64,000 nt of DNA, taken from contig NZ_AP014936.1 in NCBI RefSeq assembly GCF_002355415.1, forward strand, positions 3,162,001 through 3,226,000, in the 5' to 3' direction. Positions 1 through 64,000 of this stretch are shown here, one piece after another. Source of the stretch: Sulfurifustis variabilis (lineage in GTDB: Bacteria; Pseudomonadota; Gammaproteobacteria; Acidiferrobacterales; Sulfurifustaceae). Position 1 is the stretch's first letter, and each line of letters starts with the position of its first letter. The notes beneath the pieces are model-generated. The model ran no database searches. It was not told the origin of the DNA and worked only from the letters and a program-made list of their open reading frames with translations. The position numbers were made by a program, and so were the translations under genes.

Positions 1-1
1 C

Positions 2-2149
2 CTGCTGCACGCGCGCAGCGCCCTGGTCGCGATCCTGATGCTGCCGGTCGGCGTGCTCATCGCCTTCATCGCCATGCGCTACCTCGGGCTCAACTCCAAC
101 ATCATGAGCCTCGGCGGCATCGCCATCGCCATCGGCGCGATGGTGGACGCGGCCATCGTCATGATCGAGAACGCGCACAAGCACCTCGAGAAGGCCGAGC
201 CCGGGACGCCGCGCGTGCAGATCCTGATCAATGCCTGCCGCGAAGTGGGCCCGGCGCTCTTCTTCAGCCTGCTCATCATCACCGTGTCCTTCCTGCCGGT
301 GTTCACGCTCGAGGCGCAGGAAGGACGGATGTTCAGCCCGCTCGCCTACACCAAGACCTTCGCCATGGCGGGCGCGGCGCTGCTCTCCGTCACGCTGGTG
401 CCGGCGCTCATGCTGATCTTCATCCGCGGGCGCGTGCCGCCCGAGCACAGGAACCCGATCGTGCGCTTCCTCATCTGGTCGTACCGGCCGATCATCGAAG
501 CGGTGCTTCGCTGGAAGAAGCTCACGATCCTCGCGGCGGTCGCCCTGCTCACCCTCACCGCCTACCCGGCGCTCCGGCTCGGCACCGAGTTCATGCCGAC
601 GTTGAACGAAGGCACGCTCCTGTTCATGCCCTCGACCCTGCCGTCCATCTCGGTGACGAAGGCGGCCGAACTGATGCAGGTGCAGGACAAGATCATCAAG
701 AGCTTTCCCGAGGTGGAGTCGGTGTTCGGCAAGGCCGGCCGCGCGGCCACCGCGACCGATCCGGCGCCGATCGAGATGATGGAGACGGTCGTGAACCTGA
801 AGCCCGAGAGCGAGTGGCGAGCCGGCATGACCGTCGACAAGCTCATCGCCGAGATGGACCAGGCGCTCCAGATCCCGGGCGTGGCGAACGCCTGGACCAT
901 GCCGATCAAGGCGCGCATCGACATGCTCTCGACCGGCATCCGCACGCCGATCGGCGTCAAGGTATTCGGCAAGGACCTCGCGGTCATCGAGCGGCTCGCC
1001 AGGGAGATCGAGGCGGTGGTGAAGACCGTGCCCGGCACCACCAGCGCCTACGCCGAGCGCCTCACCGGGGGCTACTACCTCGACATCGAGCCGGACGCCA
1101 TCGCGCTCGCCCGCTACGGGCTCGCGGTCGGCGACGTGCAGGAGGTAATCAGCATGGCCCTCGGGGCCGACATAGTGACGACCACGGTCGAGGGACTGGA
1201 GCGCTACGGGGTGGCGGTGCGCTACCCGCGCGACCTGCGCAGCGACCCCGACGCGATCGCGCGCCAGGTCCTGGTGCCGACGATGAACGGCGCCATGATC
1301 CCACTCGGGCAGCTCGCGAGCATCAAGCTGGTGAAAGGCCCGCCGAACATCCGCACCGAGAACGCGCTGCTCGCGGCCTACATCTACGTCGACATCCGCG
1401 ACCGCGACATCGGCGGTTACGTCGCCGAGGCGCAGCAGGCGGTGCGTGAGCGCGTCGACTTTCCGCCGGGCTACTACGCGACCTGGAGCGGCCAGTTCGA
1501 GTACATGGAACGGGCGAAGGAGAAGCTCAAGGTGGTCGTGCCGCTGACGCTGCTCATCATCTTCGTGCTGCTCTATCTCAACTTCCGGCGCTTCACCGAG
1601 ACGCTGATCGTCATGCTCTCGGTGCCGTTCGCGCTGGTCGGCGGCATCTGGCTCATGTACCTGCTCGGCTACAACCTGAGCGTGGCGGTGGCGGTCGGGT
1701 TCATCGCCCTCGCCGGCGTCGCCGCGGAGATCGGGGTGGTCATGCTCATCTACCTCGACCAGGCGCTGCTGCGCCTCGCGACCGAGCGGCAGCTCGCGGG
1801 CGAGCAGCTCACGGTCGCCGACCTCTACCAGGCGGTCGTGGAAGGCGCGCTGCTGCGCGTGCGGCCGATCATGATGACCGTGCTTGCCATCATCGCCGGG
1901 CTCCTGCCGATCATGTGGAGCGCGGGCGCCGGTTCGGAAGTGATGCGGCGGATCGCGGCGCCGATGGTGGGCGGGATGATCTCGGTCACGGTGCTCTCGC
2001 TGATCGTGATCCCTGCGGTCTACGCCGTGGTGAAGGAGTTCGCGATCCGGCACGGGTGGCTGCGGGTGGTCGCCCGACCGGAAAACGGACCCGTAACGGG
2101 GCCGGTGAGCACCGTGATGCTCGATGAGACGGGTCCGAGGCAGGCATGA
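2..2149 (+). CDS. cusA: CusA-type heavy-metal RND efflux pump, 3' part (5' end outside window)
   Basis: Inner-membrane pump of a tripartite metal exporter, driven by proton motive force. The frame is open to the left edge, so about 715 C-terminal residues of a roughly 1040-residue protein are present. The motif GAMVDAAIVMIENAHK is the copper/silver-type signature of TM4, and RIDMLSTG in the periplasmic domain carries the methionine that corresponds to a CusA metal ligand (family knowledge). Late hydrophobic segments (TM7-12, from about VVPLTLLIIFVLLYL) end the protein. Partner cusB and cusC genes would lie upstream, outside the window. Monovalent Cu/Ag specificity is inferred from the motifs and the copper genes downstream. 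Confidence 0.93.
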   Translation: MLHARSALVAILMLPVGVLIAFIAMRYLGLNSNIMSLGGIAIAIGAMVDAAIVMIENAHKHLEKAEPGTPRVQILINACREVGPALFFSLLIITVSFLPVFTLEAQEGRMFSPLAYTKTFAMAGAALLSVTLVPALMLIFIRGRVPPEHRNPIVRFLIWSYRPIIEAVLRWKKLTILAAVALLTLTAYPALRLGTEFMPTLNEGTLLFMPSTLPSISVTKAAELMQVQDKIIKSFPEVESVFGKAGRAATATDPAPIEMMETVVNLKPESEWRAGMTVDKLIAEMDQALQIPGVANAWTMPIKARIDMLSTGIRTPIGVKVFGKDLAVIERLAREIEAVVKTVPGTTSAYAERLTGGYYLDIEPDAIALARYGLAVGDVQEVISMALGADIVTTTVEGLERYGVAVRYPRDLRSDPDAIARQVLVPTMNGAMIPLGQLASIKLVKGPPNIRTENALLAAYIYVDIRDRDIGGYVAEAQQAVRERVDFPPGYYATWSGQFEYMERAKEKLKVVVPLTLLIIFVLLYLNFRRFTETLIVMLSVPFALVGGIWLMYLLGYNLSVAVAVGFIALAGVAAEIGVVMLIYLDQALLRLATERQLAGEQLTVADLYQAVVEGALLRVRPIMMTVLAIIAGLLPIMWSAGAGSEVMRRIAAPMVGGMISVTVLSLIVIPAVYAVVKEFAIRHGWLRVVARPENGPVTGPVSTVMLDETGPRQA

Positions 2150-2174
2150 CCGTATCGCCTAACGGAGCGGAGAG

Positions 2175-2912
2175 ATGACCTGTTGCTGCTGCCCGCATAG
2201 CGCGGACGCCGGCCGGCTGTTTTCGCGCCTGGCTCGCCGCTACCGTCGCCGCTACCAGCGGGCGGGTCTGGAGGCGAGCCAGCGGCAGCTCATCGAAGGT
2301 CTTCGCCGTGCCGGCTTCGAGGGTCGCACGCTCCTCGAGATCGGCAGCGGCGTCGGTTACCTGCACCAGCTCTTGCTTGAGGCCGGGGCGAGGCGCGCGG
2401 TCGGGATCGAGCTCGCCGAGGCGATGATCGTCGAGGCCCGGGAACAGGCAAGCGCGCGCGGGCTTGAAGGCCGCACGGAATACCACGCGGGTGACTTCAC
2501 AGATCTTGCCGATACCCTTGCTCCCGCCGACGTCACGATCCTCGACAAGGTCATCTGCTGTTACCCGGATGCCGAACGGCTCGTGCACTGCTCCCTCGCC
2601 AAGACCCGTCGGGTCTACGCCTTCACCCTGCCGCGCAACCGCTGGTACACCCGCCTGGGCGTCGGGCTGATCGCCTCCGGGATGCGGCTCATCGGCTCTC
2701 GCTTTCGTCCGTACGTCTACGATCCGGAGCACATCGCGCGCTGGGTTACCGCGGCCGGGTTCCGCATGAGCTTCGAAGCCAAAACGCTCGTCTGGCTCAC
2801 GCGAATCTATACGCGAGGCGATCCGGAAGCTGAAAGGCGGTTACCGTCCCGGCTCGTTTCCGCTGCGGACGATGTCGGGCGCTGCACGGAGCCCACCCAG
2901 GCCGGAGGATAG
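2175..2912 (+). CDS. class I SAM-dependent methyltransferase
   Basis: 245 residues. Motif I is LLEIGSGVGYL (about residues 54-64), followed by the acidic end of strand 2 (GIELAEAM) and GDFTD, the usual Rossmann-fold SAM-binding order. The N-terminus MTCCCCPH is unusually cysteine-rich and could bind metal. The substrate cannot be told; the fold resembles small-molecule methyltransferases. It starts 25 bases after the cusA stop, with GGAGAG in front, and precedes a thioredoxin-like gene, so it is probably co-transcribed with the metal genes. A role in methylating a metal or metalloid is possible but no specific signature supports it. Confidence 0.8.
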   Translation: MTCCCCPHSADAGRLFSRLARRYRRRYQRAGLEASQRQLIEGLRRAGFEGRTLLEIGSGVGYLHQLLLEAGARRAVGIELAEAMIVEAREQASARGLEGRTEYHAGDFTDLADTLAPADVTILDKVICCYPDAERLVHCSLAKTRRVYAFTLPRNRWYTRLGVGLIASGMRLIGSRFRPYVYDPEHIARWVTAAGFRMSFEAKTLVWLTRIYTRGDPEAERRLPSRLVSAADDVGRCTEPTQAGG

Positions 2913-2916
2913 GCTC

Positions 2917-3540
2917 ATGAAGCGCATGGTGCTGGCATCTGTCGTCCTGCTCGCGGCGTTCGCACTCGGGCTGACGGTGTATAGCTATAGCCGATCCGCG
3001 CGCGATGTCCCATCGGGGCTGGCCCTCGCTGATGCCTCGGCGGCCAGGAAGTCGGGATTCCCCTTGAGACTGCACGCGACTCCGCGCGCGGTACCGGACA
3101 TCCGCTTTCAGGACGACGCCGGACGTCAAATGAGCCTTGCGGACTTTCGCGGTCGCGTGGTGCTCCTCAACCTCTGGGCGACATGGTGCCCGCCGTGCCG
3201 CAAGGAGATACCGAGCCTCGACCGGCTACAGACCAAGGTCGGCGGACCGGATTTCGAGGTGGTCGCGCTCTCGATCGACCACGACGGTGTCTCCGCGGTG
3301 CAGCGTTTTTACAAGGAGATCGGCATACGGGCCCTGAAGATTTACATCGATCCCACGACCGACGCCACCTATCGCCTTGGCATCACCGGGATACCGGGGA
3401 CGCTGCTCCTCGACCGCGAGGGCCGCGAGATCGGCCGCGCGCTCGGGCCGGCCGAGTGGGACAGCCCGGAGTCGCTCGCGCTGATCCGCCGGGCGATCGG
3501 TGGCGGTCCGTCTGCGGCCGAACGCGCGAAGCGCGAGTGA
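2917..3540 (+). CDS. TlpA/ResA-family membrane-anchored thiol-disulfide oxidoreductase
   Basis: 207 residues. An N-terminal hydrophobic segment (VLASVVLLAAFALGLTVY) anchors a periplasmic thioredoxin fold. The active site is WATWCPPC (CxxC), with the cis-proline region GITGIPGTLLL later, as in TlpA/ResA proteins that reduce apocytochrome c or cupredoxin-site thiols. ATG 2917 is chosen over the upstream in-frame ATG at 2872 because GGAGGA lies 7 bases before it and the protein then begins with its signal anchor. It is directly followed by a CcdA-like gene, the usual electron donor across the membrane. Confidence 0.88.
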   Translation: MKRMVLASVVLLAAFALGLTVYSYSRSARDVPSGLALADASAARKSGFPLRLHATPRAVPDIRFQDDAGRQMSLADFRGRVVLLNLWATWCPPCRKEIPSLDRLQTKVGGPDFEVVALSIDHDGVSAVQRFYKEIGIRALKIYIDPTTDATYRLGITGIPGTLLLDREGREIGRALGPAEWDSPESLALIRRAIGGGPSAAERAKRE

Positions 3541-3554
3541 CGGAGTCGCGACGC

Positions 3555-4292
3555 ATGGAGTTCTCCTTCGGTCTCTTCACCGTCTTTCTCGCGGGCCTGA
3601 TCTCGTTTCTCTCGCCGTGCGTGCTGCCCCTCGTGCCGGCTTACCTCTCCTACGTCGCCGGCGAATCGATCGACGAGCTCAGGATCGCGGCGCGGCCGCG
3701 GCTCGCGGTGCTGGGCCTGAGCGCCTGCTTCGTGCTCGGCTTCTCGAGCGTGTTCCTGCTCTTCGGGGCGAGCGCGACCGCCCTGGGTCGCTTGTTCCTT
3801 GCCTACCGCTACGAAGCGAACCTGGTTGCCGGCGCTTTAGTGATCGCCTTCGGCCTCTTCATGACCGGGCTCCTCACCCCGCGGCTCCTCGCGCGCGACT
3901 ACCGGCTCGTGCACAAGCTGCCGCACTTCGCCGGCGCCCGGCCGCTCGGGGCGGGCGTCCTCGGCGTCGCGTTCGGCTTCGGGTGGACGCCCTGCATCGG
4001 CCCGGTGCTCGGATCGATCCTCACGCTGAGCGCAACGACCGAGGCGGTGACCCAGGGTATCGCCCTGCTGGGCGTCTATGCGCTGGGCCTCGGGGTGCCC
4101 TTTCTCCTCGTGGCCGCCTTCACCGAGACCTTCGTCGCCCACTTGGGCGTGCTGCGCCGCTTCGGCCGCCCGCTTCACGTCGCCGCCGGTCTCGTCCTCA
4201 TTGCGCTCGGGCTGGCGATGATCACCGGGAAGCTCTCGGCCTTCGCGTTTTGGCTGCTCGACACCTTTCCGGTACTGGGCCGGATCGGTTGA
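3555..4292 (+). CDS. ccdA: CcdA-like cytochrome c biogenesis / thiol-reducing membrane protein
   Basis: 245 residues with about six hydrophobic segments and almost no soluble domain. The N-terminus has the family signature FLSPCVLPLVPAY, and the second half has GFGWTPCIGPVLGSIL; the two cysteines in these pseudo-repeats shuttle electrons from cytoplasmic thioredoxin to periplasmic partners in CcdA/DsbD. It has no N- or C-terminal thioredoxin domain, so it is the short CcdA type. Likely partners are the TlpA-like protein just upstream and the thioredoxin-like protein at 5209. Long overlapping frames through this gene are shadows; the start is set by the motif and ATG position. Confidence 0.92.
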   Translation: MEFSFGLFTVFLAGLISFLSPCVLPLVPAYLSYVAGESIDELRIAARPRLAVLGLSACFVLGFSSVFLLFGASATALGRLFLAYRYEANLVAGALVIAFGLFMTGLLTPRLLARDYRLVHKLPHFAGARPLGAGVLGVAFGFGWTPCIGPVLGSILTLSATTEAVTQGIALLGVYALGLGVPFLLVAAFTETFVAHLGVLRRFGRPLHVAAGLVLIALGLAMITGKLSAFAFWLLDTFPVLGRIG

Positions 4293-4312
4293 GTCGAAGG
4301 AGGATTCTTGTG

Positions 4313-5212
4313 ATGGCTCGCTCAAACAGCTGGTTCGCCGTGATCGCCGTGGCCGCCGCCGTGCTTGCGGTATTCGCCTGGCCGACACCGGCCCTGACGC
4401 TGCATCACGTCCACGGTCTCGTCTTCAGCGCGGACGGGGAGAGCCTGATGATTCCATCGCACGACGGGCTCGCGCTCTACCGCGACGGTCGCTGGAGCAA
4501 GGCAAGCGGCCCCGAGCACGACTACATGGGCTTCGCCCGCAGCCGCGACGCGCTCTACAGCAGCGGCCACCCGGCGCCGGGGTCGGGCCTGCCGAACCCG
4601 TTCGGCCTGCTGCGCAGCACCGACGGCGGGAAGACCTGGGAGCGCCTCGGACTCGAAGGCGAGGCCGATTTTCATCTCCTGGCTGTGAGCTACGAGACGG
4701 GCGCGGTCTACGTGTCCAACCCGGCGCCCAACTCGCGCATGCCCGCCCCCGGCATCTACTGGACGGCCGATCGCGGCACGACCTGGCGGCGGGCCGCCGC
4801 GGAGGGCCTGGCGGGCCGGCTCTTTGCGCTCGCGGTCCATCCGCGCAAGCCGGAGATCGTCGCCGTCGGAACCGAACGCGGGCTCTTTCTCACGCGCGAT
4901 CACGGCGGGCGCTTCGAGCGGATCGGCGGGGCTACGCCGGTGACGGCGGTCGCCTTCGATCTGGCGGGCGAGCACCTCTGGTTGGGCAGCATGGACCGTG
5001 CGGCCACGCTCGCGCGGCTTCGTACCGACAACTCCGCGGCCGGACCGCTTTCGTTGCCGCCGCTTGCCCCGCAGGACGCGGTGGCCTACATCACGCAGAA
5101 TCCGGCTGATCCCGACCACTGGGCGATCGCGACCTTCACGCGGGACGTCTACCTGACGACCGACGCGGGAAAGAACTGGCAGCAACTCGTACGTGGAGGC
5201 GAGACGCGATGA
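4313..5212 (+). CDS. F510_1955-type glycosylhydrolase-like exported beta-propeller protein
   Basis: 299 residues. It has a signal-like N-terminus (VIAVAAAVLAVFAWPTPAL) and repeated BNR/sortilin-type elements: STDGGKTWERL, TADRGTTWRR, TRDHGGRFERI and TTDAGKNWQQL. These Asp-box repeats make a beta-propeller. The family is often labelled glycosyl hydrolase but catalysis is not established, and its members commonly sit with copper or thiol-redox genes. GTG 4310 and ATG 4313 are both possible starts; AAGGAGG at 4297-4303 fits either. The stop overlaps the next start by ATGA. Confidence 0.8.
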   Translation: MARSNSWFAVIAVAAAVLAVFAWPTPALTLHHVHGLVFSADGESLMIPSHDGLALYRDGRWSKASGPEHDYMGFARSRDALYSSGHPAPGSGLPNPFGLLRSTDGGKTWERLGLEGEADFHLLAVSYETGAVYVSNPAPNSRMPAPGIYWTADRGTTWRRAAAEGLAGRLFALAVHPRKPEIVAVGTERGLFLTRDHGGRFERIGGATPVTAVAFDLAGEHLWLGSMDRAATLARLRTDNSAAGPLSLPPLAPQDAVAYITQNPADPDHWAIATFTRDVYLTTDAGKNWQQLVRGGETR

Positions 5213-5748
5213 GCAGGACGAAGCGTTTCCGGAGCGCGGCCGCGACGATGGCGGTTGTCCTGCTCCTCGCGGCGTGGCCAGTCCGTGCGGGCGAGCTGAC
5301 CGGCTGGCATTACCTGGAACAGACACGCATCGCCTGGCGTCCTTACGGTGAAGCCGCCTTTGCCGAGGCCCGCCGGATCGGAAAGCCGCTCTTCGTCCTC
5401 GTCTTCGCCGATTGGTGCGAATGGTGTCGCAAGTACGAGGTCGAGACGCTCGAAACCGATGCGATCCGGGAGCGACTCGAGCGGGACTACATACCGGTCG
5501 CCGTCGACCATACGACTCAGCGGAGTCTCGCCAAGCAGCTCGGCGCGAAGCTCGTGCCCACGACCCTCCTTCTCACTCCCGAAGGAGAGAAGCTCCTGCG
5601 CTTCTACGGAGTACAACCGGCGGCCGCGCTCGCCGACACGCTCGACCGGGCGAATGTGCTCTGGAAGCGGGGCGAGATACCGCAGCCCGATTTCGGGGAC
5701 ATCGAGACGTGTTGCCCGCTCGAGGACGCAACCGGCGACAAGCGTTGA
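5209..5748 (+). CDS. periplasmic thioredoxin-fold protein (DsbD-gamma/SoxW-like)
   Basis: 179 residues with a signal peptide (AATMAVVLLLAAWPVRAG). The active site is FADWCEWCRKYE (CxxC), and LVPTTLLLTPEG supplies the cis-proline loop. This resembles the C-terminal thioredoxin domain of DsbD or SoxW, which receive electrons from CcdA-type proteins. The C-terminal DIETCCPLED has an adjacent cysteine pair that could bind copper. Coupled to the upstream gene by an ATGA overlap; the multicopper oxidase follows after 18 bases. A role in keeping copper-site thiols reduced is inferred from this setting. Confidence 0.85.
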   Translation: MSRTKRFRSAAATMAVVLLLAAWPVRAGELTGWHYLEQTRIAWRPYGEAAFAEARRIGKPLFVLVFADWCEWCRKYEVETLETDAIRERLERDYIPVAVDHTTQRSLAKQLGAKLVPTTLLLTPEGEKLLRFYGVQPAAALADTLDRANVLWKRGEIPQPDFGDIETCCPLEDATGDKR

Positions 5749-5766
5749 ACCATCAGGAGGAGAACC

Positions 5767-7419
5767 ATGGCCACAAATCGCCGCCTTTCTCCGTATGACG
5801 CCGGGCGAGTGACCCGCCGGGACATGTTGCGCTATCTCGGCGCCGCCGGCCTGGCGGGCATCACCGGCATCGGCCTTGCGGGCGGGAGCCGCGCGGGCAA
5901 CAGCAGGGCAGTCACGAAGGATGTCGAGATCCTGCTGACGGCAAGACCCGGGCAAGCACGGCTACTCCCGGGGACACCGACGCAGGTGCTGCGCTTCGAC
6001 GCCTCGGTCGTCCGCGGCGATCCCGCCGCGGTGGCGCCCTCCCCCGGCGGCTACCTCGGCCCCACGCTGCGGCTGAAAAAGGGCCAGCGCGTGCGCATCC
6101 GCTTCGATAACCGGCTTACCGAGCCGAGCATCGTGCACTGGCACGGCCTGCACCTGCCCGACGAGATGGACGGGCACCCGCGCTTCGCGGTCGCCGGCGG
6201 CGGAAGCTACCACTACGAATTCACGGTCAACGATCGCGCCGGCACGTACTGGTACCACCCGCACCCGCACGGCCGCACGGGCCCGCAGATCTACTACGGC
6301 CTCGCGGGACTGCTCCTGATCAGTGACGACGAGGAGCGCACGCTCGGCCTGCCGCAGGACGAGCAGGACATCGCGCTCGTGATCCAGGACCGCACCTTCG
6401 GCGCCGACAACCAGCTCCGCACGCTCGGCAGGGGGATGATGATGGAGCGGATGATGGGCTTCCTCGGCAAGGACATTCTGGTGAACGGTCAGCCCGGTTA
6501 CACGCTCACCGTTTCGCCCCGCGCGTATCGGCTGCGCCTGCTCAATGCCTCGAACGCACGCATCTACAAACTCGCCTGGAGCGACGGTACGCCGCTTCAC
6601 GTCATTGCCACCGACGGCGGGCTGCTCACGCGGCCAGCAGAACGACCTTATGCCATGCTCGCGCCCGGCGAGCGGGTCGAGCTCTGGGTCGACTTCAGCC
6701 GCTATGCCGACGGCGGCGAGCTCGCGCTCAAGAGCCTGCCCTTCGAGGGCGGCATGGCCATGCGCGGCATGATGGGAGGCGGGATGATGAGAGGCATGAT
6801 GGGCCGGGGCGGCATGATGGACGGGATGATGGGCGACACGATGTCGCGCATGAACGAGGGGATGATGGGCGGGCCGGCCAACGGCCGTGAGCTCGATCTG
6901 CTCACCGTGCGCATCGCGCGCGGCCGGCCGGCAAAGAGCGAGCCGCCCGCGCGCCTCGCGCGCGTCCCGCCGGCCGGGAGCGGAGACGCGCGCAACGCCG
7001 GCAACCCCCGCACCTTCCGCCTCGCCATGGGCATGATGGAGTGGACCCTGAACGGCCGCACCTTCGAGATGAACGCGGCCGCCGCCGACGAGCGCGTGGC
7101 GCTCGGCGCCACCGAGGTGTGGGAACTCGCGAACGAAGCCTCGATGGGAATGATGGGCATGATGGCCCACCCGATGCACATCCACGGCGTCCAGTTCCGG
7201 GTCGTCGGGCGCGAGGTGCTGCCCGGGCTGCGGGAGGCCTACGCGACGGTGCGCGAAGGCTTCGTCGACGAGGGCTGGAAGGACACGGTGCTCGTCATGC
7301 CCGGGGAACGGGTGAGGCTGATGTTACGGTTCGAGGACTATAAGGGTCTCTTTCCCTACCACTGCCACAACCTCGAGCACGCGGATCTCGGCATGATGCG
7401 GAACTATCGCGTCGTCTAG
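5767..7419 (+). CDS. Tat-exported multicopper oxidase with Met-rich insert (CueO-like)
   Basis: 550 residues, three cupredoxin domains. The Tat signal has RR at residues 17-18 (TRRDMLRYLG). The copper-ligand motifs are all present: HWHGLHLP, YWYHPHPHG, HPMHIHGVQF and HCHNLEHADLGMM (type 1, 2 and 3 sites). Residues about 326-371 are a methionine-rich insert of GGMM/GMM units, as in CueO-like cuprous oxidases, where such a segment binds Cu(I). The gene starts at AGGAGGAGAACC-ATG. Expected role: periplasmic oxidation of Cu(I) to the less toxic Cu(II). A separate copA-type oxidase lies at 46446-48302, so the window has two distinct oxidases. Confidence 0.92.
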   Translation: MATNRRLSPYDAGRVTRRDMLRYLGAAGLAGITGIGLAGGSRAGNSRAVTKDVEILLTARPGQARLLPGTPTQVLRFDASVVRGDPAAVAPSPGGYLGPTLRLKKGQRVRIRFDNRLTEPSIVHWHGLHLPDEMDGHPRFAVAGGGSYHYEFTVNDRAGTYWYHPHPHGRTGPQIYYGLAGLLLISDDEERTLGLPQDEQDIALVIQDRTFGADNQLRTLGRGMMMERMMGFLGKDILVNGQPGYTLTVSPRAYRLRLLNASNARIYKLAWSDGTPLHVIATDGGLLTRPAERPYAMLAPGERVELWVDFSRYADGGELALKSLPFEGGMAMRGMMGGGMMRGMMGRGGMMDGMMGDTMSRMNEGMMGGPANGRELDLLTVRIARGRPAKSEPPARLARVPPAGSGDARNAGNPRTFRLAMGMMEWTLNGRTFEMNAAAADERVALGATEVWELANEASMGMMGMMAHPMHIHGVQFRVVGREVLPGLREAYATVREGFVDEGWKDTVLVMPGERVRLMLRFEDYKGLFPYHCHNLEHADLGMMRNYRVV

Positions 7420-7431
7420 GTAGGGAGGGCG

Positions 7432-8052
7432 ATGCGATCGTTACCGAATCGGGTTGTCCGTGGGTGGCAACGTTGCCTTCCCGGTCTCCTCGTGATCACG
7501 CTGCTCCTCCCCGCGTGTACCGAGTCCCCGGCGCTCCGCGGGATGGACTTGAGCGGCGTCGACTGGGGCCGCGACTTCACGCTCGTCTCGCATCAGCGCC
7601 CGCCGGTCTCGACCGAAGCGTTCCGCGGCAAGGTGCTGATCCTGTTCTTCGGCTACACCCACTGCCCCGACATCTGCGGCCCGACGCTCGCGAAGCTTGC
7701 GGCGCTGCAAAAGGAGCTCGGCCCCGAGGCCGAGCACGTCCAAGTCCTGTTCGTCACTATCGACCCCGAGCGCGACACCCCCGAGCAGCTCAGGCGCTTC
7801 GTGCCTCAGTTCGACCCCCGCTTCATCGGTCTCACGGGAACACCCGAGGAAATCGCGGCGGCAGCGCGGGAATACAAGGTGGGCTACATGAGTCACCCGG
7901 GCTCACGGACCGCCTCGTCGATCATCCAGCACTCAGGCAACGTCTTCGTCAAGGATCAACGCGGCAGACCGCGTAGCTTGTTCGCAAACGAAACCCCGGT
8001 GGTCGACATGGCACACGATGTCCAACTCTTGCTGAAATCGGAGATGCGATGA
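7432..8052 (+). CDS. SCO1/SenC/PrrC-family copper chaperone lipoprotein
   Basis: 206 residues. A lipobox (LLPAC) follows an N-terminal hydrophobic stretch, so a lipid anchor is likely. The copper site is GYTHCPDICGPTL (CxxxC) together with the later histidine in IQHSGNVFV; these three residues bind Cu in SCO proteins. SCO proteins load the CuA site of cytochrome oxidase or act as thiol reductases. It follows the multicopper oxidase by 12 bases with a GGGAGGG ribosome site, so it belongs to the same transcript. Its stop overlaps a tiny ORF. Confidence 0.9.
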   Translation: MRSLPNRVVRGWQRCLPGLLVITLLLPACTESPALRGMDLSGVDWGRDFTLVSHQRPPVSTEAFRGKVLILFFGYTHCPDICGPTLAKLAALQKELGPEAEHVQVLFVTIDPERDTPEQLRRFVPQFDPRFIGLTGTPEEIAAAAREYKVGYMSHPGSRTASSIIQHSGNVFVKDQRGRPRSLFANETPVVDMAHDVQLLLKSEMR

Positions 8053-8138
8053 CGATGGCAGGCGAGGCGCGCGCGCTGCCCGAGCGCCCTCGGAACAAGG
8101 ATCAACGGATGGAACGCGTGGAACACGGAGGTGGGTGA
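8049..8138 (+). CDS. possible 29-codon coupling ORF
   Basis: ATG 8049 overlaps the SCO stop as ATGA, and this frame's TGA (8136-8138) touches the start of the SHOCT gene. The predicted peptide is basic (many Arg, a short His/Gly tail), with no recognised domain and no cysteine. Its only support is the exact stop/start geometry on both sides, which would suit a translational bridge. It may equally be chance. Confidence 0.2.
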   Translation: MTMAGEARALPERPRNKDQRMERVEHGGG

Positions 8139-8374
8139 TGATGATGCCGGGTCCCATGGGCGGTTGGGACGGCGGACTGGCGCTGCTGCTCTTGTTCCTC
8201 GGCCTGATCGTCCTGGCGGTCGTACTGCTCGTCAGGCGGCTCGGCGGCGGAACGGGCCGTGGGGGCACGATCCGGGAAGGGCGATCGGCGCTGCGCATCC
8301 TGGAGGAGCGCTACGCGCGCGGCGAGGTCGAGCGCCAGGAGTTCGAGCGCAAGCGGCGCGACTTGACGGGTTGA
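8138..8374 (+). CDS. small SHOCT-domain membrane protein
   Basis: 78 residues: one TM helix (LALLLLFLGLIVLAVVLLV), then a C-terminal SHOCT helix pair (ALRILEERYARGEVERQEFE, then RKRRDL). SHOCT is a short oligomerisation domain found at protein ends. GGAGG at 8127-8131 suits ATG 8138; GTG 8135 is an in-frame alternative. A second SHOCT protein (49625-49864) has the same layout, and a 21-nt piece of this gene's SHOCT end recurs at 20772. Last gene of the plus-strand block. Confidence 0.8.
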   Translation: MMMPGPMGGWDGGLALLLLFLGLIVLAVVLLVRRLGGGTGRGGTIREGRSALRILEERYARGEVERQEFERKRRDLTG

Positions 8375-8426
8375 TCTGTCGCCGGCGCCGCGTCACTGGA
8401 CAGCCACATTGCCGCCCTACCGAAGG

Positions 8427-8439
8427 CGAGCGTGGCTCG
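8427..8439. terminator. short GC hairpin between convergent genes
   Basis: CGAGC-GTG-GCTCG forms a perfect 5-bp stem with a 3-nt loop between the stops of the SHOCT gene (plus) and bacterioferritin (minus). There is no T-tract on either side, so intrinsic termination is only a possibility. Confidence 0.25.
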
Positions 8440-8467
8440 ACCGGCAGGCGCCGTCGCCCCGCTCGCA

Positions 8468-8932
8468 CTACATCTGAGACTGGAGGTAGCTCTGCAGGCC
8501 GAGCCGATCGATCAGGCCCAACTGCGTCTCCAGCCAGTCGATGTGCTCTTCCGTTTGCTCGAGAATGTCCTCCAGCAAGTCACGAGAGACGTAGTCGCCC
8601 CGGCTCTCGCAGAGGGCAACCCCGTCCTGCAGCCGTGCGCGGATATCGGTCTCGAGTTTCAGGTCGAGTTTCAACATCTCGCCCGGCCGCTCGCCGATCA
8701 GGAGCTTGCCAAGGTCCTGGAGGTTGGGCAACCCTTCAAGAAATAGAATACGCTCGATGAGCTTGTCCGCGCGCTTCATCTCGTCGATGGATGCCTTGTA
8801 GACGCGCTCGTTGAGCTTGCCCAGGCCCCAGTTCTTGTACATGCGCGCGTGCAGGAAATACTGGTTGATGGCCGTGAGCGCCTGGGTCAGCACTTTGTTC
8901 AAGTGTTCGATGACCTTTGCATCGCCCTTCAC
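8468..8932 (-). CDS. bfr: bacterioferritin subunit with haem ligand but degenerate ferroxidase site
   Basis: 154 residues, full length for Bfr. Aligned by eye to E. coli Bfr without gaps up to residue 133. Met52 (haem ligand), Glu51, Glu94 and His130 are kept, but three ferroxidase ligands are changed: Glu18 to Ala, His54 to Arg, Glu127 to Thr. This subunit should bind haem yet oxidise iron poorly. The GTG start at 8932 is chosen because AGGAGG lies six bases upstream; a longer upstream frame lacks homology. It follows the other bfr gene by 20 bases, so the two probably form a mixed 24-mer shell. Confidence 0.9.
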
Positions 8933-8952
8933 GTTCACCCTCCTTGGCGCGT

Positions 8953-9420
8953 CTACGTCTGCGACTGCAGGTAGTTCTGCAGGCCGACCTTCTCGATGAG
9001 CCCGAGCTGCCGCTCCAGCCAATACGTATGGTCGTACTCGGTGTCCTCTAGCATCTTCCGCAGGATCTCGCGCGTTTCATAGTCGCGCGCCGTCTCGCAA
9101 TAGGCGATCGCCTCCTTGAGCGCGGCCACGACCGAGAGCTCGAGCGCGAGGTCGTTTCGAAGCATCTCCGGCACGTCCTTGCCGATCTTGAGCGGCTCGC
9201 GCACGGAGAGGTTCGGCGTGCCCTCGAGGAACAGCATGCGCTTGATCAGCATCGCGGCATGACCGACCTCCTCGCTCCGCTCGTGCTCGATGCGCTCGTA
9301 GAGCTTGTTGAGCCCCCAGTTCTCGTACATGCGCGAGTGGGTGAAGTACTGATCGACCGCTGTGAGCTCCCCGGCGAGGAGCTTGTTCAGGTACTCGATG
9401 ACCTTCGCGTCGCCCTTCAT
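8953..9420 (-). CDS. bfr: bacterioferritin subunit with complete ferroxidase site but no haem Met
   Basis: 155 residues. Glu18, Glu51, His54, Glu94 and the final Glu-x-x-His pair (EYDH, shifted by a one-residue insertion) are all present, so the di-iron ferroxidase site is intact. Position 52, the haem-ligating Met in classical Bfr, is Val (SEEVGHAA). This is the mirror image of the downstream subunit. A GAGGG ribosome site lies 8 bases before ATG. Known in Neisseria and Magnetospirillum as co-assembling subunit types; here it stores iron taken up by the neighbouring operon. Confidence 0.92.
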
Positions 9421-9791
9421 GGTTGGTGCCCTCGATGTGCGATGGCGGTTCCTCGGAGACGATGAAGTCGCGTCCCTTTGGTCCGCAGATTCATTTCGGT
9501 CCCTTCAACGATTGCTCGCAGGCGTCGTCACCGCCCGTCGGCCCGATAATCCGGACGCCGCCCGGTCTTGCCACGTCCTCGCCCTCGTCGCGACCCGGGA
9601 ATTGTCCCCCGGGCTTTATTTGAGCCCCATTCATGGTACAGGAACCGCTTGCCGCAGCCAGCTTCCGGAAGGCGCAGAGGCGTAATCCCCCCGCATCGCA
9701 CGCACAGTCAACGCCCCCAGATCCTGATATCAAGTACCCGAAGGCGGTCCAGGTCGCGGCGGTCGCAATATCGCCGGGTTTTACAGGGCGA
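9421..9791. other. intergenic region upstream of bfr pair
   Basis: About 370 bases between the bfr start and the DUF2325 stop. It must hold the bfr promoter and the end of the iron operon. No clear Fur box, terminator or convincing gene is visible; a 103-codon minus-strand frame here (9491-9802) overlaps the DUF2325 gene end and has no recognisable features. Confidence 0.5.
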
Positions 9792-11090
9792 TCACGCTGC
9801 AACCGCGTTCAAAGCCTCGAGAAAGGAAGCAAGGCTCGCGCTTCTCAGCGTAAAGAACGGCTTGGCCATGCGCTTGCATGCGTGCTTGATGTGCAGGCAG
9901 GCCTCGTGGCTTACGCAGTCTATGGGGCACACGACCGCATCCACGCTTTGGATCATCGCCGCGAGGCGAGTCGTGCTCTCGCTCAAGCCGCCGTCGTGGT
10001 GGAGCAACTCGCCGTTGTGTCGCGCCGCCAACGCGCGAAAGTGCGCAACCTGGCGGTTGCGCCCGCCGACGTACAACACGCGCCGGCCGCACAGGTCCGG
10101 CCGAGGACAATCGTCGGCCCCGCTCGCACCGCACTGCCGCAGACAAGTCATAGGCTCAGGGGCTTCCGCTGCCGCAGGGGCTTCAACAAGCGTAGGTCTG
10201 CCCGGCGACGGATGCATCGTCGCGGTCGAGCTTGCGAGCTTCGCCCATCCGCGCGCCTCCCGCTCCGCGGCCTGTACGCGCGCGAGCGCCTGCTCGAGCT
10301 GCGTCGCAAGCGCCTCTTTTTCCGCGCGCAGCCGCGCGAGCGCCTCGCCGTTTTGAAGCATCTCGAGCTCCGCCTGCGCTGCCGCCAATTCGCGCTTCAG
10401 CACGTCCAAGCGCTGTGCGCGCTCGCTGAGCACCTCGGCTCGACGCTCGAGATCCTTGATGCGCAGGCGCGCCGCCTCGGCGCTCCGCGCCTGTACGTCC
10501 TCGAGCTCGGCCACGCGGCGCTTGAGCATGGCCAGCTCGTGACGCGCCGAGTGGTTCGAATGCCCGGCGAGGTGCGAAAGCATGTGCACCTCGCCGTATA
10601 TTCGTTCCAGCAACGCCCCCTCCGCCAACGCGTGCGTGACCAGCGCCCAGAAGGCGCCGGCGATGTCCCCCGCCGCGCTTGCCACGTCCCAGAGCGCGCC
10701 GAGCTCGCCGACATTGCGGCACGCACTCGAGCGCTTGACCGCGGCGGCGAACTTGCGGTCGAGCCATTTGTGTATAGCGCGCGCGGCGAAAACCGGATTG
10801 CCTGCGAGCTGCACGAAGCTATGATGCAGCTCATAGTGGCTCATCGCTGCGCCTACACTAATACCCGCCTTGCGCGCGAGCCTCCGCAGCTCGTCGATGG
10901 TCAGGCAGGTGCCGATCACCAGGCAATGGAACCGGTGATCGAGCTCCCACAGCTTCAGGCGTCGCCGAGGTTGCTGCTGCTGCGCGTCAGCGTGGCGGTG
11001 TGACTCGGAGATCGGCAGCAAAGAGGGCACGCTGTCCGAACTCGGCAGCTCCGTCGCGAAGTGCCCCGGGATTCGGTCCGGCGCATTCAT
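9792..11090 (-). CDS. DUF2325 protein with coiled coil and Cys clusters
   Basis: 432 residues. The N-terminal third is helical with His/Cys residues (HRFHCLVIGTC, SHYELHHSF). A long coiled coil of Glu/Arg/Ala-rich heptads spans about residues 195-280. The C-terminal DUF2325 domain begins at RRVLYVGGRNRQVAHFR and contains DAVVCPIDCVSHEACLH. Just before it is a cysteine run, CLRQCGASGADDCPRPDLC. The cysteines could bind iron, zinc or haem, but no function is established. Its start overlaps the stop of the CbiX-like gene by ATGA, so the two are made together. No signal peptide: probably cytoplasmic. Confidence 0.8.
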   Translation of the reverse strand: MNAPDRIPGHFATELPSSDSVPSLLPISESHRHADAQQQQPRRRLKLWELDHRFHCLVIGTCLTIDELRRLARKAGISVGAAMSHYELHHSFVQLAGNPVFAARAIHKWLDRKFAAAVKRSSACRNVGELGALWDVASAAGDIAGAFWALVTHALAEGALLERIYGEVHMLSHLAGHSNHSARHELAMLKRRVAELEDVQARSAEAARLRIKDLERRAEVLSERAQRLDVLKRELAAAQAELEMLQNGEALARLRAEKEALATQLEQALARVQAAEREARGWAKLASSTATMHPSPGRPTLVEAPAAAEAPEPMTCLRQCGASGADDCPRPDLCGRRVLYVGGRNRQVAHFRALAARHNGELLHHDGGLSESTTRLAAMIQSVDAVVCPIDCVSHEACLHIKHACKRMAKPFFTLRSASLASFLEALNAVAA

Positions 11091-12916
11091 GGGTGCGCCT
11101 CCGGCGCCCTGTGCGCGACGTCGTGCGCTGCGGCGTGGACCGCCCTCGTCTCCGGCATGGTCGCGAGCGCCTGCTGACCCTTGATGATCTGCTCCTCGAC
11201 CCAGCGGGTAAACAGCGGATGCGGGGCAAAACCGCTGCCGAGCTCATAGTTCAAGCCCTCGAGAAACCTGTGCTCCAGGCCCTGCGCGTTGGTGCGCGCG
11301 GGAATGACGAGCGCGCGCCCGCCGTCGCGCGTGGCCTCGTCCACCATCGCGCGCACCTTGGCGATCCACGGCTCGCGCTTGCCGGGCCAGTCCTCGCGCC
11401 AGGTGGCGACCCGGATGGCGCGGAACTCTCGTCCGCCCCGCGCGCCCATCTGGCGCGCGAGCGACTCCAGGACCTCGAGCCAGCGCGCGTTGCGCGTGTC
11501 GTCCTTGGCGCCGTGCGCCGTGAGTATCACGGTCTCGCGGGCTGGATCCTTGGATAGAGAACGGGCGCGGTCGAGCAGCGCCTGCGCGAACAAGGAATGA
11601 TCCTCGATGCCTCCGGCGCTGCTCACCAGCGCCGCCGTGTGGATGCGCATGGGCGCTGCCGCGCCGTGCGCAGGGTCGTGGTCGTGACCCTGGTCATGTT
11701 CGTCCTGCCCGTGCATTGCGTGCCTTGGAGCGGCCCGGGCTGCCTCGATATCGAGGCCGAACAGGCGTTCGATATCGCCCTCGAAGCTGTCCTTGAGCCC
11801 AAAGACACGCACGATGACGATCGCGCGGATGCCGCGGGCCTCGAGTTTCCGGACCGCGCGCTCGATCAGCAATGGGTCGGCCATGGAGAAGCAGTACTCG
11901 ACCGGATAGCGCGCCTCCAAAGGCTTCACCGCCTGACGCATGGTCTCGTTCCAGTGGTAATCGGAACCGTGCGCCAGGACCACGACGCCGATGTCCTTCG
12001 TCGCCATCGAAAGGGCGCGGTTGGCCTCGCGCTCCATCCAGGTGCCGACCAGGGCCGGCAACGGCTCCTCGGCGAGGACCTCGACCTTCGCCGGCGCGAT
12101 GCGTTTCAGCTCGTTGGTGAATGCCATCATGCTGTCGAGCTTCTTGCCGAGGTGAAACGGCACGAGCACCACTCGCTCGCCACCAACCGCGGCCTGTGCC
12201 AGTCCTTCGCGCATCTCCCGGCCGCGCTCTTCGCGCTGCGCGGACGGGACGTCGTACCACACGAGCGCGCCCACCGACTCAAACGGTAGCCCCGCGGCGG
12301 CGTACTGCGCCAGCCGCTGCCAGTCGGCTTCCAGGCGCGTGCGCGTCTCGGGGGAATCGGCGCCGTAACCGGCGACGATTACGCGCCGGCCTTCCGGGTT
12401 CGGCAGCGCGCGCAGCCGATCGGCCAGCGCCTCGACCGCGAGGTAGCTCTCGCCGAAACTGCGTGCAAGAGTGATGTTGGATTTGCGACGCTCCGCCACC
12501 AGGGCGCGCACGCGATCCAGGCGCGGATCGTTCGGCGACAAGAACAGCGGCAACACGACGATGCGGCGCGCGCCGCGGCGCTCGAGCTCCTTGAGCGCGC
12601 GGGCGAACGTCGCGCGCGTGCGCTCGTCCGTCACCACGGTGAGTGCGGCGTTGTGCCGCCGGGCAAACGCCTCGAACGCGTCGCGGATCTCCTCGTTGCC
12701 CCAAAAACCCCGATCCGGCGCGGCGACAAGAAAGCCGACGCCGGCATCGCGCGTCGCCGGCTCCCCACCTTCGCGATCGGCCGCCGTCGCGGCGAAGGCC
12801 GAGCCCCACACCACCGCATACAACAGCACGCCGAGCGCAACCGTGGCAGCGGCCAGGGCCGGGTCGAAGACGCGGAACCGAAACTGAAAACGCCTCATTC
12901 TCGCACGCGGATCCAC
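11087..12916 (-). CDS. membrane-anchored CbiX/sirohydrochlorin-chelatase-like protein, four half-domains
   Basis: 609 residues. A hydrophobic segment near residues 19-43 (ATVALGVLLYAVVWGSAFA) anchors or exports it. Four chelatase-like half-domains follow, each about 110-130 residues. The third (VVVLAHGSDYHWNE) and fourth (VILTAHGAKDDTRN) keep the HGS/HGA histidine typical of class II chelatases; the first (FLVAAPDRGFWGNEE) and second (VIVAGYGADSPET) have lost it. A His-rich linker (HAMHGQDEHDQGHDHDPAHG) separates domains three and four and suits metal binding. GTG 12916 has AGGAGG 8 bases upstream. Usual CbiX inserts Co or Fe into sirohydrochlorin; next to a haem receptor, the reverse reaction (iron removal) is a possible role. 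Confidence 0.82.
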   Translation of the reverse strand: MDPRARMRRFQFRFRVFDPALAAATVALGVLLYAVVWGSAFAATAADREGGEPATRDAGVGFLVAAPDRGFWGNEEIRDAFEAFARRHNAALTVVTDERTRATFARALKELERRGARRIVVLPLFLSPNDPRLDRVRALVAERRKSNITLARSFGESYLAVEALADRLRALPNPEGRRVIVAGYGADSPETRTRLEADWQRLAQYAAAGLPFESVGALVWYDVPSAQREERGREMREGLAQAAVGGERVVLVPFHLGKKLDSMMAFTNELKRIAPAKVEVLAEEPLPALVGTWMEREANRALSMATKDIGVVVLAHGSDYHWNETMRQAVKPLEARYPVEYCFSMADPLLIERAVRKLEARGIRAIVIVRVFGLKDSFEGDIERLFGLDIEAARAAPRHAMHGQDEHDQGHDHDPAHGAAAPMRIHTAALVSSAGGIEDHSLFAQALLDRARSLSKDPARETVILTAHGAKDDTRNARWLEVLESLARQMGARGGREFRAIRVATWREDWPGKREPWIAKVRAMVDEATRDGGRALVIPARTNAQGLEHRFLEGLNYELGSGFAPHPLFTRWVEEQIIKGQQALATMPETRAVHAAAHDVAHRAPEAHP

Positions 12917-12935
12917 GGTATCTCCCTCCTTCGGT

Positions 12936-15182
12936 TCAGAACTGATACTTGAAGCTGGCGCTCACGTTGCGCCCGGGCTGGGTGTAGAACTCGGGGCCGG
13001 GATCGGTGGCGCGCAGCCCGGCCAGCCGGACATCGCCCCACAGCCAGTACGTTTCGTCGAAGACGTTGTTCACGGCGAGGTTGAGCTGCGCGCGTTTCAC
13101 GGGCTTCCACCACGCCGCAATGTCGAGCGTCTGCCAGGCGTCCGGCTTGAACCACTCGCCCGAGGAGAGTTCGGTGTCGTCCACCCGGCGCACCTTGGCG
13201 GCGGCGTTGACCCGCCCTTCCAAGCCCCAGCGGCCGACGTCGTACGCGATGGCGAGGGTGGCGCGCGCCGGCTCGATGCTGTTCAGCGGCTGGTCGTCGG
13301 TCTCGTTGTGGCCGCGTGCATACGCGATCGCCCCGCTCGCCCGCCACGCCGGCGCGAAGCGCCAGGCGGCGCGCGCCTCCGCGCCGTAGATGCGCACCTT
13401 GTCGACGTTAACGGACTGGAAGGTGGCGGCGAGGCCGGCGATGCAGCTCGGGTCGCCCGGGCAGGCGAGCCGCTGGGTTTCGATGAAGTCCTTGTAGCGG
13501 TTATCGAACACCGCGATCTGGGACTGAACGCGGCCGCGGTCGTGCTTCAGGCCGAGCTCCACACCCGTGCTGGTCTCGGGATCGAGATCGGGATTGGGGA
13601 CGACGCCGTAGGACTGGATCGTGTTGCGGAACGAACCGTTGACCTCTTCGTAGATGGGCGCGCGAAATCCCCGGGCGACCTGCGCCCATAGCGAGGTGGC
13701 CGGCGTGAACTGCCAGCGCGCCGCGAGCTTCGGGCTCAGCGCCGACTCGCGCTTGTCCACGGCCGGGCGGCCGGCGTGCTGGAACGTGAGCGCGTCCGGC
13801 TCGGCGTCCAGGCGGATGGCGTCGTAGCGCAGTCCGGGCACGAGGGTGAGGCGTCCGAGGGCGATCTCGTCCTGTACGAACAGGCCAACCGTATCGGTGT
13901 GGCCCGGCGCGAAATCGCGCAGCGGGAAGGTCTCGCCGGCAAGGCTCTTCGTAAACGTGCCGGTGGTCAGGTTCCACACGCGCCCGTCGCGCTTCTCCTC
14001 CGTCTCGGTGCGCGCGAGATCCACGCCGAAGGTGAGGAGGTGCTCCGCGCCCAGGGACGTGAAGCCGGTTTCCGCCTGCACCCCCGTCCCCGTGAGGTCT
14101 TGGGTAAAGTCGTAGTCGAGCTCGACGTAGCAGCTATTGCCGCTGCCGAAGGCCGCCGAGCAGCTCGCGCTGGTGTTTGTACGCTGCTGGCGGGTGCGCG
14201 TGCGCGTCTCGGACTCCTGCCGATACAGGCGCGCGGTGAGCCGGTCGTACCAGGCGCCCGCCGGCTTGTGCTCCCAGGCGAGCGTCGCCCGCCTCCGCTC
14301 GCCCGAATCGTCGCCCTCCATGGCAGTGATCTTCGGCAGGGAAGCGGACAGGCGCTTGACCTCTGTGAACGTGTCCTGATCCGCGCCTTCGAGCGTCAAG
14401 GTGAGTCCGTGGCCGGCCGCGGGCCTGATGCCAAACTTGGCGAGCAGACTGTCGCTACGGAAGTCCTGGGGATTGGGCGCGGTGCGGTCGACGGCGGTCA
14501 CGTCCCGGTCGCCCTGGTTGTCGAGCTCGCGGCCGTCGCGGCGCACGAAGCCGATCAGGCCTTCCAGCCGTGCGCCGCGGCCCGCGGCGATGACGGCGTT
14601 CGCGTACGACTCGTTGGCGCCGAATGCGCTTCCCTTGTAGCGGGCGCCGAAGCGCTCGTCGTCGGCGAGTACGTCGGAGGGATCGAGCGTGAGAAAACCG
14701 ACTACCCCACCGAGGGCATCCGAGCCGTAAAGGGAGGACGCGGGTCCGCGCAGGATCTCCACGCGCTTCAGGAACTCGGTGTCGGGCGGCAGCGGCGTGT
14801 TCACCGTGATGTTGGTCGGGCCGCCGCCGTTGCGGTAGTCCGGCAGCCGCACGCCGTCGACCAGCTGCTGCACGCGGTTGTCCTCGATGCCGCGGATGTT
14901 GACGCGCGTCGCGCCGTGGCGGCGCTGGTCGCGCGGCAGCGCCACGCCGGGCTCCTCGTCGAACAGATCGGCTTCGTCCGCGGGCAGGCGCCGGTCCATG
15001 TCCTCGCGCGAAATGCTCGTGATGGTCGCCGGCGTCTCGGCCTCGCGCCGTTCGGTGCGCGTCGCGGTGACCGCGACCTCCTCGAGCACGGTCACGCCTG
15101 AAACCGGTTCAGCGGCCTGCGCCGCCGGCAATACCATAACCATCAGGGTCGCCGCCACGAGCGGCTTGCGCTTGAGTTGCAT
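12936..15182 (-). CDS. TonB-dependent outer-membrane receptor, haem/haemoglobin type
   Basis: 748 residues. Signal peptide (VAATLMVMVLPAAQAA), a TonB box-like VLEEVAVTATRTER, plug domain with RVNIRGIEDNRVQQLVDGVR and LRGPASSLYGSDALGGVV, then a beta-barrel ending in the aromatic VSASFKYQF. The barrel has the FRAP (GFRAPIYEE) and NPDL (VPNPDLDPETS) motifs common in haem and haemoglobin receptors. No His is seen between those two motifs, which many haem receptors have, so the ligand is not certain. hemP, tonB-exbBD and bfd in the same operon favour haem. Followed 20 bases later by the chelatase-like gene. Confidence 0.88.
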   Translation of the reverse strand: MQLKRKPLVAATLMVMVLPAAQAAEPVSGVTVLEEVAVTATRTERREAETPATITSISREDMDRRLPADEADLFDEEPGVALPRDQRRHGATRVNIRGIEDNRVQQLVDGVRLPDYRNGGGPTNITVNTPLPPDTEFLKRVEILRGPASSLYGSDALGGVVGFLTLDPSDVLADDERFGARYKGSAFGANESYANAVIAAGRGARLEGLIGFVRRDGRELDNQGDRDVTAVDRTAPNPQDFRSDSLLAKFGIRPAAGHGLTLTLEGADQDTFTEVKRLSASLPKITAMEGDDSGERRRATLAWEHKPAGAWYDRLTARLYRQESETRTRTRQQRTNTSASCSAAFGSGNSCYVELDYDFTQDLTGTGVQAETGFTSLGAEHLLTFGVDLARTETEEKRDGRVWNLTTGTFTKSLAGETFPLRDFAPGHTDTVGLFVQDEIALGRLTLVPGLRYDAIRLDAEPDALTFQHAGRPAVDKRESALSPKLAARWQFTPATSLWAQVARGFRAPIYEEVNGSFRNTIQSYGVVPNPDLDPETSTGVELGLKHDRGRVQSQIAVFDNRYKDFIETQRLACPGDPSCIAGLAATFQSVNVDKVRIYGAEARAAWRFAPAWRASGAIAYARGHNETDDQPLNSIEPARATLAIAYDVGRWGLEGRVNAAAKVRRVDDTELSSGEWFKPDAWQTLDIAAWWKPVKRAQLNLAVNNVFDETYWLWGDVRLAGLRATDPGPEFYTQPGRNVSASFKYQF

Positions 15183-15273
15183 AGATCCTCTTCTTGTGCG
15201 AATAAAAGCGAGGCTGGCTACTCAAGCAGGAGCTCGTTGGCTGGCTTGCTTTAGGCTGTTTATGTCCTGAGTT

Positions 15274-17202
15274 TCATTTCTCCCGGGTGTCGTCCGAGAC
15301 GGGCCTTCCCTTGCGCGTGGCCCACCACAGGCCGAACGCGCTCAAAATTATCGCTAGCGCTTGTGCGCTCAGCGTCTGCAGGGTCGGGTAGACGCCGAGC
15401 ATCGGGACGGTGATGAACCGCACCGCATCGGCCCCGATCTTGCCCGCCTCCTGCAAGGCGGCGATGCCCTGGCCCGTAAAGATCACGGCGAGAATCAGGA
15501 GCACGATGCCGGAGGCGGAAAAGAAAAGCCCGATTGGTAGCTTGACGCTCGCGCGCAGGATCGCCCAGGCAACCGCGACCAGCAGCACCGCGGCGAGGCC
15601 GAGCCCGGCGAGGAGCGCTCCGTAGCCCTCGGGCCCCGCCTGCGCGGAAAGCGCCTGGTAGAACAGGACGGTCTCGAACGCCTCGCGGTAGACCGCGAGG
15701 AACGACACCACGGCGAGCGTCCACACGGTTCCGGTGGAGAGCGCGCCGCTCACCTTGTCGCGGATGAACCTCTGCCACGCGGCGCTGTGCGACTTGCTGT
15801 GCAGCCAGTAACCGACGTAGAGCAGCATCGCGGCCGCGATGAGCGCGGTCACGCCTTCGGTGACCTCGCGCCCGGCGCCGGAAATCTCCACGACATAGTT
15901 CGACACCGCCCAGGTCAACAGCCCGAGCGCCAGCGCCGCGATCCAGCCCGCGTGCACCCAGCGCCGCGCCTCGGTGCGGCCCGCGCGCGTCAGGAACGCC
16001 AGGATCGCGGCCACGACCAGGATCGCCTCCGTGCCCTCGCGCAGCAGGATCACGAGCGCGGCGCCGAAAGTCGTCGCCCACGAAAGTTGAGCGCCGCCGA
16101 GCACCTCGCGCACGTCGGCGAGCAGGGCCTGCACCGCGGCGGCCTGCTTCTCGACCTGCTCGAGCGGCGCGCCCGATTGCAGCAGGCCGCGATAGGCCAT
16201 CATCTCGCGCTCGGTGCGCGCCATCAGCCCCGGATCCACGTTTTGCAGGCCCGACTCGATCAACTCGAAGCCTTCGAGGTAGGCCTGGATCGCAAGCCGC
16301 GCGGCCTCGGCCCGCGCACCCACGCGATACGCGTCGAGGCTGCGCGCGAGGGTGGCGATGGCGAATTCGAGGGGAGACGGTTTCGTCGCAACGACGGCCG
16401 CTGGGTTGGCGCGTAAATACGCCTGTAGCGCTACGCCGTCTTCGCCGAAGCGTTCCTTGATCTCGTTGGCCGAGAGCGTGGCCACATTGGCGAGATCGGG
16501 GAAGCTGTCGCGGCCTTTGCCCCCCGCCCACAGCGCCCTGCCCTCGGCGCGGGTTTCGTCGGTGGCCCCGAAATTGGCGACGTAAAACGCCAGCGCCCAG
16601 CGGTCCTCCTCGCTCAGGCGCCTGTACGAGGCCATACCCGTGCCGTCCACGCCGAGCGTGATGGTGTTGTAAAGTCCATAGACGCTGCGGCTCGCCATGC
16701 GGCCGGCGTCGTGAAAATCGGACGGAGCGGGATCGAGCCCTTTCCCGGCGGCGCCGTCGCCGCGCCCCTCGGCGCCGTGGCAGGCGGCGCAGTGTTCCGC
16801 GTACAGCGTCGCACCGCGTTTCAGGTCCGGGGCGGTCTTCGGAGCAATCTGGAGGTCGTAGGCGCGAATCACCGCCCAACGCAACGCCGTCGCTTTGGCC
16901 GCGACCTCGCGGACCTCGGCTTTCGCGCCGATGCGCGCCGCGAGCGCCGAGGCATCGGAGAGAAGCCGGCTGCGGGCCTCGTTCTCCGGCAGACCTTGGA
17001 TCAGGCCCTGCACCTGCCCCGTGAACTCGCGCATCTCCTGGTATTCGTCCGCGTTCTTCACCGTGCCGTTCTCAACGGCCTCGGCGTAATCCACGGCGAT
17101 GTAGTCGAGCAGGTGCAGCGCCGTCTGCGCCGCATCCCGGGCGCGGGCCGCAGGGATAAGCGCCAGCAAGAGGATCACCGACAGAAGCAATCGCAGACGC
17201 AC
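15274..17202 (-). CDS. FTR1-family iron permease fused to an N-terminal cytochrome c domain
   Basis: 642 residues. After a signal peptide comes a helical periplasmic region, then a c-type haem site CAACH (C138, C141, H142) with a likely axial Met in GTGMASYRR. A second helical linker precedes an FTR1/EfeU membrane domain of about seven helices from residue 375 on. Both permease motifs are there: LLREGTEAILVV and VYREAFETVLFY (REGxE/REAxE). Such fusions couple iron redox chemistry to uptake; direction of electron flow is unknown. The gene starts 3 bases after the exbD stop. Likely imports iron released in the periplasm. Confidence 0.92.
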   Translation of the reverse strand: MRLRLLLSVILLLALIPAARARDAAQTALHLLDYIAVDYAEAVENGTVKNADEYQEMREFTGQVQGLIQGLPENEARSRLLSDASALAARIGAKAEVREVAAKATALRWAVIRAYDLQIAPKTAPDLKRGATLYAEHCAACHGAEGRGDGAAGKGLDPAPSDFHDAGRMASRSVYGLYNTITLGVDGTGMASYRRLSEEDRWALAFYVANFGATDETRAEGRALWAGGKGRDSFPDLANVATLSANEIKERFGEDGVALQAYLRANPAAVVATKPSPLEFAIATLARSLDAYRVGARAEAARLAIQAYLEGFELIESGLQNVDPGLMARTEREMMAYRGLLQSGAPLEQVEKQAAAVQALLADVREVLGGAQLSWATTFGAALVILLREGTEAILVVAAILAFLTRAGRTEARRWVHAGWIAALALGLLTWAVSNYVVEISGAGREVTEGVTALIAAAMLLYVGYWLHSKSHSAAWQRFIRDKVSGALSTGTVWTLAVVSFLAVYREAFETVLFYQALSAQAGPEGYGALLAGLGLAAVLLVAVAWAILRASVKLPIGLFFSASGIVLLILAVIFTGQGIAALQEAGKIGADAVRFITVPMLGVYPTLQTLSAQALAIILSAFGLWWATRKGRPVSDDTREK

Positions 17203-17205
17203 GGT

Positions 17206-17625
17206 TTATCTGCTCCTGCCCGGATCGGTGATCAGGCCGACGCGCTCGAGTTGCGCGCGCCTGGCCTGGGCCATGACCTCGGCGATAAGCTGGTAGCGCG
17301 TGTCGCGGTCGGCCCGGACCTGCAGCACCGGCTGCGGCCGGCGCCCGCCGGCCTGCTCGAGCTGCTGCACCAATGCCGCCCGGTCGAGAGGCCGGTTGTT
17401 CCAGAAGAAGTTGCCGTGGTCGTCGATCGCGAGCGTGATCCTCTCGGGCTGCTCGGCCCCCGGCTGTCCCGCAGCCCGCGGCAGGTTGACCTTGATCGAA
17501 TGCGTGAACAGGGGCGCAGTGATGATGAATACCACCAGCAGGACGAGCATCACGTCGACGAGCGGCGTGACGTTGATCTCGCTCATCGGCCGCGAGCCGG
17601 TGCTTTCGTCGAACGCGCCGATCAT
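17206..17625 (-). CDS. exbD: ExbD-type TonB-system energy transducer
   Basis: 139 residues. One N-terminal TM helix, VDVMLVLLVVFIITAPLF, preceded by SEINVTPLVD with the essential Asp of the ExbD/TolR proton path. The remaining periplasmic domain is short and ends in a Lys/Arg tail. Its start overlaps the exbB stop by ATGA. With ExbB it powers TonB for the haem receptor of the same operon. TolR is an alternative reading, but a TonB gene sits directly upstream. Confidence 0.92.
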   Translation of the reverse strand: MIGAFDESTGSRPMSEINVTPLVDVMLVLLVVFIITAPLFTHSIKVNLPRAAGQPGAEQPERITLAIDDHGNFFWNNRPLDRAALVQQLEQAGGRRPQPVLQVRADRDTRYQLIAEVMAQARRAQLERVGLITDPGRSR

Positions 17626-18371
17626 GCTTGAGCCTCTTTCAGCGCGGGCCGCTGCGGTAAGGCGGGTGCCGGCTCCATGTCGAGCTTGGCGCCGGTGATC
17701 AGATAGGTATGGAGGTCGTGCGCGAACCCGTCGAGCTCGGCGACAGTGACCCGATTGGCGCGGACAAAGGCGTTGTAGGCGAGCACGGCCGGAATGGCGA
17801 CGGCGAGACCGGCGGCGGTCATGACGAGCGCCTCGCCCACTGGGCCGGCAACCTGATCGAGCGTGTTGAGGCCACCGGCACCGACGCCGAGCAGCGCGTG
17901 GTAGATCCCCCAGACGGTCCCGAACAGGCCCACGAACGGTGCTACGGCGCCGATCGAGGCGAGCAGGCTGAGCCCTGCTTCGAGCCGCCCGTTCTCGCGC
18001 GTCAGCACCTGACGCAGCGTACGAACCACGAGATCGGACACACTCGACTGATCGCCCAGACGCTCGGCCCGCATGCGATGCTGCTGATGGTGCCGTACGG
18101 CGACGATTGCGCCGAGCGCGAGCCGCGCCGCCGGGTCAACCGCGTGCTGATTGCGTAGCAGATCCATAGCTTCGGTCAAATTCTGCGCGTCCCAGAAACG
18201 GGCAACGACAGCTTGGTGGCGGCGGCGAACCTGCCACGTGTGCCACGCCTTGGCAAAGATCAGGTACCAGCTGCTGAGCGACATCGCTAGCAACACCAAC
18301 GCCGCACCGAGGCCGACGGCGTCGAGCTGGCTCAGAAAACTCTGCAAACCCGATGAGGTGACCGCAGGCAT
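17622..18371 (-). CDS. exbB: ExbB-type proton channel protein
   Basis: 249 residues, three TM helices: LGAALVLLAMSLSSWYLIFA at the start, then LLASIGAVAPFVGLFGTVWG and VMTAAGLAVAIPAVLAYNAF. The GLFGTVWGIYHAL and AGLAVAIPAV motifs are MotA/TolQ/ExbB signatures. The upstream in-frame extension to 18461 overlaps tonB, so ATG 18371, six bases after the tonB stop, is preferred. The middle cytoplasmic loop is Arg-rich. Confidence 0.92.
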   Translation of the reverse strand: MPAVTSSGLQSFLSQLDAVGLGAALVLLAMSLSSWYLIFAKAWHTWQVRRRHQAVVARFWDAQNLTEAMDLLRNQHAVDPAARLALGAIVAVRHHQQHRMRAERLGDQSSVSDLVVRTLRQVLTRENGRLEAGLSLLASIGAVAPFVGLFGTVWGIYHALLGVGAGGLNTLDQVAGPVGEALVMTAAGLAVAIPAVLAYNAFVRANRVTVAELDGFAHDLHTYLITGAKLDMEPAPALPQRPALKEAQA

Positions 18372-18376
18372 CGACG

Positions 18377-19054
18377 CTAACTTTCCAAAGTGAACGAAAT
18401 CGGAACCAAGACCGAGGCCGTCACCGGCACATCGCCCTGACGTGCGGGAACGAAGCGCCATTTGCGCACCGCCTCGAGCGCGGCCCGATCCAGGCGGGCG
18501 AAGCCGCTCGAGCGGCTGATCGCGATATCGGCCGAAGTGCCGTCCGGGCGCACGCGCACGCGCAGCAGGACCCGACCCTCCTCGCCCAGGCGGCGCGCGA
18601 GCGAGGGGTAAACGGGCGGCGGGTTGTTCAGGTAATCGGCATTGAAGCGCGGCAAGGTGACCGACGATGCCGGTGCCGGCGCATCGTCTGCGGCTACGGT
18701 CTCGGTCGGTGCGGGTTCCGAGGCAGTTGCCACGTCGGTGGTGATCGGAGCTTCGGGTGCCGAAGCGTCGGCATCAGGCGGGACATCCGTCGGCGCCCGC
18801 TCCGAGGCCTTGAGGGTTGAGGCTGGCGATGGCGATTTCCGAACGGGACGCGCCCTGACCGTGGCCTTCGTGGGTTTCGGCGGAGCGACCGAGGGCTCCT
18901 CTCCCGCTGAATCGATGAGGCTCACCATCACCGGGACCGACGCGACGGAGCTTGGAGCGACGTCGAGCTCCAGCAGCGCAGCACTGAACGCCGCGTGCAT
19001 GGCGAGGGTGGCCGCCATGGCGGGCGAGAAGATTCGAGATTTCAGGAACGCCAC
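18377..19054 (-). CDS. tonB: TonB-family energy-coupling protein
   Basis: 225 residues from the preferred GTG start. One N-terminal TM segment (MAATLAMHAAFSAALLEL) with the His and Ser face typical of TonB, a Pro/Ala/Thr-rich spacer across the periplasm (residues about 60-130), and a C-terminal domain with YPSLARRLGEEGRVLLRVRV and the conserved end KWRFVPARQ. GTG 19054 has GGAGG 8 bases upstream; ATG 19072 is an alternative start. Spacer is Ala/Pro/Glu rather than the Pro-Lys type of E. coli. Confidence 0.9.
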   Translation of the reverse strand: MAFLKSRIFSPAMAATLAMHAAFSAALLELDVAPSSVASVPVMVSLIDSAGEEPSVAPPKPTKATVRARPVRKSPSPASTLKASERAPTDVPPDADASAPEAPITTDVATASEPAPTETVAADDAPAPASSVTLPRFNADYLNNPPPVYPSLARRLGEEGRVLLRVRVRPDGTSADIAISRSSGFARLDRAALEAVRKWRFVPARQGDVPVTASVLVPISFTLES

Positions 19055-19151
19055 AAGCCGAACCTCCAGCATACTGATTGTCCGAACTAAACGGATTCCC
19101 TGGCTGGCTGCCCCGGTGGGGCTGGCTGGCGATGGGACGTGAAACGGCCTT

Positions 19152-19364
19152 CTACGCGGTCAAGATCAGTTTTCCGTTGCTCGTCACACGCAAGTGGTAC
19201 TCCCGGCCGTTGTGCTCGATGACGAGCTCGTCGGCTTCGGCTAGCAGCGCTCGGCTCGAGATCTTTTGAGGAGCGCGCGCTCTCGAGCCAGCCTCGCCGG
19301 CCGGGGAAGGGTTCACTTGGCTGGTCTTTATCACGGAATGCCGCCTCGGTTCTTTCTTGGCCAT
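19152..19364 (-). CDS. hemP: HemP haem-uptake protein
   Basis: 70 residues. The C-terminal part has the HemP pattern: ISSRALLAEADELVIEHNG followed by YHLRVTSNGKLILTA. The basic N-terminus varies between species. HemP is a small cytoplasmic protein found at the head of haem uptake operons; in Burkholderia it activates the haem receptor gene (established for that genus). Here it lies 80-100 bases before tonB and just after bfd, supporting haem as the ligand of this operon. Confidence 0.9.
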   Translation of the reverse strand: MAKKEPRRHSVIKTSQVNPSPAGEAGSRARAPQKISSRALLAEADELVIEHNGREYHLRVTSNGKLILTA

Positions 19365-19401
19365 CTCGTTTAGCGACAGCTCGGGCTCCGGGCCCTGCGG
19401 G

Positions 19402-19599
19402 TCACGCGGCCCGCTCCTCGACGCCGTCTGCCTCCACCTTCAACGCCTCGTGAAGCACCTCCCGTACATGCGACGCGCACCGGCCGCAACGAGAAGCGAC
19501 GCCCAAAGACGCGCAAAGCTGCTTCAGGGTGCAAGCCCCCTTGCACACCGCCTCCCGAATCTGGCCATCGGTGACGGCGTTACAAACGCAGACGTACAT
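19402..19599 (-). CDS. bfd: Bfd, bacterioferritin-associated [2Fe-2S] ferredoxin
   Basis: 65 residues from ATG 19599, with GAGGAG upstream. Cysteines C4, C6, C38 and C41 give the Bfd pattern CxC-x31-CxxC that binds one [2Fe-2S] cluster, and VTDGQIREAV follows the first pair. Bfd docks on the haem of bacterioferritin and passes electrons to release stored iron. First gene behind the Fur box. It gives the operon a direct functional link to the two bfr genes 10 kb away. Confidence 0.93.
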   Translation of the reverse strand: MYVCVCNAVTDGQIREAVCKGACTLKQLCASLGVASRCGRCASHVREVLHEALKVEADGVEERAA

Positions 19600-19641
19600 C
19601 GTTCTTGCTCCTCGAGTTGCGGGCGCTAACGTTAACGCGAA

Positions 19642-19656
19642 TGATAATGATTCTCG
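19642..19656 (-). promoter_or_regulatory. Fur box upstream of bfd
   Basis: TGATAATGATTCTCG on the plus strand matches the Fur 7-1-7 consensus (TGATAAT-n-ATTATCA) at 12 of 14 arm positions. It sits about 45 bases upstream of the bfd ATG in an AT-rich island within GC-rich DNA. It should repress bfd and the downstream haem/iron genes when iron is sufficient. Confidence 0.85.
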
Positions 19657-19889
19657 TTTATATTGCAACTGCTTTTAGGCGGGCGGGTGGGGATCAGTTA
19701 AAGGTCTGATGGCACTACTTTTAGACCCGCGATAAAGACTTCGGGCTAGGGGCGAGAGCCCTTGCCGCTGGAGACCAACCTAAATGACTCACTCACTGGC
19801 CCATTTCTTGCCTCAACAAAATGACGACCAGGTCCGATGCTTGATGGAGCCCTCGAGGCCCCGGACAAAAAATACAAGGGGGTAAGTTT

Positions 19890-20078
19890 TTGCTTTCCTT
19901 CGATCCGGAACGCCTCCCTGCCCACCTCCGGCTGGAACTCCTTCGGCTGCGCCACCGCGTGGCGTCATTCCTATTATATGGCCCCGGCGACCTTCGGCTT
20001 GCCGAGGCTGAAGCGCGCGCCCTAGCCTCGGACATCAAGAGGCTCTACGACGCACTGCTCATCTCCAATTACCACTGA
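19890..20078 (+). CDS. small hypothetical protein, uncertain
   Basis: 62 residues from a TTG start preceded by a GGGGGT stretch. The peptide is leucine/arginine-rich and helical (RLELLRLRHRVASFLLYG, then AEARALASDIKRLYDALL) with no recognised family. Regular charged/leucine spacing argues mildly for a real protein; the weak start argues against. It stands alone between the Fur-controlled operon and the MerR cassette. The bases to the left (19690-19889) show nothing I can name. Confidence 0.3.
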   Translation: MLSFDPERLPAHLRLELLRLRHRVASFLLYGPGDLRLAEAEARALASDIKRLYDALLISNYH

Positions 20079-20195
20079 TGGGCTGGGAGCGACAAAACAC
20101 TTCATTCGCGCTGAAACTCCCGACCGTATAAGGCCCACGGGTCGCTGCAGATCATCTCCGGAGGCGAGGGTCGAATCCGAGCACGCTCCAGGTGG

Positions 20196-20531
20196 TTATG
20201 GACGGAGCGTGCCTCGGAGGACCGCGTAGAGACGATGGAGCCGAACGATGAGAGCTTGCACCTCGGATACTGAACCCCGCGAGGCCGGGCGTGAGATGAC
20301 CGCTTCGATTTCTCGTGTCAGTCGCTCGAAATCGGATCGAAGCGTTGTCGGAATTTCCAGTGCAGCATCAACGGTCGCCAGGATCTTGTGCGCCGCCGCA
20401 AGGCGGTCCAGCGGAGAACCGGGCGCAAGAACCGACGCCAGGGCCGCTTCTCGCACCTTTCTTAGCCCCGTGCTCGCCTTCACGGCGGCAGGAGAATGGG
20501 TCCGCGCAGCCGCGGCGCTCGAAGGACGCAA
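20196..20531 (-). CDS. small helical hypothetical protein, uncertain
   Basis: 111 residues, no recognised domain. From residue 40 it reads as regular amphipathic helices (LDRLAAAHKILATVDAALE, DFERLTREIEAVIS, VQALIVRLHRLYAVLRG); the first 35 residues look less protein-like, so the true start may be a later codon. No signal peptide or cysteines. Between it and the MerR gene (20532-20831) there is no good gene, only a short SHOCT relic. Confidence 0.35.
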   Translation of the reverse strand: MRPSSAAAARTHSPAAVKASTGLRKVREAALASVLAPGSPLDRLAAAHKILATVDAALEIPTTLRSDFERLTREIEAVISRPASRGSVSEVQALIVRLHRLYAVLRGTLRP

Positions 20532-20768
20532 AGAGAAAACACGGGGTACTTACGAGTAGCATTTGCCGCCTTTGGCTTGAAGCTCGTATTTTACAAACCA
20601 TTGCTGCCGGGCACTGAAATGGCTTGCTGCCGCCGACACAGCGCTGTGTTGTACGGCTGCCTGAAGAAGCCGCAGACGATGGCGCACATGATAGCGCTCC
20701 GCGAGAATCTGGCACGCTGTTTTCCGGTTCGGGGGCGTATAGCGGGGCGAAAGTCCTCCGTCCTGTGC

Positions 20769-20798
20769 CAATTCGAGCGCAAGCGGCGCGACCTGATG
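20769..20798 (+). pseudogene. relic of a SHOCT-domain C-terminus
   Basis: Reads QFERKRRDLM, the end of a SHOCT helix. The 21 bases at 20772-20792 are identical to 8342-8362 in the SHOCT gene of the first block, including synonymous positions. No upstream SHOCT helix or membrane segment is present, so it looks like a copied or left-over gene end. Confidence 0.5.
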
Positions 20799-20831
20799 GA
20801 CGCACCGGACTTGGATCTTGCGCTGCTCGCG

Positions 20832-21266
20832 TTACGACAATCGCCGCTTCCGCTTCTGACGGGGCACCCCGTTACGCCCGATACTTTCGATGATCGGACA
20901 GGCCCCGGAATCGGCGCCCGCGCAGAGGTTGAGCAGCAGGCGCAGCTCGTCGCGCAGCGTCGTGAGCTCGACGAGCCGCGCCTCGACTTCCGCGAGCTTT
21001 TTCCCCGTAAGCTGCCGCACCTTGGAGCGCGCGCGGTGCGGCGCCTCGCGCATGGCCAATAGCACCCCGATCTCGAGCAGCGAGAAGTCCATCTTCTGCG
21101 CCCGCTGGATGAACTTCAGGCGCGAGAGGTCCTGGTCATTGTAGAAGCGGATGCCGGCGCCGTTGCGCCCGATCCTGGGCAGCAGCCCGATCTTTTCGTA
21201 GTAGCGCAGCGTGTCGGGCGAGAGACCGAGCTGCTCGGTGACCTCGCTGATGCGATACTGGCCCAT
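20832..21266 (-). CDS. MerR-family metal-responsive activator
   Basis: 144 residues. The winged helix starts YRISEVTEQLGLSPDTLRYY, then a long dimer helix. The sensor loop has C115 and C123 (LCAGADSGACPII), a Cys-x7-Cys spacing as in CueR-type Cu(I)/Ag(I) sensors. There is no cysteine at the position near residue 77 that divalent sensors (ZntR, CadR) use. It follows the CcdA-like gene by 8 bases, so it is the last gene of its own target operon. Its probable operators are the two dyads near 25.05-25.15 kb. The Arg/Lys tail (RQKRKRR) is unusual. Confidence 0.88.
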   Translation of the reverse strand: MGQYRISEVTEQLGLSPDTLRYYEKIGLLPRIGRNGAGIRFYNDQDLSRLKFIQRAQKMDFSLLEIGVLLAMREAPHRARSKVRQLTGKKLAEVEARLVELTTLRDELRLLLNLCAGADSGACPIIESIGRNGVPRQKRKRRLS

Positions 21267-21274
21267 AATCGCCT

Positions 21275-21955
21275 CTACATCAGGAAGAAGTACTCATTAA
21301 TAAGATAAGCGCCGCTACCGATCAGCACCAGCGCGCCAGCGATCTCGAAGGCCTTCTGCCAGCGCGTGAGCGCCTTGAGCGATTCGAGCCAGCCGACGGC
21401 CCAGGCGCCGAGGAGGATCGGCACCGAGCGCCCGAGTGCGAACGCCAGCAACAGCGCGAAGCCGAAGGACACCGAACCGATCCCGGCTGCCGCCGTCAGC
21501 ATCACCAGCAGCGCCGGGGTGCAGAACGGGCAGATCGCGACCGAGAACGGGATGCCGAGTAGGAATGCGCCCCACACTCCCGCCACGCGGGTGCCGCGCA
21601 TCGAGAACCACGGGAGCCGGAGCTTGATCCACCCCGGCCACATTAGCCCAAGCACGATCAGGAGCGGCCCGAGCACCAACCCCCACTCGCGGCCCATGAC
21701 CTGCTTCACCCATTCACCGCCCAGCGCCGCGCCCACGCCCAGCACGACGTGGGTGACGAGCATGCCGGCGATGAACGCCCCGCCGAGCCACACCGCCCGT
21801 CGCGGCTCACGGGCCTTGGTGACATAGGCGAGCGTGACCGGGATTGCGGCGACCGCCACGGGATTGAAGCTGAAGACGAAGCCGGTGGCGAAGCCGAGGG
21901 CCAGACCCGCGACACTTGCGTGCTGCAATGCCAAGCGGAGCGACTCAGCGTCCAT
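21275..21955 (-). CDS. CcdA/DsbD-like six-helix thiol transporter
   Basis: 226 residues, about six membrane helices. The first repeat has SFNPVAVAAIPV in place of the usual S-P-C-V-L-P, so that cysteine is missing; the second has AICPFCTPALLVM with a CxxC. It therefore differs from the standard CcdA at 3555 and may carry electrons or metal by another route. It lies between a P1B ATPase and the MerR regulator, with a CxxC thioredoxin upstream, suggesting a reducing partner for metal handling. Specific function unknown. Confidence 0.75.
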   Translation of the reverse strand: MDAESLRLALQHASVAGLALGFATGFVFSFNPVAVAAIPVTLAYVTKAREPRRAVWLGGAFIAGMLVTHVVLGVGAALGGEWVKQVMGREWGLVLGPLLIVLGLMWPGWIKLRLPWFSMRGTRVAGVWGAFLLGIPFSVAICPFCTPALLVMLTAAAGIGSVSFGFALLLAFALGRSVPILLGAWAVGWLESLKALTRWQKAFEIAGALVLIGSGAYLINEYFFLM

Positions 21956-22003
21956 ATGACCTGGTCTGGAGGACTAAAACGACCGAGACGATAGAGCGGG
22001 TCA

Positions 22004-24451
22004 TCATACCGGCTGTGGCTTTACGTCGAGCGGCCGGCCGACGCTCATGAGCGCGTCGAACAGGAGCTGCGGGCGGCCCCAGAGCGAGTTGAAGAAGATC
22101 GTGGTCACGCTCGCCGCCATCGCCGCCATCGCCCACACCGGGTAGACGAGGCCGGTCGCCGCGAGCGGGATGCCGACACCGTTGAAGAGAAAAGCGAGCG
22201 CGACGTTCTCCAGCATCTTGCGGTAGCCGCGGCGGCTGATCTCGTGGGCCGCGACCACCGTCTCGAGCCGTGGTCTGAGAATGATGATGTCGGCCGACTC
22301 GATCGCGATGTCGGTGCCGCTCGCCATGGCGATGCCGACGTCGGCCTGCATCAGCGCCGGGGCGTCGTTGACGCCGTCGCCCACCATCGCCGCCCGGCCG
22401 CGCGTCTGAAGCTCGCGGATGATTTCCGCTTTCCGCTCCGGGCGCACGCCGGCATGCACCTCGGCAATACCGGCCTCGGCGGCGAAGCGGCGCGCGGCGC
22501 GTTCGTTGTCGCCGGTAAGCAACACCGTGCGCAGGCCACGCTGATGCAGCGCGGCAACCGTCTTCGCCGCATCCGGGCGCAGACGGTCGCCGAGCGCGAT
22601 GACGCCGAGCGCCTGGCCCGCGCGCGCCACTGCAGTCACCGTCCGCCCCTGCGTCTCGAGCTCGTCGATGCGCGGGGCGAGCGACCCAAGATTCACGCCT
22701 CGGCTCTTGAGGAAGCCGGGGCTCCCGACCAGCACCGCGCCGCCTCCGATGCGCGCGGTGACGCCCTGACCCGGCACCGCCTGGAACTCCTCGACCGCGG
22801 GCGGCGCCAGGCCGCGCTTGAAAGCGACATTGACAATCGCCTGGGCGAGCGGATGCTCGGAGCTCGCCTCGGCCGCGGCGGCGATCGCAAGCAGCTCCCC
22901 CTCGGTACCGCCCGCCGCCACGATCTCCTGCACCGCGGGCTCCCCCTCGGTGAGCGTGCCGGTCTTGTCGAACACGACCGTGCGCACGAGCCGGTAGCCC
23001 TGGAAGGCCTCGCCGGTGCGCATGAGGATGCCGCGCTCGGCGGCCTCGCCCGAGCCGCGCACGATGGAAAGCGGCGCCGAGATGCCGACCGCGCAGGGAT
23101 AACCCATCACGAGGACGCTTAAGCCCGCGAACACCGCGCGCTCGAGGTCGGCCGCACCGGTAAAAAGGTACGAGCCTGCGAGCCAACCGATGAAGGCGGT
23201 CGCGGCGACGATCAGCACCGTGGGCGTGTACACCCGCAGCACCCGGTCGACGAGGTGCAGCAGCCCGGGCTTCATGGCACGAGCGTCTTCGACATGACGG
23301 ATGATCTGGGCAAGGAAGCTCTCCTCGCCCACCGCCGTCACCTCGAGGAGCAATGTCCCGGTGCCGTTGATCGAGCCGCCGATCACGGTATCGCCCAGCT
23401 TCTTTTCGACCGGCAAGGGCTCGCCGGTCACGAGCGCTTCGTTCACCGCCGAGTGTCCCTCGACCACTCTTCCGTCCACCGGGATGCGCTCGCCCGGGCG
23501 GATGCGCACGCGCTCCCCGCGTTTCACGTCCTCGACCGGGACGTCCGTCTCGCGCCCGGCACGCACGACGCGCGCCATGTCGGGCTGAAGGTCGAGGAGT
23601 TTCTTCACCGCCTGGGAGCTTCGGGTCTTCACGATCAGCGACAGCCACTCGGAGAAGATATGGTAGGTCGCGACCATCACGGAGACGGCGAAGAACGCCG
23701 CGGTCGGATAGCCGTCCCGCTGCCAGACCAACCCGATGATGCCGCCCGCGATACCGGCGAAAGCGCCGATCTCGAGCAGCACGTGCTGGTTGAGGATGCC
23801 GCGCTTGAGCGCCTGGATCGCCATGTGCAGGATGTGCCGGCCCACGCCGAACACGACGAAGAGCGCAAGCCCCGCGGCGAGCCAGGGTGTCAAACCGGCG
23901 AGCCAGCCGCCCGCGCGCGCATAGAAGATTCCGGCTGCCAGGGCGCCGAGCGCAGCAGAACCGGCGAGGGCCGCCGGCACACCGCGGGGCTTCAGCACCA
24001 CGAAAAGGAAGGCCGCGAGGCTCGCGACCGCGACCGCCGGCAGCAGCGCGGTCCAGAACCCGGTGGGATTCGCGACGAGCGCGATCGCCGCAAGGCTCGC
24101 GCCGACGGCGGCGACGAAGCGCCGCCCCTCCTGCACGAGCAGCGCCTCCTCCTCGTCATAGGGGCGAAGCTTTCGCGGATCGGAGATCGTGTAGCCGATG
24201 TCCTTGAGCGTCTGGAGCAGCGCCTCGGCGCGCGCCACGCTCGGGTCGTATTCGATCAGCGCCTGCTCGTGCGTCAGGCTCACCGCCACCTGCTCGACGC
24301 CGGGCTCGCGGCCCAACGCCTTCTCGATCGTGCCGGTGCAGAGCGAGCAGTGCAGGCCGCCGATGCGCGCGCGGATGCGCCGGCGGCCGGGTCGGGCGGA
24401 CGGTTCTTCGCTCCAGAAGCGCGGAGCGGTTTCAGAAACGGTGGCATTCAT
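22004..24451 (-). CDS. P1B-type heavy-metal ATPase with HMA domain and YPC motif
   Basis: 815 residues. N-terminal HMA domain with [15 protein letters not shown] (CxxC), about eight TM helices, actuator TGEPLPVEK, phosphorylation site [20 protein letters not shown] for nucleotide binding, and hinge [12 protein letters not shown]. The ion site in TM6 reads [11 protein letters not shown]: Tyr replaces the first Cys of the normal CPC, though the PC-x6-P spacing is of the Cu(I) kind. The last helix carries FFNSLWG. The substrate is therefore uncertain: Cu/Ag-like by spacing, or another soft metal. It is part of the MerR-controlled cassette and exports metal from the cytoplasm. Confidence 0.93.
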
Positions 24452-24460
24452 GGCGGCACC

Positions 24461-24751
24461 TCACCTGTGAGCAGGCAACTGGACGTAACCCTTTCGTATC
24501 TCTTCTTCCAGGGCCGCGCGCAGCTTCTTTGCGGACGGCAGTGCGGTGAAGACGAGCCGGCCGTTCACGGTGATCGCCGGCGTCGAGAGCACGCCGAGCT
24601 TGACCGCGTAGTCGAGCTCCTCGAGCACGTTCACCTCGCGCCACTCGATGCGCTCGCCGCCGAGCTCGGCGGCGATACGCTTGAGCGCGTCCTTGGCCTG
24701 CGCGCACCTGTTGCAGCCGGGCGAAGAGAAGACTTCGACCTTGATCGTCAT
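24461..24751 (-). CDS. small thioredoxin/glutaredoxin-like protein
   Basis: 96 residues, cytoplasmic. Active site SSPGCNRCAQAK (CxxC) at residues about 9-20, and cis-Pro loop VLSTPAITVNGRLVF. It is of the small redox-active-disulfide type linked with metal and arsenic operons. It ends 9 bases before the P1B ATPase start. It could reduce the CcdA-like partner or hand metal to the ATPase; neither is shown. Its start overlaps the end of the frameshifted HMA gene by ATGA, evidence that the latter was once translated in this frame. Confidence 0.88.
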   Translation of the reverse strand: MTIKVEVFSSPGCNRCAQAKDALKRIAAELGGERIEWREVNVLEELDYAVKLGVLSTPAITVNGRLVFTALPSAKKLRAALEEEIRKGYVQLPAHR

Positions 24752-24984
24752 TGCCGGCCATCCTCTTGCTCAATGACCGTCACCGCGCCCGCCTCCAAGC
24801 CGGTATCCGCCACTGCTTTGCGCATCCGGGTCAGGTCGGTGCCGGCCGGGTGCCATGACCACGCGCGCCGTATCGGTCTTGAGGCTGATCTTGACGTCCT
24901 CATGCGGGCAGTCCGGCGAGCCGCTCGCCCACCGTGCAGGCGCAACGCCGACGGGCCCATGTTCTGGATTTCGAGCTCCACCAC
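24748..24984 (-). pseudogene. HMA-domain metal-binding protein with frameshifts
   Basis: Homology to a heavy-metal-associated domain is spread over three reading frames. VVELEIQNMG is in the first frame, CACTVGERLAGLP (the CxC/CxxC-like site) in another, EDVKISLKTDTARVVMAPG in a third, and TDLTRMRKAVADTGLEAG back in the first. Together they match one MerP/CopZ-size protein of about 75 residues. At least two or three small insertions or deletions are needed. It is first behind the MerR-type promoter. Sequencing or assembly error in a GC-rich stretch is the main alternative to a true pseudogene. Confidence 0.65.
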
Positions 24985-25044
24985 CGCCCCGCCCGCGAAA
25001 ACGGGAGCCGCGACAGCAACACGACGAGCGTGCGCACGCAAAGA

Positions 25045-25075
25045 ACCGTACACCCTGGAGTCCACTCCAGGTCAA
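25045..25075 (-). promoter_or_regulatory. MerR-family promoter/operator for the P1B ATPase cassette
   Basis: On the minus strand: -35 TTGACC (25075-25070), a 19-bp spacer, and -10 TACGGT (25050-25045). The spacer holds a perfect dyad CCTGGAGT-GG-ACTCCAGG (25054-25071). An overlong 19-bp spacer with a central dyad is the hallmark of MerR-activated promoters, and the arm sequence is like the ZntR operator. Drives HMA relic, thioredoxin, ATPase, CcdA-like and MerR genes. Confidence 0.88.
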
Positions 25076-25121
25076 GAGTGTGGGACGCATCGCCTTGGCG
25101 CACCGGTGAGCCGGGGACGGC

Positions 25122-25152
25122 TTGACCTGGACCTGGCTCCAGTGACTAGCCT
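25122..25152 (+). promoter_or_regulatory. second, divergent MerR-type promoter
   Basis: On the plus strand: -35 TTGACC (25122-25127), 19-bp spacer, -10 TAGCCT (25147-25152). The spacer has CTGGA and TCCAG half-sites, a weaker dyad than the neighbour at 25054. It points to the DsbG-like gene at 25183, starting 31 bases after the -10. The pair implies that one MerR protein controls both directions. Confidence 0.7.
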
Positions 25153-25182
25153 GGAATTGTCTGCTCGGCAACGGAGTCCCCC

Positions 25183-25755
25183 ATGAGACCCGAACGTACC
25201 TTGATAACGCTTGCCGTCGCACTGCTGGTCCTGTCGGCCCGGGGCTTGGCCGCGGAGCCGGCGCCAAGCCCGGCGGCGCCGGCCGAGGCGGTGCTGGCCG
25301 ACCTTCCGAAAGCGACCTGGATCGCCGACGGAGGGGGCAGACGCGTCGTCTACATCTTTTTCGATCCGAATTGTCCGTCGTGCCAGCTTCTCTACCGCAA
25401 CCTGCGAACGTTCGTCGCCTCGCATAACCTGCAGGTGCGCTGGATACCGGTTGCCGTCGTCGACGCGACCAGTCTCGGCAAGGCGGCCGCGATCCTGCAG
25501 GTACCGGACCGGCGCGCGGCCCTGCGCCGTAACGAGGAGCGCTACCAAAGCGAAACGTTCAGCGGCGGCATCGAGGAGGAGATACCCTCGGACGAGACCG
25601 AGCAACAGTTGCGCGCGAATGAACTGCTGCTCAACAGGCTCGATGTCCCGGTCGTCCCGACCATGCTCTTTCCGAGCAGAGATGGCCGTGCCGTCATCAT
25701 CCAGGGGGCGCTATCGCCGCTCGCACTAGGTAAAGTGCTCGTCCGGCTGCCGTGA
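25183..25755 (+). CDS. periplasmic DsbC/DsbG-like thioredoxin-fold protein
   Basis: 190 residues with a signal peptide (ITLAVALLVLSARGLAAEP). Active site FFDPNCPSCQLLYRNL (CxxC), and VPVVPTMLFPS supplies the cis-Pro loop. The long helical insert with NEERYQSETF resembles DsbG/DsbC catalytic domains, but no dimerisation domain is present. It is transcribed away from the ATPase cassette from its own MerR-type promoter, so it is probably induced by the same metal. Likely repairs or protects periplasmic thiols under metal stress. Confidence 0.85.
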   Translation: MRPERTLITLAVALLVLSARGLAAEPAPSPAAPAEAVLADLPKATWIADGGGRRVVYIFFDPNCPSCQLLYRNLRTFVASHNLQVRWIPVAVVDATSLGKAAAILQVPDRRAALRRNEERYQSETFSGGIEEEIPSDETEQQLRANELLLNRLDVPVVPTMLFPSRDGRAVIIQGALSPLALGKVLVRLP

Positions 25756-26121
25756 ACAGGAGCTACACGATCGGGTGCTCGGTTTGGATGGCCTCGCGCT
25801 CCGCGAAAGGTTGCGAGACGCTCGAAGGAGGCGTCGCGTCCTGAGGCGGCAGACCGGGCGGACGTTGATTGTGACCGGGCGCCTGCCGGAGTACGTGCCG
25901 ATCCACAGGCGAGGCCACGGTACCTGTAAGCTTCCTGGAATCGTGGTATTAGGGGAGCCGCCATGAGCGCGGCCGAAACCTCGCTATTGGGCGTGGCACG
26001 TGGTTCTGATCCGGATCAAAGCAAAGGGCGTCGGAAAACCGTAGCCTGTCGTGAGTTCCACGCAGTCGCTCGGGCCGGCCTTCGTCGTGCGACGACGCGA
26101 ATGCAGGACAGGAGGCGGTTT
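25756..26121. other. intergenic region, no gene seen
   Basis: About 365 bases. A 63-codon Arg-rich plus-strand frame at 25775 and the upstream extension of the next gene (25963-26121) show no domain or ribosome site. Probably contains the promoter of the lipoprotein gene; no dyad or terminator stood out. Confidence 0.4.
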
Positions 26122-26619
26122 ATGCGAATCACGCGTGTGCCAGCAGTAGCGCTCGCCAGCCTGCTCGTTGTTTCGGGCTGCGCCACCTATCAAGGGCCAC
26201 AGGAGCAGGCCGGGATGGTCATCGGCGGCATCGTGGGCGGCATACTGGGATCCGAGATCGGCGGCGGGTATGGCCGTGGGCACCATGGCTATTACGGGCG
26301 TTATCCCGCGCCCACCGCGGCGATCATCGCCGGGACCATCGCCGGGGCCATGATCGGCGGGGCGATCGGCCGCTCGATGGACGAGACCGACCGCCTGAAG
26401 ACGGCGGCCACTCTCGAAACCGTGCGCACCGGCGTGCCCTCGACCTGGCGCAACCCGGATACGGGCAACCAGTACGCGGTCACGCCGACCAAGACCTACG
26501 AGACGGCATCCGGTCCGTGCCGCGAGTATACGATCGATGCGGTGATCGGCGGAAAGAAGGAGAAGATCTACGGCACGGCCTGCCGCCAGCCGGACGGGAG
26601 CTGGAAGGTGCAGGGTTAA
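26122..26619 (+). CDS. glycine-zipper outer-membrane lipoprotein (SlyB/RT0821-like)
   Basis: 165 residues. Lipobox VVSGC at residues 15-19, then glycine-zipper helices (MVIGGIVGGILGSEIGGG and AIIAGTIAGAMIGGAIG) separated by a Tyr/His/Gly stretch. The C-terminal domain is of the surface-antigen type (TWRNPDTGNQYAVTPT, PCREYTIDAVIGG, GTACRQPDGSWKV). AGGAGG lies 6-7 bases before ATG 26122, so the longer upstream frame is rejected. Probably an envelope-stability protein. Its stop overlaps the convergent ATPase stop by four bases. Confidence 0.88.
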   Translation: MRITRVPAVALASLLVVSGCATYQGPQEQAGMVIGGIVGGILGSEIGGGYGRGHHGYYGRYPAPTAAIIAGTIAGAMIGGAIGRSMDETDRLKTAATLETVRTGVPSTWRNPDTGNQYAVTPTKTYETASGPCREYTIDAVIGGKKEKIYGTACRQPDGSWKVQG

Positions 26620-28547
26620 CGTTCCTCCTGCCCGGCTTCGGGCATACGCCCCGCCCGCAGCCCGTTCGCGACCGCGAGCAGCTCGCTCGCCTCGTGCACC
26701 AGCACCGCGAAAGCGACGCTGATCCAGCCGGCCACCGCGGAAGGAATGAGCGCGACGAGCACCAGGATCGAGAACACGATGTTCTGCGCGGAGACGCGCC
26801 GCGCCTTGCGCCCGAGGCGCAGCGCCTCTTCGATCTTGCCGAGGTCGTCGGCCATGAGCGCGACATCGGCGGCCTCGATCGCGGCGTCGGTGCCGGCCGC
26901 CCCCATGGCCATCCCGCAGGTCGCGGCGGCGAGCGCCGGGGCGTCGTTTACGCCGTCGCCGACCATGAGCACGGCGCCGTGCTCGCGCTGGAGCTGGCCG
27001 ACGGCGCGCACCTTGTCGTCGGGCTTGAGTTCGGCCCGCACGTCGTCGATGCCGACCGTGCGCGCCACGGCGTCGGCCGTGCGGCGATTATCCCCCGTGA
27101 GCATCACCGTGCGAATGCCGAGCGCATGGAGCCGCGCGATCGTGGCCCGCGCGTCTGCGCGCAGGCGGTCCTGCAGGGCGATGAGGCCGCGCACCCGTTG
27201 CCCTTCGCCCACGAGCACGACGGTCTTGCCCTCGCTCTGCAACCGCGCGATCTCCGCCTCGGCGCTCCCACGCTCGCTCCCGAGCGTCGCGAAGAGGCTC
27301 GGACTGCCGACATACCAGATGCGCTCCCCGATCTCGCCCCGGGCGCCCGCTCCCGCCAGCGCCTCGGACGCGTCGGCGGGCGGGGGCATGACGCCCGCCC
27401 CTCGCGCGTGCTCGACGATGGCCCGCGCGAGCGGATGCTCGGAGTAGTGCTCGAGCGCCGCGGCGGCCGCGAGCAGCTCCTGCTCGGTGCCGGCAAAGGC
27501 GCGCAAGTCCGTGACGGCGGGCCGACCGTGGGTGAGCGTGCCGGTCTTGTCGAAGGCGACGACCCGGATCGTGCCGAGGTGCTCGAGGTGCGCGCCACCT
27601 TTAATAAGTATGCCCCGGCGCCCCGCCGAACCGATGCCTGCGGCCATGGCGACCGGCATGGACATGATGAGCGCGCAGGGTGCGGCCGCCACGAGCAGCA
27701 CCACGGCACGCACCGACCAGGTTTCCCAGGGGAGATCGAGCGCGACCGGCGCGACCAGGAAGCCGAGCGCGACCGCGAGCACCGCCGGCGTATAGCGCCG
27801 CCCGAAGCGCTCGATCCACTGCTGGGCTTTGCCCTTGCGCTCCTGCGCCTCCTCGACGAGGTGGATGATCTTCGCGAGGGTGTTGTCGGCGAACGTGGCG
27901 GTCGCCTCGATCGTGAGCGCCCCCTGGCGGTTGATCGAGGCGGCGAACACCTTCTCTCCCGGGCCCTTGTCCACCGGGATGGACTCGCCGGTGACGGGCG
28001 ATTCGTCGAGGCTCGACCTGCCTTCCCGGATCACGCCATCCGTCGCCAGCGCCTCGCCCGGGCGGACCACGAAAAGCTCGCCCGGCTCGAGCGACTCGGC
28101 CGGTACGGTGACCTCGTGGCCATCGCGCAGCACGCGCGCCTCCTTGGGCGCGAGATCGAGGAGCGCACGGATGAAATGGCGGGTGCGCGCGTAGGTATAT
28201 TCTTCGGTGCCCTCGGCCGCGCCGTAGAGGAACACCAGCGCCGCCGCTTCGTCCCAAAGCCCGAGGAACCCGGAACCGGCGGTCGCCGCGAGCATCAGGA
28301 TCTCGATGCCGACCTCCCTCTCGCGGACCAGTTCCTCGATGCCCTCGCGCGCCCAATGCCACCCGCCGAGCGGGATCGCGACCCAGTAGAAGAAGTTCTC
28401 GATGCCTTCGGGGATCAGTCTCACGTGCGCGAGAACGAAACCGGCGGCCGCGATCAGGCCCGCGGCAAGCGCGTTGCGCAGCGGCGGGTAGCGCCACCAC
28501 GACCCCACGTACGCCTCTTCTTTGCCGCACCCGCTTGTCATGCCCAC
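26616..28547 (-). CDS. P1B-type metal ATPase lacking an HMA domain, APC motif
   Basis: 643 residues, short form without N-terminal metal domain. Motifs: [52 protein letters not shown]. The ion site reads AAPCALIMSMP, Ala in place of the usual Cys or Ser before PC. The last helix has HEASELLAVANGLR, close to the HEG..L.V.N..R element of Zn/Cd/Co-exporting ATPases. A divalent substrate (Zn, Cd, Co) is more likely than Cu. It is the lone gene of its unit, converging on the lipoprotein gene. Confidence 0.92.
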   Translation of the reverse strand: MGMTSGCGKEEAYVGSWWRYPPLRNALAAGLIAAAGFVLAHVRLIPEGIENFFYWVAIPLGGWHWAREGIEELVREREVGIEILMLAATAGSGFLGLWDEAAALVFLYGAAEGTEEYTYARTRHFIRALLDLAPKEARVLRDGHEVTVPAESLEPGELFVVRPGEALATDGVIREGRSSLDESPVTGESIPVDKGPGEKVFAASINRQGALTIEATATFADNTLAKIIHLVEEAQERKGKAQQWIERFGRRYTPAVLAVALGFLVAPVALDLPWETWSVRAVVLLVAAAPCALIMSMPVAMAAGIGSAGRRGILIKGGAHLEHLGTIRVVAFDKTGTLTHGRPAVTDLRAFAGTEQELLAAAAALEHYSEHPLARAIVEHARGAGVMPPPADASEALAGAGARGEIGERIWYVGSPSLFATLGSERGSAEAEIARLQSEGKTVVLVGEGQRVRGLIALQDRLRADARATIARLHALGIRTVMLTGDNRRTADAVARTVGIDDVRAELKPDDKVRAVGQLQREHGAVLMVGDGVNDAPALAAATCGMAMGAAGTDAAIEAADVALMADDLGKIEEALRLGRKARRVSAQNIVFSILVLVALIPSAVAGWISVAFAVLVHEASELLAVANGLRAGRMPEAGQEER

Positions 28548-28596
28548 CCTCCTGCTTTGCTCCTAGACGCTCGTCCGTCCCCGGAGATTCCTCGGA

Positions 28597-28794
28597 TCAA
28601 TGCAGAATCAGTCGCGCGAGAACCTCGACTATGAGCGCCAGCGCCTCGTAGTGCTCACCCCGAGCGAACCGCGCCTGCGCCTCGGCCATCGCACCGCTGG
28701 CCGCGAACGGCTTCATGCTCGTGGCCAGCCCCTTGCCGGGGCGAAAACGCGCATCGGGCCTGCGTGCCGGGAGGGCCGGAGCTCCGGACGACAT
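28597..28794 (-). pseudogene. C-terminal relic of a second TPM-domain gene
   Basis: The frame reads PGKGLATSMKPF, AEAQARFARGEHYEALALI, VEVLARLI and matches the end of the TPM protein encoded just upstream (PGEALTYILKRL, ADVQMRLGRDEYYEAIALI) at about 22 of 45 positions. The N-terminal half of the domain is missing and the frame is offset from the intact copy. It appears to be what remains of a tandem duplicate. Confidence 0.6.
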
Positions 28795-29374
28795 CGCTCG
28801 AAGGCCGGATCAATTGCGCCAGCTTATCGAGGATGAGCGCGATCGCCTCGTAATACTCGTCCCGGCCGAGCCGCATTTGCACGTCGGCCATGGCGTCCCG
28901 GGCCATGAGCCGCTTCAGGATGTAAGTGAGCGCCTCACCGGGCACGACGCTGAACTCGCGATCCTCCTGCACGATCACGACAAAGACGAAACGCCCGCCC
29001 TCCAGCGCGTTCGTGCGCTTTCTCCAGCGGGCGATCAGGCGCTGGGCGTAGGCCGCGATGCTTTCCGGCCGGATCGTTTTCGCGATCAGCACGATGATCC
29101 TCGCGTCGGCCTGCTGCTCCAGGTCGGCGATCCGTGCCGCGAGCGCTCGGCCTTGCGCAACATCGAGAACCCCGGCCTCGTCGCTCAAGGAGCGCAGCAG
29201 CGGGGGCAGCGGCCGCGGAGCGGTTTGCGCCGGCGACGCGGGCATCCCGAAAAACGCCAGGCAGAGAGCGGCGAGCGCGAGAAGACGCCGTCGGGGGCGC
29301 GCCGCGCCGGCCGGCCCGCCCCCGGTCGGGCGGCTCCCCGCCATGCGGGCCACGGGCCGGGTTGAGTCGATCAT
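28655..29374 (-). CDS. TPM-domain protein with signal peptide, 3' end altered
   Basis: 239 residues as read. Signal peptide LLALAALCLAFFGMPASPA, then a TPM (TLP18.3/Psb32) domain up to about residue 190: LSDEAGVLDVAQGRALAARI, ADARIIVLIAKTIRP, FVFVVIVQEDREFSVVPG and KLAQLI. Residues 190-239 are an out-of-frame reading of the following TPM relic, so the natural stop was probably near 28800. The ATG overlaps the PII-like stop as ATGA. TPM proteins are often envelope proteins of unknown role; here it closes a metal-efflux transcript. Confidence 0.75.
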   Translation of the reverse strand: MIDSTRPVARMAGSRPTGGGPAGAARPRRRLLALAALCLAFFGMPASPAQTAPRPLPPLLRSLSDEAGVLDVAQGRALAARIADLEQQADARIIVLIAKTIRPESIAAYAQRLIARWRKRTNALEGGRFVFVVIVQEDREFSVVPGEALTYILKRLMARDAMADVQMRLGRDEYYEAIALILDKLAQLIRPSSDVVRSSGPPGTQARCAFSPRQGAGHEHEAVRGQRCDGRGAGAVRSG

Positions 29375-29715
29375 CGGCCGTGAGGGCCGATCGCGCCGGC
29401 CTCGCCGATGGGAACGGCGGCGGTGATCTCGCTGATGTAGATCCAGCCCGCCTCGGGCTGGCCGGTCCGGGCGTGGTCGCGAATGATGTTGACGGCTTCG
29501 GCCGTGCGCTGCTCATCGTGGCACACGAGCTCCAGCTTGACTTCGGTGATCACCTTCTCGCCCAGTTCGACGGAGTACTCCTCTTCCCGGGCGTCGAGCG
29601 CCTTGAGCATGCCTTTGACGTCGATGATCGACAGGTTGCGATATCCCGCGCTCTCGAGCGCGCGCACGACATCCGCGATGCGGTTGCGGTGGACGAAGGC
29701 CTTGATCTCTTTCAT
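29371..29715 (-). CDS. PII-like signal protein of the metal-efflux-linked type
   Basis: 114 residues, ferredoxin-like PII fold: MKEIKAFVHRNRIADVVRAL, then NLSIIDVKGM, a short T-loop region (DAREEEYSVELGEK), KLELVCHDEQ and GWIYISEI. It is shorter and diverged from GlnB, and sits in a heavy-metal RND operon, which is the known setting of the PII-NG group. Probably binds a nucleotide or metal and adjusts transporter activity, not nitrogen metabolism. Coupled by ATGA at both ends, to mgtC before and the TPM gene after. Confidence 0.85.
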   Translation of the reverse strand: MKEIKAFVHRNRIADVVRALESAGYRNLSIIDVKGMLKALDAREEEYSVELGEKVITEVKLELVCHDEQRTAEAVNIIRDHARTGQPEAGWIYISEITAAVPIGEAGAIGPHGR

Positions 29716-30164
29716 GCGCGTTTCTCCGGGTGTGAGTGATGTCTCGCCCTTGCCTTGATCGAGCGCCAGGCCGGGAAGTGATGGAGCGCCAGCAGCGAGA
29801 AGATGACGATGGATGTCAGGACACCGATCACGTACATGCCGTAGCCGACGGCGAGCCCCACGGCGGCCGTGGCCCAGATCGTCGCGGCCGTGGTGAGTCC
29901 CGCGACCCGGCCCTGCTCGCGCAGAATCACGCCGGCGCCGAGGAAGCCGACGCCGGTGACCACGTTCGCGGCACGGGTCGGGTCGGTCGCGCCGTCCACG
30001 TGACTCGAGACGAGCGCGAACACGCCGGCGCCGAGCGACACCGCCGCGTAGGTGCGCACGCCCGCTTCCCGCCCGTGCCGCTCCCGCTCCCAACCGACGA
30101 TGCCGCCCAGGAGCGCTGCGAACACGGCGCGCAGCACCATTACGAGCTCGTTATTCCAGTCCAT
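29712..30164 (-). CDS. MgtC/SapB-family membrane protein
   Basis: 150 residues, four to five TM helices, the short MgtC form without a C-terminal domain. Family motifs: LLGGIVGWERERHGREAG, LGAGVFALVSS and VVTGVGFLGAGVILRE. ATG 30164 overlaps the ICMT-like gene by 25 bases. MgtC proteins modulate F-ATPase or cation homeostasis in pathogens; the role in this operon is unknown, though Mg or other divalent cation balance would fit. Confidence 0.9.
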   Translation of the reverse strand: MDWNNELVMVLRAVFAALLGGIVGWERERHGREAGVRTYAAVSLGAGVFALVSSHVDGATDPTRAANVVTGVGFLGAGVILREQGRVAGLTTAATIWATAAVGLAVGYGMYVIGVLTSIVIFSLLALHHFPAWRSIKARARHHSHPEKRA

Positions 30165-30799
30165 GAAGTGAGCACCGCTCCGGGTTCCTCCGGTGTGGTT
30201 ACAGGCGAAGAGGGCGAGACCGCGGCATCGTTCAGCCACTCGAGCAGGACCAGTACGGCGACGGTCCGCGCGAGTACGCGCCATTCGCGGTTTCTGCGCC
30301 AGGCGCGCCACTGCCACTGTCCGGGTCCGGGTCTCAAGGGCAGGCGGGGCACGAAGCGCGGCGTCTGCGCCGCATAGCCCTCCCACGCCGCGCCGAAACG
30401 CTCGGCGAGAAGCCGTTCCTCGCGCGGGACGACGAACGCGTACACCGCGGGGATCAGGAGAGCGGCCGCAACGATGGCGAGGCCGTCCTCCATGCTCGCC
30501 GCGAAGCCGACGCCGATCAGGTAGGAGCCCGCGTAGAGCGGATGGCGGACCATGCTATACGGCCCTCCAGTGGTAAGGGTGCGACGCTTGTCGATAACGC
30601 CGGCCGCCCAGGATCGCAGGCCGAGCCCTAGCGCGATGAGGGCGAGCCCGATCGGATGCGGGAGATCGACCAGGCTCAGGATTGGATGGGGCCGGCCGCC
30701 GTCGTCCACGAGCCACTCGGCCGCCACCGCGACGAACAGGACGAACGAGAGGTGCAACCGGTAGCGCGCGATGAGCTCGCCGAGGGATGCCGCGATCAA
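30140..30799 (-). CDS. isoprenylcysteine-methyltransferase-like (ICMT/PEMT) membrane protein
   Basis: 219 residues, several TM helices. The C-terminal catalytic signature is GGPYSMVRHPLYAGSYL followed by VVPREERLLAERFG, the RHPxY and EE pair of the ICMT/PEMT family. It begins at TTG 30799, supported by AGGAGG 7 bases upstream, and overlaps the czcA stop (TTGA). ICMT-like proteins are regular companions of CzcA-type genes, but their substrate in bacteria is not known. Confidence 0.88.
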   Translation of the reverse strand: MIAASLGELIARYRLHLSFVLFVAVAAEWLVDDGGRPHPILSLVDLPHPIGLALIALGLGLRSWAAGVIDKRRTLTTGGPYSMVRHPLYAGSYLIGVGFAASMEDGLAIVAAALLIPAVYAFVVPREERLLAERFGAAWEGYAAQTPRFVPRLPLRPGPGQWQWRAWRRNREWRVLARTVAVLVLLEWLNDAAVSPSSPVTTPEEPGAVLTSWTGITSS

Positions 30800-33700
30800 G
30801 ACGTTTCCTCCTTCCGCTTGCGCGTCTCGATCCATTCGTAAATGACCGGCAGCAGCACCAGCGTGAGCAGCGTCGAGGTAATGAGCCCGCCGACGACCAC
30901 GGTCGCGAGCGGGCGCTGGGTCTCGGCGCCCACCCCGCTCGAGAGCAGCATCGGGATGAGGCCGAGGATCGCCACGCTCGCGGTCATGAGCACGGGCCGA
31001 AGCCGGAGCTCGGCTCCCCGGCGTACGGCGTCCGCGACGGTCAGCCCCTTCTCGCGCAGCTCGTTGATGAACGAGACGAGCACGATGCCGTTCAGCATCG
31101 CGACGCCGAAGACGGCGATGAAGCCGATCGCCGAGGGGACCGACAGGTACTGGCCCGTGATCCAGAGCGAGACGAGCCCGCCGATGGTGGCGAAGGGGAC
31201 GTTGGCGATGATGAGGGCCGCGTACTTGACCGAGTTGAACGCGGTGTAGAGCAGCACGAAGATGAAGAAGATGGTGAGCGGCACGATCACGCTGAGACGC
31301 GCCATCGCGCGCTGCTGGTTCTCGAACGCCCCGCCCCACTCGAGCCAGTAGCCGCTCGGGAGCTTGACCTGGGCGGCGATCGCGCGGTTCGCGTCGCGCA
31401 CGAAGCCGTCCACGTCGCGCCCGCGCACGTCCATCTGGATCACGGCGTAGCGTTGGAGCTGCTCGCGCCGCACGAACGAGTAGCCTTCCGCGACCGACAC
31501 CTCCGCGACGCGCGCGAGCGGCACGATCGCTCCGTTGGCGGTTCGCAGCGGTATCGCCCGGATCGCCTCGACCGAAGCCTTGGATTCGTCGGCGATCCGG
31601 GCGGTGATGTCGAAGCGCTTCACGCCCTGGATCAGGGTGGAGACGGGCTCGTTGCCGATGCCCGTGCGGACCACCGTGAGGACGTCGTCGGCGTTGAGCC
31701 CGTAGCGCGCGAGCGCCTCGCGGTCGACGCGGATGCGCACCTGCGGCTTGCCGAGGTTGGCCTCGAGCGCGAGGTCGGCGACCCCGGGGACCCTGGCAAT
31801 CGCGTCCTTTATCTCCCGGCTCAGGCGGTCGAGGGTCGCGAGGTCCTCGCCGTAGATCTTGGCGGCGAGGGTGGCGCGCACGCCGGAGATCAGCTCCTCG
31901 ACCCGCATCTGGATCGGCTGGGTAAAGGCGATGACGATCGTCGGCACCGCTTCCTCGAGCTTCTCGCGCATTGCTTCGCTGAGCTCCTCGATCGTGCGCC
32001 CGCTGCCCCACTCGTCCTTGGGCTTGAGCTCCGTGTAGATCTCCATGTAGTTCGCGTCCGCGGTCTCGCCCTTCTCGGCGCGGCCGATCATGGCGAGCGT
32101 GGTCTTAACCTCGGGGAACCCGGACAGCGCCTGCGAGATCCGCTTCGAGACCTCGATCGACTGCTCGAGCGAGGTCGAGGGGATGGAGGTCACGCGCCAC
32201 ATGATCGAGCCTTCCTGCAGCTGCGGCATGAACTCCTTCCCCAGGAACGGGAAGAGCGCGAGCGAGCCGACGAGGAGCGCCGTTGCGGCGATCACGGTCT
32301 TTCTCTTGTTGCCGAGCGCCCAGGCGAGCAGCGGGAGGTAGCCCCGCTTGACGGTGCGCACGAGCCAGGTGTCCCGCTCCTCCTTGGGCTTGAGGATCAA
32401 TGCCGCCAGCACCGGGATGAGCGTCAGCGTGAGGAGCAGCGACCCCGCCATCGCGAAGCTGATGTTGAAGGCCATGGGCTTGAAGAGCTTGGCTTCCAGG
32501 CCCTGGAGGCTGAAGAGCGGCAGGAACACGACGATGATGATGAGGATGGCGAAGGCGATCGGGCTCGCGACCTCGCGCGCCGCGGTCAGCACCGCCGCGG
32601 TACGGTCGACCTTGCGGTCGCGCTCGCGCCACTCGGCCATGATGCGAAACGAGTTCTCCACCATCACGACCGCGCCGTCGACCATCATGCCGATCCCGAT
32701 CGCGAGGCCCGCGAGCGACATGAGGTTCGCGGAAAGCCCTGCTCTCTCCATGAAGATGAACGCGATCAGCATCGCGAGCGGCAGCGCCGCGATCACGACG
32801 AGCGCCGCACGGAGCTCGCCTAAGAAGAGGAAGAGCACGATCGCGACCAGGATCGAGCCCTCGATCAGGGCGCGCTCCGCTGTCCCGACCGCCTGCTCGA
32901 CGAGTTCGGTGCGTTCGTAGACCGGCCGCAGCACCATGCCTTCGGGCAGCGCCTGCTTCACGATGTCGAGCTTGGCCTTGACGGCGTCCACCACGTTCTT
33001 CGCGTTCTCGCCGATGCGCGAGAGCGCCATGCCGAGCACGACCTCCTTCCCGTCCCGCGTCACGGCGCCGAAGCGCAGCGCCGGTCCCTGGGCGATGGTC
33101 GCGACGTCGCGTAGGTAAACGGGCACGCCGTCCCTCACCTTGACGACGATGCGCCCGAGGTCGGCCTCGTCGGAGGCGAGCCCGAGCCCCCGGACCAGGT
33201 ACTGCTCGGCGCCGATGTTGACGTACTGCCCGCCCACCTGGCGGTTGTTCGCCTCGATCGCCTCCATCACCTCCCGGTAGGTGAGCCCGTACTTGATGAA
33301 GCGCTGCGGGTCGATCACGACCTGGTACTGCTTCTCCTGCCCGCCCCAGGAGAGCACGTCGTCGACGCCGGGGGCGGTGCGCAGGATGAGCCGCACGGTC
33401 CAGTCCTGCAGCGTCCGGAGCTCCATGTCGGAGACCGTGTTCTTGAGGTTCTCGTCGGCGCGCTCGAGGGTGTACCAGAACACCTGCCCTAGCCCTGAGG
33501 AGTTCGGCCCCATCTCCGGTTTCCCGTACCCCTCGGGGATGCGGTCGCCGACCTCCTGCAGCCGCTCCATGACGAGCCGCCGGGCGAAGTAGATGTCCAT
33601 GGCATCGTCGAAGTAGACCGAGACGTAGGAGAGCCCGAAGAGGCTCACCGAGCGGATCTGCTCCACCCCCGGCAGCCCCGCCATGGCCGACTCGACCGGG

Positions 33701-33900
33701 AAGGTGAGGAGCTGCTCGACGTCCTCGGCCGCGAGGCCGGGCGACTCCGTATAGATGTTGACCTGCACCGGCGTCACGTCGGGGAAGGCGTCGATCGGCA
33801 CGGTCGTCACCGCGCGCCAGCCGAGGAACGCGACGACCGCAAAGACGACGAGGACCAGGAACTTGTAGCGCAGGGAGATCTCGACCAGTCTTTCGAGCAT
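30796..33900 (-). CDS. czcA: CzcA/CusA-family heavy-metal RND efflux pump
   Basis: 1034 residues, full length. Twelve TM helices in the RND order, with TM4 motif GIGMMVDGAVVMVENSFR. That motif keeps the DGA of divalent-metal pumps but has GIG where Co/Zn pumps have DFG, so its metal range is less certain than the name suggests. Other regions: WRAVTTVPIDAFPDVTPVQV at the start, FLGKEFMPQLQEGSIMWRV in the porter domain. It is in the middle of a czcICBA-type operon, 14 bases after czcB. Confidence 0.93.
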   Translation of the reverse strand: MLERLVEISLRYKFLVLVVFAVVAFLGWRAVTTVPIDAFPDVTPVQVNIYTESPGLAAEDVEQLLTFPVESAMAGLPGVEQIRSVSLFGLSYVSVYFDDAMDIYFARRLVMERLQEVGDRIPEGYGKPEMGPNSSGLGQVFWYTLERADENLKNTVSDMELRTLQDWTVRLILRTAPGVDDVLSWGGQEKQYQVVIDPQRFIKYGLTYREVMEAIEANNRQVGGQYVNIGAEQYLVRGLGLASDEADLGRIVVKVRDGVPVYLRDVATIAQGPALRFGAVTRDGKEVVLGMALSRIGENAKNVVDAVKAKLDIVKQALPEGMVLRPVYERTELVEQAVGTAERALIEGSILVAIVLFLFLGELRAALVVIAALPLAMLIAFIFMERAGLSANLMSLAGLAIGIGMMVDGAVVMVENSFRIMAEWRERDRKVDRTAAVLTAAREVASPIAFAILIIIVVFLPLFSLQGLEAKLFKPMAFNISFAMAGSLLLTLTLIPVLAALILKPKEERDTWLVRTVKRGYLPLLAWALGNKRKTVIAATALLVGSLALFPFLGKEFMPQLQEGSIMWRVTSIPSTSLEQSIEVSKRISQALSGFPEVKTTLAMIGRAEKGETADANYMEIYTELKPKDEWGSGRTIEELSEAMREKLEEAVPTIVIAFTQPIQMRVEELISGVRATLAAKIYGEDLATLDRLSREIKDAIARVPGVADLALEANLGKPQVRIRVDREALARYGLNADDVLTVVRTGIGNEPVSTLIQGVKRFDITARIADESKASVEAIRAIPLRTANGAIVPLARVAEVSVAEGYSFVRREQLQRYAVIQMDVRGRDVDGFVRDANRAIAAQVKLPSGYWLEWGGAFENQQRAMARLSVIVPLTIFFIFVLLYTAFNSVKYAALIIANVPFATIGGLVSLWITGQYLSVPSAIGFIAVFGVAMLNGIVLVSFINELREKGLTVADAVRRGAELRLRPVLMTASVAILGLIPMLLSSGVGAETQRPLATVVVGGLITSTLLTLVLLPVIYEWIETRKRKEETS

Positions 33901-33913
33901 CGCGGTCTCCTAG

Positions 33914-35050
33914 TTAGTGCCCGTGGCCTTCGCCCATCTGCGACTTCAGGACGAGCGACTTGAGCAGGAACAGCCCTTCGACCGCGATCTCGTCGCCCGG
34001 TGCGAGGCCTTCGAGGACCTCCACCTGGCCGCCACGCGCCGCACCGACCTTCACCGGCTCCGGATGCAGGTTGCCGCCTTCGACCTTGAACACGGTGGCC
34101 CGCCCCTCGAGCTGGATCACGGCCGCCTCAGGCACCGCGAGCACCGCCTTCGCTCCGCCCGTAGCGATCTCCGCGTCGGCGAACATGCCGGGCTTGAGCA
34201 GCCCGCCTGGGTTCTGGACGAGCGCGCGGGCCCAGACCGTGCGCGTCTCCTCCTTCACCTCGGCGCCGAGCGAGAGGACGGTTCCCTTGAACCGGCGATC
34301 CGGGTAGGCGGAAGTCGTGAGGGCGACCGGCGTGCCGGCCCGGACCTGCGCGATCTGACTCTCGTTCAGCGAAAGCTGTGCCCAGACGCTCGAGAGATCG
34401 GCCACGACAAAGAGCGGCTGCCCCGGCTGCACGGTGTCGCCGATGGCGACCTTGTGCTCGATCACGATGCCGCCGATCGGGCTGTGCACGTGCTGGTCCT
34501 TGAGCGGCTCGCGGCTCGCTTCGAGCTCGCGGATCTCCTCGTCCGTGAGCCCGAGGAGCCGCAGGCGCTGCGCCGCGTCGGCGAGCAGGCGCGACGCTTC
34601 GCCGGTCGCATCGTTGCGCGCCCGCTCGGCGATCAGCAGGTACTCCTGCTGCGCGCTCGAGAACTCGGGGCTGTGGATCTCGGCGAGCAACGCGTTCTTG
34701 CGCACCGGCTGGTTCGCGAATACGGCCAAACGCTCTATCCAGCCGGCCGTGCGCGCGCTCACGACCGCGCGGCGCTGCTCGTTGAAGCGGATCTCGGCCG
34801 GAACGCGCAGGGTTTCCGAGAGCGCCCGCTTCTCGACTCTTCCGGTCTTCACGCCGCGCGGCACCAGCGCCTCGAGCGCGAGCGCCGCTCCTTCCTCGTG
34901 CGCCTCGCCTTCGGCGGCGCGGGGCTTCGCCTCGGCCGTCGGCGGCTGCGCGGCCGGCTCGCTCTGCCGGCTGCAGCCCGCAATCAGAAGCGATAGCGCC
35001 AACAGCATCGCGAGGCCCTGCGCCATGCGATCACTTCGCATCCGTCTCAC
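33914..35050 (-). CDS. czcB: CzcB/CusB-type periplasmic adaptor lipoprotein
   Basis: 378 residues. Lipobox LLIAGC at the N-terminus, barrel-sandwich and hairpin domains (AGWIERLAVFANQPVRKNAL, LAEIHSPEFSSAQQEYLL), beta-barrel (YPDRRFKGTVLSLGAEV) and membrane-proximal end (LFLLKSLVLKSQM). The C-terminus is GEGHGH and a HEE segment follows the signal, weak metal-binding features. It links the pump to the outer-membrane channel. ATGA overlap with czcC upstream. Confidence 0.92.
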   Translation of the reverse strand: MRRMRSDRMAQGLAMLLALSLLIAGCSRQSEPAAQPPTAEAKPRAAEGEAHEEGAALALEALVPRGVKTGRVEKRALSETLRVPAEIRFNEQRRAVVSARTAGWIERLAVFANQPVRKNALLAEIHSPEFSSAQQEYLLIAERARNDATGEASRLLADAAQRLRLLGLTDEEIRELEASREPLKDQHVHSPIGGIVIEHKVAIGDTVQPGQPLFVVADLSSVWAQLSLNESQIAQVRAGTPVALTTSAYPDRRFKGTVLSLGAEVKEETRTVWARALVQNPGGLLKPGMFADAEIATGGAKAVLAVPEAAVIQLEGRATVFKVEGGNLHPEPVKVGAARGGQVEVLEGLAPGDEIAVEGLFLLKSLVLKSQMGEGHGH

Positions 35051-36336
35051 AGCTCCACCTCCCAGAGATCCTCGCCGAAACCCGCGAGATCGGCCGCCGC
35101 GGCGCGAAGCCGCGCGAGCGTCTCGAGATAATCCCGCTGGATCTCGACATAGGTATTGAAGACGTCGATCAGGCCGAGGGCGTCGATCCGCCCGACGCGA
35201 TAATCCTGCTGCGCCGCCTTGAGCTGGTCGGCGGCATCGGGCAGCAGGACCTTGCGGTAGTCCTCGACGCGCTGCGCCAGGACCGCGGCCTCGTCGAGGC
35301 GTTGACCCAAGCGGGTCTGGACGGCGAGGCGCTGCGCCCGGCCGAGCTCCGCCGTGCGGTTCAGCTCGGCGAGCGCCTCGGCCTCCCGCCCCTGCTGGCG
35401 GTCCGAGCCGGGCAGCGGCAGGCGCAGCCCGAGGCGTCCGGCCCAGGCGTAGTCGGCAGCGCCGTCGTAAAGCCGCTCGCGCCCGAGACCGAGCGTAAAC
35501 TCGGGGAGCCGACCGCCGCGCGCCGCTTCGTACCGCTTGGCGGCTTCCGCGCGGCGGTATTCGAGGAGCCTCAACGTCGGCGCTTTTTGTTCAGCGTCAG
35601 CCAGGTAGGGGGATACTTCCGGGAGCGGCGCGGTCTCCGTGAGCTCGCCCTGCAGCGTGATCGCCTCGCCGCTGCGTCCGAGCAGGCCGTTCAGCTCCCG
35701 GCGTGCGGCGGTCTCGGCGACGAGGACCGTGCGTCGCTCGTTCTGAAGCTGCTCGCGCCGCAGGCGCAGCCGCAGGAAATCGACATAGCTCGCGGTACCG
35801 CTTCGGAAACGGGCGCGCGCGAGCTCCACCGCCTCTCCCGCGAGCGTCGTCATGCGTTCGAGCAACTCGCCCGCCGCCCGCGCCTGCAGCACCTCGTCGA
35901 ACGCCTTGTGGGTGCGCGCGGCGATGCGGCTGCGCGCGCGCTCGAGGAGCGCCTCGGCCGCATCGACGCCGAACGTCGCGGCCTCCTTGCGCGCCCGCCG
36001 CACGCCGAACCACTCGATGCTCTGCTCGACGCCGAGCACCTGGTTGCCGAAGCGCGACGGGCTGCCGAGGCGCTCGGCCTCCTCGAAATCCCAGAAGAAC
36101 GTGGGCGGGTCGAAGCCGTCGGCCTGGAGCCTGCGGGCGCGCGCCGCCTCGAGCTCGCGCCCGAAGGCCTTGAGCGTCGGGTTCGCGGCGAGCGCCTGTT
36201 CGACGGCCTGCTCGCGCGTGAGCGCCTCGGCGGAGACCGCCGCGCCGGAGCCGCGAACTTCACCCGCCGCGGACGGCGGGACGGAAAGGAGGGTCAGGGC
36301 GCACAGCCCCAAACCCGGAAGACAACGATGCAACAT
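35047..36336 (-). CDS. czcC: CzcC/TolC-type outer-membrane efflux channel
   Basis: 429 residues. Signal peptide (LCALTLLSVPPSAAG), then two outer-membrane efflux repeats rich in long Ala/Glu/Leu helices: EQALAANPTLKAFGRELEAA and YRRAEAAKRYEAARGGRLPE, with a tail QRDYLETLARLRAAAADL. ATG 36336 has GAGG five bases upstream; the GTG two codons earlier is weaker. It starts the tripartite set with czcB and czcA. Confidence 0.9.
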   Translation of the reverse strand: MLHRCLPGLGLCALTLLSVPPSAAGEVRGSGAAVSAEALTREQAVEQALAANPTLKAFGRELEAARARRLQADGFDPPTFFWDFEEAERLGSPSRFGNQVLGVEQSIEWFGVRRARKEAATFGVDAAEALLERARSRIAARTHKAFDEVLQARAAGELLERMTTLAGEAVELARARFRSGTASYVDFLRLRLRREQLQNERRTVLVAETAARRELNGLLGRSGEAITLQGELTETAPLPEVSPYLADAEQKAPTLRLLEYRRAEAAKRYEAARGGRLPEFTLGLGRERLYDGAADYAWAGRLGLRLPLPGSDRQQGREAEALAELNRTAELGRAQRLAVQTRLGQRLDEAAVLAQRVEDYRKVLLPDAADQLKAAQQDYRVGRIDALGLIDVFNTYVEIQRDYLETLARLRAAAADLAGFGEDLWEVEL

Positions 36337-36385
36337 GAGCACCTCGCATGTCGTGTTGCCCGGCGGAAGCCGGGAGAACGTACGA

Positions 36386-36709
36386 CTAGGAGGCGCGCGG
36401 CGGACGGATGGGGGTGTCGATTACCGAGGCAAGGTGCGGGACGAGAGGCGCTTCGAATGTCACCGAAGGCCGCTGCGTCGGAACCGGCAGACCCGCAGCC
36501 GGTTCACCGAGGAGGTGCTGCCCGAAGTGCCCGCAGTGGTGGCCGATGTGGGTCTGTACGTCCGGAGTCGGGGCGGAATCGCCTTGATCGCTCGCAGCGA
36601 CCCTGTCGCCGCCAAGCGGAGTGCCCGTACCGCAATAGGCCTCGCCGGCCCATGCCAGCGAGGCCAGGAGCACGGCGACGGCGAGCACGGACGCGAGCAC
36701 GGATTTCAT
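36386..36709 (-). CDS. CzcI-like small periplasmic protein
   Basis: 107 residues. Signal peptide MKSVLASVLAVAVLLASLAW and a His/Cys segment HIGHHCGHFGQHLLGE, plus an early Cys (AYCGTG). This matches the small exported proteins at the head of czcCBA operons, which bind or sense metal and tune expression. The C-terminal third is Pro-rich. It precedes czcC by about 50 bases. Confidence 0.7.
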   Translation of the reverse strand: MKSVLASVLAVAVLLASLAWAGEAYCGTGTPLGGDRVAASDQGDSAPTPDVQTHIGHHCGHFGQHLLGEPAAGLPVPTQRPSVTFEAPLVPHLASVIDTPIRPPRAS

Positions 36710-36801
36710 GGGAAAGCGAGATTACTTGACCCAGGCCATGGCGGCAACCGTTTTCGGTCTCGACATGCTGTTCCATGGCCGACGTGATATCGGAACCGCC
36801 G

Positions 36802-37548
36802 TCAAGTGTAGGCGCTGAGCAGCCCGAACAGGCCGAAGCCGGCGACCAGGGCGACTCCCTCGAGCGGGTCTTCCCCGGCCCGATAGCGGCCCGGCGAGTT
36901 GTGGGCGGTCAGCACCATCTCCTCGACCGAGACCGTCGTCAGGATGCCCGCGGTGAAGCTGATCAGGGCAAACTTCACGAAGTCGGGCTGACCACGCATC
37001 AGCCAGTAACCGAGCGTCGCGCCGAGAACGATGGGGATGGCGAACGCCGCCGAAAGCCACAACCGGCGGGTTCGGCGCTTCTCGAAGCGCTTCATGGCTG
37101 CCAATGCAGCGAATCCCTCGGGGATGTCAGCAGGCATCTGGGCGAGCGCGAGGAGCAGGCCGAATGTCAGCGCGACGGTCGACCCGGAGCCGATCAGCAC
37201 CCCGTCGCTGAAGAGGTCCACCGAGACGCCGAGGTAGATCATCCAGGGCGAGTCACCTTCCGCGCCACCGCCGAACCGTCGACGGACGATGCCCACGCCC
37301 TTCTCGAGGTAGTAGTAGCCGACACCGCCGAGCACGAACGTGCCGACCACGAGCCAGGCATGCTCGACCTCGATCGCGCGCCCCATAAGCTCGAGTCCGA
37401 CGACGGCCAACACGATGCCGGCGGCGGCGTGCAGCGCAAGACTCACCGCGCGCGCGGGGAGCGGAAAAAACTCCGCGAAGAGGCCGCCCCCGAAGTTGCC
37501 GAGCGCCGGAAGCGCGACGAGCGCGAGAACGAGGAAGAACTCGGTCAC
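36802..37548 (-). CDS. ZIP-family metal transporter
   Basis: 248 residues, about eight helices. The signature histidine helix is LALHAAAGIVLAVVGLELM, and the binuclear site helices are YLGVSVDLFSDGVLIGSG and MPADIPEGFAALAAMKRF, as in ZIP proteins, where the family's more common H/N residues are partly replaced by D and S. ZIP proteins mostly import Zn or Fe, but the altered ligands make the metal uncertain. It lies between the czc operon and mer genes and is probably its own unit. Confidence 0.88.
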   Translation of the reverse strand: MTEFFLVLALVALPALGNFGGGLFAEFFPLPARAVSLALHAAAGIVLAVVGLELMGRAIEVEHAWLVVGTFVLGGVGYYYLEKGVGIVRRRFGGGAEGDSPWMIYLGVSVDLFSDGVLIGSGSTVALTFGLLLALAQMPADIPEGFAALAAMKRFEKRRTRRLWLSAAFAIPIVLGATLGYWLMRGQPDFVKFALISFTAGILTTVSVEEMVLTAHNSPGRYRAGEDPLEGVALVAGFGLFGLLSAYT

Positions 37549-37787
37549 GATGCGTTAGAGAGACGCCAAACGGCATCGTCGCACGGAAAGTTTGGCAAGA
37601 AACACGGAAGGACGCTTGTGGTTATTTGTTCCGTTCGCCGACGGCTTTGACTCGTCGGAGAGTCATCCGAGTGCGGCGGAGCGGCCACGAGCAATTCGGA
37701 GCGAGCCCGATAAGACCGGCCTCTGTGTTCGCGCGCCGGGCGATGCTCCTCGGCCTGCCCAGGCAGGAGAGCCGGCCATCCGTATGC

Positions 37788-37900
37788 GGGCAATGGACGA
37801 CGCCGAAAAGCGCGATGAAGTCCACCGACGCGGGCACGGAGAGACAGAGGCCGGCGAGCCAGAGCCCGATCACGCCGCCGACGAGTGGGTCCGGCGGGAT
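37788..37900 (-). pseudogene. relic of a CzcA-type RND pump (TM11 region)
   Basis: Reads DPLVGGVIGLWLAGLCLSVP then ASVDFIALFGVV, closely matching the pump end NVPFATIGGLVSLWITGQYL / SVPSAIGFIAVFGVA of czcA. Nothing of the rest of the gene survives around it. Together with 37549-37987, which shows no other gene, it marks the site of a lost or rearranged efflux operon between the ZIP and merR genes. Confidence 0.7.
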
Positions 37901-37991
37901 GCGAATGGAGATCGACGGGATGAACCAAGGGGGCGGCCAGTGAACTCCTCTCCCCATCTGCGCGAAGAGGATTGACCATCGCTTCCTCTGG

Positions 37992-38417
37992 TCAGCGCGC
38001 TGAACCCGGTTCCTCGTCCTCGTTGAGGCTGTCGATGATCGGACAGCCGTGCCCCCCGCCGCCCCTGCCGCAGGCGGCGATCAGGCTCCTGAGCGCCTTT
38101 CGAATCGCAGCGAGATCGGCGAGCTTCTCGTCGATGAGGCGAAGCTTCTTCTGTGCGAGGTCGCGCGTCTCGCGGCAATGCCTGCCGTCGGCGAGCCCGA
38201 GCAGGGCCGCGATTTCCTCGAGCGAGAAGCCGAGCCGCTGCGCGCGGCGGATGAAACGCACGCGCTTGAGACTCTCGCCGTCGTAGCGGCGAAAGGCGCC
38301 GTGCCTGGACCCCGGCAGCGGCAGCAGGCCGATGCGGTGGTAGTAGCGTATGGTCTCGACGTTGACGCCGACCGCTCGGGCGAGCGCGCCGATAGTCAGT
38401 TCTCTGCCCTGCACCAC
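37992..38417 (-). CDS. merR: MerR mercury-responsive regulator
   Basis: 141 residues. Helix-turn-helix LTIGALARAVGVNVETIRYY, then the dimer helix. C81, C116 and C125 (HCRETRD, AACGRGGGGHGC) match the three Hg(II)-binding cysteines of Tn501 MerR (82, 117, 126) with a one-residue offset. GTG 38417 has GGAG about 8 bases upstream; a longer TTG-led frame overlaps the promoter and is rejected. Transcribed away from merTPA and acts at the promoter between them. Confidence 0.93.
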   Translation of the reverse strand: MVQGRELTIGALARAVGVNVETIRYYHRIGLLPLPGSRHGAFRRYDGESLKRVRFIRRAQRLGFSLEEIAALLGLADGRHCRETRDLAQKKLRLIDEKLADLAAIRKALRSLIAACGRGGGGHGCPIIDSLNEDEEPGSAR

Positions 38418-38421
38418 GCGC

Positions 38422-38452
38422 TTGACTCCGTACTTGACTCCGCACCTAAGCT
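38422..38452 (+). promoter_or_regulatory. mer promoter/operator with 19-bp spacer
   Basis: -35 TTGACT (38422-38427), 19-bp spacer, -10 TAAGCT (38447-38452). The left half-site ACTCCGTAC matches merOP. The right half is degenerate: instead of an inverted arm there is a tandem copy, TTGACTCCGTAC at 38422 and TTGACTCCGCAC at 38434. It lies between merR and merT, 34 bases before merT. Confidence 0.85.
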
Positions 38453-38485
38453 TACCACCGTCCTTTTCGAAGCGGAGCATGTTCA

Positions 38486-38842
38486 ATGAGAACGCGTTCC
38501 AACGGGTCGGGGAGCGCCTCGCTCGTCGCCTCGCTGGTCGCCGGCATCGGTGCCTCGGTCTGCTGCGTCGGGCCGCTGGTGCTGCTCACGGCGGGTGTGG
38601 GCGGCGCCTGGATCGCGAACTTGACCGCGCTCGAGCCCTTCCGCCCCCTCTTCGTCGGCGCCGCGCTCGTGTTCCTTGGGCTCTCGTTCCGCAGGCTCTA
38701 CCTGTTCCCGCCGGCCTGCGAGCCAGGCACGCCGTGCGCGGATCCGAAGCGCCTCCGCAGGCAGCGCGCGGTCTTCTGGATCGTGACGTTGCCGCTCCTC
38801 GCGCTGCTCGCCTTTCCCTGGTACGCACCCCTCTTTTATTGA
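38486..38842 (+). CDS. merT: MerT mercuric-ion transport protein
   Basis: 118 residues, three TM helices. First-helix cysteine pair ASVCCVGPLVLL takes Hg(II) from MerP, and the loop after helix 2 has PPACEPGTPCAD, the second cysteine pair on the cytoplasmic side. This is the normal MerT plan. It starts next to the merR promoter and precedes merP by 10 bases. Confidence 0.95.
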   Translation: MRTRSNGSGSASLVASLVAGIGASVCCVGPLVLLTAGVGGAWIANLTALEPFRPLFVGAALVFLGLSFRRLYLFPPACEPGTPCADPKRLRRQRAVFWIVTLPLLALLAFPWYAPLFY

Positions 38843-38851
38843 CGGAGCCCC

Positions 38852-40619
<1,768 letters not shown>

Positions 40620-40770
40620 CGGGGCGCCGTCTCAGGCGCACTCGTCGCGGAAGGCCGGCGCCTCATCACCGTTCGGTGCCGAACGCGCTACTGGTCGAGC
40701 GCGAAGGGCGATTGTGAATGGACGTCCTGAATCATACCGTTGGCCGCGGCGTAAAGACGCAGAGGTCTTT

Positions 40771-40786
40771 CGGGACCGAAGTCCCG
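40771..40786. terminator. hairpin after merA, possible terminator
   Basis: CGGGAC-CGAA-GTCCCG gives a perfect 6-bp stem with tetraloop between merA and the DUF1232 gene. A T-tract is absent. The stretch 40620-40860 otherwise shows no gene. REP-like element is an alternative reading. Confidence 0.35.
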
Positions 40787-40860
40787 CCACGATTCGAAGC
40801 GCGAAGCCATGATGGCACGATGAGTCGCGGTATCACGACCCGGTTACGCGGAGCCCGATC

Positions 40861-41415
40861 ATGCCGCTGCTCGAACCCCTCCGCCAACGCGCGCGTCGTC
40901 TCGAGACGGAAACCTTCGCGCTCTACCTCGCCGCGCGCGATCCCAGAACGCCGTGGTATGCCAAGCTGCTCGTTGCGGCCATCGTGGCGTATGCCCTGAG
41001 TCCGATCGACCTGATTCCCGACTTCGTGCCGATCCTCGGCTATCTCGACGACCTCATCCTGATCCCGCTGGGCATCGCCATCGCCGTCAGACTGGTTCCG
41101 CCCGAGGTGCTGGCGGACTCCCGGACGCGGGCACGAGCGGCGGCCGGGGGCACGAGGCCGGTCAGCCGACTTGCCGGCGCCGTCGTCATCGCTCTCTGGC
41201 TGGCGCTGGCGGCACTCATGTTCTCATGGGCCTACGAGGCGTTCGCGTCCGCGCAAAACTTGCCGGGGCACCGACCGGCCGGACATACCTCTTCCGCGAC
41301 GAGCCATACGAAGAACCGCGCCTCGCGCTTCTGGCCGACGCCGACGGCGCCCTTGTCGAGGTCGAGCGCCCAGGCCCAGTCGGGCTCGAAGGCGCTGGTC
41401 GTCGAGGACCAGTAG
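40861..41415 (+). CDS. DUF1232 (YkvA-like) membrane protein with run-on C-terminus
   Basis: 184 residues as read. DUF1232 domain at about residues 30-80: PWYAKLLVAAIVAYALSPID followed by LIPDFVPILGYLDDLILIP. A TM helix (GAVVIALWLALAALMFSWAY) follows. Residues from about 130 on are an antisense reading of the convergent DUF1566 gene and look unlike protein, so the natural stop appears to be lost. Function unknown. Confidence 0.7.
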   Translation: MPLLEPLRQRARRLETETFALYLAARDPRTPWYAKLLVAAIVAYALSPIDLIPDFVPILGYLDDLILIPLGIAIAVRLVPPEVLADSRTRARAAAGGTRPVSRLAGAVVIALWLALAALMFSWAYEAFASAQNLPGHRPAGHTSSATSHTKNRASRFWPTPTAPLSRSSAQAQSGSKALVVEDQ

Positions 41416-42315
41416 ACGTCGCGGATGTCGGTGAACGGATGCGATCGCGGGAGCGCCGGGGCGTAGTGCGCGCAATCGATGAGCGATTCGAGCTCGTTGA
41501 TGTTGGGCAGGCGCCAGCCGGGTGGGACCGCGCGCAGCGCCTCCTCCCAGGCGACCGGCCCGCCGAGGTCGGCGGAGCGGCCCCAGAGGAGCCCCGTGAG
41601 GATATCGCGCACCCCGTCCCTCTCGACCTTGAAACGGGGATACGGCCACGGTCGGCCCCGGCGATGCTCGCCATCCTGACCGCTTCCCGCACACGATCTC
41701 GCGGCCTGCCGCGTCGTAGCAGCGAAGCTCGCCGGTCGCAGGCAGGATACCGTTGCCGTTGCCGCGCACCGGCCACACCATGAACGACTGGTCCTTGCCG
41801 CCGTAGAACATGCGCCCGCCGTCGAGGTTAACGTACCACGCGTGGCTCGGGCTGATCGCGGCGCTCGTCGAGGACCAGTACCAGCCGTGGAAGACGTCGC
41901 GGAAGGGATGGCCGGCGGGCAGCACCGGGCGGCGCGCCTGGTGATCGACGAGACTGCGCAGCTCGCGGCGATTTGGCAGGCGCCAATCCCGATGCCCGAA
42001 GCGCACGTCGCGGTTCATCGCCTCGACGAAGGCGAGCGCCTCGGTCCACGTGACGGGAAACTCGCTCAAGCCCGCGTCGCAGCACCAGGCGAGACCGGTC
42101 AGGCGATCGAGCACGATATGCTCGGCCGCCTCGAAGCGTAGCGTCGGCCACGGCATGCCGCACCGGTGCTCCGCGTCCTGTCCGCTCCCCGTGCAGGCGA
42201 TCACGCGCCCCGCGGCGTCGTAGCACCAAGTCTGCCCGGTCGCCGGATACGCGGGCGCCGAACCGGTTTTCGCTCTCTCGCCGTCCCCGCGAGCTGCGAG
42301 GCGGGTCGGCCTCAT
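41232..42315 (-). pseudogene. DUF1566 duplicated-domain protein, frameshifted
   Basis: Two DUF1566 repeats. The first (from 42315) reads CYDAAGRVIACTGSGQD, DRLTGLAWCCDAG, DWRLPNRRELRSLVD, GWYWSSTSAA. The second begins CYDAAGREIVCG in the same frame but its body (GQDGEHRRGRPWPYPRF, DILTGLLWGRSADLGG, GWRLPNINELESLID, VYWSSTTSA) is in another frame. Repeat alignment points to a 2-nt loss or 1-nt gain near 41685-41692. The first residues overlap the YHS stop by ATGA. Lectin-like exported function is possible. An assembly error would restore one intact gene. Confidence 0.75.
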
Positions 42316-42506
42316 TCGTTTGGTTTTCGCGGCGTGTAACCCGGCGGGTGCTCTGCGATCGGACGCTCGAGGTACATCCGCGGGTTGGCAAGGAACGCGT
42401 CCTTGCAGGGGATCGAGCAGAAGTAGAACACTTCGCCCTGATACCTTACCTCCGCCGCTGCCCGTTCGGGCACGACGTTCATTCTGCAGACCGGATCCAT
42501 AGCCAT
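42312..42506 (-). CDS. small YHS-domain protein
   Basis: 64 residues. DPVCRMNVVPERAAAEVRYQ and FYFCSIPCKDAFLANPRMYL are the YHS metal-binding pattern (C-x-M ... FCS..C). Related domains occur at the ends of copper ATPases and in heavy-metal operons. GGAGG lies 8 bases before ATG 42506. Coupled to the DUF1566 gene. It probably binds a soft metal such as Cu or Ag. Confidence 0.88.
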   Translation of the reverse strand: MAMDPVCRMNVVPERAAAEVRYQGEVFYFCSIPCKDAFLANPRMYLERPIAEHPPGYTPRKPNE

Positions 42507-42691
42507 TCGGAGACCTCCCCTAAGATTCGGGCCGTCAGATTCGGAGCGTGGCCCGCCCGCGCACACCTTCTGTGCCTCACGGTGCGTAAGTCTCGCTCTT
42601 TCTTTCGTGCGGAAAAAGTGAGTGGCGCGGGAACTCGGAAAAAATCGCCCTCCCAATGAGATCGACGGGTAACGCGTCATGGAGCGCATCC

Positions 42692-42709
42692 CCGGCTTCG
42701 ATAAGCCGG
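42692..42709. terminator. perfect hairpin downstream of the histidine kinase
   Basis: CCGGCTT-CGAT-AAGCCGG is a 7-bp perfect stem with a CGAT loop just past the kinase stop. The minus-strand RNA lacks a U-tract after it, so factor-free termination is not certain. Confidence 0.4.
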
Positions 42710-42720
42710 CGAAAGAAAGA

Positions 42721-44631
42721 TCAAGTTCGCCGGCCTTCGCGGGGTGTCGTGCCTTCCAGGATTGGCGCGAGGTCGTTCAGGGCGATGGGCTTGAGCAGGT
42801 GCAAATCGAATCCGGCCGCCCGGCTCTTCTGCCGATCGACCTCTTGGCCGTAGCCGGTCAGCGCGACCAGGACGACCGAGGCCAGCATGGCGTCGCGGCG
42901 GAACTCCTCGGCAAGCGCGTAGCCATTGAGGCCCGGCAGGCCGAGATCGAGTATCGCCACTTCCGGTTGGAACGCGCGCGCGAGCGCGAGCGCTTCGTGC
43001 CCGTCGGTGGCCGACCGGACCTCGTGGCCCAGCCGCTCGAGCAGGTAACCGAGGCTTTCGATCGCGTCCCGGTTGTCGTCGACGAGGAGGACGCGTCGCG
43101 GGTTGCGGCTCGGCCCGTGGCTCGGCTCCGGTTGGCGCTCCGGTTGCCCGATACCGGAGGGCGACAGGAGCGGCAATCGCACGACGAACTCGGAGCCCTT
43201 GCCCGGCCCGTCGCTCCTGGCTGCGACCTCGCCGCCGTGCAGCGCGACGATCGCCTTCACCAGGGCAAGCCCGATGCCCAGCCCGCCTTCGGCGCGCTCC
43301 AAGGTGCGCTCGCCCTGAACGAAGAGATCGAAGATGTGCGGCAAGAGCTCGCGCTTGATGCCGGCGCCGGTGTCGCGGACCCGCAAGAGCACCTTTCCGT
43401 CTTCGCGGGTCGCGGCGACATGTATCCTGCTTCGGGCCGGGCTGAACTTGATGGCATTGCTGAAAAGGTTGGAGACAACCTGAACCAGGCGCGGGACATC
43501 GCCGCGGAGGAAGAAGGACCGCTCCGGCACTTCCACCGTGAGGTCGTGGCCTTTGGCGTCGAGCGCCGCACGGTTTATCTCGACCGCCTGCCAGACGATG
43601 TCGCGGAGGTCGACTTGCTCGAGGGTGAGCGACAGCCGGCCCTGGGCGATGCGCGAGAAGTCCAGCAGATCGTCGACCATGTGGCTGAGGTGTTTCACCT
43701 GGCGGCTGATGAGGTCGGCCGCCCAGTCGAGCCGCGCGCTGCCCCCGCTGTGCAGCCGCACGATCTCGGCCCCGGTACGGATCGGCGCGAGCGGGTTGCG
43801 CAGCTCGTGGGCGAGCGTCGCGAGAAACTCGTCCTTGCGGCGGTCGGCGGCCCGCAGCTCGGTGATGTCGTGGGCGATCACCATGACGGCCGGCCGTCCT
43901 TCCCAGGGGATGGAGGCACCGACCACCTCGACCATGCGCACGCTGCCGTCGAGCGCGAGCCATTTCTGCTCGCTCAGCGGATTGGGTGCCGACGAGGTGC
44001 TCGCCCGCCTGATCCGCTCGCGCACCGCTTCGCGATGATCCGGATGCACGAAATCGAGCGGGGCGCGGGTCAGCACCTCCTCGATGCTGCGCGCGCCGAA
44101 GAAGCGCACGCACGCGGGGTTGGCATAGAGCATCCGGTCGTTCCGATGGACGAAGATGACGTCGGGACTCATCTCGACCAGGCGGCGGTAGCGCGCCTCG
44201 CTGTCGCGCAGCGCCTCCTCTCCCTGCTTGCGCTCAGTGATGTCCTGGATGGTGGCGATCAGATGAAGCGGGCGACCTTGCTCGTCCCGAATCAGTCGAC
44301 CGATGCAATGAGCCCAGCGCACGCTTCCGTCCTTGCGTACGTAGCGCTTCTCGAGTTGCCACTCGGTCGCGCCGCCGGCCATCACCTCATCGGCCAGGGC
44401 GATGGTGGCCGCCCGGTCGTCCGGGTGCGTGAGATCGAGAAACGTCTTGCTAAGGAGCTCGGCTTCGGAATAGCCGGTGAAATCGCAGAGCTTCCGGTTG
44501 ACGCGCAGCAAACGCCCCGACCGGGGCTCGATCTCGGCGTTGCCGACGGCGGCGAGGTCGAAGAGCGCACGAAACGAGCAGGTTCCGCACTCCTCCGGGC
44601 GGAGTTCCTTGTACGACGGATCGAGAGCCAC
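42721..44631 (-). CDS. hybrid histidine kinase: PAS-PAS-HisKA-HATPase-REC
   Basis: 636 residues, no TM helices, so cytoplasmic. PAS domains at about 20-135 and 148-265, each ending in an ITERK/ITELR-type PAC edge. The H-box is FLATLAHELRNPLAPI, N-box LFSNAIKFSP, G-boxes RDTGAGIKRE and GGLGIGLALVKAIV. The receiver (about 510-625) has VLLVDDN and phospho-acceptor AILDLGLPGL. No DNA-binding output, so a separate partner is expected. Its signal is unknown. It lies between the YHS gene and the copper genes, with 300 bases of non-coding DNA upstream. Confidence 0.93.
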   Translation of the reverse strand: MALDPSYKELRPEECGTCSFRALFDLAAVGNAEIEPRSGRLLRVNRKLCDFTGYSEAELLSKTFLDLTHPDDRAATIALADEVMAGGATEWQLEKRYVRKDGSVRWAHCIGRLIRDEQGRPLHLIATIQDITERKQGEEALRDSEARYRRLVEMSPDVIFVHRNDRMLYANPACVRFFGARSIEEVLTRAPLDFVHPDHREAVRERIRRASTSSAPNPLSEQKWLALDGSVRMVEVVGASIPWEGRPAVMVIAHDITELRAADRRKDEFLATLAHELRNPLAPIRTGAEIVRLHSGGSARLDWAADLISRQVKHLSHMVDDLLDFSRIAQGRLSLTLEQVDLRDIVWQAVEINRAALDAKGHDLTVEVPERSFFLRGDVPRLVQVVSNLFSNAIKFSPARSRIHVAATREDGKVLLRVRDTGAGIKRELLPHIFDLFVQGERTLERAEGGLGIGLALVKAIVALHGGEVAARSDGPGKGSEFVVRLPLLSPSGIGQPERQPEPSHGPSRNPRRVLLVDDNRDAIESLGYLLERLGHEVRSATDGHEALALARAFQPEVAILDLGLPGLNGYALAEEFRRDAMLASVVLVALTGYGQEVDRQKSRAAGFDLHLLKPIALNDLAPILEGTTPREGRRT

Positions 44632-44883
44632 GGGTCCTCCTGCTGCGACGCCCCGTCTCCCCTTCGCTGCGTCTAATTATCGATTGCGCCGGCTGACCGT
44701 CCGTAGCTCGCCACTCGCCTGGCAGTGCTCTGGAACATCATGGCAAACTTGCTTCTCCCGCGCCACCACGAAGCCATTCCGTGCAGGGGCAGGCTGACCC
44801 AGCGTGCGCGCAAGTCGCGCGCCTCCGCGCCAGACAGGTCTCCGCGCTTATCACTCCAAAATAGAGTCAGCGGCGCGTCCGCC

Positions 44884-44899
44884 GTTCAAGCTCTTGAAC
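44884..44899. repeat. perfect 16-bp palindrome near the cupredoxin stop
   Basis: GTTCAAG-CT-CTTGAAC lies 34 bases past the cupredoxin stop and about 255 bases upstream of the kinase start. It could be a terminator stem or a regulator site for the kinase gene. The remaining 44632-44932 bases hold no gene. Confidence 0.35.
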
Positions 44900-44932
44900 C
44901 GCAGCGAGTAAGGCGCGCGCCGCTTCCCGGGA

Positions 44933-45463
44933 TCATTCGACCTTGATTTTCCCCGCCATGCCTGCCTCGAGATGTCCTGGCAGGAGGCACGCAAAATCGA
45001 CCGTACCCGCTTGGTCGAACTGCCAGACGAGGCCGCCAAGCTTGCCGCCCGCAAGCGTCACCATGTTGGGCTCGGCGTGCTTCATGTCCGGCATGGCGCG
45101 CATCATGGCCGCGTGCTCCTTGAGCTCCGCCATGGAGCCCAGGACGAATTCGTGCTGCAGCTTGCCGGTATTGCGCACGAAGAAGCGTACGGTCTCGCCG
45201 GCCTTCACTTCGATGCGGTTCGGCGTGAAGCGCATGTTGTCATCCATCGTGACTTCAATCGTGCGGCTGACCTTGGCCGGGTCGCCGGGCCGCCCGGCGC
45301 CGGTGTTGTGCATCTGGGACATGCCGCTCATGTCGTGGCCGTCGCGCTTCATCTGGCCCATGTCGTGGCCGCCGTGCATGTCATGGCCTCCGGAATGATT
45401 GCCGGCACCGTAGGCGAGCGCCGGCAACGCGCCGAACAACAGGATCGCAAATGTCTTTCTCAT
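44933..45463 (-). CDS. periplasmic cupredoxin-domain copper-binding protein
   Basis: 176 residues. Signal peptide, then a His/Met-rich linker (GGHDMHGGHDMGQM, GHDMSGMSQMHN). The plastocyanin-like domain has the type-1 copper ligands: His in KLQHEFVLG, and FACLLPGHLEAGM (C-x4-H-x4-M). Related to CopC/AmoC-linked cupredoxins. It is the end of a run copA-copB-cupredoxin, spaced 33 bases after copB, and likely carries or stores periplasmic copper. Confidence 0.9.
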   Translation of the reverse strand: MRKTFAILLFGALPALAYGAGNHSGGHDMHGGHDMGQMKRDGHDMSGMSQMHNTGAGRPGDPAKVSRTIEVTMDDNMRFTPNRIEVKAGETVRFFVRNTGKLQHEFVLGSMAELKEHAAMMRAMPDMKHAEPNMVTLAGGKLGGLVWQFDQAGTVDFACLLPGHLEAGMAGKIKVE

Positions 45464-45496
45464 GGCTTCTCCATCGGATTGGCTTTGTTGAACATA

Positions 45497-46411
45497 CTAG
45501 AACCAGAAACGCACGCCCGCGACGAGCCGCGTGTCTTCGGCGTCCTCGCCGGCGGCGCGGGCGAAGTCCTCGGTTTCGCCGGATTTGCGCACCCAGTCGA
45601 TCCCGACGTACGGAGCGAACTCGCGCCGGATCTCGTAGCGAAGCCGCAGGGCGGCCCCGAGCTCGGACAAGCCGCTGCCCAAGCCGCGCTCCGGGTCGCG
45701 TTTGCCGTAGAAATTCGCCTCGATCCGCGGCTGCAGGACCAGCTTCTGGGTCAGGAGCAGCTCGTACGCCGCATCGAGCCGCAGCGCGCTGCGCCCGTCG
45801 TCGCCGAGGTAACCGGCCGCTTCCACTTCGAACCAGTAGGGCGCGAGCCCCTGCACGCCGAACGCCACCCAGCCGCGGTTCGGCCCCTCGCCGCCGTCGT
45901 GGCGCACGCCGAGCTGCGCGTCCCAGTACGCGGCGATGGCGTGTCCCCACAAGAGCTCCGTGCGCGCCTCCTCGAGCTCGCCGCCGTCGACCGCGCCCTC
46001 GGCCTTCAGCACGGCCCGGTCGTAGGTGCGCCCGTACCAGGCCTGCAGGTCGTACGCTCCCGAAGTGTGGTCGTCGCTGCGCACGATCTCCAGATTTTCC
46101 ACCAGCAACGAGCCGAGGCTGTGCTCATCGGCGAGCCGCAGCTTGAGCGGACCGAAGTCGTAGCCGCCGGAGTAGGCGTGCGGGTCGCGCGCATCGGGCG
46201 GCGGCGAGCCGCCCTGCATGGATCCCATGTCCATGTCGGCTCCACCGCCTGTATCCGCGGCGGCGCCGCGATCCGACTCCGTCGCCGGCGCAGCCGGCAT
46301 CGCGTGTCCCGCGTGCGGGTCGGCGGGCGCTTGTGCGTACTGGGCCCACGCCGGGGAAAGGCCGAGCGCCATCAGGATGGCGCCGATTGAAGTTACTCGC
46401 TTATGCATCAT
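45497..46411 (-). CDS. copB: CopB copper-resistance outer-membrane protein
   Basis: 304 residues. Signal peptide, His/Met-rich N-terminal segment (DPHAGHAMP, MDMGSMQGG), and a C-terminal beta-barrel family domain: SLLVENLEIVRSDDHTSGAY, ELLLTQKLVLQPRIEANFYG, FAPYVGIDWVRK, ending AGVRFWF. This is the CopB layout that binds copper and lies in the outer membrane, partner of CopA. Confidence 0.93.
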   Translation of the reverse strand: MMHKRVTSIGAILMALGLSPAWAQYAQAPADPHAGHAMPAAPATESDRGAAADTGGGADMDMGSMQGGSPPPDARDPHAYSGGYDFGPLKLRLADEHSLGSLLVENLEIVRSDDHTSGAYDLQAWYGRTYDRAVLKAEGAVDGGELEEARTELLWGHAIAAYWDAQLGVRHDGGEGPNRGWVAFGVQGLAPYWFEVEAAGYLGDDGRSALRLDAAYELLLTQKLVLQPRIEANFYGKRDPERGLGSGLSELGAALRLRYEIRREFAPYVGIDWVRKSGETEDFARAAGEDAEDTRLVAGVRFWF

Positions 46412-46445
46412 CGTTATCCTTCTGCTGTGTTTGTCTGCGCCGGGC

Positions 46446-48302
46446 TCAGGCCACGACCACCTGCCGGAACATGCCGGAGTCCATGTGCAGCAGCAGGTGG
46501 CAGTGCCAGGCCCAGCGGCCGGCCGCGTCCGCCGTGACGAGGAAGGTCACCCGCTGCGCCGGCTGCACGCTGATGGTGTGCTTGCGCACCTGGAAGCGCC
46601 CGTCCGGGCCCTCGACCTCGTTCCACATGCCGTGCATGTGCATGGGGTGCGTCATCATGGTGTCGTTGACGAGCACCACGCGCAGGCGCTCGCCGTACCG
46701 GAAATGCACCGGCGTGGACCGGCCGAATTCCAGGCCGTCGAACGACCAGGTGTAGCGCTCCATGTTGCCGGTGAGATGCAGCTCGATCTCGCGCTCGGGC
46801 CCGCGCTCGTCGATCGGCCCGCCGATCGTGTGCAGATCGGCGTAGGTCAGCACGCGCCGGCCGTTGTTGCGCAGACCGATACCGGGGTCGTCGAGATTGG
46901 TCCGCGGGTAGTCGACGCGCATGTCGACACTCGGGCCGTACTCGGTCCTCGCGTGGCGCGCCCGCACCGGCCCCGCGCTCATTGCAGCCCCCGCGGGCAT
47001 CGTGTGCCCGGTATGGTCCATGCCCTGCATGCCAGGCATGGCGTGCTGGCTGTGGTCCATGGCGCCCATGGCCGTCCCATCGGGCATCGCGTGCTGGCTG
47101 TGATCCATGGCCATGCCGCCGTGCGCGCCGTGGTCCATCGCGCCCATCATGTCCGCCATGGCGAGCCACTCGGGCGTGTCGAGCGGGGGAACCTCGTCCG
47201 CCATGCCAGGCCGCGGGGCGAGCGTCCCGCGCGCGAAGCCCGTCCGATCCATGGACTGCGCGAAGATCGTATAAGCGCGGTCATCCTTGGGCTCGACGAT
47301 CACGTCGTAAGTCTCGGCCACGCCGATCCGGATCTCATCCACCGTGACCGGCTCGACGTCCTGGCCATCGGTCTGCACCACCGCCATCTTGAGCCCGGGG
47401 ATGCGGACGTCGAAGAACGTCATCGCGCCCGAGTTGATGAAGCGCAACCGCACCCGCTCGCCGCGACGGAACAACCCGGTCCAGTTGCCCGCGGGCGTGG
47501 TGCCGTTCATGAGGTAGGTGTACGTGTAGCCGGAGACGTCGGCCAGATCGGTCGGATTCATCCGCATCTGGTTCCACATCCTGCGGTTCTCGAGAGCGGA
47601 ACCGAGACCCCCGCTTGCCACCTCGCGCAGGAAACCGCCGACCGTAAGCTGGTTGAAGTTGTAGTAGTCGCTCTGCTTCTTGAGCTTCGCGAGCACGCGC
47701 ATCGGGTCCTCGTCGGTCCAGTCGGACAACTGCACGACATATTCGCGATCGGCGCGGATCGGATCGGCGCCGCGCGCCGGGTCGATGATGATCGCGCCGT
47801 ACATCCCGGTCTGCTCCTGGAAACCCGTATGCGAGTGGTACCAGTAGGTGCCGGTCTGGGCGACCTTGAAGCGGTAGGTGAACGTTTCCCCCGCCGGGAT
47901 GCCCTTGAAGCTGATGCCCGGCACGCCGTCCATCTGGTACGGCAGGAGAATGCCGTGCCAGTGAATGGACGTAGCCTCGCGCAGACGGTTGTGCACCCGC
48001 AGGGTCACCGTCTCGCCTTCGCGCCAGCGCAGAACGGGCCCCGGGATCGAACCGTTAATGGTCGTGGCCATGCGCGGGCGTCCGGTGAAATCGACCGGCG
48101 TCTCGGCGATGGTGAGATCGAACTCGGTGCCGCGCAGCACCGCGGGTGTCCCGGTGGCAGTCGCGGGCTCGGCCCACGACGGCCTGAGCCAGGGTGAAAG
48201 CCCGAGCATCACGCCGCCCGCGGCGAGGCCCTGGAGGAATCGCCGCCGCGGCGGGCTCGGCAGGATCAGGGAAGGCTGGTGAATAATACGCTTCATCGTC
48301 AT
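46446..48302 (-). CDS. copA: CopA copper-resistance multicopper oxidase
   Basis: 618 residues from ATG 48302 (ATG 48296 also possible). Tat signal SPPRRRFLQGLAAGG. Copper ligands: IHWHGILLP, WYHSHTGFQEQ, HPMHMHGMW, WHCHLLLHMDSGMF. Residues about 377-440 are a Met/His-rich block of MDHSQHAMP and GMDHTGHTMP units that binds many copper ions in CopA of Pseudomonas. Precedes copB by 34 bases, making a copAB operon. Distinct from the shorter CueO-like oxidase of the first block. Confidence 0.95.
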   Translation of the reverse strand: MTMKRIIHQPSLILPSPPRRRFLQGLAAGGVMLGLSPWLRPSWAEPATATGTPAVLRGTEFDLTIAETPVDFTGRPRMATTINGSIPGPVLRWREGETVTLRVHNRLREATSIHWHGILLPYQMDGVPGISFKGIPAGETFTYRFKVAQTGTYWYHSHTGFQEQTGMYGAIIIDPARGADPIRADREYVVQLSDWTDEDPMRVLAKLKKQSDYYNFNQLTVGGFLREVASGGLGSALENRRMWNQMRMNPTDLADVSGYTYTYLMNGTTPAGNWTGLFRRGERVRLRFINSGAMTFFDVRIPGLKMAVVQTDGQDVEPVTVDEIRIGVAETYDVIVEPKDDRAYTIFAQSMDRTGFARGTLAPRPGMADEVPPLDTPEWLAMADMMGAMDHGAHGGMAMDHSQHAMPDGTAMGAMDHSQHAMPGMQGMDHTGHTMPAGAAMSAGPVRARHARTEYGPSVDMRVDYPRTNLDDPGIGLRNNGRRVLTYADLHTIGGPIDERGPEREIELHLTGNMERYTWSFDGLEFGRSTPVHFRYGERLRVVLVNDTMMTHPMHMHGMWNEVEGPDGRFQVRKHTISVQPAQRVTFLVTADAAGRWAWHCHLLLHMDSGMFRQVVVA

Positions 48303-48530
48303 TTGACCTCTTCGGTAATCACGGCACCGCGCACTGTCCCTTGGACGGTGCGATCGGGAAGAGAGGTCGAGCCAGGACACGCGCGTAGCCAAGCGGTTGC
48401 GCCCGTTCCGTCGGAGAACGCGCCGCCTCGATGGGCGCTCGTGGCCATGAGGACCCCTCCTCTGCCGGAAGAAAAGAAAGAAACCGCTACCCGCCCGGCA
48501 AACAGCCGGCGAGCAAAACGACGGGGAGAA

Positions 48531-48935
48531 TCAGCCGCGCTGGGGCGGCCGGTTGAGGAAGGTGACGAGGAGCGAGTCGTGCAGCTCGCGCACGGTCGGC
48601 GCCTGGACCGGACGCGCCGGGGAGGTCGCGACGGCGACCGTCATCGAGGCCGTGAAGCAGTGCGTGCAGATCGCGCAGCATTGGCCCTGGCAACCGTCAT
48701 ACTTGTCGCACGGCGACGACTTCACCTGGGTATCGGGGGCGTGATGGGCATGGGCGGCGTTCATGTCGGCGGGCGCGGACAGAACGTGCGCCGAACCCTC
48801 GCCCCCGTGATTGTCGAAGGCGACCGCCGGCAGAACCGGCGCCGCCGCAAGGAGCGTCGCGAGGAAAAGCTTGAACCAATGACGGATGCAGAAGCGCACG
48901 TGGAGACAATAGCAGAATTGTTCTAAGTTGCCCAC
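48531..48935 (-). CDS. Cys/His-rich exported protein (CopL-like), start uncertain
   Basis: 134 residues from a GTG at 48935; a second GTG at 48899 would begin just before the signal peptide (FKLFLATLLAAAPVLPAVAF). The mature part has DMNAAHAHHAPD and a dense cysteine cluster SSPCDKYDGCQGQCCAICTHC. This fits the CopL-type small exported proteins found ahead of copAB in many proteobacteria and needed for copper-induced expression. Located 230 bases upstream of copA. No ribosome site favours either start. Confidence 0.65.
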   Translation of the reverse strand: MGNLEQFCYCLHVRFCIRHWFKLFLATLLAAAPVLPAVAFDNHGGEGSAHVLSAPADMNAAHAHHAPDTQVKSSPCDKYDGCQGQCCAICTHCFTASMTVAVATSPARPVQAPTVRELHDSLLVTFLNRPPQRG

Positions 48936-49125
48936 AGGCGCAAAATGGCGGTGCCTCCGTTCCGAAGCACGCCCGGTTTCTGCAGTGAGCAGCCCGCCTG
49001 CCGCCGGCCCCTGTCACCCGTTCGGCTCTTTTCTGGCCCGCCCCGGGGCAGCGCCTCGCCCCGGTCAGACCGGCCTGATCAGGCGGTCGTAGAACGCGAC
49101 CTGCCGCTCGGTCGCTCCACCCTCA

Positions 49126-49602
49126 TCACCGCTTCGGCGGGTACTCCTGGTCGCTCGGGCGGTCGCCCTTTTTCTCCCGCTGCACCTGGAGCGCGGTCAG
49201 TCCGTTGTGCGGGCCTTTCTCGTTGTAGAGCACGTCGATCACCCTTCCCTGGTCGTCGAACTCGAGCGTGAAGCTGCGCGCGCCGTAGGACTCGGGGTGC
49301 GACTCGCGGACCGTCTGCGTCTGTCCCGTGGGGCCGCGGTACATGTGCTCGCGCTCGCCGCCGATCGTGTACACCCATCCTTCCTTGCCGTTTGGGAGCG
49401 TCACGAATCGATGGGCCTTCCCGTGGTGCAGGAACGCCGCTTGCTTGTCGATCTGGCCGAGCGGATAGGCCGCCAGAGGATCGCGCGGGTCCTTTGCCTT
49501 CTCAAACTCGGGCGGCATCGGCAAGTTCCCGCTTGGTGCCGCCATACCGAAGCCGCTGACGAGAAGAAGCGCGAACGCTCCCCACACCACGTGCTTTGCC
49601 AT
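49126..49602 (-). CDS. exported hypothetical protein
   Basis: 158 residues with a signal peptide (GAFALLLVSGFGMA). The rest is soluble: a PEFEKAKDPRDPLAAYPLG segment, then beta-rich EGWVYTIGGEREHMYRG and RSFTLEFDDQGRVIDVLYNE, a pattern seen in small SmpA/OmlA-like lipoproteins but without a lipobox. ATG 49602 has AGGAGG 6 bases upstream. I do not recognise a family. It sits between the Cys-rich copL-like gene and a SHOCT gene, 22 bases before it. Confidence 0.75.
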   Translation of the reverse strand: MAKHVVWGAFALLLVSGFGMAAPSGNLPMPPEFEKAKDPRDPLAAYPLGQIDKQAAFLHHGKAHRFVTLPNGKEGWVYTIGGEREHMYRGPTGQTQTVRESHPESYGARSFTLEFDDQGRVIDVLYNEKGPHNGLTALQVQREKKGDRPSDQEYPPKR

Positions 49603-49624
49603 TGCTCGCCTCCTCATTGATGAA

Positions 49625-49864
49625 TCAGGCCTGCAGGTCGCGCTTCTTCTGTTCGAACTCCTCCTTGCCGATGTCGCCGCGCGCGTAGCGCTCCTTCAGG
49701 ATAGCGAGTGCCCGTCGCTCATCATGACGATCCGCGTCGTTTCGACCGGGCGTCCCGAAGACCCACTTCACGAGCGCCACGATGAGCAGGATGAGCAGAC
49801 CCCAGTAGAGCAGCATGTGCAACGCGCCAAAGCCCCACCACCAGTAACCCCCGTCTCCCCACAT
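49625..49864 (-). CDS. small SHOCT-domain membrane protein
   Basis: 79 residues. Aromatic N-terminus (GYWWWGFGAL), one TM helix (MLLYWGLLILLIVALVKWVF), then a SHOCT pair ALAILKERYARGDIGKEEFE / QKKRDLQA. GGAGG precedes ATG 49864. Close relative of the protein at 8138, also at the end of a copper gene group. Confidence 0.88.
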   Translation of the reverse strand: MWGDGGYWWWGFGALHMLLYWGLLILLIVALVKWVFGTPGRNDADRHDERRALAILKERYARGDIGKEEFEQKKRDLQA

Positions 49865-49965
49865 CGGTGTGCCTCCTTCGCTTCGGTTCGATGTCCCGGG
49901 CGGATCGAGTCCGTGGCCGGGACAACCTGGACCCGCCCGGATACCGGGACGGGTCCGGTCGCGCG

Positions 49966-50760
49966 CTACTGACGCGGCTTCATCGGCTGGCCGCCCGGAC
50001 CCGTCATGCCGCCGGGCCCGAACCCGCGCGCCGTCCCGCGGCGCCACTGCGAGAGCTGATCGCGCTGCTCCTTGGTGAGCACGTCGAACATGCGGTTGTG
50101 CGCCTCGGTCGAGATCTCGGCCATCTGCTGGTTGAGCTTGGCGACGTTGCCGTAGACCTGGCCGACCTGCTTCGGATCTGGCTTCTCGTTGAGATAGAGA
50201 TCGCGCAGCCTCGCCTGCTCGTCGAGCAGCTTCCCGGAGAGCTCCCACTGCCGCTTGCGCGTCTCGTCCTGGATCTTTGCGATCTTGGCGCGCTGATCGT
50301 CCGTGAGGTCGAGCATGGCCAACGGTCCCATCCCCATGCCGCCGGGGCCCATCATGCCGCCGCCCATCATTCCCATGCCCATGCCGGGACCCATCATCCC
50401 CATGCCGGGCCCCATGCCACCCATCATGCCTGGGCCCATCATTCCGGGGCCGCCCATTCCCATGCCGCCGCCCATCATGTTCATCATCATGGGCATCATC
50501 CCCATCATGCCCATTCCTCCCATCATCCCCGGACCGCCCATCATGCCGGCGCCGGGACAGCCGCCGTAGCCGGCGCCCGGTCCCCAGCCTCCCATCATGC
50601 CCGGCCCCATGCCCCCGCCCGGGCCGTAGGCGCCTGCGCCCATCATCATCTGCCCTTGGTCGGCGCCATTCATCATGCCCGGCTGTGCCATCGCCGCGAG
50701 CGGAAGCGCGATGAGCGCCAGTCCCGCAAGTGCCTTTCTACCCACGCCTTCGAACTTCAT
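49966..50760 (-). CDS. Spy/CpxP-like periplasmic protein with a Gly/Met-rich tract
   Basis: 264 residues. Signal peptide, then about 110 residues of GMM/GGM repeats (methionine count is very high; many GPGMMGG units). The helical C-terminal part has two LTxxQ motifs, LTDDQRAKI and LTKEQRDQL, typical of Spy/CpxP. Spy proteins are induced by copper or envelope stress and act as chaperones; the Met tract could bind Cu(I). It overlaps the upstream membrane-protein gene by 23 bases. Confidence 0.88.
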   Translation of the reverse strand: MKFEGVGRKALAGLALIALPLAAMAQPGMMNGADQGQMMMGAGAYGPGGGMGPGMMGGWGPGAGYGGCPGAGMMGGPGMMGGMGMMGMMPMMMNMMGGGMGMGGPGMMGPGMMGGMGPGMGMMGPGMGMGMMGGGMMGPGGMGMGPLAMLDLTDDQRAKIAKIQDETRKRQWELSGKLLDEQARLRDLYLNEKPDPKQVGQVYGNVAKLNQQMAEISTEAHNRMFDVLTKEQRDQLSQWRRGTARGFGPGGMTGPGGQPMKPRQ

Positions 50761-51256
50761 GAGTCACCTCCTTTGCTGGTTGCCTGCTCCACTTCCCCGA
50801 CACCGGGAAGCTCTCCACGTCGGATCGGCCATGCCCCCACCTTCGGAACAGGGCGATCATCAAGATCGGTATGGCAATCCATTGCAGCAGCGGGGTCAGG
50901 CCGATGCCGTGGATCAGCGGCATCGAGGGCGCGTAGTCCCAGGACGCGATGCGATAAACGTTGAACCATTCGCTGAATGCCGTGTAGGCGATCCCGAACA
51001 CCACGGCGGAAATGCCGCCGAGCCAGGGCGAGGCATGCGGCCAGTCCTTGCGCCGGCTCGCTGCGGCGCCGACGGCGAACGCGACCGCGGCGATCATCGC
51101 GTCGCCGATCGTGCAGTGTGCGATCGAGTAGGCGATGACAAGCGGCGTACCCTCGCTCCAGAGGGTATAGAACCGAAGCTGCACGAGCTCCCACGCGAGA
51201 TTCAGCGGCAGCGCGAAAGCGACCCAAAGCAAGAGGGCGCGGGCGAAGTCGCGCAC
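50738..51256 (-). CDS. multi-pass membrane protein of unknown function
   Basis: 172 residues, GTG start, about five helices (LLLWVAFALPLNLAWELVQL, AMIAAVAFAVGAAAS, WLGGISAVVFGIAYTAFSEW, LQWIAIPILMIALF). The W-E-x-x-Q and FSEWFN motifs and the predicted loop acidic residues are striking but match no family I can name. Overlaps the Spy-like gene, so both are likely made together. Confidence 0.75.
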   Translation of the reverse strand: MRDFARALLLWVAFALPLNLAWELVQLRFYTLWSEGTPLVIAYSIAHCTIGDAMIAAVAFAVGAAASRRKDWPHASPWLGGISAVVFGIAYTAFSEWFNVYRIASWDYAPSMPLIHGIGLTPLLQWIAIPILMIALFRRWGHGRSDVESFPVSGKWSRQPAKEVTHEVRRRG

Positions 51257-51258
51257 GA

Positions 51259-51441
51259 TCAGCGGCTCTCACGCGAGGGCGTCCGCGCCGTCGTGCGAGC
51301 CGGCGTTTCGGCGCCTCTTGGAGGCTTCCCGAAGATGGCACTGGGCTTCATCTTGCTCTTCTTTTTCTCGAAGGCCCGTGGAGCGGGTCGTTCAGCATTT
51401 AACTCTATGCTCATCGAAGGCATCAACCCGAAAAGATGCAT
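51259..51441 (-). CDS. possible 60-residue basic protein
   Basis: Frame from ATG 51441: a Met/Leu start, then Lys/Pro/Arg-rich (FEKKKSKMKPSAIFGKPPRG). Its stop is three bases from the GTG of the membrane protein gene, which suits coupling. No family, no signal peptide. It could also be chance; codon use does not settle it. Confidence 0.3.
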   Translation of the reverse strand: MHLFGLMPSMSIELNAERPAPRAFEKKKSKMKPSAIFGKPPRGAETPARTTARTPSRESR

Positions 51442-51505
51442 GGGCTCTCCGGTCCTGCATGGGATTGCCTCTGCTGCACTCGCAACGAGGCGCCGGATCA
51501 GCTTC

Positions 51506-53197
51506 CTAGCGGATGTAGGCGTCGGTCGCATAGCGGCGCATCATCCGGTGGCTGTTGAAGACTGAGCCGTTCTTCGCGATGGCGCCCTTCATCACCGCGA
51601 TCCAGCCCGCGCGATTTTCGTAGTAAAGCGGCAGCACCACCCGCTCGAGCTTGTCGTACAGCGACTCCGCGTCGCGCTCACCCGGGCCATCGTCGTCGCC
51701 GATGGCCCATCCCGTGATGCCTTCGATGCGGCCCTCGACCCACCAGCCGTCGAGCACGGACAGCGAGGGGACGCCGTTCAGGGCCGCCTTCATGCCGCTC
51801 GTGCCCGAGGCCTCGAGCGGCCGCAACGGCGTGTTGACCCAGACGTCGACGCCGGAGACCATGAGGAGCGCGAGCGCCATGTCGTAGTTCGGCAGGAACA
51901 CGACGCGCACGCGGCCGCTCAGCGCGCGGATATGGCGGTGCAGCTGCTCGATCGCCCGCTTGCCGCCCTCGTCGCGCGGGTGCGCCTTGCCGGCGAGCAC
52001 GATCTGGATCCGATGATTGGTCGCGATGCTGGCGAGCCGTTCGAGGTCGGAGAAGAGCAGCTCCGGGCGCTTGTAGGCGGTCATGCGCCGCGCGAAGCCG
52101 AGCATCGCCGTGTCCGCATCGAGGCGCACGCCCGACAGCGTCGCAACCTTGTCGAGCAGCGCTGCCTTCGCCTCGCGATGCGCCGCCCAGATGGCCTCGT
52201 CGCCGATACAGCACTCAGCGCGCACGAGCAGCTCGGGCTCGTGGCACCAGCCGGGGACATGCGCGTCGTAGAGCTTCGCGAGCGGCGGGGCGGTCCAGGC
52301 GAACGGGTGCACGCCGTTCGTGACCGCGCGGACCTGGTAGCCCGGGAACATGCGCCGCGAGGTCTCGGCGTGGCGCTTCGCGACGCCGTTGATGTACTCG
52401 CTCATGCTGAGCGCAAGCTGGGTCATGTTCAGCTCGCCGGCTCCGGCGAGCTGCTTCAGTGTGGGAAGATCGACGAAGTCTCCCAGCACCCGCTGCACCA
52501 GATCGTAGGGGAACCTGTCGTGCCCGGCCTCGACCGGCGTGTGCGTCGTGAAGTTGCAGAGCTCCCGCACGCGCGGGATGTCGTAGCGCAGCTCGCCGGG
52601 GCGCACGTCCTCGGGCGGATAGGCGTAGCGCTCGAGCAGTTCCAGGGTGAGCAGCGCGGAGTGCCCCTCGTTCATGTGGAACTGCCGCACGCGGAAGCCG
52701 AGCGCGTACAGCATCCGTACGCCGCCGATCCCGAGCACCGCCTCCTGCTTGAGGCGATAAGTCGGATCGCCCCCGTAGAGGTAATCGGTGATCGCGCGGT
52801 CGGGCTCGGCGTTCTCGGGGAGACTCGTGTCCAGCAGGATGACGGGCTGGCGGCCGCCGCGGTGGCTCTCGAGCACATAGAGCCACGCGGCCACCCAGAC
52901 GACCCGGCCCTCGATCGGCACCGACACCTTCGCCGGCAGCGGCTGCGCGAAGCGCGCCGGCTCCCACGGATCGGGGTGCTCGATCTGGCGCCCTTCGGCG
53001 TCGAGGCTTTGACGGAAGTAGCCCTGGCGGCTCACGAGGCTCACGGTCACGAGGGGCAACTCGAGGTCGGCGGCCGAGCGCACGGTGTCGCCGGCGAGCA
53101 CGCCGAGGCCGCCGCTGTAAGTGGAGATCTCGTTGCGCAGCGCGACCTCCATGGTGAAATAGGCGATCCGCTCCTGGTGGACGAACCTGTGCAACAT
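51506..53197 (-). CDS. glgP: alpha-glucan (glycogen/maltodextrin) phosphorylase, short form
   Basis: 563 residues, the compact GlgP-type glycosyltransferase 35. Substrate region FTMEVALRNEISTYSGGLG and AGDTVRSAADL, then FHMNEGHSALL, THTPVEAGHDRF and AYKRPELLFSD. The PLP site is EASGTSGMKAALNG with Lys470. It releases alpha-D-glucose-1-phosphate from glycogen or maltodextrin. First stop-start neighbour is the USP gene 15 bases upstream on the same strand. Works with the GH65 and phosphoketolase genes to the right. Confidence 0.93.
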   Translation of the reverse strand: MLHRFVHQERIAYFTMEVALRNEISTYSGGLGVLAGDTVRSAADLELPLVTVSLVSRQGYFRQSLDAEGRQIEHPDPWEPARFAQPLPAKVSVPIEGRVVWVAAWLYVLESHRGGRQPVILLDTSLPENAEPDRAITDYLYGGDPTYRLKQEAVLGIGGVRMLYALGFRVRQFHMNEGHSALLTLELLERYAYPPEDVRPGELRYDIPRVRELCNFTTHTPVEAGHDRFPYDLVQRVLGDFVDLPTLKQLAGAGELNMTQLALSMSEYINGVAKRHAETSRRMFPGYQVRAVTNGVHPFAWTAPPLAKLYDAHVPGWCHEPELLVRAECCIGDEAIWAAHREAKAALLDKVATLSGVRLDADTAMLGFARRMTAYKRPELLFSDLERLASIATNHRIQIVLAGKAHPRDEGGKRAIEQLHRHIRALSGRVRVVFLPNYDMALALLMVSGVDVWVNTPLRPLEASGTSGMKAALNGVPSLSVLDGWWVEGRIEGITGWAIGDDDGPGERDAESLYDKLERVVLPLYYENRAGWIAVMKGAIAKNGSVFNSHRMMRRYATDAYIR

Positions 53198-53212
53198 GCT
53201 ACCCCCTCGCCG

Positions 53213-54079
53213 TCAGCCGAAGGCCTCGCCGACCTTGAGCCGGAACGGCTCCCGGGGCTGCGGCTTCACGAGCAGCAGCGGGCAGCGGATGCGTCGGATG
53301 AGCATCTTCAGCACCTGCGCGTGCCCGACCATGAAATCGCCATGCCAGCCGACGACGAGGACGCTCGCGTTAACCCGGCCGATCAGACGCTCGATCTCTT
53401 CGGCGATGTCGCCCTGCGCGAGATGGAAGGCCTCGATCCGGCTTCGCTCCTCGGCCGAGCAGAGGGGGCACGCCCGGGCCACGAGCTCGTTCAGGGACTG
53501 TGCGAACTCGTGATGCAGCTCGTCCGCATAGCGCCCGCCCGCCTCGCCGCCCTCGGTATCGGCGACGTGCGCGATCGCGACGCGGACATTGAGCGCGTGC
53601 GCGAGATGCAGCGCCAGCGTCAAGGACTCGTCCGTGCGGGCCTCGCCACTCAGCGGCACGAGCGCCGAGCGCCACGGAAGCGCTTCCTCGTAGACCGGCG
53701 GCAGCACCAGCACGGGCGCGCGGCTGCGCTCGATGACCTCGCGCGTGACGTGCCCGACGATCTGCGCCGCGTCGGCGGTCCCGGCCGCCGCCGACTCGCC
53801 GCGTGCCGTCATGACCACGAGGCCTGCGCGATAGCCCTCGGCGGCGGCGAGGATGGTATCCGCGGCCGCGCCGCGCGTCTGGTGCACCTCGACGCGCGGC
53901 CGGTAGGGTTCCGGCACGCCGAGACGCGCGAGCGCCTGGCCTTCGGGGAGCGGCTCGCCGGCGTTGAGCACGTGCACGCGCGCGCCGAGGCGCGCGCCGA
54001 GCCAGGTCGCCACGCCGAGGCCCTTCAACGCCTCGCGCGAGCCGTCGAGCGGCACCAAAATATCGGACACGAGCGTCAT
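53213..54079 (-). CDS. tandem-USP universal stress protein
   Basis: 288 residues in two USP halves. The first starts DILVPLDGSREALKGL and ends SRAPVLVLPP; the second starts SALVPLSGEARTDESLTLAL and ends RIRCPLLLVKP. The G-x2-G-x9-G ATP-binding run is present in weak form in both (VMTARGESAAAG, VGWHGDFMVGHAQ). It is GGAGG-led from ATG 54079, overlapping the GH65 gene stop by ATGA. Not assignable to a stress signal. Confidence 0.88.
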   Translation of the reverse strand: MTLVSDILVPLDGSREALKGLGVATWLGARLGARVHVLNAGEPLPEGQALARLGVPEPYRPRVEVHQTRGAAADTILAAAEGYRAGLVVMTARGESAAAGTADAAQIVGHVTREVIERSRAPVLVLPPVYEEALPWRSALVPLSGEARTDESLTLALHLAHALNVRVAIAHVADTEGGEAGGRYADELHHEFAQSLNELVARACPLCSAEERSRIEAFHLAQGDIAEEIERLIGRVNASVLVVGWHGDFMVGHAQVLKMLIRRIRCPLLLVKPQPREPFRLKVGEAFG

Positions 54080-57000
54080 CGTCCCTCCTCGGCGGGCGCA
54101 ACGCGCACGGGGTACCGGTGTCCCCGGTACGCGAGCGTGAGCGCCACCTCCCCCCACTCCTCGAGCAGGCGCCGCGGCGCCTCGCCATCCACCACCGGCC
54201 CGTCCTCCGTGAACCGCACGCCGAGGAAGCCGAACACCAGCGCCTGCCAGGTGCCGCCCATGCAGGCGGCGTGCACGCCGAGCGCGCTGTTGCCCATGGT
54301 GTTCGAAAGATCGAGCCACAGGCTCTCCCGCCAGTAGCGCCGCGCGTCGTCGACGAGGCCGAGGCGCGCGGCGAGCGCGGCATGCACCGAGGGCGAGAGG
54401 CTGCTGCCGTGGTCGGTGCGCGGCTCGTAGTAGCGGTAGTTCGCGGCGAGCACCTCGCGCGAGAACGCTTCGGGGAAGAGGAACGGCACCATCAATACGT
54501 CGGCCTGCTTGATCAGCTGGCTCGCGTTGATTTCCTCGGCATTGAACAGGCGCTCGAGCGGCGGACGAAACCGCTCGGCTTCGGCGGGCCGGTACTCGCG
54601 CCGGTCGAAGTAGCCCTCGAACTGCTCGATCACCCCCGCGTCGTTGGGTGCCGGGATGTAGAGCTCGCGCGCGATCTCCTCCCATGCGCCGATCTCCTCG
54701 GGCGCGAGCGCGAGCGATGCGGCGAGCGCTTCCCAGCGCTCCGGGTGCTCGAGGGCGAGCGAGCGGCCGACCCAGATGGCCTTCTCCAGGTTGAAGTGCG
54801 CCATCCAGTTGGTGTAGGCGTTGTCGTTCACCGTGTGGTGGTACTCATCGGGCCCGGTCACGGCCCGGATGTGGTAGTGGCGCGGACCACGGATGCAGCG
54901 GCTCGCCCAGAACCGCGCGGTCTCGAGCAGGATCTCCGCGCCCGGCCCGCGCAGGAACGCGTCGTCGCGCGTCGCCTGCCAGTAGCGCCATACGCCGTAG
55001 GCGACATCCGCCGTCACGTGCACTTGCTCGTAGCCGGTGTAGATCGGGATCTCCTTGCCGGTGGTCTTGAGCACGATGCGCCGGGGTGTGGTGTCCGCCC
55101 CGGTCACGGTCGACTCCCAGGCGTAGCAGGCGCCGCGGTAGCCGAGGCTGCGGGCGCGCTCGCGCGCGCCGTCGAGCGTGCGATGGCGGTAGAGGAGCAG
55201 GTGGCGGGCGATGTCGGGATCCGTGTGCAGATAGAACGGGAGCATGAACACCTCGACGTCCCAGAACACGTGGCCCTCGTAGGCGCGGCCCGATAGCGAG
55301 CGGGCGCCGACCGAGACCCGCGGATCGTGGTCGGCCGCGATGCGCAGGTGATAGACGTTGAAGCGCAGCGCCTGCGTGGTCGCGGGGCTCGCTTTGCATT
55401 CGATGTCGGCCGCCGCCCAGAACACCTCCCAGCGCGCCTCGTGCGCGGCGCGCTCGCGCTCGAAGTCCTCGAAGCGCTTGCCGAGCACGTGCGCTGCCGC
55501 CGCGCGCACCGGCTCGGTCCCGTCGCGGCTCGTGTAAACGCTGAGGTAGCGGCGCAGCCGCACCGTGACGCCCGCCTTCCCGCCGGCCTGCCAGATCACG
55601 CGGTCCTGCTGTTCGCCCCCGAGTCCGGCGCGCGACGCAAGCGCGACCGTGTAACCGGAGGCCCGGGTCTTGTACGCGCGCAGGTCGAGACCCGCCGGCG
55701 CGTCGACCTGCACGGGCTCGAGATGCGGGTGGTCGAGCGCGAGGGAAGCTTCGTGGATCGAGGTATCGAGCTGCACCAGGCTCTCGTGGTTCTCGCAGGT
55801 CACCGACACCTCCTGGAGCAGCAGGTGTGGATCCGCGGACGAGGCGCAGCGCCACGCCTCGACCCGGGTGCGGCGGCCGCGGTCGTCTTCATAGAGATAG
55901 TGGCTTTGGAGCGCACCCCGCGCGAGGTCGAGCACGCGCCGGTGCACGCGCCATGGCCCTTGCGCGAGGTCGAGCCGCTGCCCGTCGACTATGATCTCGA
56001 GCCCGAACGGAAACGGCGCCGAGACGATCTCACTGTAGGCATAGTCGCTCCGGTCGCCGGTGAGGAACTCGAGCTCCGAATACGGCAAGCTCGATTGCTT
56101 GCGGTCGTAGATCCCGGCGATGAAGAGGTCGGCCTGCGATCCCGGTAGCGGCATATCGAGCGTGCCGCGCACGCCGAGGTAGCCGTTGCCCACGGTGAAG
56201 AGGCTCTCCATGCCGTGCTCGCGCGCCGGGTCGAAGCCTTCCTGCTCGACCTGCCACGCGCGCGCCGCGAGCGCCGGCGCCGCTTCGGGCGCGCGCGCCT
56301 TCGCCCGCTCGCGGAAGCGGGCGGCGAGCGTCTCTACGGTCAGCTCACCGAGGTCGGCGACCACGACGTCGGCGCCGCGGCTGGCGAGCGCCTCGCTGTT
56401 GCCGCCGCGGTCCACGCCCACGACGAGCCCGAAGCCGCCGCGACGCCCCGCCTCCACCCCGGCGACCGCGTCCTCCACAACGATTCCCTGCCCCGGCTCC
56501 GCGCCAAGGCGTTTCGCCGCCTCGAGAAACACGTCGGCGTCCGGCTTGCCCTTGAGGCCGAGGTTCGCGGCATCGACACCGTCGAGGATCACGTCGAAGA
56601 GCCCGATCACGCCCGCGGCCTCGAGCACCTCGCGCCCGTGTCGGCTCGAGGTGATCAGCGCGGTCGGCACGCCCCGTGCGCGCAGCGCCTCGATGAGCGC
56701 GACCGTGGCGCCGTAGGCCCGCGCGCCCTGCGCGCGCAGGCGCTCCTCGAAGAGGGCGTCCTTGCGACGGCCGAGGCCGTACACCGTCTCCTCCCCCTCG
56801 CCGTCGGCGGGATCGCCCGCAGGAAGCGTGAGGCCGCGCGAGGCGAGAAAGGCGCGCACGCCCTCGTAGCGCGGCTTGCCGTCGACCTGCGCGAGGTAAT
56901 CGCCCTCGAGGTCGAACGGCCGGAATCCGGGCTCGCCGCGGCGTTCGCGCTCGCGCAGGTAGGCGTCGAACAGCTCCTTCCAGGCGGCGGCATGGAGGTC

Positions 57001-57096
57001 GGCCGTGCGCGTGACGACGCCGTCCATGTCGAAGACGACGACCCGGAAGCCGGGCTCCGTGGGATGCGGGTCACCTTGCTGCGTCTTCGCCTTCAT
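54076..57096 (-). CDS. beta-phosphoglucomutase (HAD) fused to GH65 disaccharide phosphorylase
   Basis: 1006 residues. Residues about 15-255 are a HAD beta-phosphoglucomutase: nucleophile VVFDMDGVVTRTADLHAAAW, then IVVEDAVAGVEAGRRGGFG. The rest is a GH65 maltose/kojibiose/trehalose phosphorylase with catalytic Glu in VTGPDEYHHTVNDNAYTNW (near residue 750) and phosphate-binding HGSSLSPS. GH65 phosphorylases release beta-glucose-1-phosphate, the exact substrate of the fused mutase, so the fusion channels disaccharide to glucose-6-phosphate. The disaccharide is not clear from sequence. Start ATG 57096 overlaps the phosphatase stop as ATGA. Confidence 0.95.
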   Translation of the reverse strand: MKAKTQQGDPHPTEPGFRVVVFDMDGVVTRTADLHAAAWKELFDAYLRERERRGEPGFRPFDLEGDYLAQVDGKPRYEGVRAFLASRGLTLPAGDPADGEGEETVYGLGRRKDALFEERLRAQGARAYGATVALIEALRARGVPTALITSSRHGREVLEAAGVIGLFDVILDGVDAANLGLKGKPDADVFLEAAKRLGAEPGQGIVVEDAVAGVEAGRRGGFGLVVGVDRGGNSEALASRGADVVVADLGELTVETLAARFRERAKARAPEAAPALAARAWQVEQEGFDPAREHGMESLFTVGNGYLGVRGTLDMPLPGSQADLFIAGIYDRKQSSLPYSELEFLTGDRSDYAYSEIVSAPFPFGLEIIVDGQRLDLAQGPWRVHRRVLDLARGALQSHYLYEDDRGRRTRVEAWRCASSADPHLLLQEVSVTCENHESLVQLDTSIHEASLALDHPHLEPVQVDAPAGLDLRAYKTRASGYTVALASRAGLGGEQQDRVIWQAGGKAGVTVRLRRYLSVYTSRDGTEPVRAAAAHVLGKRFEDFERERAAHEARWEVFWAAADIECKASPATTQALRFNVYHLRIAADHDPRVSVGARSLSGRAYEGHVFWDVEVFMLPFYLHTDPDIARHLLLYRHRTLDGARERARSLGYRGACYAWESTVTGADTTPRRIVLKTTGKEIPIYTGYEQVHVTADVAYGVWRYWQATRDDAFLRGPGAEILLETARFWASRCIRGPRHYHIRAVTGPDEYHHTVNDNAYTNWMAHFNLEKAIWVGRSLALEHPERWEALAASLALAPEEIGAWEEIARELYIPAPNDAGVIEQFEGYFDRREYRPAEAERFRPPLERLFNAEEINASQLIKQADVLMVPFLFPEAFSREVLAANYRYYEPRTDHGSSLSPSVHAALAARLGLVDDARRYWRESLWLDLSNTMGNSALGVHAACMGGTWQALVFGFLGVRFTEDGPVVDGEAPRRLLEEWGEVALTLAYRGHRYPVRVAPAEEGR

Positions 57097-57746
57097 GCGC
57101 GTTCGCTTTCTGGTGCCGCCTTCGGGCCCGACCGTGTTGCCCGTAAGCCTGGCACGCTTCCCGGGACGCAGATCTCGTTCCACAGCCGGATGACCGGCTC
57201 GTTCGGGTCGTGGTGGTATCCCAGCATGCTGAGCGAGGTCGTATCGAGGTAGAAACGGCGGCCTTCGAGAGCGGCGAGGCCGGTCCAGCGCGCGGCGAGC
57301 ACCCGCAGGATATCGCGGTGCGCGAAGACGAGGGCGTCCGCCGCGATCGCGCGCAGCCGCGCGAGCAGGCGATCGGCGCGCGCTCCCACCACCGCGGCGG
57401 TCTCACCGTCCGGACACCCGTCCTCGAACAGACGCCAGCCGGGCCGTTCCCGGCGGATGTCGACCGTACGCCGGCCCTCGTACTTCCCGTAATCCCATTC
57501 CATGAGATCGCGCTCCGCCTGCGCCGAGCCGAAGCCGGCGAGCGCCGCGGTGCGGCGCGCCCGCTCGAGCGGACTGGTCAGGACCAGCGCGAACTCGATG
57601 CCCTCGAGCCGCGCGCCCAATGCGCGCGCGTCTTCCTCGCCCCGCTCGGTCAGCGGTATATCGGTACGGCCCGTATGCCGGCCGCTTGCGCTCCAGGCAG
57701 TCTCGCCGTGGCGCGCGAGGTAGACAGCGGGAAGATGCTCGACCAT
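57093..57746 (-). CDS. histidine phosphatase (phosphoglycerate-mutase-like)
   Basis: 217 residues. Catalytic RHG motif VYLARHGETAWSASGRH, second catalytic arm EWDYGKYEGR, and VFAHRDILRVLAARW with the second His. This clade includes phosphoglycerate mutase, fructose-bisphosphatase-like and alpha-ribazole phosphatases; the residue pattern does not separate them. It is coupled to the GH65 gene and 11 bases from the phosphoketolase stop, suggesting sugar-phosphate metabolism. Confidence 0.85.
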   Translation of the reverse strand: MVEHLPAVYLARHGETAWSASGRHTGRTDIPLTERGEEDARALGARLEGIEFALVLTSPLERARRTAALAGFGSAQAERDLMEWDYGKYEGRRTVDIRRERPGWRLFEDGCPDGETAAVVGARADRLLARLRAIAADALVFAHRDILRVLAARWTGLAALEGRRFYLDTTSLSMLGYHHDPNEPVIRLWNEICVPGSVPGLRATRSGPKAAPESERA

Positions 57747-57757
57747 GTCCGTTCGCC

Positions 57758-60154
57758 TTAGTACGGCCACTTCCAGTCGCGCACTTCGGGCGTGTCCTCG
57801 CCGTATTCCTTGATGTACTCCTGGTGCTCGATCAGCTTGTCGCGCAGGAGCTGCTTCACGTGGGCCGCGCGGTAGCCGAGCCCCGGGACCCGGTCGATCA
57901 CGTCGGCGACCAGGTGGTAGCGGTCGAGGTCGTTGCGCACCACCATGTCGAACGGGGTGGTCGTCGTGCCCTCCTCCTTGTAGCCGCGCACGTGCAGGTT
58001 CTTGTGATTGGTGCGCCGGTACGTGAGCCGGTGGATCAACCAGGGGTAGCCGTGGAAGGCGAAGATGATCGGCTTGTCGGTGGTGAAGAGGCCATCGAAC
58101 TCGCGGTCCGAGAGCCCGTGCGGGTGTTCCTCTTTCGGCTGCAACGTCATCAGGTCGACGACGTTGATCACGCGCACCTTGAGGCTCGGCAGGTGCTGGC
58201 GGATCAGGTCGACGGCCGCGAGCGTCTCGAGCGTCGGCACGTCGCCCGCGCAGGCGAGCACCACGTCCGGTTCGCCGTCGGCATCGTTGCTCGCCCACGC
58301 CCAGATGCCGATACCCGGCGTGCAATGCTTGATTGCCTGGTCCATCGTGAGCCACTGCGCCTGCTCCTGCTTGCCGGCGACGATGACGTTGACGAAGTTG
58401 CGCGAGCGCAGGCACTGGTCGGCGACGTAGAGCAGCGTGTTGGCGTCGGGCGGCAGATAAACGCGCACGACCTCCGCCTTCTTGTTCATCACCACGTCGA
58501 GGAAGCCCGGGTCCTGGTGCGAGAAGCCGTTGTGGTCCTGGCGCCAGACGTGCGAGGTCAGCAGGTAGTTGAGCGAGGCGATCGGACGCCGCCACGGGAT
58601 CTCGCGCGTCACCTTGAGCCACTTGGCATGCTGGTTGAACATCGAGTCGACGATGTGGATGAACGCCTCATAGCACGAGAACAAACCGTGGCGGCCGGTG
58701 ATGAGGTAGCCTTCGAGCCAGCCCTGGCAGGTGTGCTCGGACAGGATCTCGAGCACGCGCCCGTCCGGCGCCAGGTTGGCCTCGTCCGTGGGCAGGCGCT
58801 CGGCCACCCAGGCGCGCCCGGTCACCTCGAACAGCGCGCCGAGGCGGTTCGAGGCGGTCTCGTCCGGGCCGACGACGCGGAAGTTGCGCGAGGGAGCATT
58901 CGCCTTCATCACGTCGCGCAGGTAGACGCCCAGGGTGCGCGTCGCCTCCCCGAGCACGCCCCCGGGCCGTGGCACCTCGACCGCATAGTCGCGAAAGTCG
59001 GGCAGGTACAGGTCCTTGAGGAGCAGCCCGCCGTTCGCGTGCGGGTTCGCGCCCATGCGGCGGTTCGCCTGCGGCGCGAGCGCGGAGAGCTCCGGCCGCG
59101 GCGCGCCGTGCTCGTCGAAGAGCTCTTCCGGCCGGTAGCTCTTCATCCACTGCTCGAGGACCTTCAGGTGCTCGGGCTTCGTCCGGACCTCGCCGAACGG
59201 CACCTGGTGCGAACGCCAGTGATCCTCGAGCTTCTTGCCCTCGAGTTCCTTCGGCCCGGTCCAGCCCTTCGGGCTGACGAGGATCAGCATCGGCCAGCGC
59301 GGGCGCTCGCCGAGCGGCTCGCGCCGCGCGCGCTGCTGGATCTCGCGGATCTCATCGAAAATGCGATCGAGCGTCGCTGCCATCTGCTGGTGCATGCGCT
59401 CGGGCTCCGCGCCTTCGACGAAGTGAGGCTTGTAGCCGTAGCCCACGAAGAGCGATTCGAGCTCGGCCCGGGGGATGCGCGCGAGCACGGTGGGATTCGC
59501 GATCTTGTAGCCGTTCAAGTGCAGGATCGGCAGCACCGCGCCGTCGCGCGCCGGATTCAGGAACTTGTTCGAGTGCCAGGCGGTGGCGAGCGGCCCGGTC
59601 TCGGCCTCGCCGTCGCCGACGACGCAGGCGACGACGAGATCCGGGTTGTCGAACGCCGCGCCGTAGGCGTGTGCGAGCGAGTAGCCGAGCTCGCCGCCCT
59701 CGTTGATCGAGCCCGGCGTCTCGGCGGCGGTGTGGCTCGGCACCCCGCCCGGGAACGAGAACTGCTTGAAGAGACGCTGCATGCCGTCGGCGTCGAGCGT
59801 CACGTGCGGGTAGAGCTCGCTGTAGCTCCCCTCGAGCCAGGTCTGCGCCACGAGCGCCGGACCCCCGTGGCCCGGCCCCGTGACGTAGATCATATTAAGA
59901 TCGCGCGCCCTGATGAGACGGTTCAGGTGCACGTAGATGAAGTTGAGCCCCGGCGTCGTGCCCCAGTGGCCCAGCAGCCGCGGCTTCACGTGCTCGGGCT
60001 TGAGCGGCTCCCTGAGCAGCGGGTTGTCGAGCAGGTAGATCTGCCCGACGGAGAGGTAGTTCGCCGCGCGCCAGTAGGCATCCATGCGGCGCAGTTCCTC
60101 GGCGCCGAGCGGGCCTTTCTGCTTGAGCGTCTCGACTCTCGCTTTCTCTTCCAT
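57758..60154 (-). CDS. xfp: phosphoketolase (D-xylulose-5-phosphate/fructose-6-phosphate)
   Basis: 798 residues, full length. TPP-binding run [20 protein letters not shown], with [19 protein letters not shown] and [20 protein letters not shown] near the N-terminus, and the family end [24 protein letters not shown] 60154 has GGAGG 8 bases upstream; the five-codon longer frame lacks support. It splits xylulose-5-P or fructose-6-P with phosphate to acetyl-phosphate and a C3/C4 sugar phosphate. In this cluster it ties glycogen or disaccharide glucose to acetyl-phosphate. Confidence 0.96.
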
Positions 60155-60269
60155 GGCGTTCACCTCCATTTCAAGGACTGCGGCCTGCGCGCGTCGGGCA
60201 GGTCGGACACGCCGCCTCCTCGCCCGGGGTCCGACGGAAGCGCCGGCCGCTTCGCGGACCGCCGGCGCC

Positions 60270-60608
60270 TCACTTGCCGCCCGCCATCAGCGTGACCGCG
60301 GTTGTCTGCATCCCGGCGTCGCGCGGCTCGCGCGTCACACGCAGCCGGATACCGGTGTCCTGTTGAGTCTGCGCGAGCAGGGAGGCGACCTTCAGCGTGG
60401 CGCCGTCGTCGAGCAGGTAAAGCCGATCGTCGTCGGTGATCAAGCCATAGCCGCTCTCGACGCAGTGTCCCATGAGGCCGCACTCGCGTCTGTGCCGCCG
60501 GGCAGTCTCGAGCAGCCCTTGCCGGCGGTACTTCCGGATACAGCCGATGTCGATCAGGTAACCCTCGATAACCTCGCTCGCCTGCTGCGTTTGGCTGGTA
60601 TCGGTCAT
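60270..60608 (-). CDS. small conserved-looking protein of unknown function
   Basis: 112 residues. [20 protein letters not shown] and [20 protein letters not shown] form a Cys/His-containing core (three cysteines), then a basic beta-rich tail [20 protein letters not shown]. No signal peptide. No family recalled; the Cys spacing (Cx20C-type with H) could bind zinc. It lies between phosphoketolase and the DsbA-like gene with 100-base gaps on each side. Confidence 0.75.
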
Positions 60609-60711
60609 GTGTCTTCGCCTCCTTTCACCGTCGGGTTCCGGCCATCTTCATTTGCAGGCTTCCTGGCCGGTTCGCCCGGGAAGGCAGACCGCCCCTCGAG
60701 TGATCGCGGAT

Positions 60712-61422
60712 TCAGCACCATGTCGCCTCGCCGTAGTGCGGGTTGCGCAGCAGCTCGCGTACGTTCGCCTCGATGATGCGGTAGCCGACATTACCGTACA
60801 GTCGCTGGCGCCCCTGGTTGAGAACCAGTGTGGGACTGCCCGGGACCTGGTAACGCTCCTTGGCTTCGATATCGAGGTGAAACGCGGCGTGTGCCTCGCC
60901 GTCCTCGATCAATCGTTGAATCGAAGGAGACGGCAAGTTCAGCGAGCGCGCAACTTCTTCGAGTACCTCGCGGCTCGCCACGTTCCTCGCGTCTTCAAAG
61001 AAGACCTGGCGCATGCGCCACGCGGCCGCCGGGAACCGGGAACGCGGCGCCCCTTCCGAACCGCCCTCCGAAGGAATCTCCCCGCGCCGCTCCAGCAACT
61101 GCACGGCCTTCAGGAACAGATGAGCCGGCGTCGACGAGGCGGGGACGGCGTCCAGCCACAGCCGCGGGTGCACGGTGACGTGGGACCAGGCGCCGGCGAT
61201 TTCCTGCACGTGGCGGCCGAAGCCGGCGTAACCGCCCCGATCGCGCCACCCTCGCCCGATCCGCTCCTCGCTTGCGGCGAACAGGGGCAGGAAGCGGTAC
61301 ACCAGATCGACCTCATTACCGAACTCCTTCTTCAGCTCGTCGATGCGCACCTGACCGGCGTACGCCCACACGCACAGGACGTCGGTGAAGTATTCGATGG
61401 TCACTGGCTTCCCGACAGCCAT
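60712..61422 (-). CDS. DsbA-family (FrnE/HCCA-isomerase-like) protein with changed CxxC
   Basis: 236 residues. Thioredoxin-like start VTIEYFTDVLCVWAYAGQVR: the site reads CVWA, so the second active-site Cys is missing. The helical insert and end VPGSPTLVLNQGRQRLYGN fit the DsbA/2-hydroxychromene-2-carboxylate isomerase superfamily. A monothiol or glutathione-transfer type role is more likely than disulfide formation. GAGGG precedes ATG 61422. It follows the antiporter gene by 13 bases. Confidence 0.85.
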   Translation of the reverse strand: MAVGKPVTIEYFTDVLCVWAYAGQVRIDELKKEFGNEVDLVYRFLPLFAASEERIGRGWRDRGGYAGFGRHVQEIAGAWSHVTVHPRLWLDAVPASSTPAHLFLKAVQLLERRGEIPSEGGSEGAPRSRFPAAAWRMRQVFFEDARNVASREVLEEVARSLNLPSPSIQRLIEDGEAHAAFHLDIEAKERYQVPGSPTLVLNQGRQRLYGNVGYRIIEANVRELLRNPHYGEATWC

Positions 61423-61435
61423 TCGACCCTCGACG

Positions 61436-62620
61436 CTAGTTGCGCTTCGCGCCCGGAAAGCAGATCGCCTGCGCCAGCGGTTCGGCCGAGGCGACCAGCA
61501 AGGGTGTGAGCGCGATGCTGAGGATGATGGTGGCCAGAACCACCTGTAGCGCGGACTCGACCAGCAGGCCCTCGGCCGCGGCCAGGGTCACGAGCACAAG
61601 GCCGAATTCGCCGCCCTGCGACAACAGAATGCCCGCCTGCATGGCGGTGCCGCGGGGCACGCCGAGCAGGCGGCCGAGCCCGGTCATCGTCAGCGTCTTC
61701 AGCACGAGGAGCAGGACGAGCGCGAGCAGGATCCAGGGCAGCCACCGGAGCACCGCCGGAAGATCGAGCATCATGCCGATGACGACGAAAAAAAATCCCA
61801 GCAGCACATCGCGGAACGGCCGGATCTCTGCCGCCAGTCGCTGCCGATATTCGGTTTCCCCGAGGAGCGCCCCGGCCAGGAAAGCCCCGAGCGCCCGCGA
61901 CAAGCCGGCGAACGCGGTAACCCAGGCCGCCGCGAGCGCGAACAGCAACGCCGCGAGCGTGAAGAGCTCCGCAGAGCCGAACGCCGCGACGGAGCGGAAC
62001 ACGGGGCGCAACACCCAGCGGCCGGCGAGGATCATCGCGGCCACGACGATGGCGCCCTGCACGAGCGCCCAGCCGATCGCGCGCCAGCCCGTCTCGTCCG
62101 TCCCGGCACCGAGCACCGGGATCAGGATCAGGAACGGCACCACCGCGAGATCCTGGAAGATGAGCACGGCCACGGACAGGCGGCCGTGGAGCCCGCCGAG
62201 CTCGCCACGGCGGCTGAGCTCGCGGGTCACGACTGCCGTCGAAGACAGCGCGAGCGCGCCCCCGAGCACGAAGGCCGCGCCCGGGGTGATACCCGCGATC
62301 GCCCAGGCGAGCACGGCGGCGACGGTGGCCGTGACCGCTACCTGCGCGCCGCCCAGGCCGAAGACCTGCTTGCGCAGCGTCCATAGACGGGCCAGCGAAA
62401 ACTCCAGACCGACCGTGAAAAGCAGCAGCACGACACCGAGCTCCGCGAGCGAGTGCAGGTCGGCCGTGTGCGGGATCCACGCGAGACCATACGGGCCGAC
62501 CGCCGCACCCACCAGGAGATACGCCACGAGCGACGGCAGGCCGAGGGGTTCGAACAGCGCCAGCGTGACGACGGAGGCGACCAGAACAAGGATCACCGCC
62601 GTGAGTATCGGTTGCTCCAT
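61436..62620 (-). CDS. Kef/CPA2-type cation:proton antiporter
   Basis: 394 residues, about twelve helices. Typical CPA2 elements: ELGVVLLLFTVGLEFSL, LALSSTAVVTRELSRRGE, AVLIFQDLAVVPFLIL (the QDL motif) and AFLAGALLGETEYR, then LLGFFFVVIGMMLDL. It lacks the cytoplasmic RCK/TrkA-N domain of KefB/KefC, so it is a short antiporter for Na+ or K+. No known partner in the window. Confidence 0.92.
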   Translation of the reverse strand: MEQPILTAVILVLVASVVTLALFEPLGLPSLVAYLLVGAAVGPYGLAWIPHTADLHSLAELGVVLLLFTVGLEFSLARLWTLRKQVFGLGGAQVAVTATVAAVLAWAIAGITPGAAFVLGGALALSSTAVVTRELSRRGELGGLHGRLSVAVLIFQDLAVVPFLILIPVLGAGTDETGWRAIGWALVQGAIVVAAMILAGRWVLRPVFRSVAAFGSAELFTLAALLFALAAAWVTAFAGLSRALGAFLAGALLGETEYRQRLAAEIRPFRDVLLGFFFVVIGMMLDLPAVLRWLPWILLALVLLLVLKTLTMTGLGRLLGVPRGTAMQAGILLSQGGEFGLVLVTLAAAEGLLVESALQVVLATIILSIALTPLLVASAEPLAQAICFPGAKRN

Positions 62621-62723
62621 TCACTGGATCTCGAGCTGTCATCCGGGGCTTCCAATCGATATGTGCCCTCGAGGCGCCTGACTCTAGAACCTGTGCGCTG
62701 CTGACAGGTCAACCCCTCCGACG

Positions 62724-64000
62724 TCATTCCTCTTCGACCGGCGCGGTGGGGCTTTGCGCACCGCGGGCCGCCCCTGCGCGATCGCGGATGCGGTGGACAG
62801 CAGGGGCATCGGGAAGCGACCGAACGATCGCCGCGGCCAGCGCGGCCCCGAGCAGGACCGTTGCCGTGATCCAGAACGGCGCCTGGGGCAGCAGACCGAA
62901 GATCCACCCCGCGCTCGCCGAGCCGACACCCTGGCCGAGGCTCGCCACGCCGATCTGGCGGCCCAGCGCCCGCCCCTGCCCCGCGGAGCCGGCGGCGCGG
63001 GAGACGGCATAGGCGAGGAGCGGGATCAGCAGCCCGATGCCGCCGGAGACGAGGGCCGTCGAGACGAGGAGTGCGGCGAACTCCACGGCGGCGACGAGGC
63101 CATAGAGGCCGGCCGCCGTTACGGTGAAGGCGAGCACCAGCGCGTATCGGACGCCGATTCTCTTGAGCAGCGGGGTGAACAGCACGAGTTGTACCGCCGC
63201 CATGACGAGGCTGCACTCGATGAAGAGGGTACCGAGGCGATCGGCGCCGAGGCCCAGGACCTGCTGCGTCCGAAGCGTGAGCGCGGTCTCGAAGCTCCCC
63301 AGCCCGAAGAGACCGAGCAAGCTGAACACGAGCAGGATTCCGAGGCGCGGGCGACTCCGCGCCGGCGCCGCCGGTCCCGGCATCCGTCGCGCGGGCGCCG
63401 CCTCCGGCAATCGCAGGTAGACGGCGAGCCAGACGAGCGCGCCGAACGCCGCGGCCATGCCGAGGCCGAGAACGGGACCTTCGAGCCGCAGTCCCCACGC
63501 GCCGGTATCGATGGCGGCGAGCCGGCCGCCCAGCGCCGGTCCCGCGACGAGCGCAAGCGTGCTCGCGGCCGTGAGCCAGGCGAAGCGGCGGGCGCGCTGC
63601 TCGAGCGGCCCCACCTCCGCCGCATAGGCGAGCACCGCCGGCAGCACGGCCGCGACGAGCGCGCCGCCGGCCGCGCGCGCGAGGTACGCCGTCCAGAGCG
63701 TCGTCGCGAGCCCGAACGCGACCAGGGACGCCACGCACCCGGCGAGGCCGAGCAGCAGCACGGGCCGGCGGCCGAACCGGTCGGACGCGCGGCCCCAGAG
63801 GGGAGCGAAGAGGAACAGCATCAGCATGTACAGGCCCGCGAGCAGCCCGGTGTGCGCGGATACCGTCAGCCGCGAGGCATCCTCCGCCAGCCGCTCGACG
63901 AGAAGGGGCAGCACGGGAAGGATCACCCCGTAACCGAGGTACGCGGCGAACAGGGTGGCCATGAGGAGAAACAACGGCGCCGGCCGCCCCCCGCTTTCCG
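62724..64000 (-). CDS. MFS multidrug-type transporter, 5' end outside window
   Basis: At least 425 residues. The frame continues open past 63974, so the true start lies at or beyond the right edge. Two six-helix halves are visible, with the MFS motif GRASDRFGRRPVLLLGLAGC in the loop between helices 2 and 3, and LAAIDTGAWGLRLEGPVLGLG later. Closest in kind to tetracycline/multidrug DHA1 exporters. The substrate cannot be read from sequence. Its stop is about 100 bases from the antiporter start. Confidence 0.88.
   Translation of the reverse strand, partial: ESGGRPAPLFLLMATLFAAYLGYGVILPVLPLLVERLAEDASRLTVSAHTGLLAGLYMLMLFLFAPLWGRASDRFGRRPVLLLGLAGCVASLVAFGLATTLWTAYLARAAGGALVAAVLPAVLAYAAEVGPLEQRARRFAWLTAASTLALVAGPALGGRLAAIDTGAWGLRLEGPVLGLGMAAAFGALVWLAVYLRLPEAAPARRMPGPAAPARSRPRLGILLVFSLLGLFGLGSFETALTLRTQQVLGLGADRLGTLFIECSLVMAAVQLVLFTPLLKRIGVRYALVLAFTVTAAGLYGLVAAVEFAALLVSTALVSGGIGLLIPLLAYAVSRAAGSAGQGRALGRQIGVASLGQGVGSASAGWIFGLLPQAPFWITATVLLGAALAAAIVRSLPDAPAVHRIRDRAGAARGAQSPTAPVEEE

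Follow-up and report, generated by a model that had tools for sequence, protein, structure and literature searches.

An exported tandem chelatase-fold protein encoded beside heme-type receptors: a possible second route to heme iron

Background

Oxygen-independent release of iron from heme by HmuS, mainly in Bacteroidota, was reportedly demonstrated in 2025. HmuS, the heme de-chelatase of the hmuYRSTUV operons of that phylum, has histidines that face each other across a cavity, and the Fe(II) then passes via FeoB (PMC12583661). While HmuS is a demonstrated precedent for the idea developed below, the CbiK-like heme-binding lipoprotein IhtB/FetB of Porphyromonas gingivalis is a suspected one. Removal of iron from heme has been proposed for it (PMC10913741, PMC6460266), and FetB is reported to make Mn-protoporphyrin.

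Here we describe a nine-gene operon of Sulfurifustis variabilis, found in a 64-kb stretch of its genome (the window), which encodes a CbiX-like protein that we have labelled CbiX4. Like HmuS, it is related to chelatases, faces the periplasm and is encoded together with a heme receptor, and several CbiX4 loci share the partner HmuY with HmuS. Histidines opposed across a cavity, and a separate iron permease (here FTR1), would be further likenesses. HmuS is a class I protein (CobN/ChlH-type) of 1469 residues, whereas the 609 residues of CbiX4 form a class II tandem. Like IhtB/FetB, CbiX4 combines an extracytoplasmic location with a class II chelatase fold and has a TonB receptor encoded alongside; IhtB/FetB differs in being an outer-membrane lipoprotein with one bilobal module, not two, and with the ABC partners IhtC-E. 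The operon resembles HmuRSTUV/PhuRSTUV systems in its Fur box, hemP and heme-type receptor, and differs from them in that its genome is without a heme ABC importer, HemS and PF01126 heme oxygenase. In a search of the literature for CbiX in connection with heme uptake, with hemP or with Nitrosomonas, nothing on the CbiX4 family came up.

Results

Layout and regulation of the operon

The features of the locus are as follows.

19641..19668, minus strand: predicted sigma70-like promoter, TTGCAA-16-TATCAT (consensus scan 9/12)
19637..19661, no strand assigned: Fur box, with a 15/19 register overlapped by 14/19 registers
19402..19599, minus strand: bfd, bacterioferritin-associated ferredoxin (PF04324 Fer2_BFD, 42 bits; start at MYVCVCN)
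19152..19364, minus strand: hemP (PF10636, 60 bits)
18377..19072, minus strand: tonB (PF03544 TonB_C, 87 bits)
17622..18371, minus strand: exbB (PF01618 MotA_ExbB, 106 bits; the longest ORF extends to 18461)
17206..17625, minus strand: exbD (PF02472 ExbD, 107 bits)
15274..17202, minus strand: cytochrome c-FTR1 iron permease (PF03239, 84 bits; PF00034 Cytochrom_C, 52 bits)
12936..15182, minus strand: TonB-dependent receptor, heme/hemoglobin type (barrel 218 bits, Plug 85 bits)
11087..12916, minus strand: CbiX4, an exported protein with the class II chelatase fold in tandem (PF01903 CbiX, 50 bits, two stretches)
9792..11090, minus strand: DUF2325 protein (PF10087, 83 bits)
8953..9420, minus strand: bacterioferritin-like gene, downstream neighbour of the operon (PF00210, 121 bits)
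8468..9022, minus strand: second bacterioferritin-like gene, downstream neighbour (PF00210, 132 bits)

An initial annotation of the window had placed these nine genes, bfd to DUF2325, in this order on a single strand with short gaps or overlaps. Open reading frames and Pfam matches, the latter all above gathering scores, bear this out. The exbB/exbD and CbiX4/DUF2325 pairs overlap by 4 bases, the tonB-exbB and exbD-FTR1 gaps are about 3-5 bases, and the widest gap, between FTR1 and the receptor, is about 90 bases. The start of bfd lies most likely at 19599 and that of exbB near 18371. The single Fur box expected ahead of the operon is also there: positions 19637-19655 have 15/19 identities to GATAATGATAATCATTATC, with overlapping 14/19 registers on the opposite strand. 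Nowhere else in the window is the E. coli Fur consensus matched as well, and the maximum in 20 simulated 64-kb sequences was 14/19. The predicted promoter (19668-19641) overlaps it. We read the nine genes as an operon for acquiring heme iron during iron starvation.

The receptor and the iron permease

The receptor had been called heme-type, and its score of 465.7 bits against TIGR01786 (cut-off 323.75), a model that also takes in transferrin and lactoferrin receptors, agrees with that. The signature of heme receptors is FRAP...His...NPNL. The operon receptor has FRAP and NPDL and is without the histidine between them, which Nitrosomonas receptors keep. Among the five TonB-dependent receptors of the genome it is the only heme-type one.

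The permease has the FTR1 motifs REGTE, REVTE and REAFE and the cytochrome c motif CAACH. Its PF03239 score (83.5 bits, cut-off 25.3) together with the REXXE motifs identifies it as FTR1, and it falls under the NCBIfam cut-offs (TIGR00145/EfeU 126 against 304; 104 against 255). It is the sole FTR1 of the complete 3.96-Mb genome.

The same genome is without HemS, HmuS/CobN (PF02514), DyP peroxidase and FeoB, and no heme-type FecCD permease (HmuTUV-type ABC) was found in it. Its one FecCD permease matches BtuC best, below cut-off, and has a BtuB, over cut-off, about 4 kb away. PF01126 heme oxygenase is absent from this genome; it was found in none of 27 CbiX4 carrier genomes, while three control genomes were positive. 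The earlier remark that the sequence shows neither a heme ABC permease nor a heme oxygenase thus holds over the complete genome for the families tested; for heme oxygenase the family searched was PF01126.

Fold and conserved residues of CbiX4

The initial annotation spoke of one membrane-anchored CbiX-type domain. CbiX4 instead holds four CbiX-like half-domains, arranged as a tandem pair of complete class II chelatase modules with the ferrochelatase/SirB fold, at residues ~55-304 and 302-588. In the AF2 model (pLDDT 88, pTM 0.85) both modules have the bilobal ferrochelatase/SirB fold of class II (ATP-independent) chelatases. Residues 302-588 of the model match SirB with Z 18.7 (rmsd 3.2, 234 aligned), and residues 56-303 match HemH with Z 15.8 (rmsd 3.3, 230 aligned). 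The modelled N-module also matches the heme-binding FetB of P. gingivalis (Z 15.3) and the C-module the periplasmic CbiK-P (Z 16.2) of Desulfovibrio vulgaris, likewise a periplasmic class II chelatase, which differs in being a single-module cobaltochelatase. Sequence profiles point to SirB (E 8e-7) and CfbA (1e-5), and weakly to FetB (0.03); there was no PF02514 match in the Pfam search. SirB, CfbA and CbiX-S are the closest relatives in sequence and fold, and differ from the proposed role in being biosynthetic enzymes.

As for location, an export signal is apparent in essentially every homologue, with 55/68 clearing a strict hydrophobicity threshold. Export therefore stands, while membrane anchoring is uncertain because the N-terminus resembles a Sec signal peptide, cleaved or uncleaved.

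In class II chelatases the first catalytic histidine follows strand 1 (CbiX-S His10, CbiK His145, HemH His183), and a second metal-binding residue is His74, His207 and Glu264, respectively. In an alignment of 69 homologues CbiX4 retains the first: H316 is kept in 69/69 and H468 in all 68 with letters at that position. The two lie one per lobe of the C-module, each at the first-histidine position of CbiX-S, and H316 aligns to the HG motif of CfbA. The second metal-binding histidine of CbiX/CbiK chelatases has no conserved counterpart in the first lobe of the C-module, where positions 373-378 vary among the 69. Bilobal sirohydrochlorin chelatases carry both histidines in one lobe (PMC7689651), whereas CbiX4 has one per lobe, the second of each pair apparently being lost. 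N323, M345 and D347 are as invariant as H316, and so is E508-D509-W510 wherever letters exist. The N-module has no catalytic histidine and carries an invariant D68-R69-G70-x-x-G73-N74 and M264.

Distribution and neighbours

CbiX4 homologues span about eight phyla and include many nitrifiers, and the gene is sparse (5/274 genomes of the class; 2/96 relatives). Of 48 fully flanked loci, 31 have a TonB-dependent receptor within 4 kb of CbiX4, on the same strand in 30, where about 4% would be expected from the receptor density of 329 plugs in 90.5 Mb. This genome-wide density was used since a control within the same loci offered just 5 positions. The other 17 loci (Nitrospinota, Scalindua, the Thermomonas group and some nitrifiers) have no receptor within that distance. 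All ten adjacent receptors tested match TIGR01785/01786 best, six above cut-off; those below are from three Nitrospira and one Acidobacteria. HemP is close by in nine loci and the hemophore HmuY in five, and CobN/HmuS was not found in the five genomes with HmuY-linked CbiX4. In some hemP/HmuY loci CbiX4 occupies the place that the unrelated HmuS has in Bacteroidota operons. As CbiX4 lies beside heme-receptor genes in several phyla, it may represent an unrecognised second heme-iron route.

Among the CbiX4 loci compared, this precise order of genes is not repeated; what recurs is CbiX4 with a receptor, among varying partners. Only three loci (that of the window, L009 and L010) have an FTR1 near CbiX4; in L050 one lies about 6.6 kb off. 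Any FTR1 is present in 10 of the 27 carrier genomes, which were hand-picked for spread and are biased to receptor-bearing loci (a bias that leaves the 31/48 count unaffected). The link between FTR1 and CbiX4 is thus limited to this clade.

Discussion

We suggest that heme would enter across the outer membrane via the TonB/ExbBD-driven receptor, and that CbiX4 probably draws the iron out of it outside the cytoplasm. It would bind heme in the periplasm and, in a ferrochelatase-type reaction run in reverse, take out iron and leave protoporphyrin. The active site is likely the cleft of the C-module, whose opposing lobes bear H316 and H468, and the N-module more likely binds the tetrapyrrole or hands it over. 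The freed iron could be oxidised by the cytochrome c domain linked to FTR1, imported via FTR1 and then handled by Bfd and bacterioferritin. A PepSY_TM reductase as electron supplier would suit other carriers, but none was found in this genome. We lean somewhat towards this full route, from receptor to FTR1 import, in the iron-starved cell. Periplasmic stripping with re-import by FTR1 had been suggested at the outset; export, chelatase fold, linkage to heme-type receptors, hemP and HmuY, and the lack in the genome of the other heme-iron routes tested speak for the stripping, while the FTR1 part is clade-limited.

Other roles can be imagined. CbiX4 might do no chemistry and be a periplasmic heme-binding or delivery protein on a chelatase fold, which buffers heme or feeds an inner-membrane route. 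The fold of class II chelatases resembles that of periplasmic binding proteins, which come next in the list of matches; moreover, the N-module is without both histidines and the C-module without the second catalytic one. We nevertheless think it unlikely, as the histidine pair, DRGxxGN, MxD and EDW are invariant across phyla, beyond what a plain binder should need, and an ABC heme permease, to which heme could be delivered, is missing from the genome. If CbiX4 instead inserted or exchanged porphyrin metals in the periplasm, it would be doing what class II chelatases usually do, and the FetB that matches its N-module is reported to exchange such metals (PMC13402209). The Fur box, bfd and FTR1, however, indicate iron acquisition, and periplasmic insertion would seem of no evident use to an iron-starved cell, which makes this role distinctly improbable.

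The receptor's substrate could itself be something other than heme (another metalloporphyrin, a fragment of a hemoprotein or a siderophore), on which CbiX4 would then act. The missing canonical FRAP-H-NPNL histidine, the transferrin/lactoferrin receptors within TIGR01786 and the 4/10 adjacent receptors below cut-off would fit; hemP within this operon, and the occurrence of HmuY and hemP at CbiX4 loci elsewhere, argue for heme, and we give this reading little chance. That CbiX4 works in B12 or siroheme synthesis as an ordinary sirohydrochlorin chelatase (for cobalt, nickel or iron) and lies in an iron operon by chance is hardly credible. PF01903 and weak NCBIfam CfbA matches point that way, but the CfbA model (NF033198) gives 31.7 bits against a cut-off of 120, the export signal is family-wide, there are four half-domains, and no B12 or siroheme genes adjoin CbiX4.

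Returning to de-chelation, a broader proposal is that CbiX4 represents a second class of heme de-chelatases, of independent origin, which replaces HmuS in hmuR/hmuY-type operons and serves the harvest or recycling of heme iron in cytochrome-rich chemolithotrophs (nitrifiers, anammox bacteria, Manganitrophaceae) and others. We offer this tentatively, its chances being just short of even. If correct, it would mean that porphyrin-metalating folds became iron-harvesting more than once, the class II enzyme being convergent. It would also suggest a way of using heme for nitrifiers like Nitrosomonas and Nitrospira, both without the heme oxygenase and HemS families tested, and assign a role to proteins whose family currently carries the annotation CbiX or sirohydrochlorin chelatase.

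The last gene of the operon deserves mention. In its AF2 model the DUF2325 protein has a helical N-terminal part, a long coiled coil and a C-terminal alpha/beta domain, and no export signal is apparent. In Campylobacter jejuni, Cj1384, with which it may be compared, adjoins katA and a heme-trafficking gene (PMC9426514). DUF2325 also has CbiX4 as its neighbour in loci of the Nitrosomonas group, in L012 and in L079.

Operon organization

The nine genes named in the initial annotation (bfd, hemP, tonB, exbB, exbD, cytochrome c-FTR1, TonB-dependent receptor, CbiX-like protein, DUF2325) were all found on the minus strand from 9792 to 19599, each with a family match above the Pfam gathering score, and are separated by about 90 bases or less or overlap by 4 bases. 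The Fur box was likewise recovered, at 19637-19661. It is the best of the window (15/19 versus a maximum of 14/19 in 20 simulated windows) and overlaps a promoter-like site, the position where an iron repressor would act. The operon receptor scores over the NCBIfam hemoglobin/transferrin/lactoferrin receptor cut-off.

Genes flanking the operon

8468-9420, minus: two mutually overlapping bacterioferritin-like genes directly downstream of the DUF2325 gene, an iron-storage pair adjoining an operon that carries bfd
5767-8052, plus: multicopper oxidase with a Met-rich stretch, plus SCO1
20832-24451, minus, upstream of the operon: MerR regulator, DsbD/CcdA-type membrane protein, heavy-metal P-type ATPase

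The multicopper oxidase is a possible ferroxidase partner for iron import. Another stands beside CbiX4/hemP in Nitrosomonas (L015:15161-16213), and SCO1-like genes adjoin CbiX4 at loci L026 and L027. The DUF2325 proteins (9792-11090 in the window; alignment A3) have invariant C388, H395 and C405 and a long coiled coil; Nitrosomonas loci have two DUF2325 copies each.

The tandem chelatase-fold protein CbiX4

The chelatase-like identity initially given to the CbiX protein (11087..12916, minus strand; here CbiX4) stands, with its architecture revised to a predicted tandem of two complete bilobal class II chelatase modules. Pfam marks two CbiX stretches. In the AlphaFold model (69-sequence alignment, pLDDT 88, pTM 0.85), residues 302-588 match SirB (Z 18.7, 234 residues, 3.2 A); for residues 55-304 the matching structures are B. 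subtilis ferrochelatase (Z 15.8) and FetB (Z 15.3), a heme-binding protein of P. gingivalis. An independent profile search of PDB returned SirB (E 8e-7), CfbA (1e-5) and FetB (0.03). We found no paper on this tandem family in the literature.

Invariant across 69 homologues are D68, R69, G70, G73, N74, M264, H316, G317, N323, M345 and D347, as are H468 and E508-D509-W510 among homologues with letters at those positions. H316 aligns to the first catalytic histidine of CfbA/CbiX-S, and H468 occupies the equivalent HG motif of the C-module's second lobe. Described bilobal chelatases have both histidines in one lobe (PMC7689651), whereas each CbiX4 C-module lobe retains the first and has lost the second, which should give one histidine on either side of the cleft. 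Judging from these motifs, the pair should resemble His538/His1209 reported for HmuS (PMC12583661).

Distribution and neighbours

In a scan of about 85,000 species genomes, CbiX4 turned up at 68 loci. Carriers, read from record titles and many of them metagenome bins, are Nitrosomonas, Nitrosospira and other beta- and gammaproteobacteria, together with Nitrospira, Manganitrophaceae, Nitrospina, Scalindua, Salinibacter relatives, Acidobacteria, Ignavibacteriae and KSB1. Of the 48 loci flanked by 4 kb of sequence on each side, 31 have a TonB-dependent receptor within that distance of CbiX4, 30 of them on its strand; about 4% is expected from receptor density (329 plug domains in 90.5 Mb).

Loci with a receptor within 4 kb of CbiX4

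Nitrosomonadaceae: 7/12
Other beta/gamma: 8/13
Nitrospirota: 12/14
Acidobacteria: 2/3
Rhodothermota: 1/2
Ignavibacteriae: 1/1
Nitrospinota: 0/2
Scalindua: 0/1

All ten adjacent receptors tested matched heme/hemoglobin models best, six over cut-off. Nitrosomonas receptors have the FRAP-H-NPNL signature; the window receptor has FRAP and NPDL and lacks the histidine. The pairing of CbiX4 with a heme-type receptor recurs, but cytochrome c-FTR1 is part of the cluster at three loci only: the window's own, L009 and L010. TonB/ExbBD, PepSY_TM, FtsX/HlyD exporters and DUF2325 recur as partners, each within particular clades, and hemP is close in nine loci. Five loci carry HmuY, which serves as hemophore in the hmu operons of Bacteroidota, either adjacent to CbiX4 or next but one; no CobN/HmuS-type protein was found in those five genomes, so that CbiX4 there stands in the position of HmuS. 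A further two carriers have CobN-type proteins alongside CbiX4.

A possible route for heme iron

What might CbiX4 do? The receptor with TonB/ExbBD would bring heme into the periplasm, CbiX4 would remove its iron there, FTR1 with its cytochrome c domain would import the iron, and Bfd, bacterioferritin and Fur would manage it. Established functions of the protein families underlie the first and last steps; iron removal by CbiX4 is our hypothesis, and we consider de-chelation moderately probable. Heme de-chelation is established for HmuS (PMC12583661), which differs in fold class. The ferrochelatase reaction can run backwards (Taketani 2007, as cited in PMC6460266), and iron removal from heme has been proposed for CbiK-like IhtB/FetB (PMC10913741, PMC6460266), FetB differing from CbiX4 in architecture. 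Exchange of porphyrin metals is also reported for IhtB/FetB (PMC13402209); such a role for CbiX4 seems rather improbable, and handling of heme without catalysis unlikely. Action on another substrate we regard as quite improbable, and a biosynthetic role as barely conceivable. The strict hydrophobicity threshold for Sec-type N-termini is passed by 55/68 family members, most of the others show one by eye, and three homologues have lipoboxes; with such N-termini, a cobalamin or siroheme role in the cytoplasm is very unlikely.

The initial annotation saw no heme ABC permease or heme oxygenase, and this holds across the complete genome (one 3.96-Mb contig, estimated 100% complete) for the families searched. 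There were zero matches for heme oxygenase PF01126, HemS, CobN, DyP peroxidase, FeoB and PepSY_TM. The sole FecCD permease scores best as BtuC, under cut-off, and its gene is about 4 kb away from that of a BtuB receptor which exceeds its own cut-off. The operon holds the only FTR1 and, among five TonB-dependent receptors, the only heme-type one.

Additional observations

The CobN/HmuS-type proteins accompanying CbiX4 in genomes G333 (Nitrosomonas record; contigs C29, C56) and G353 (Scalindua; C65) lie near receptor plugs and are outside Bacteroidota. In the Thermomonas/Xanthomonas group (L029-L034) CbiX4 genes stand without an adjacent receptor; three of these loci (L030, L031 and L034) have a FabA-like reading frame as the next gene. 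Nitrospira loci (L047:13870-14853; also L045, L055, L059, L066, L067) contain the gene for another exported CbiX protein, which has two domains and carries both catalytic histidines in its N-lobe; this gene, followed by a PepSY_TM_like_2 gene, adjoins CbiX4 and a receptor.
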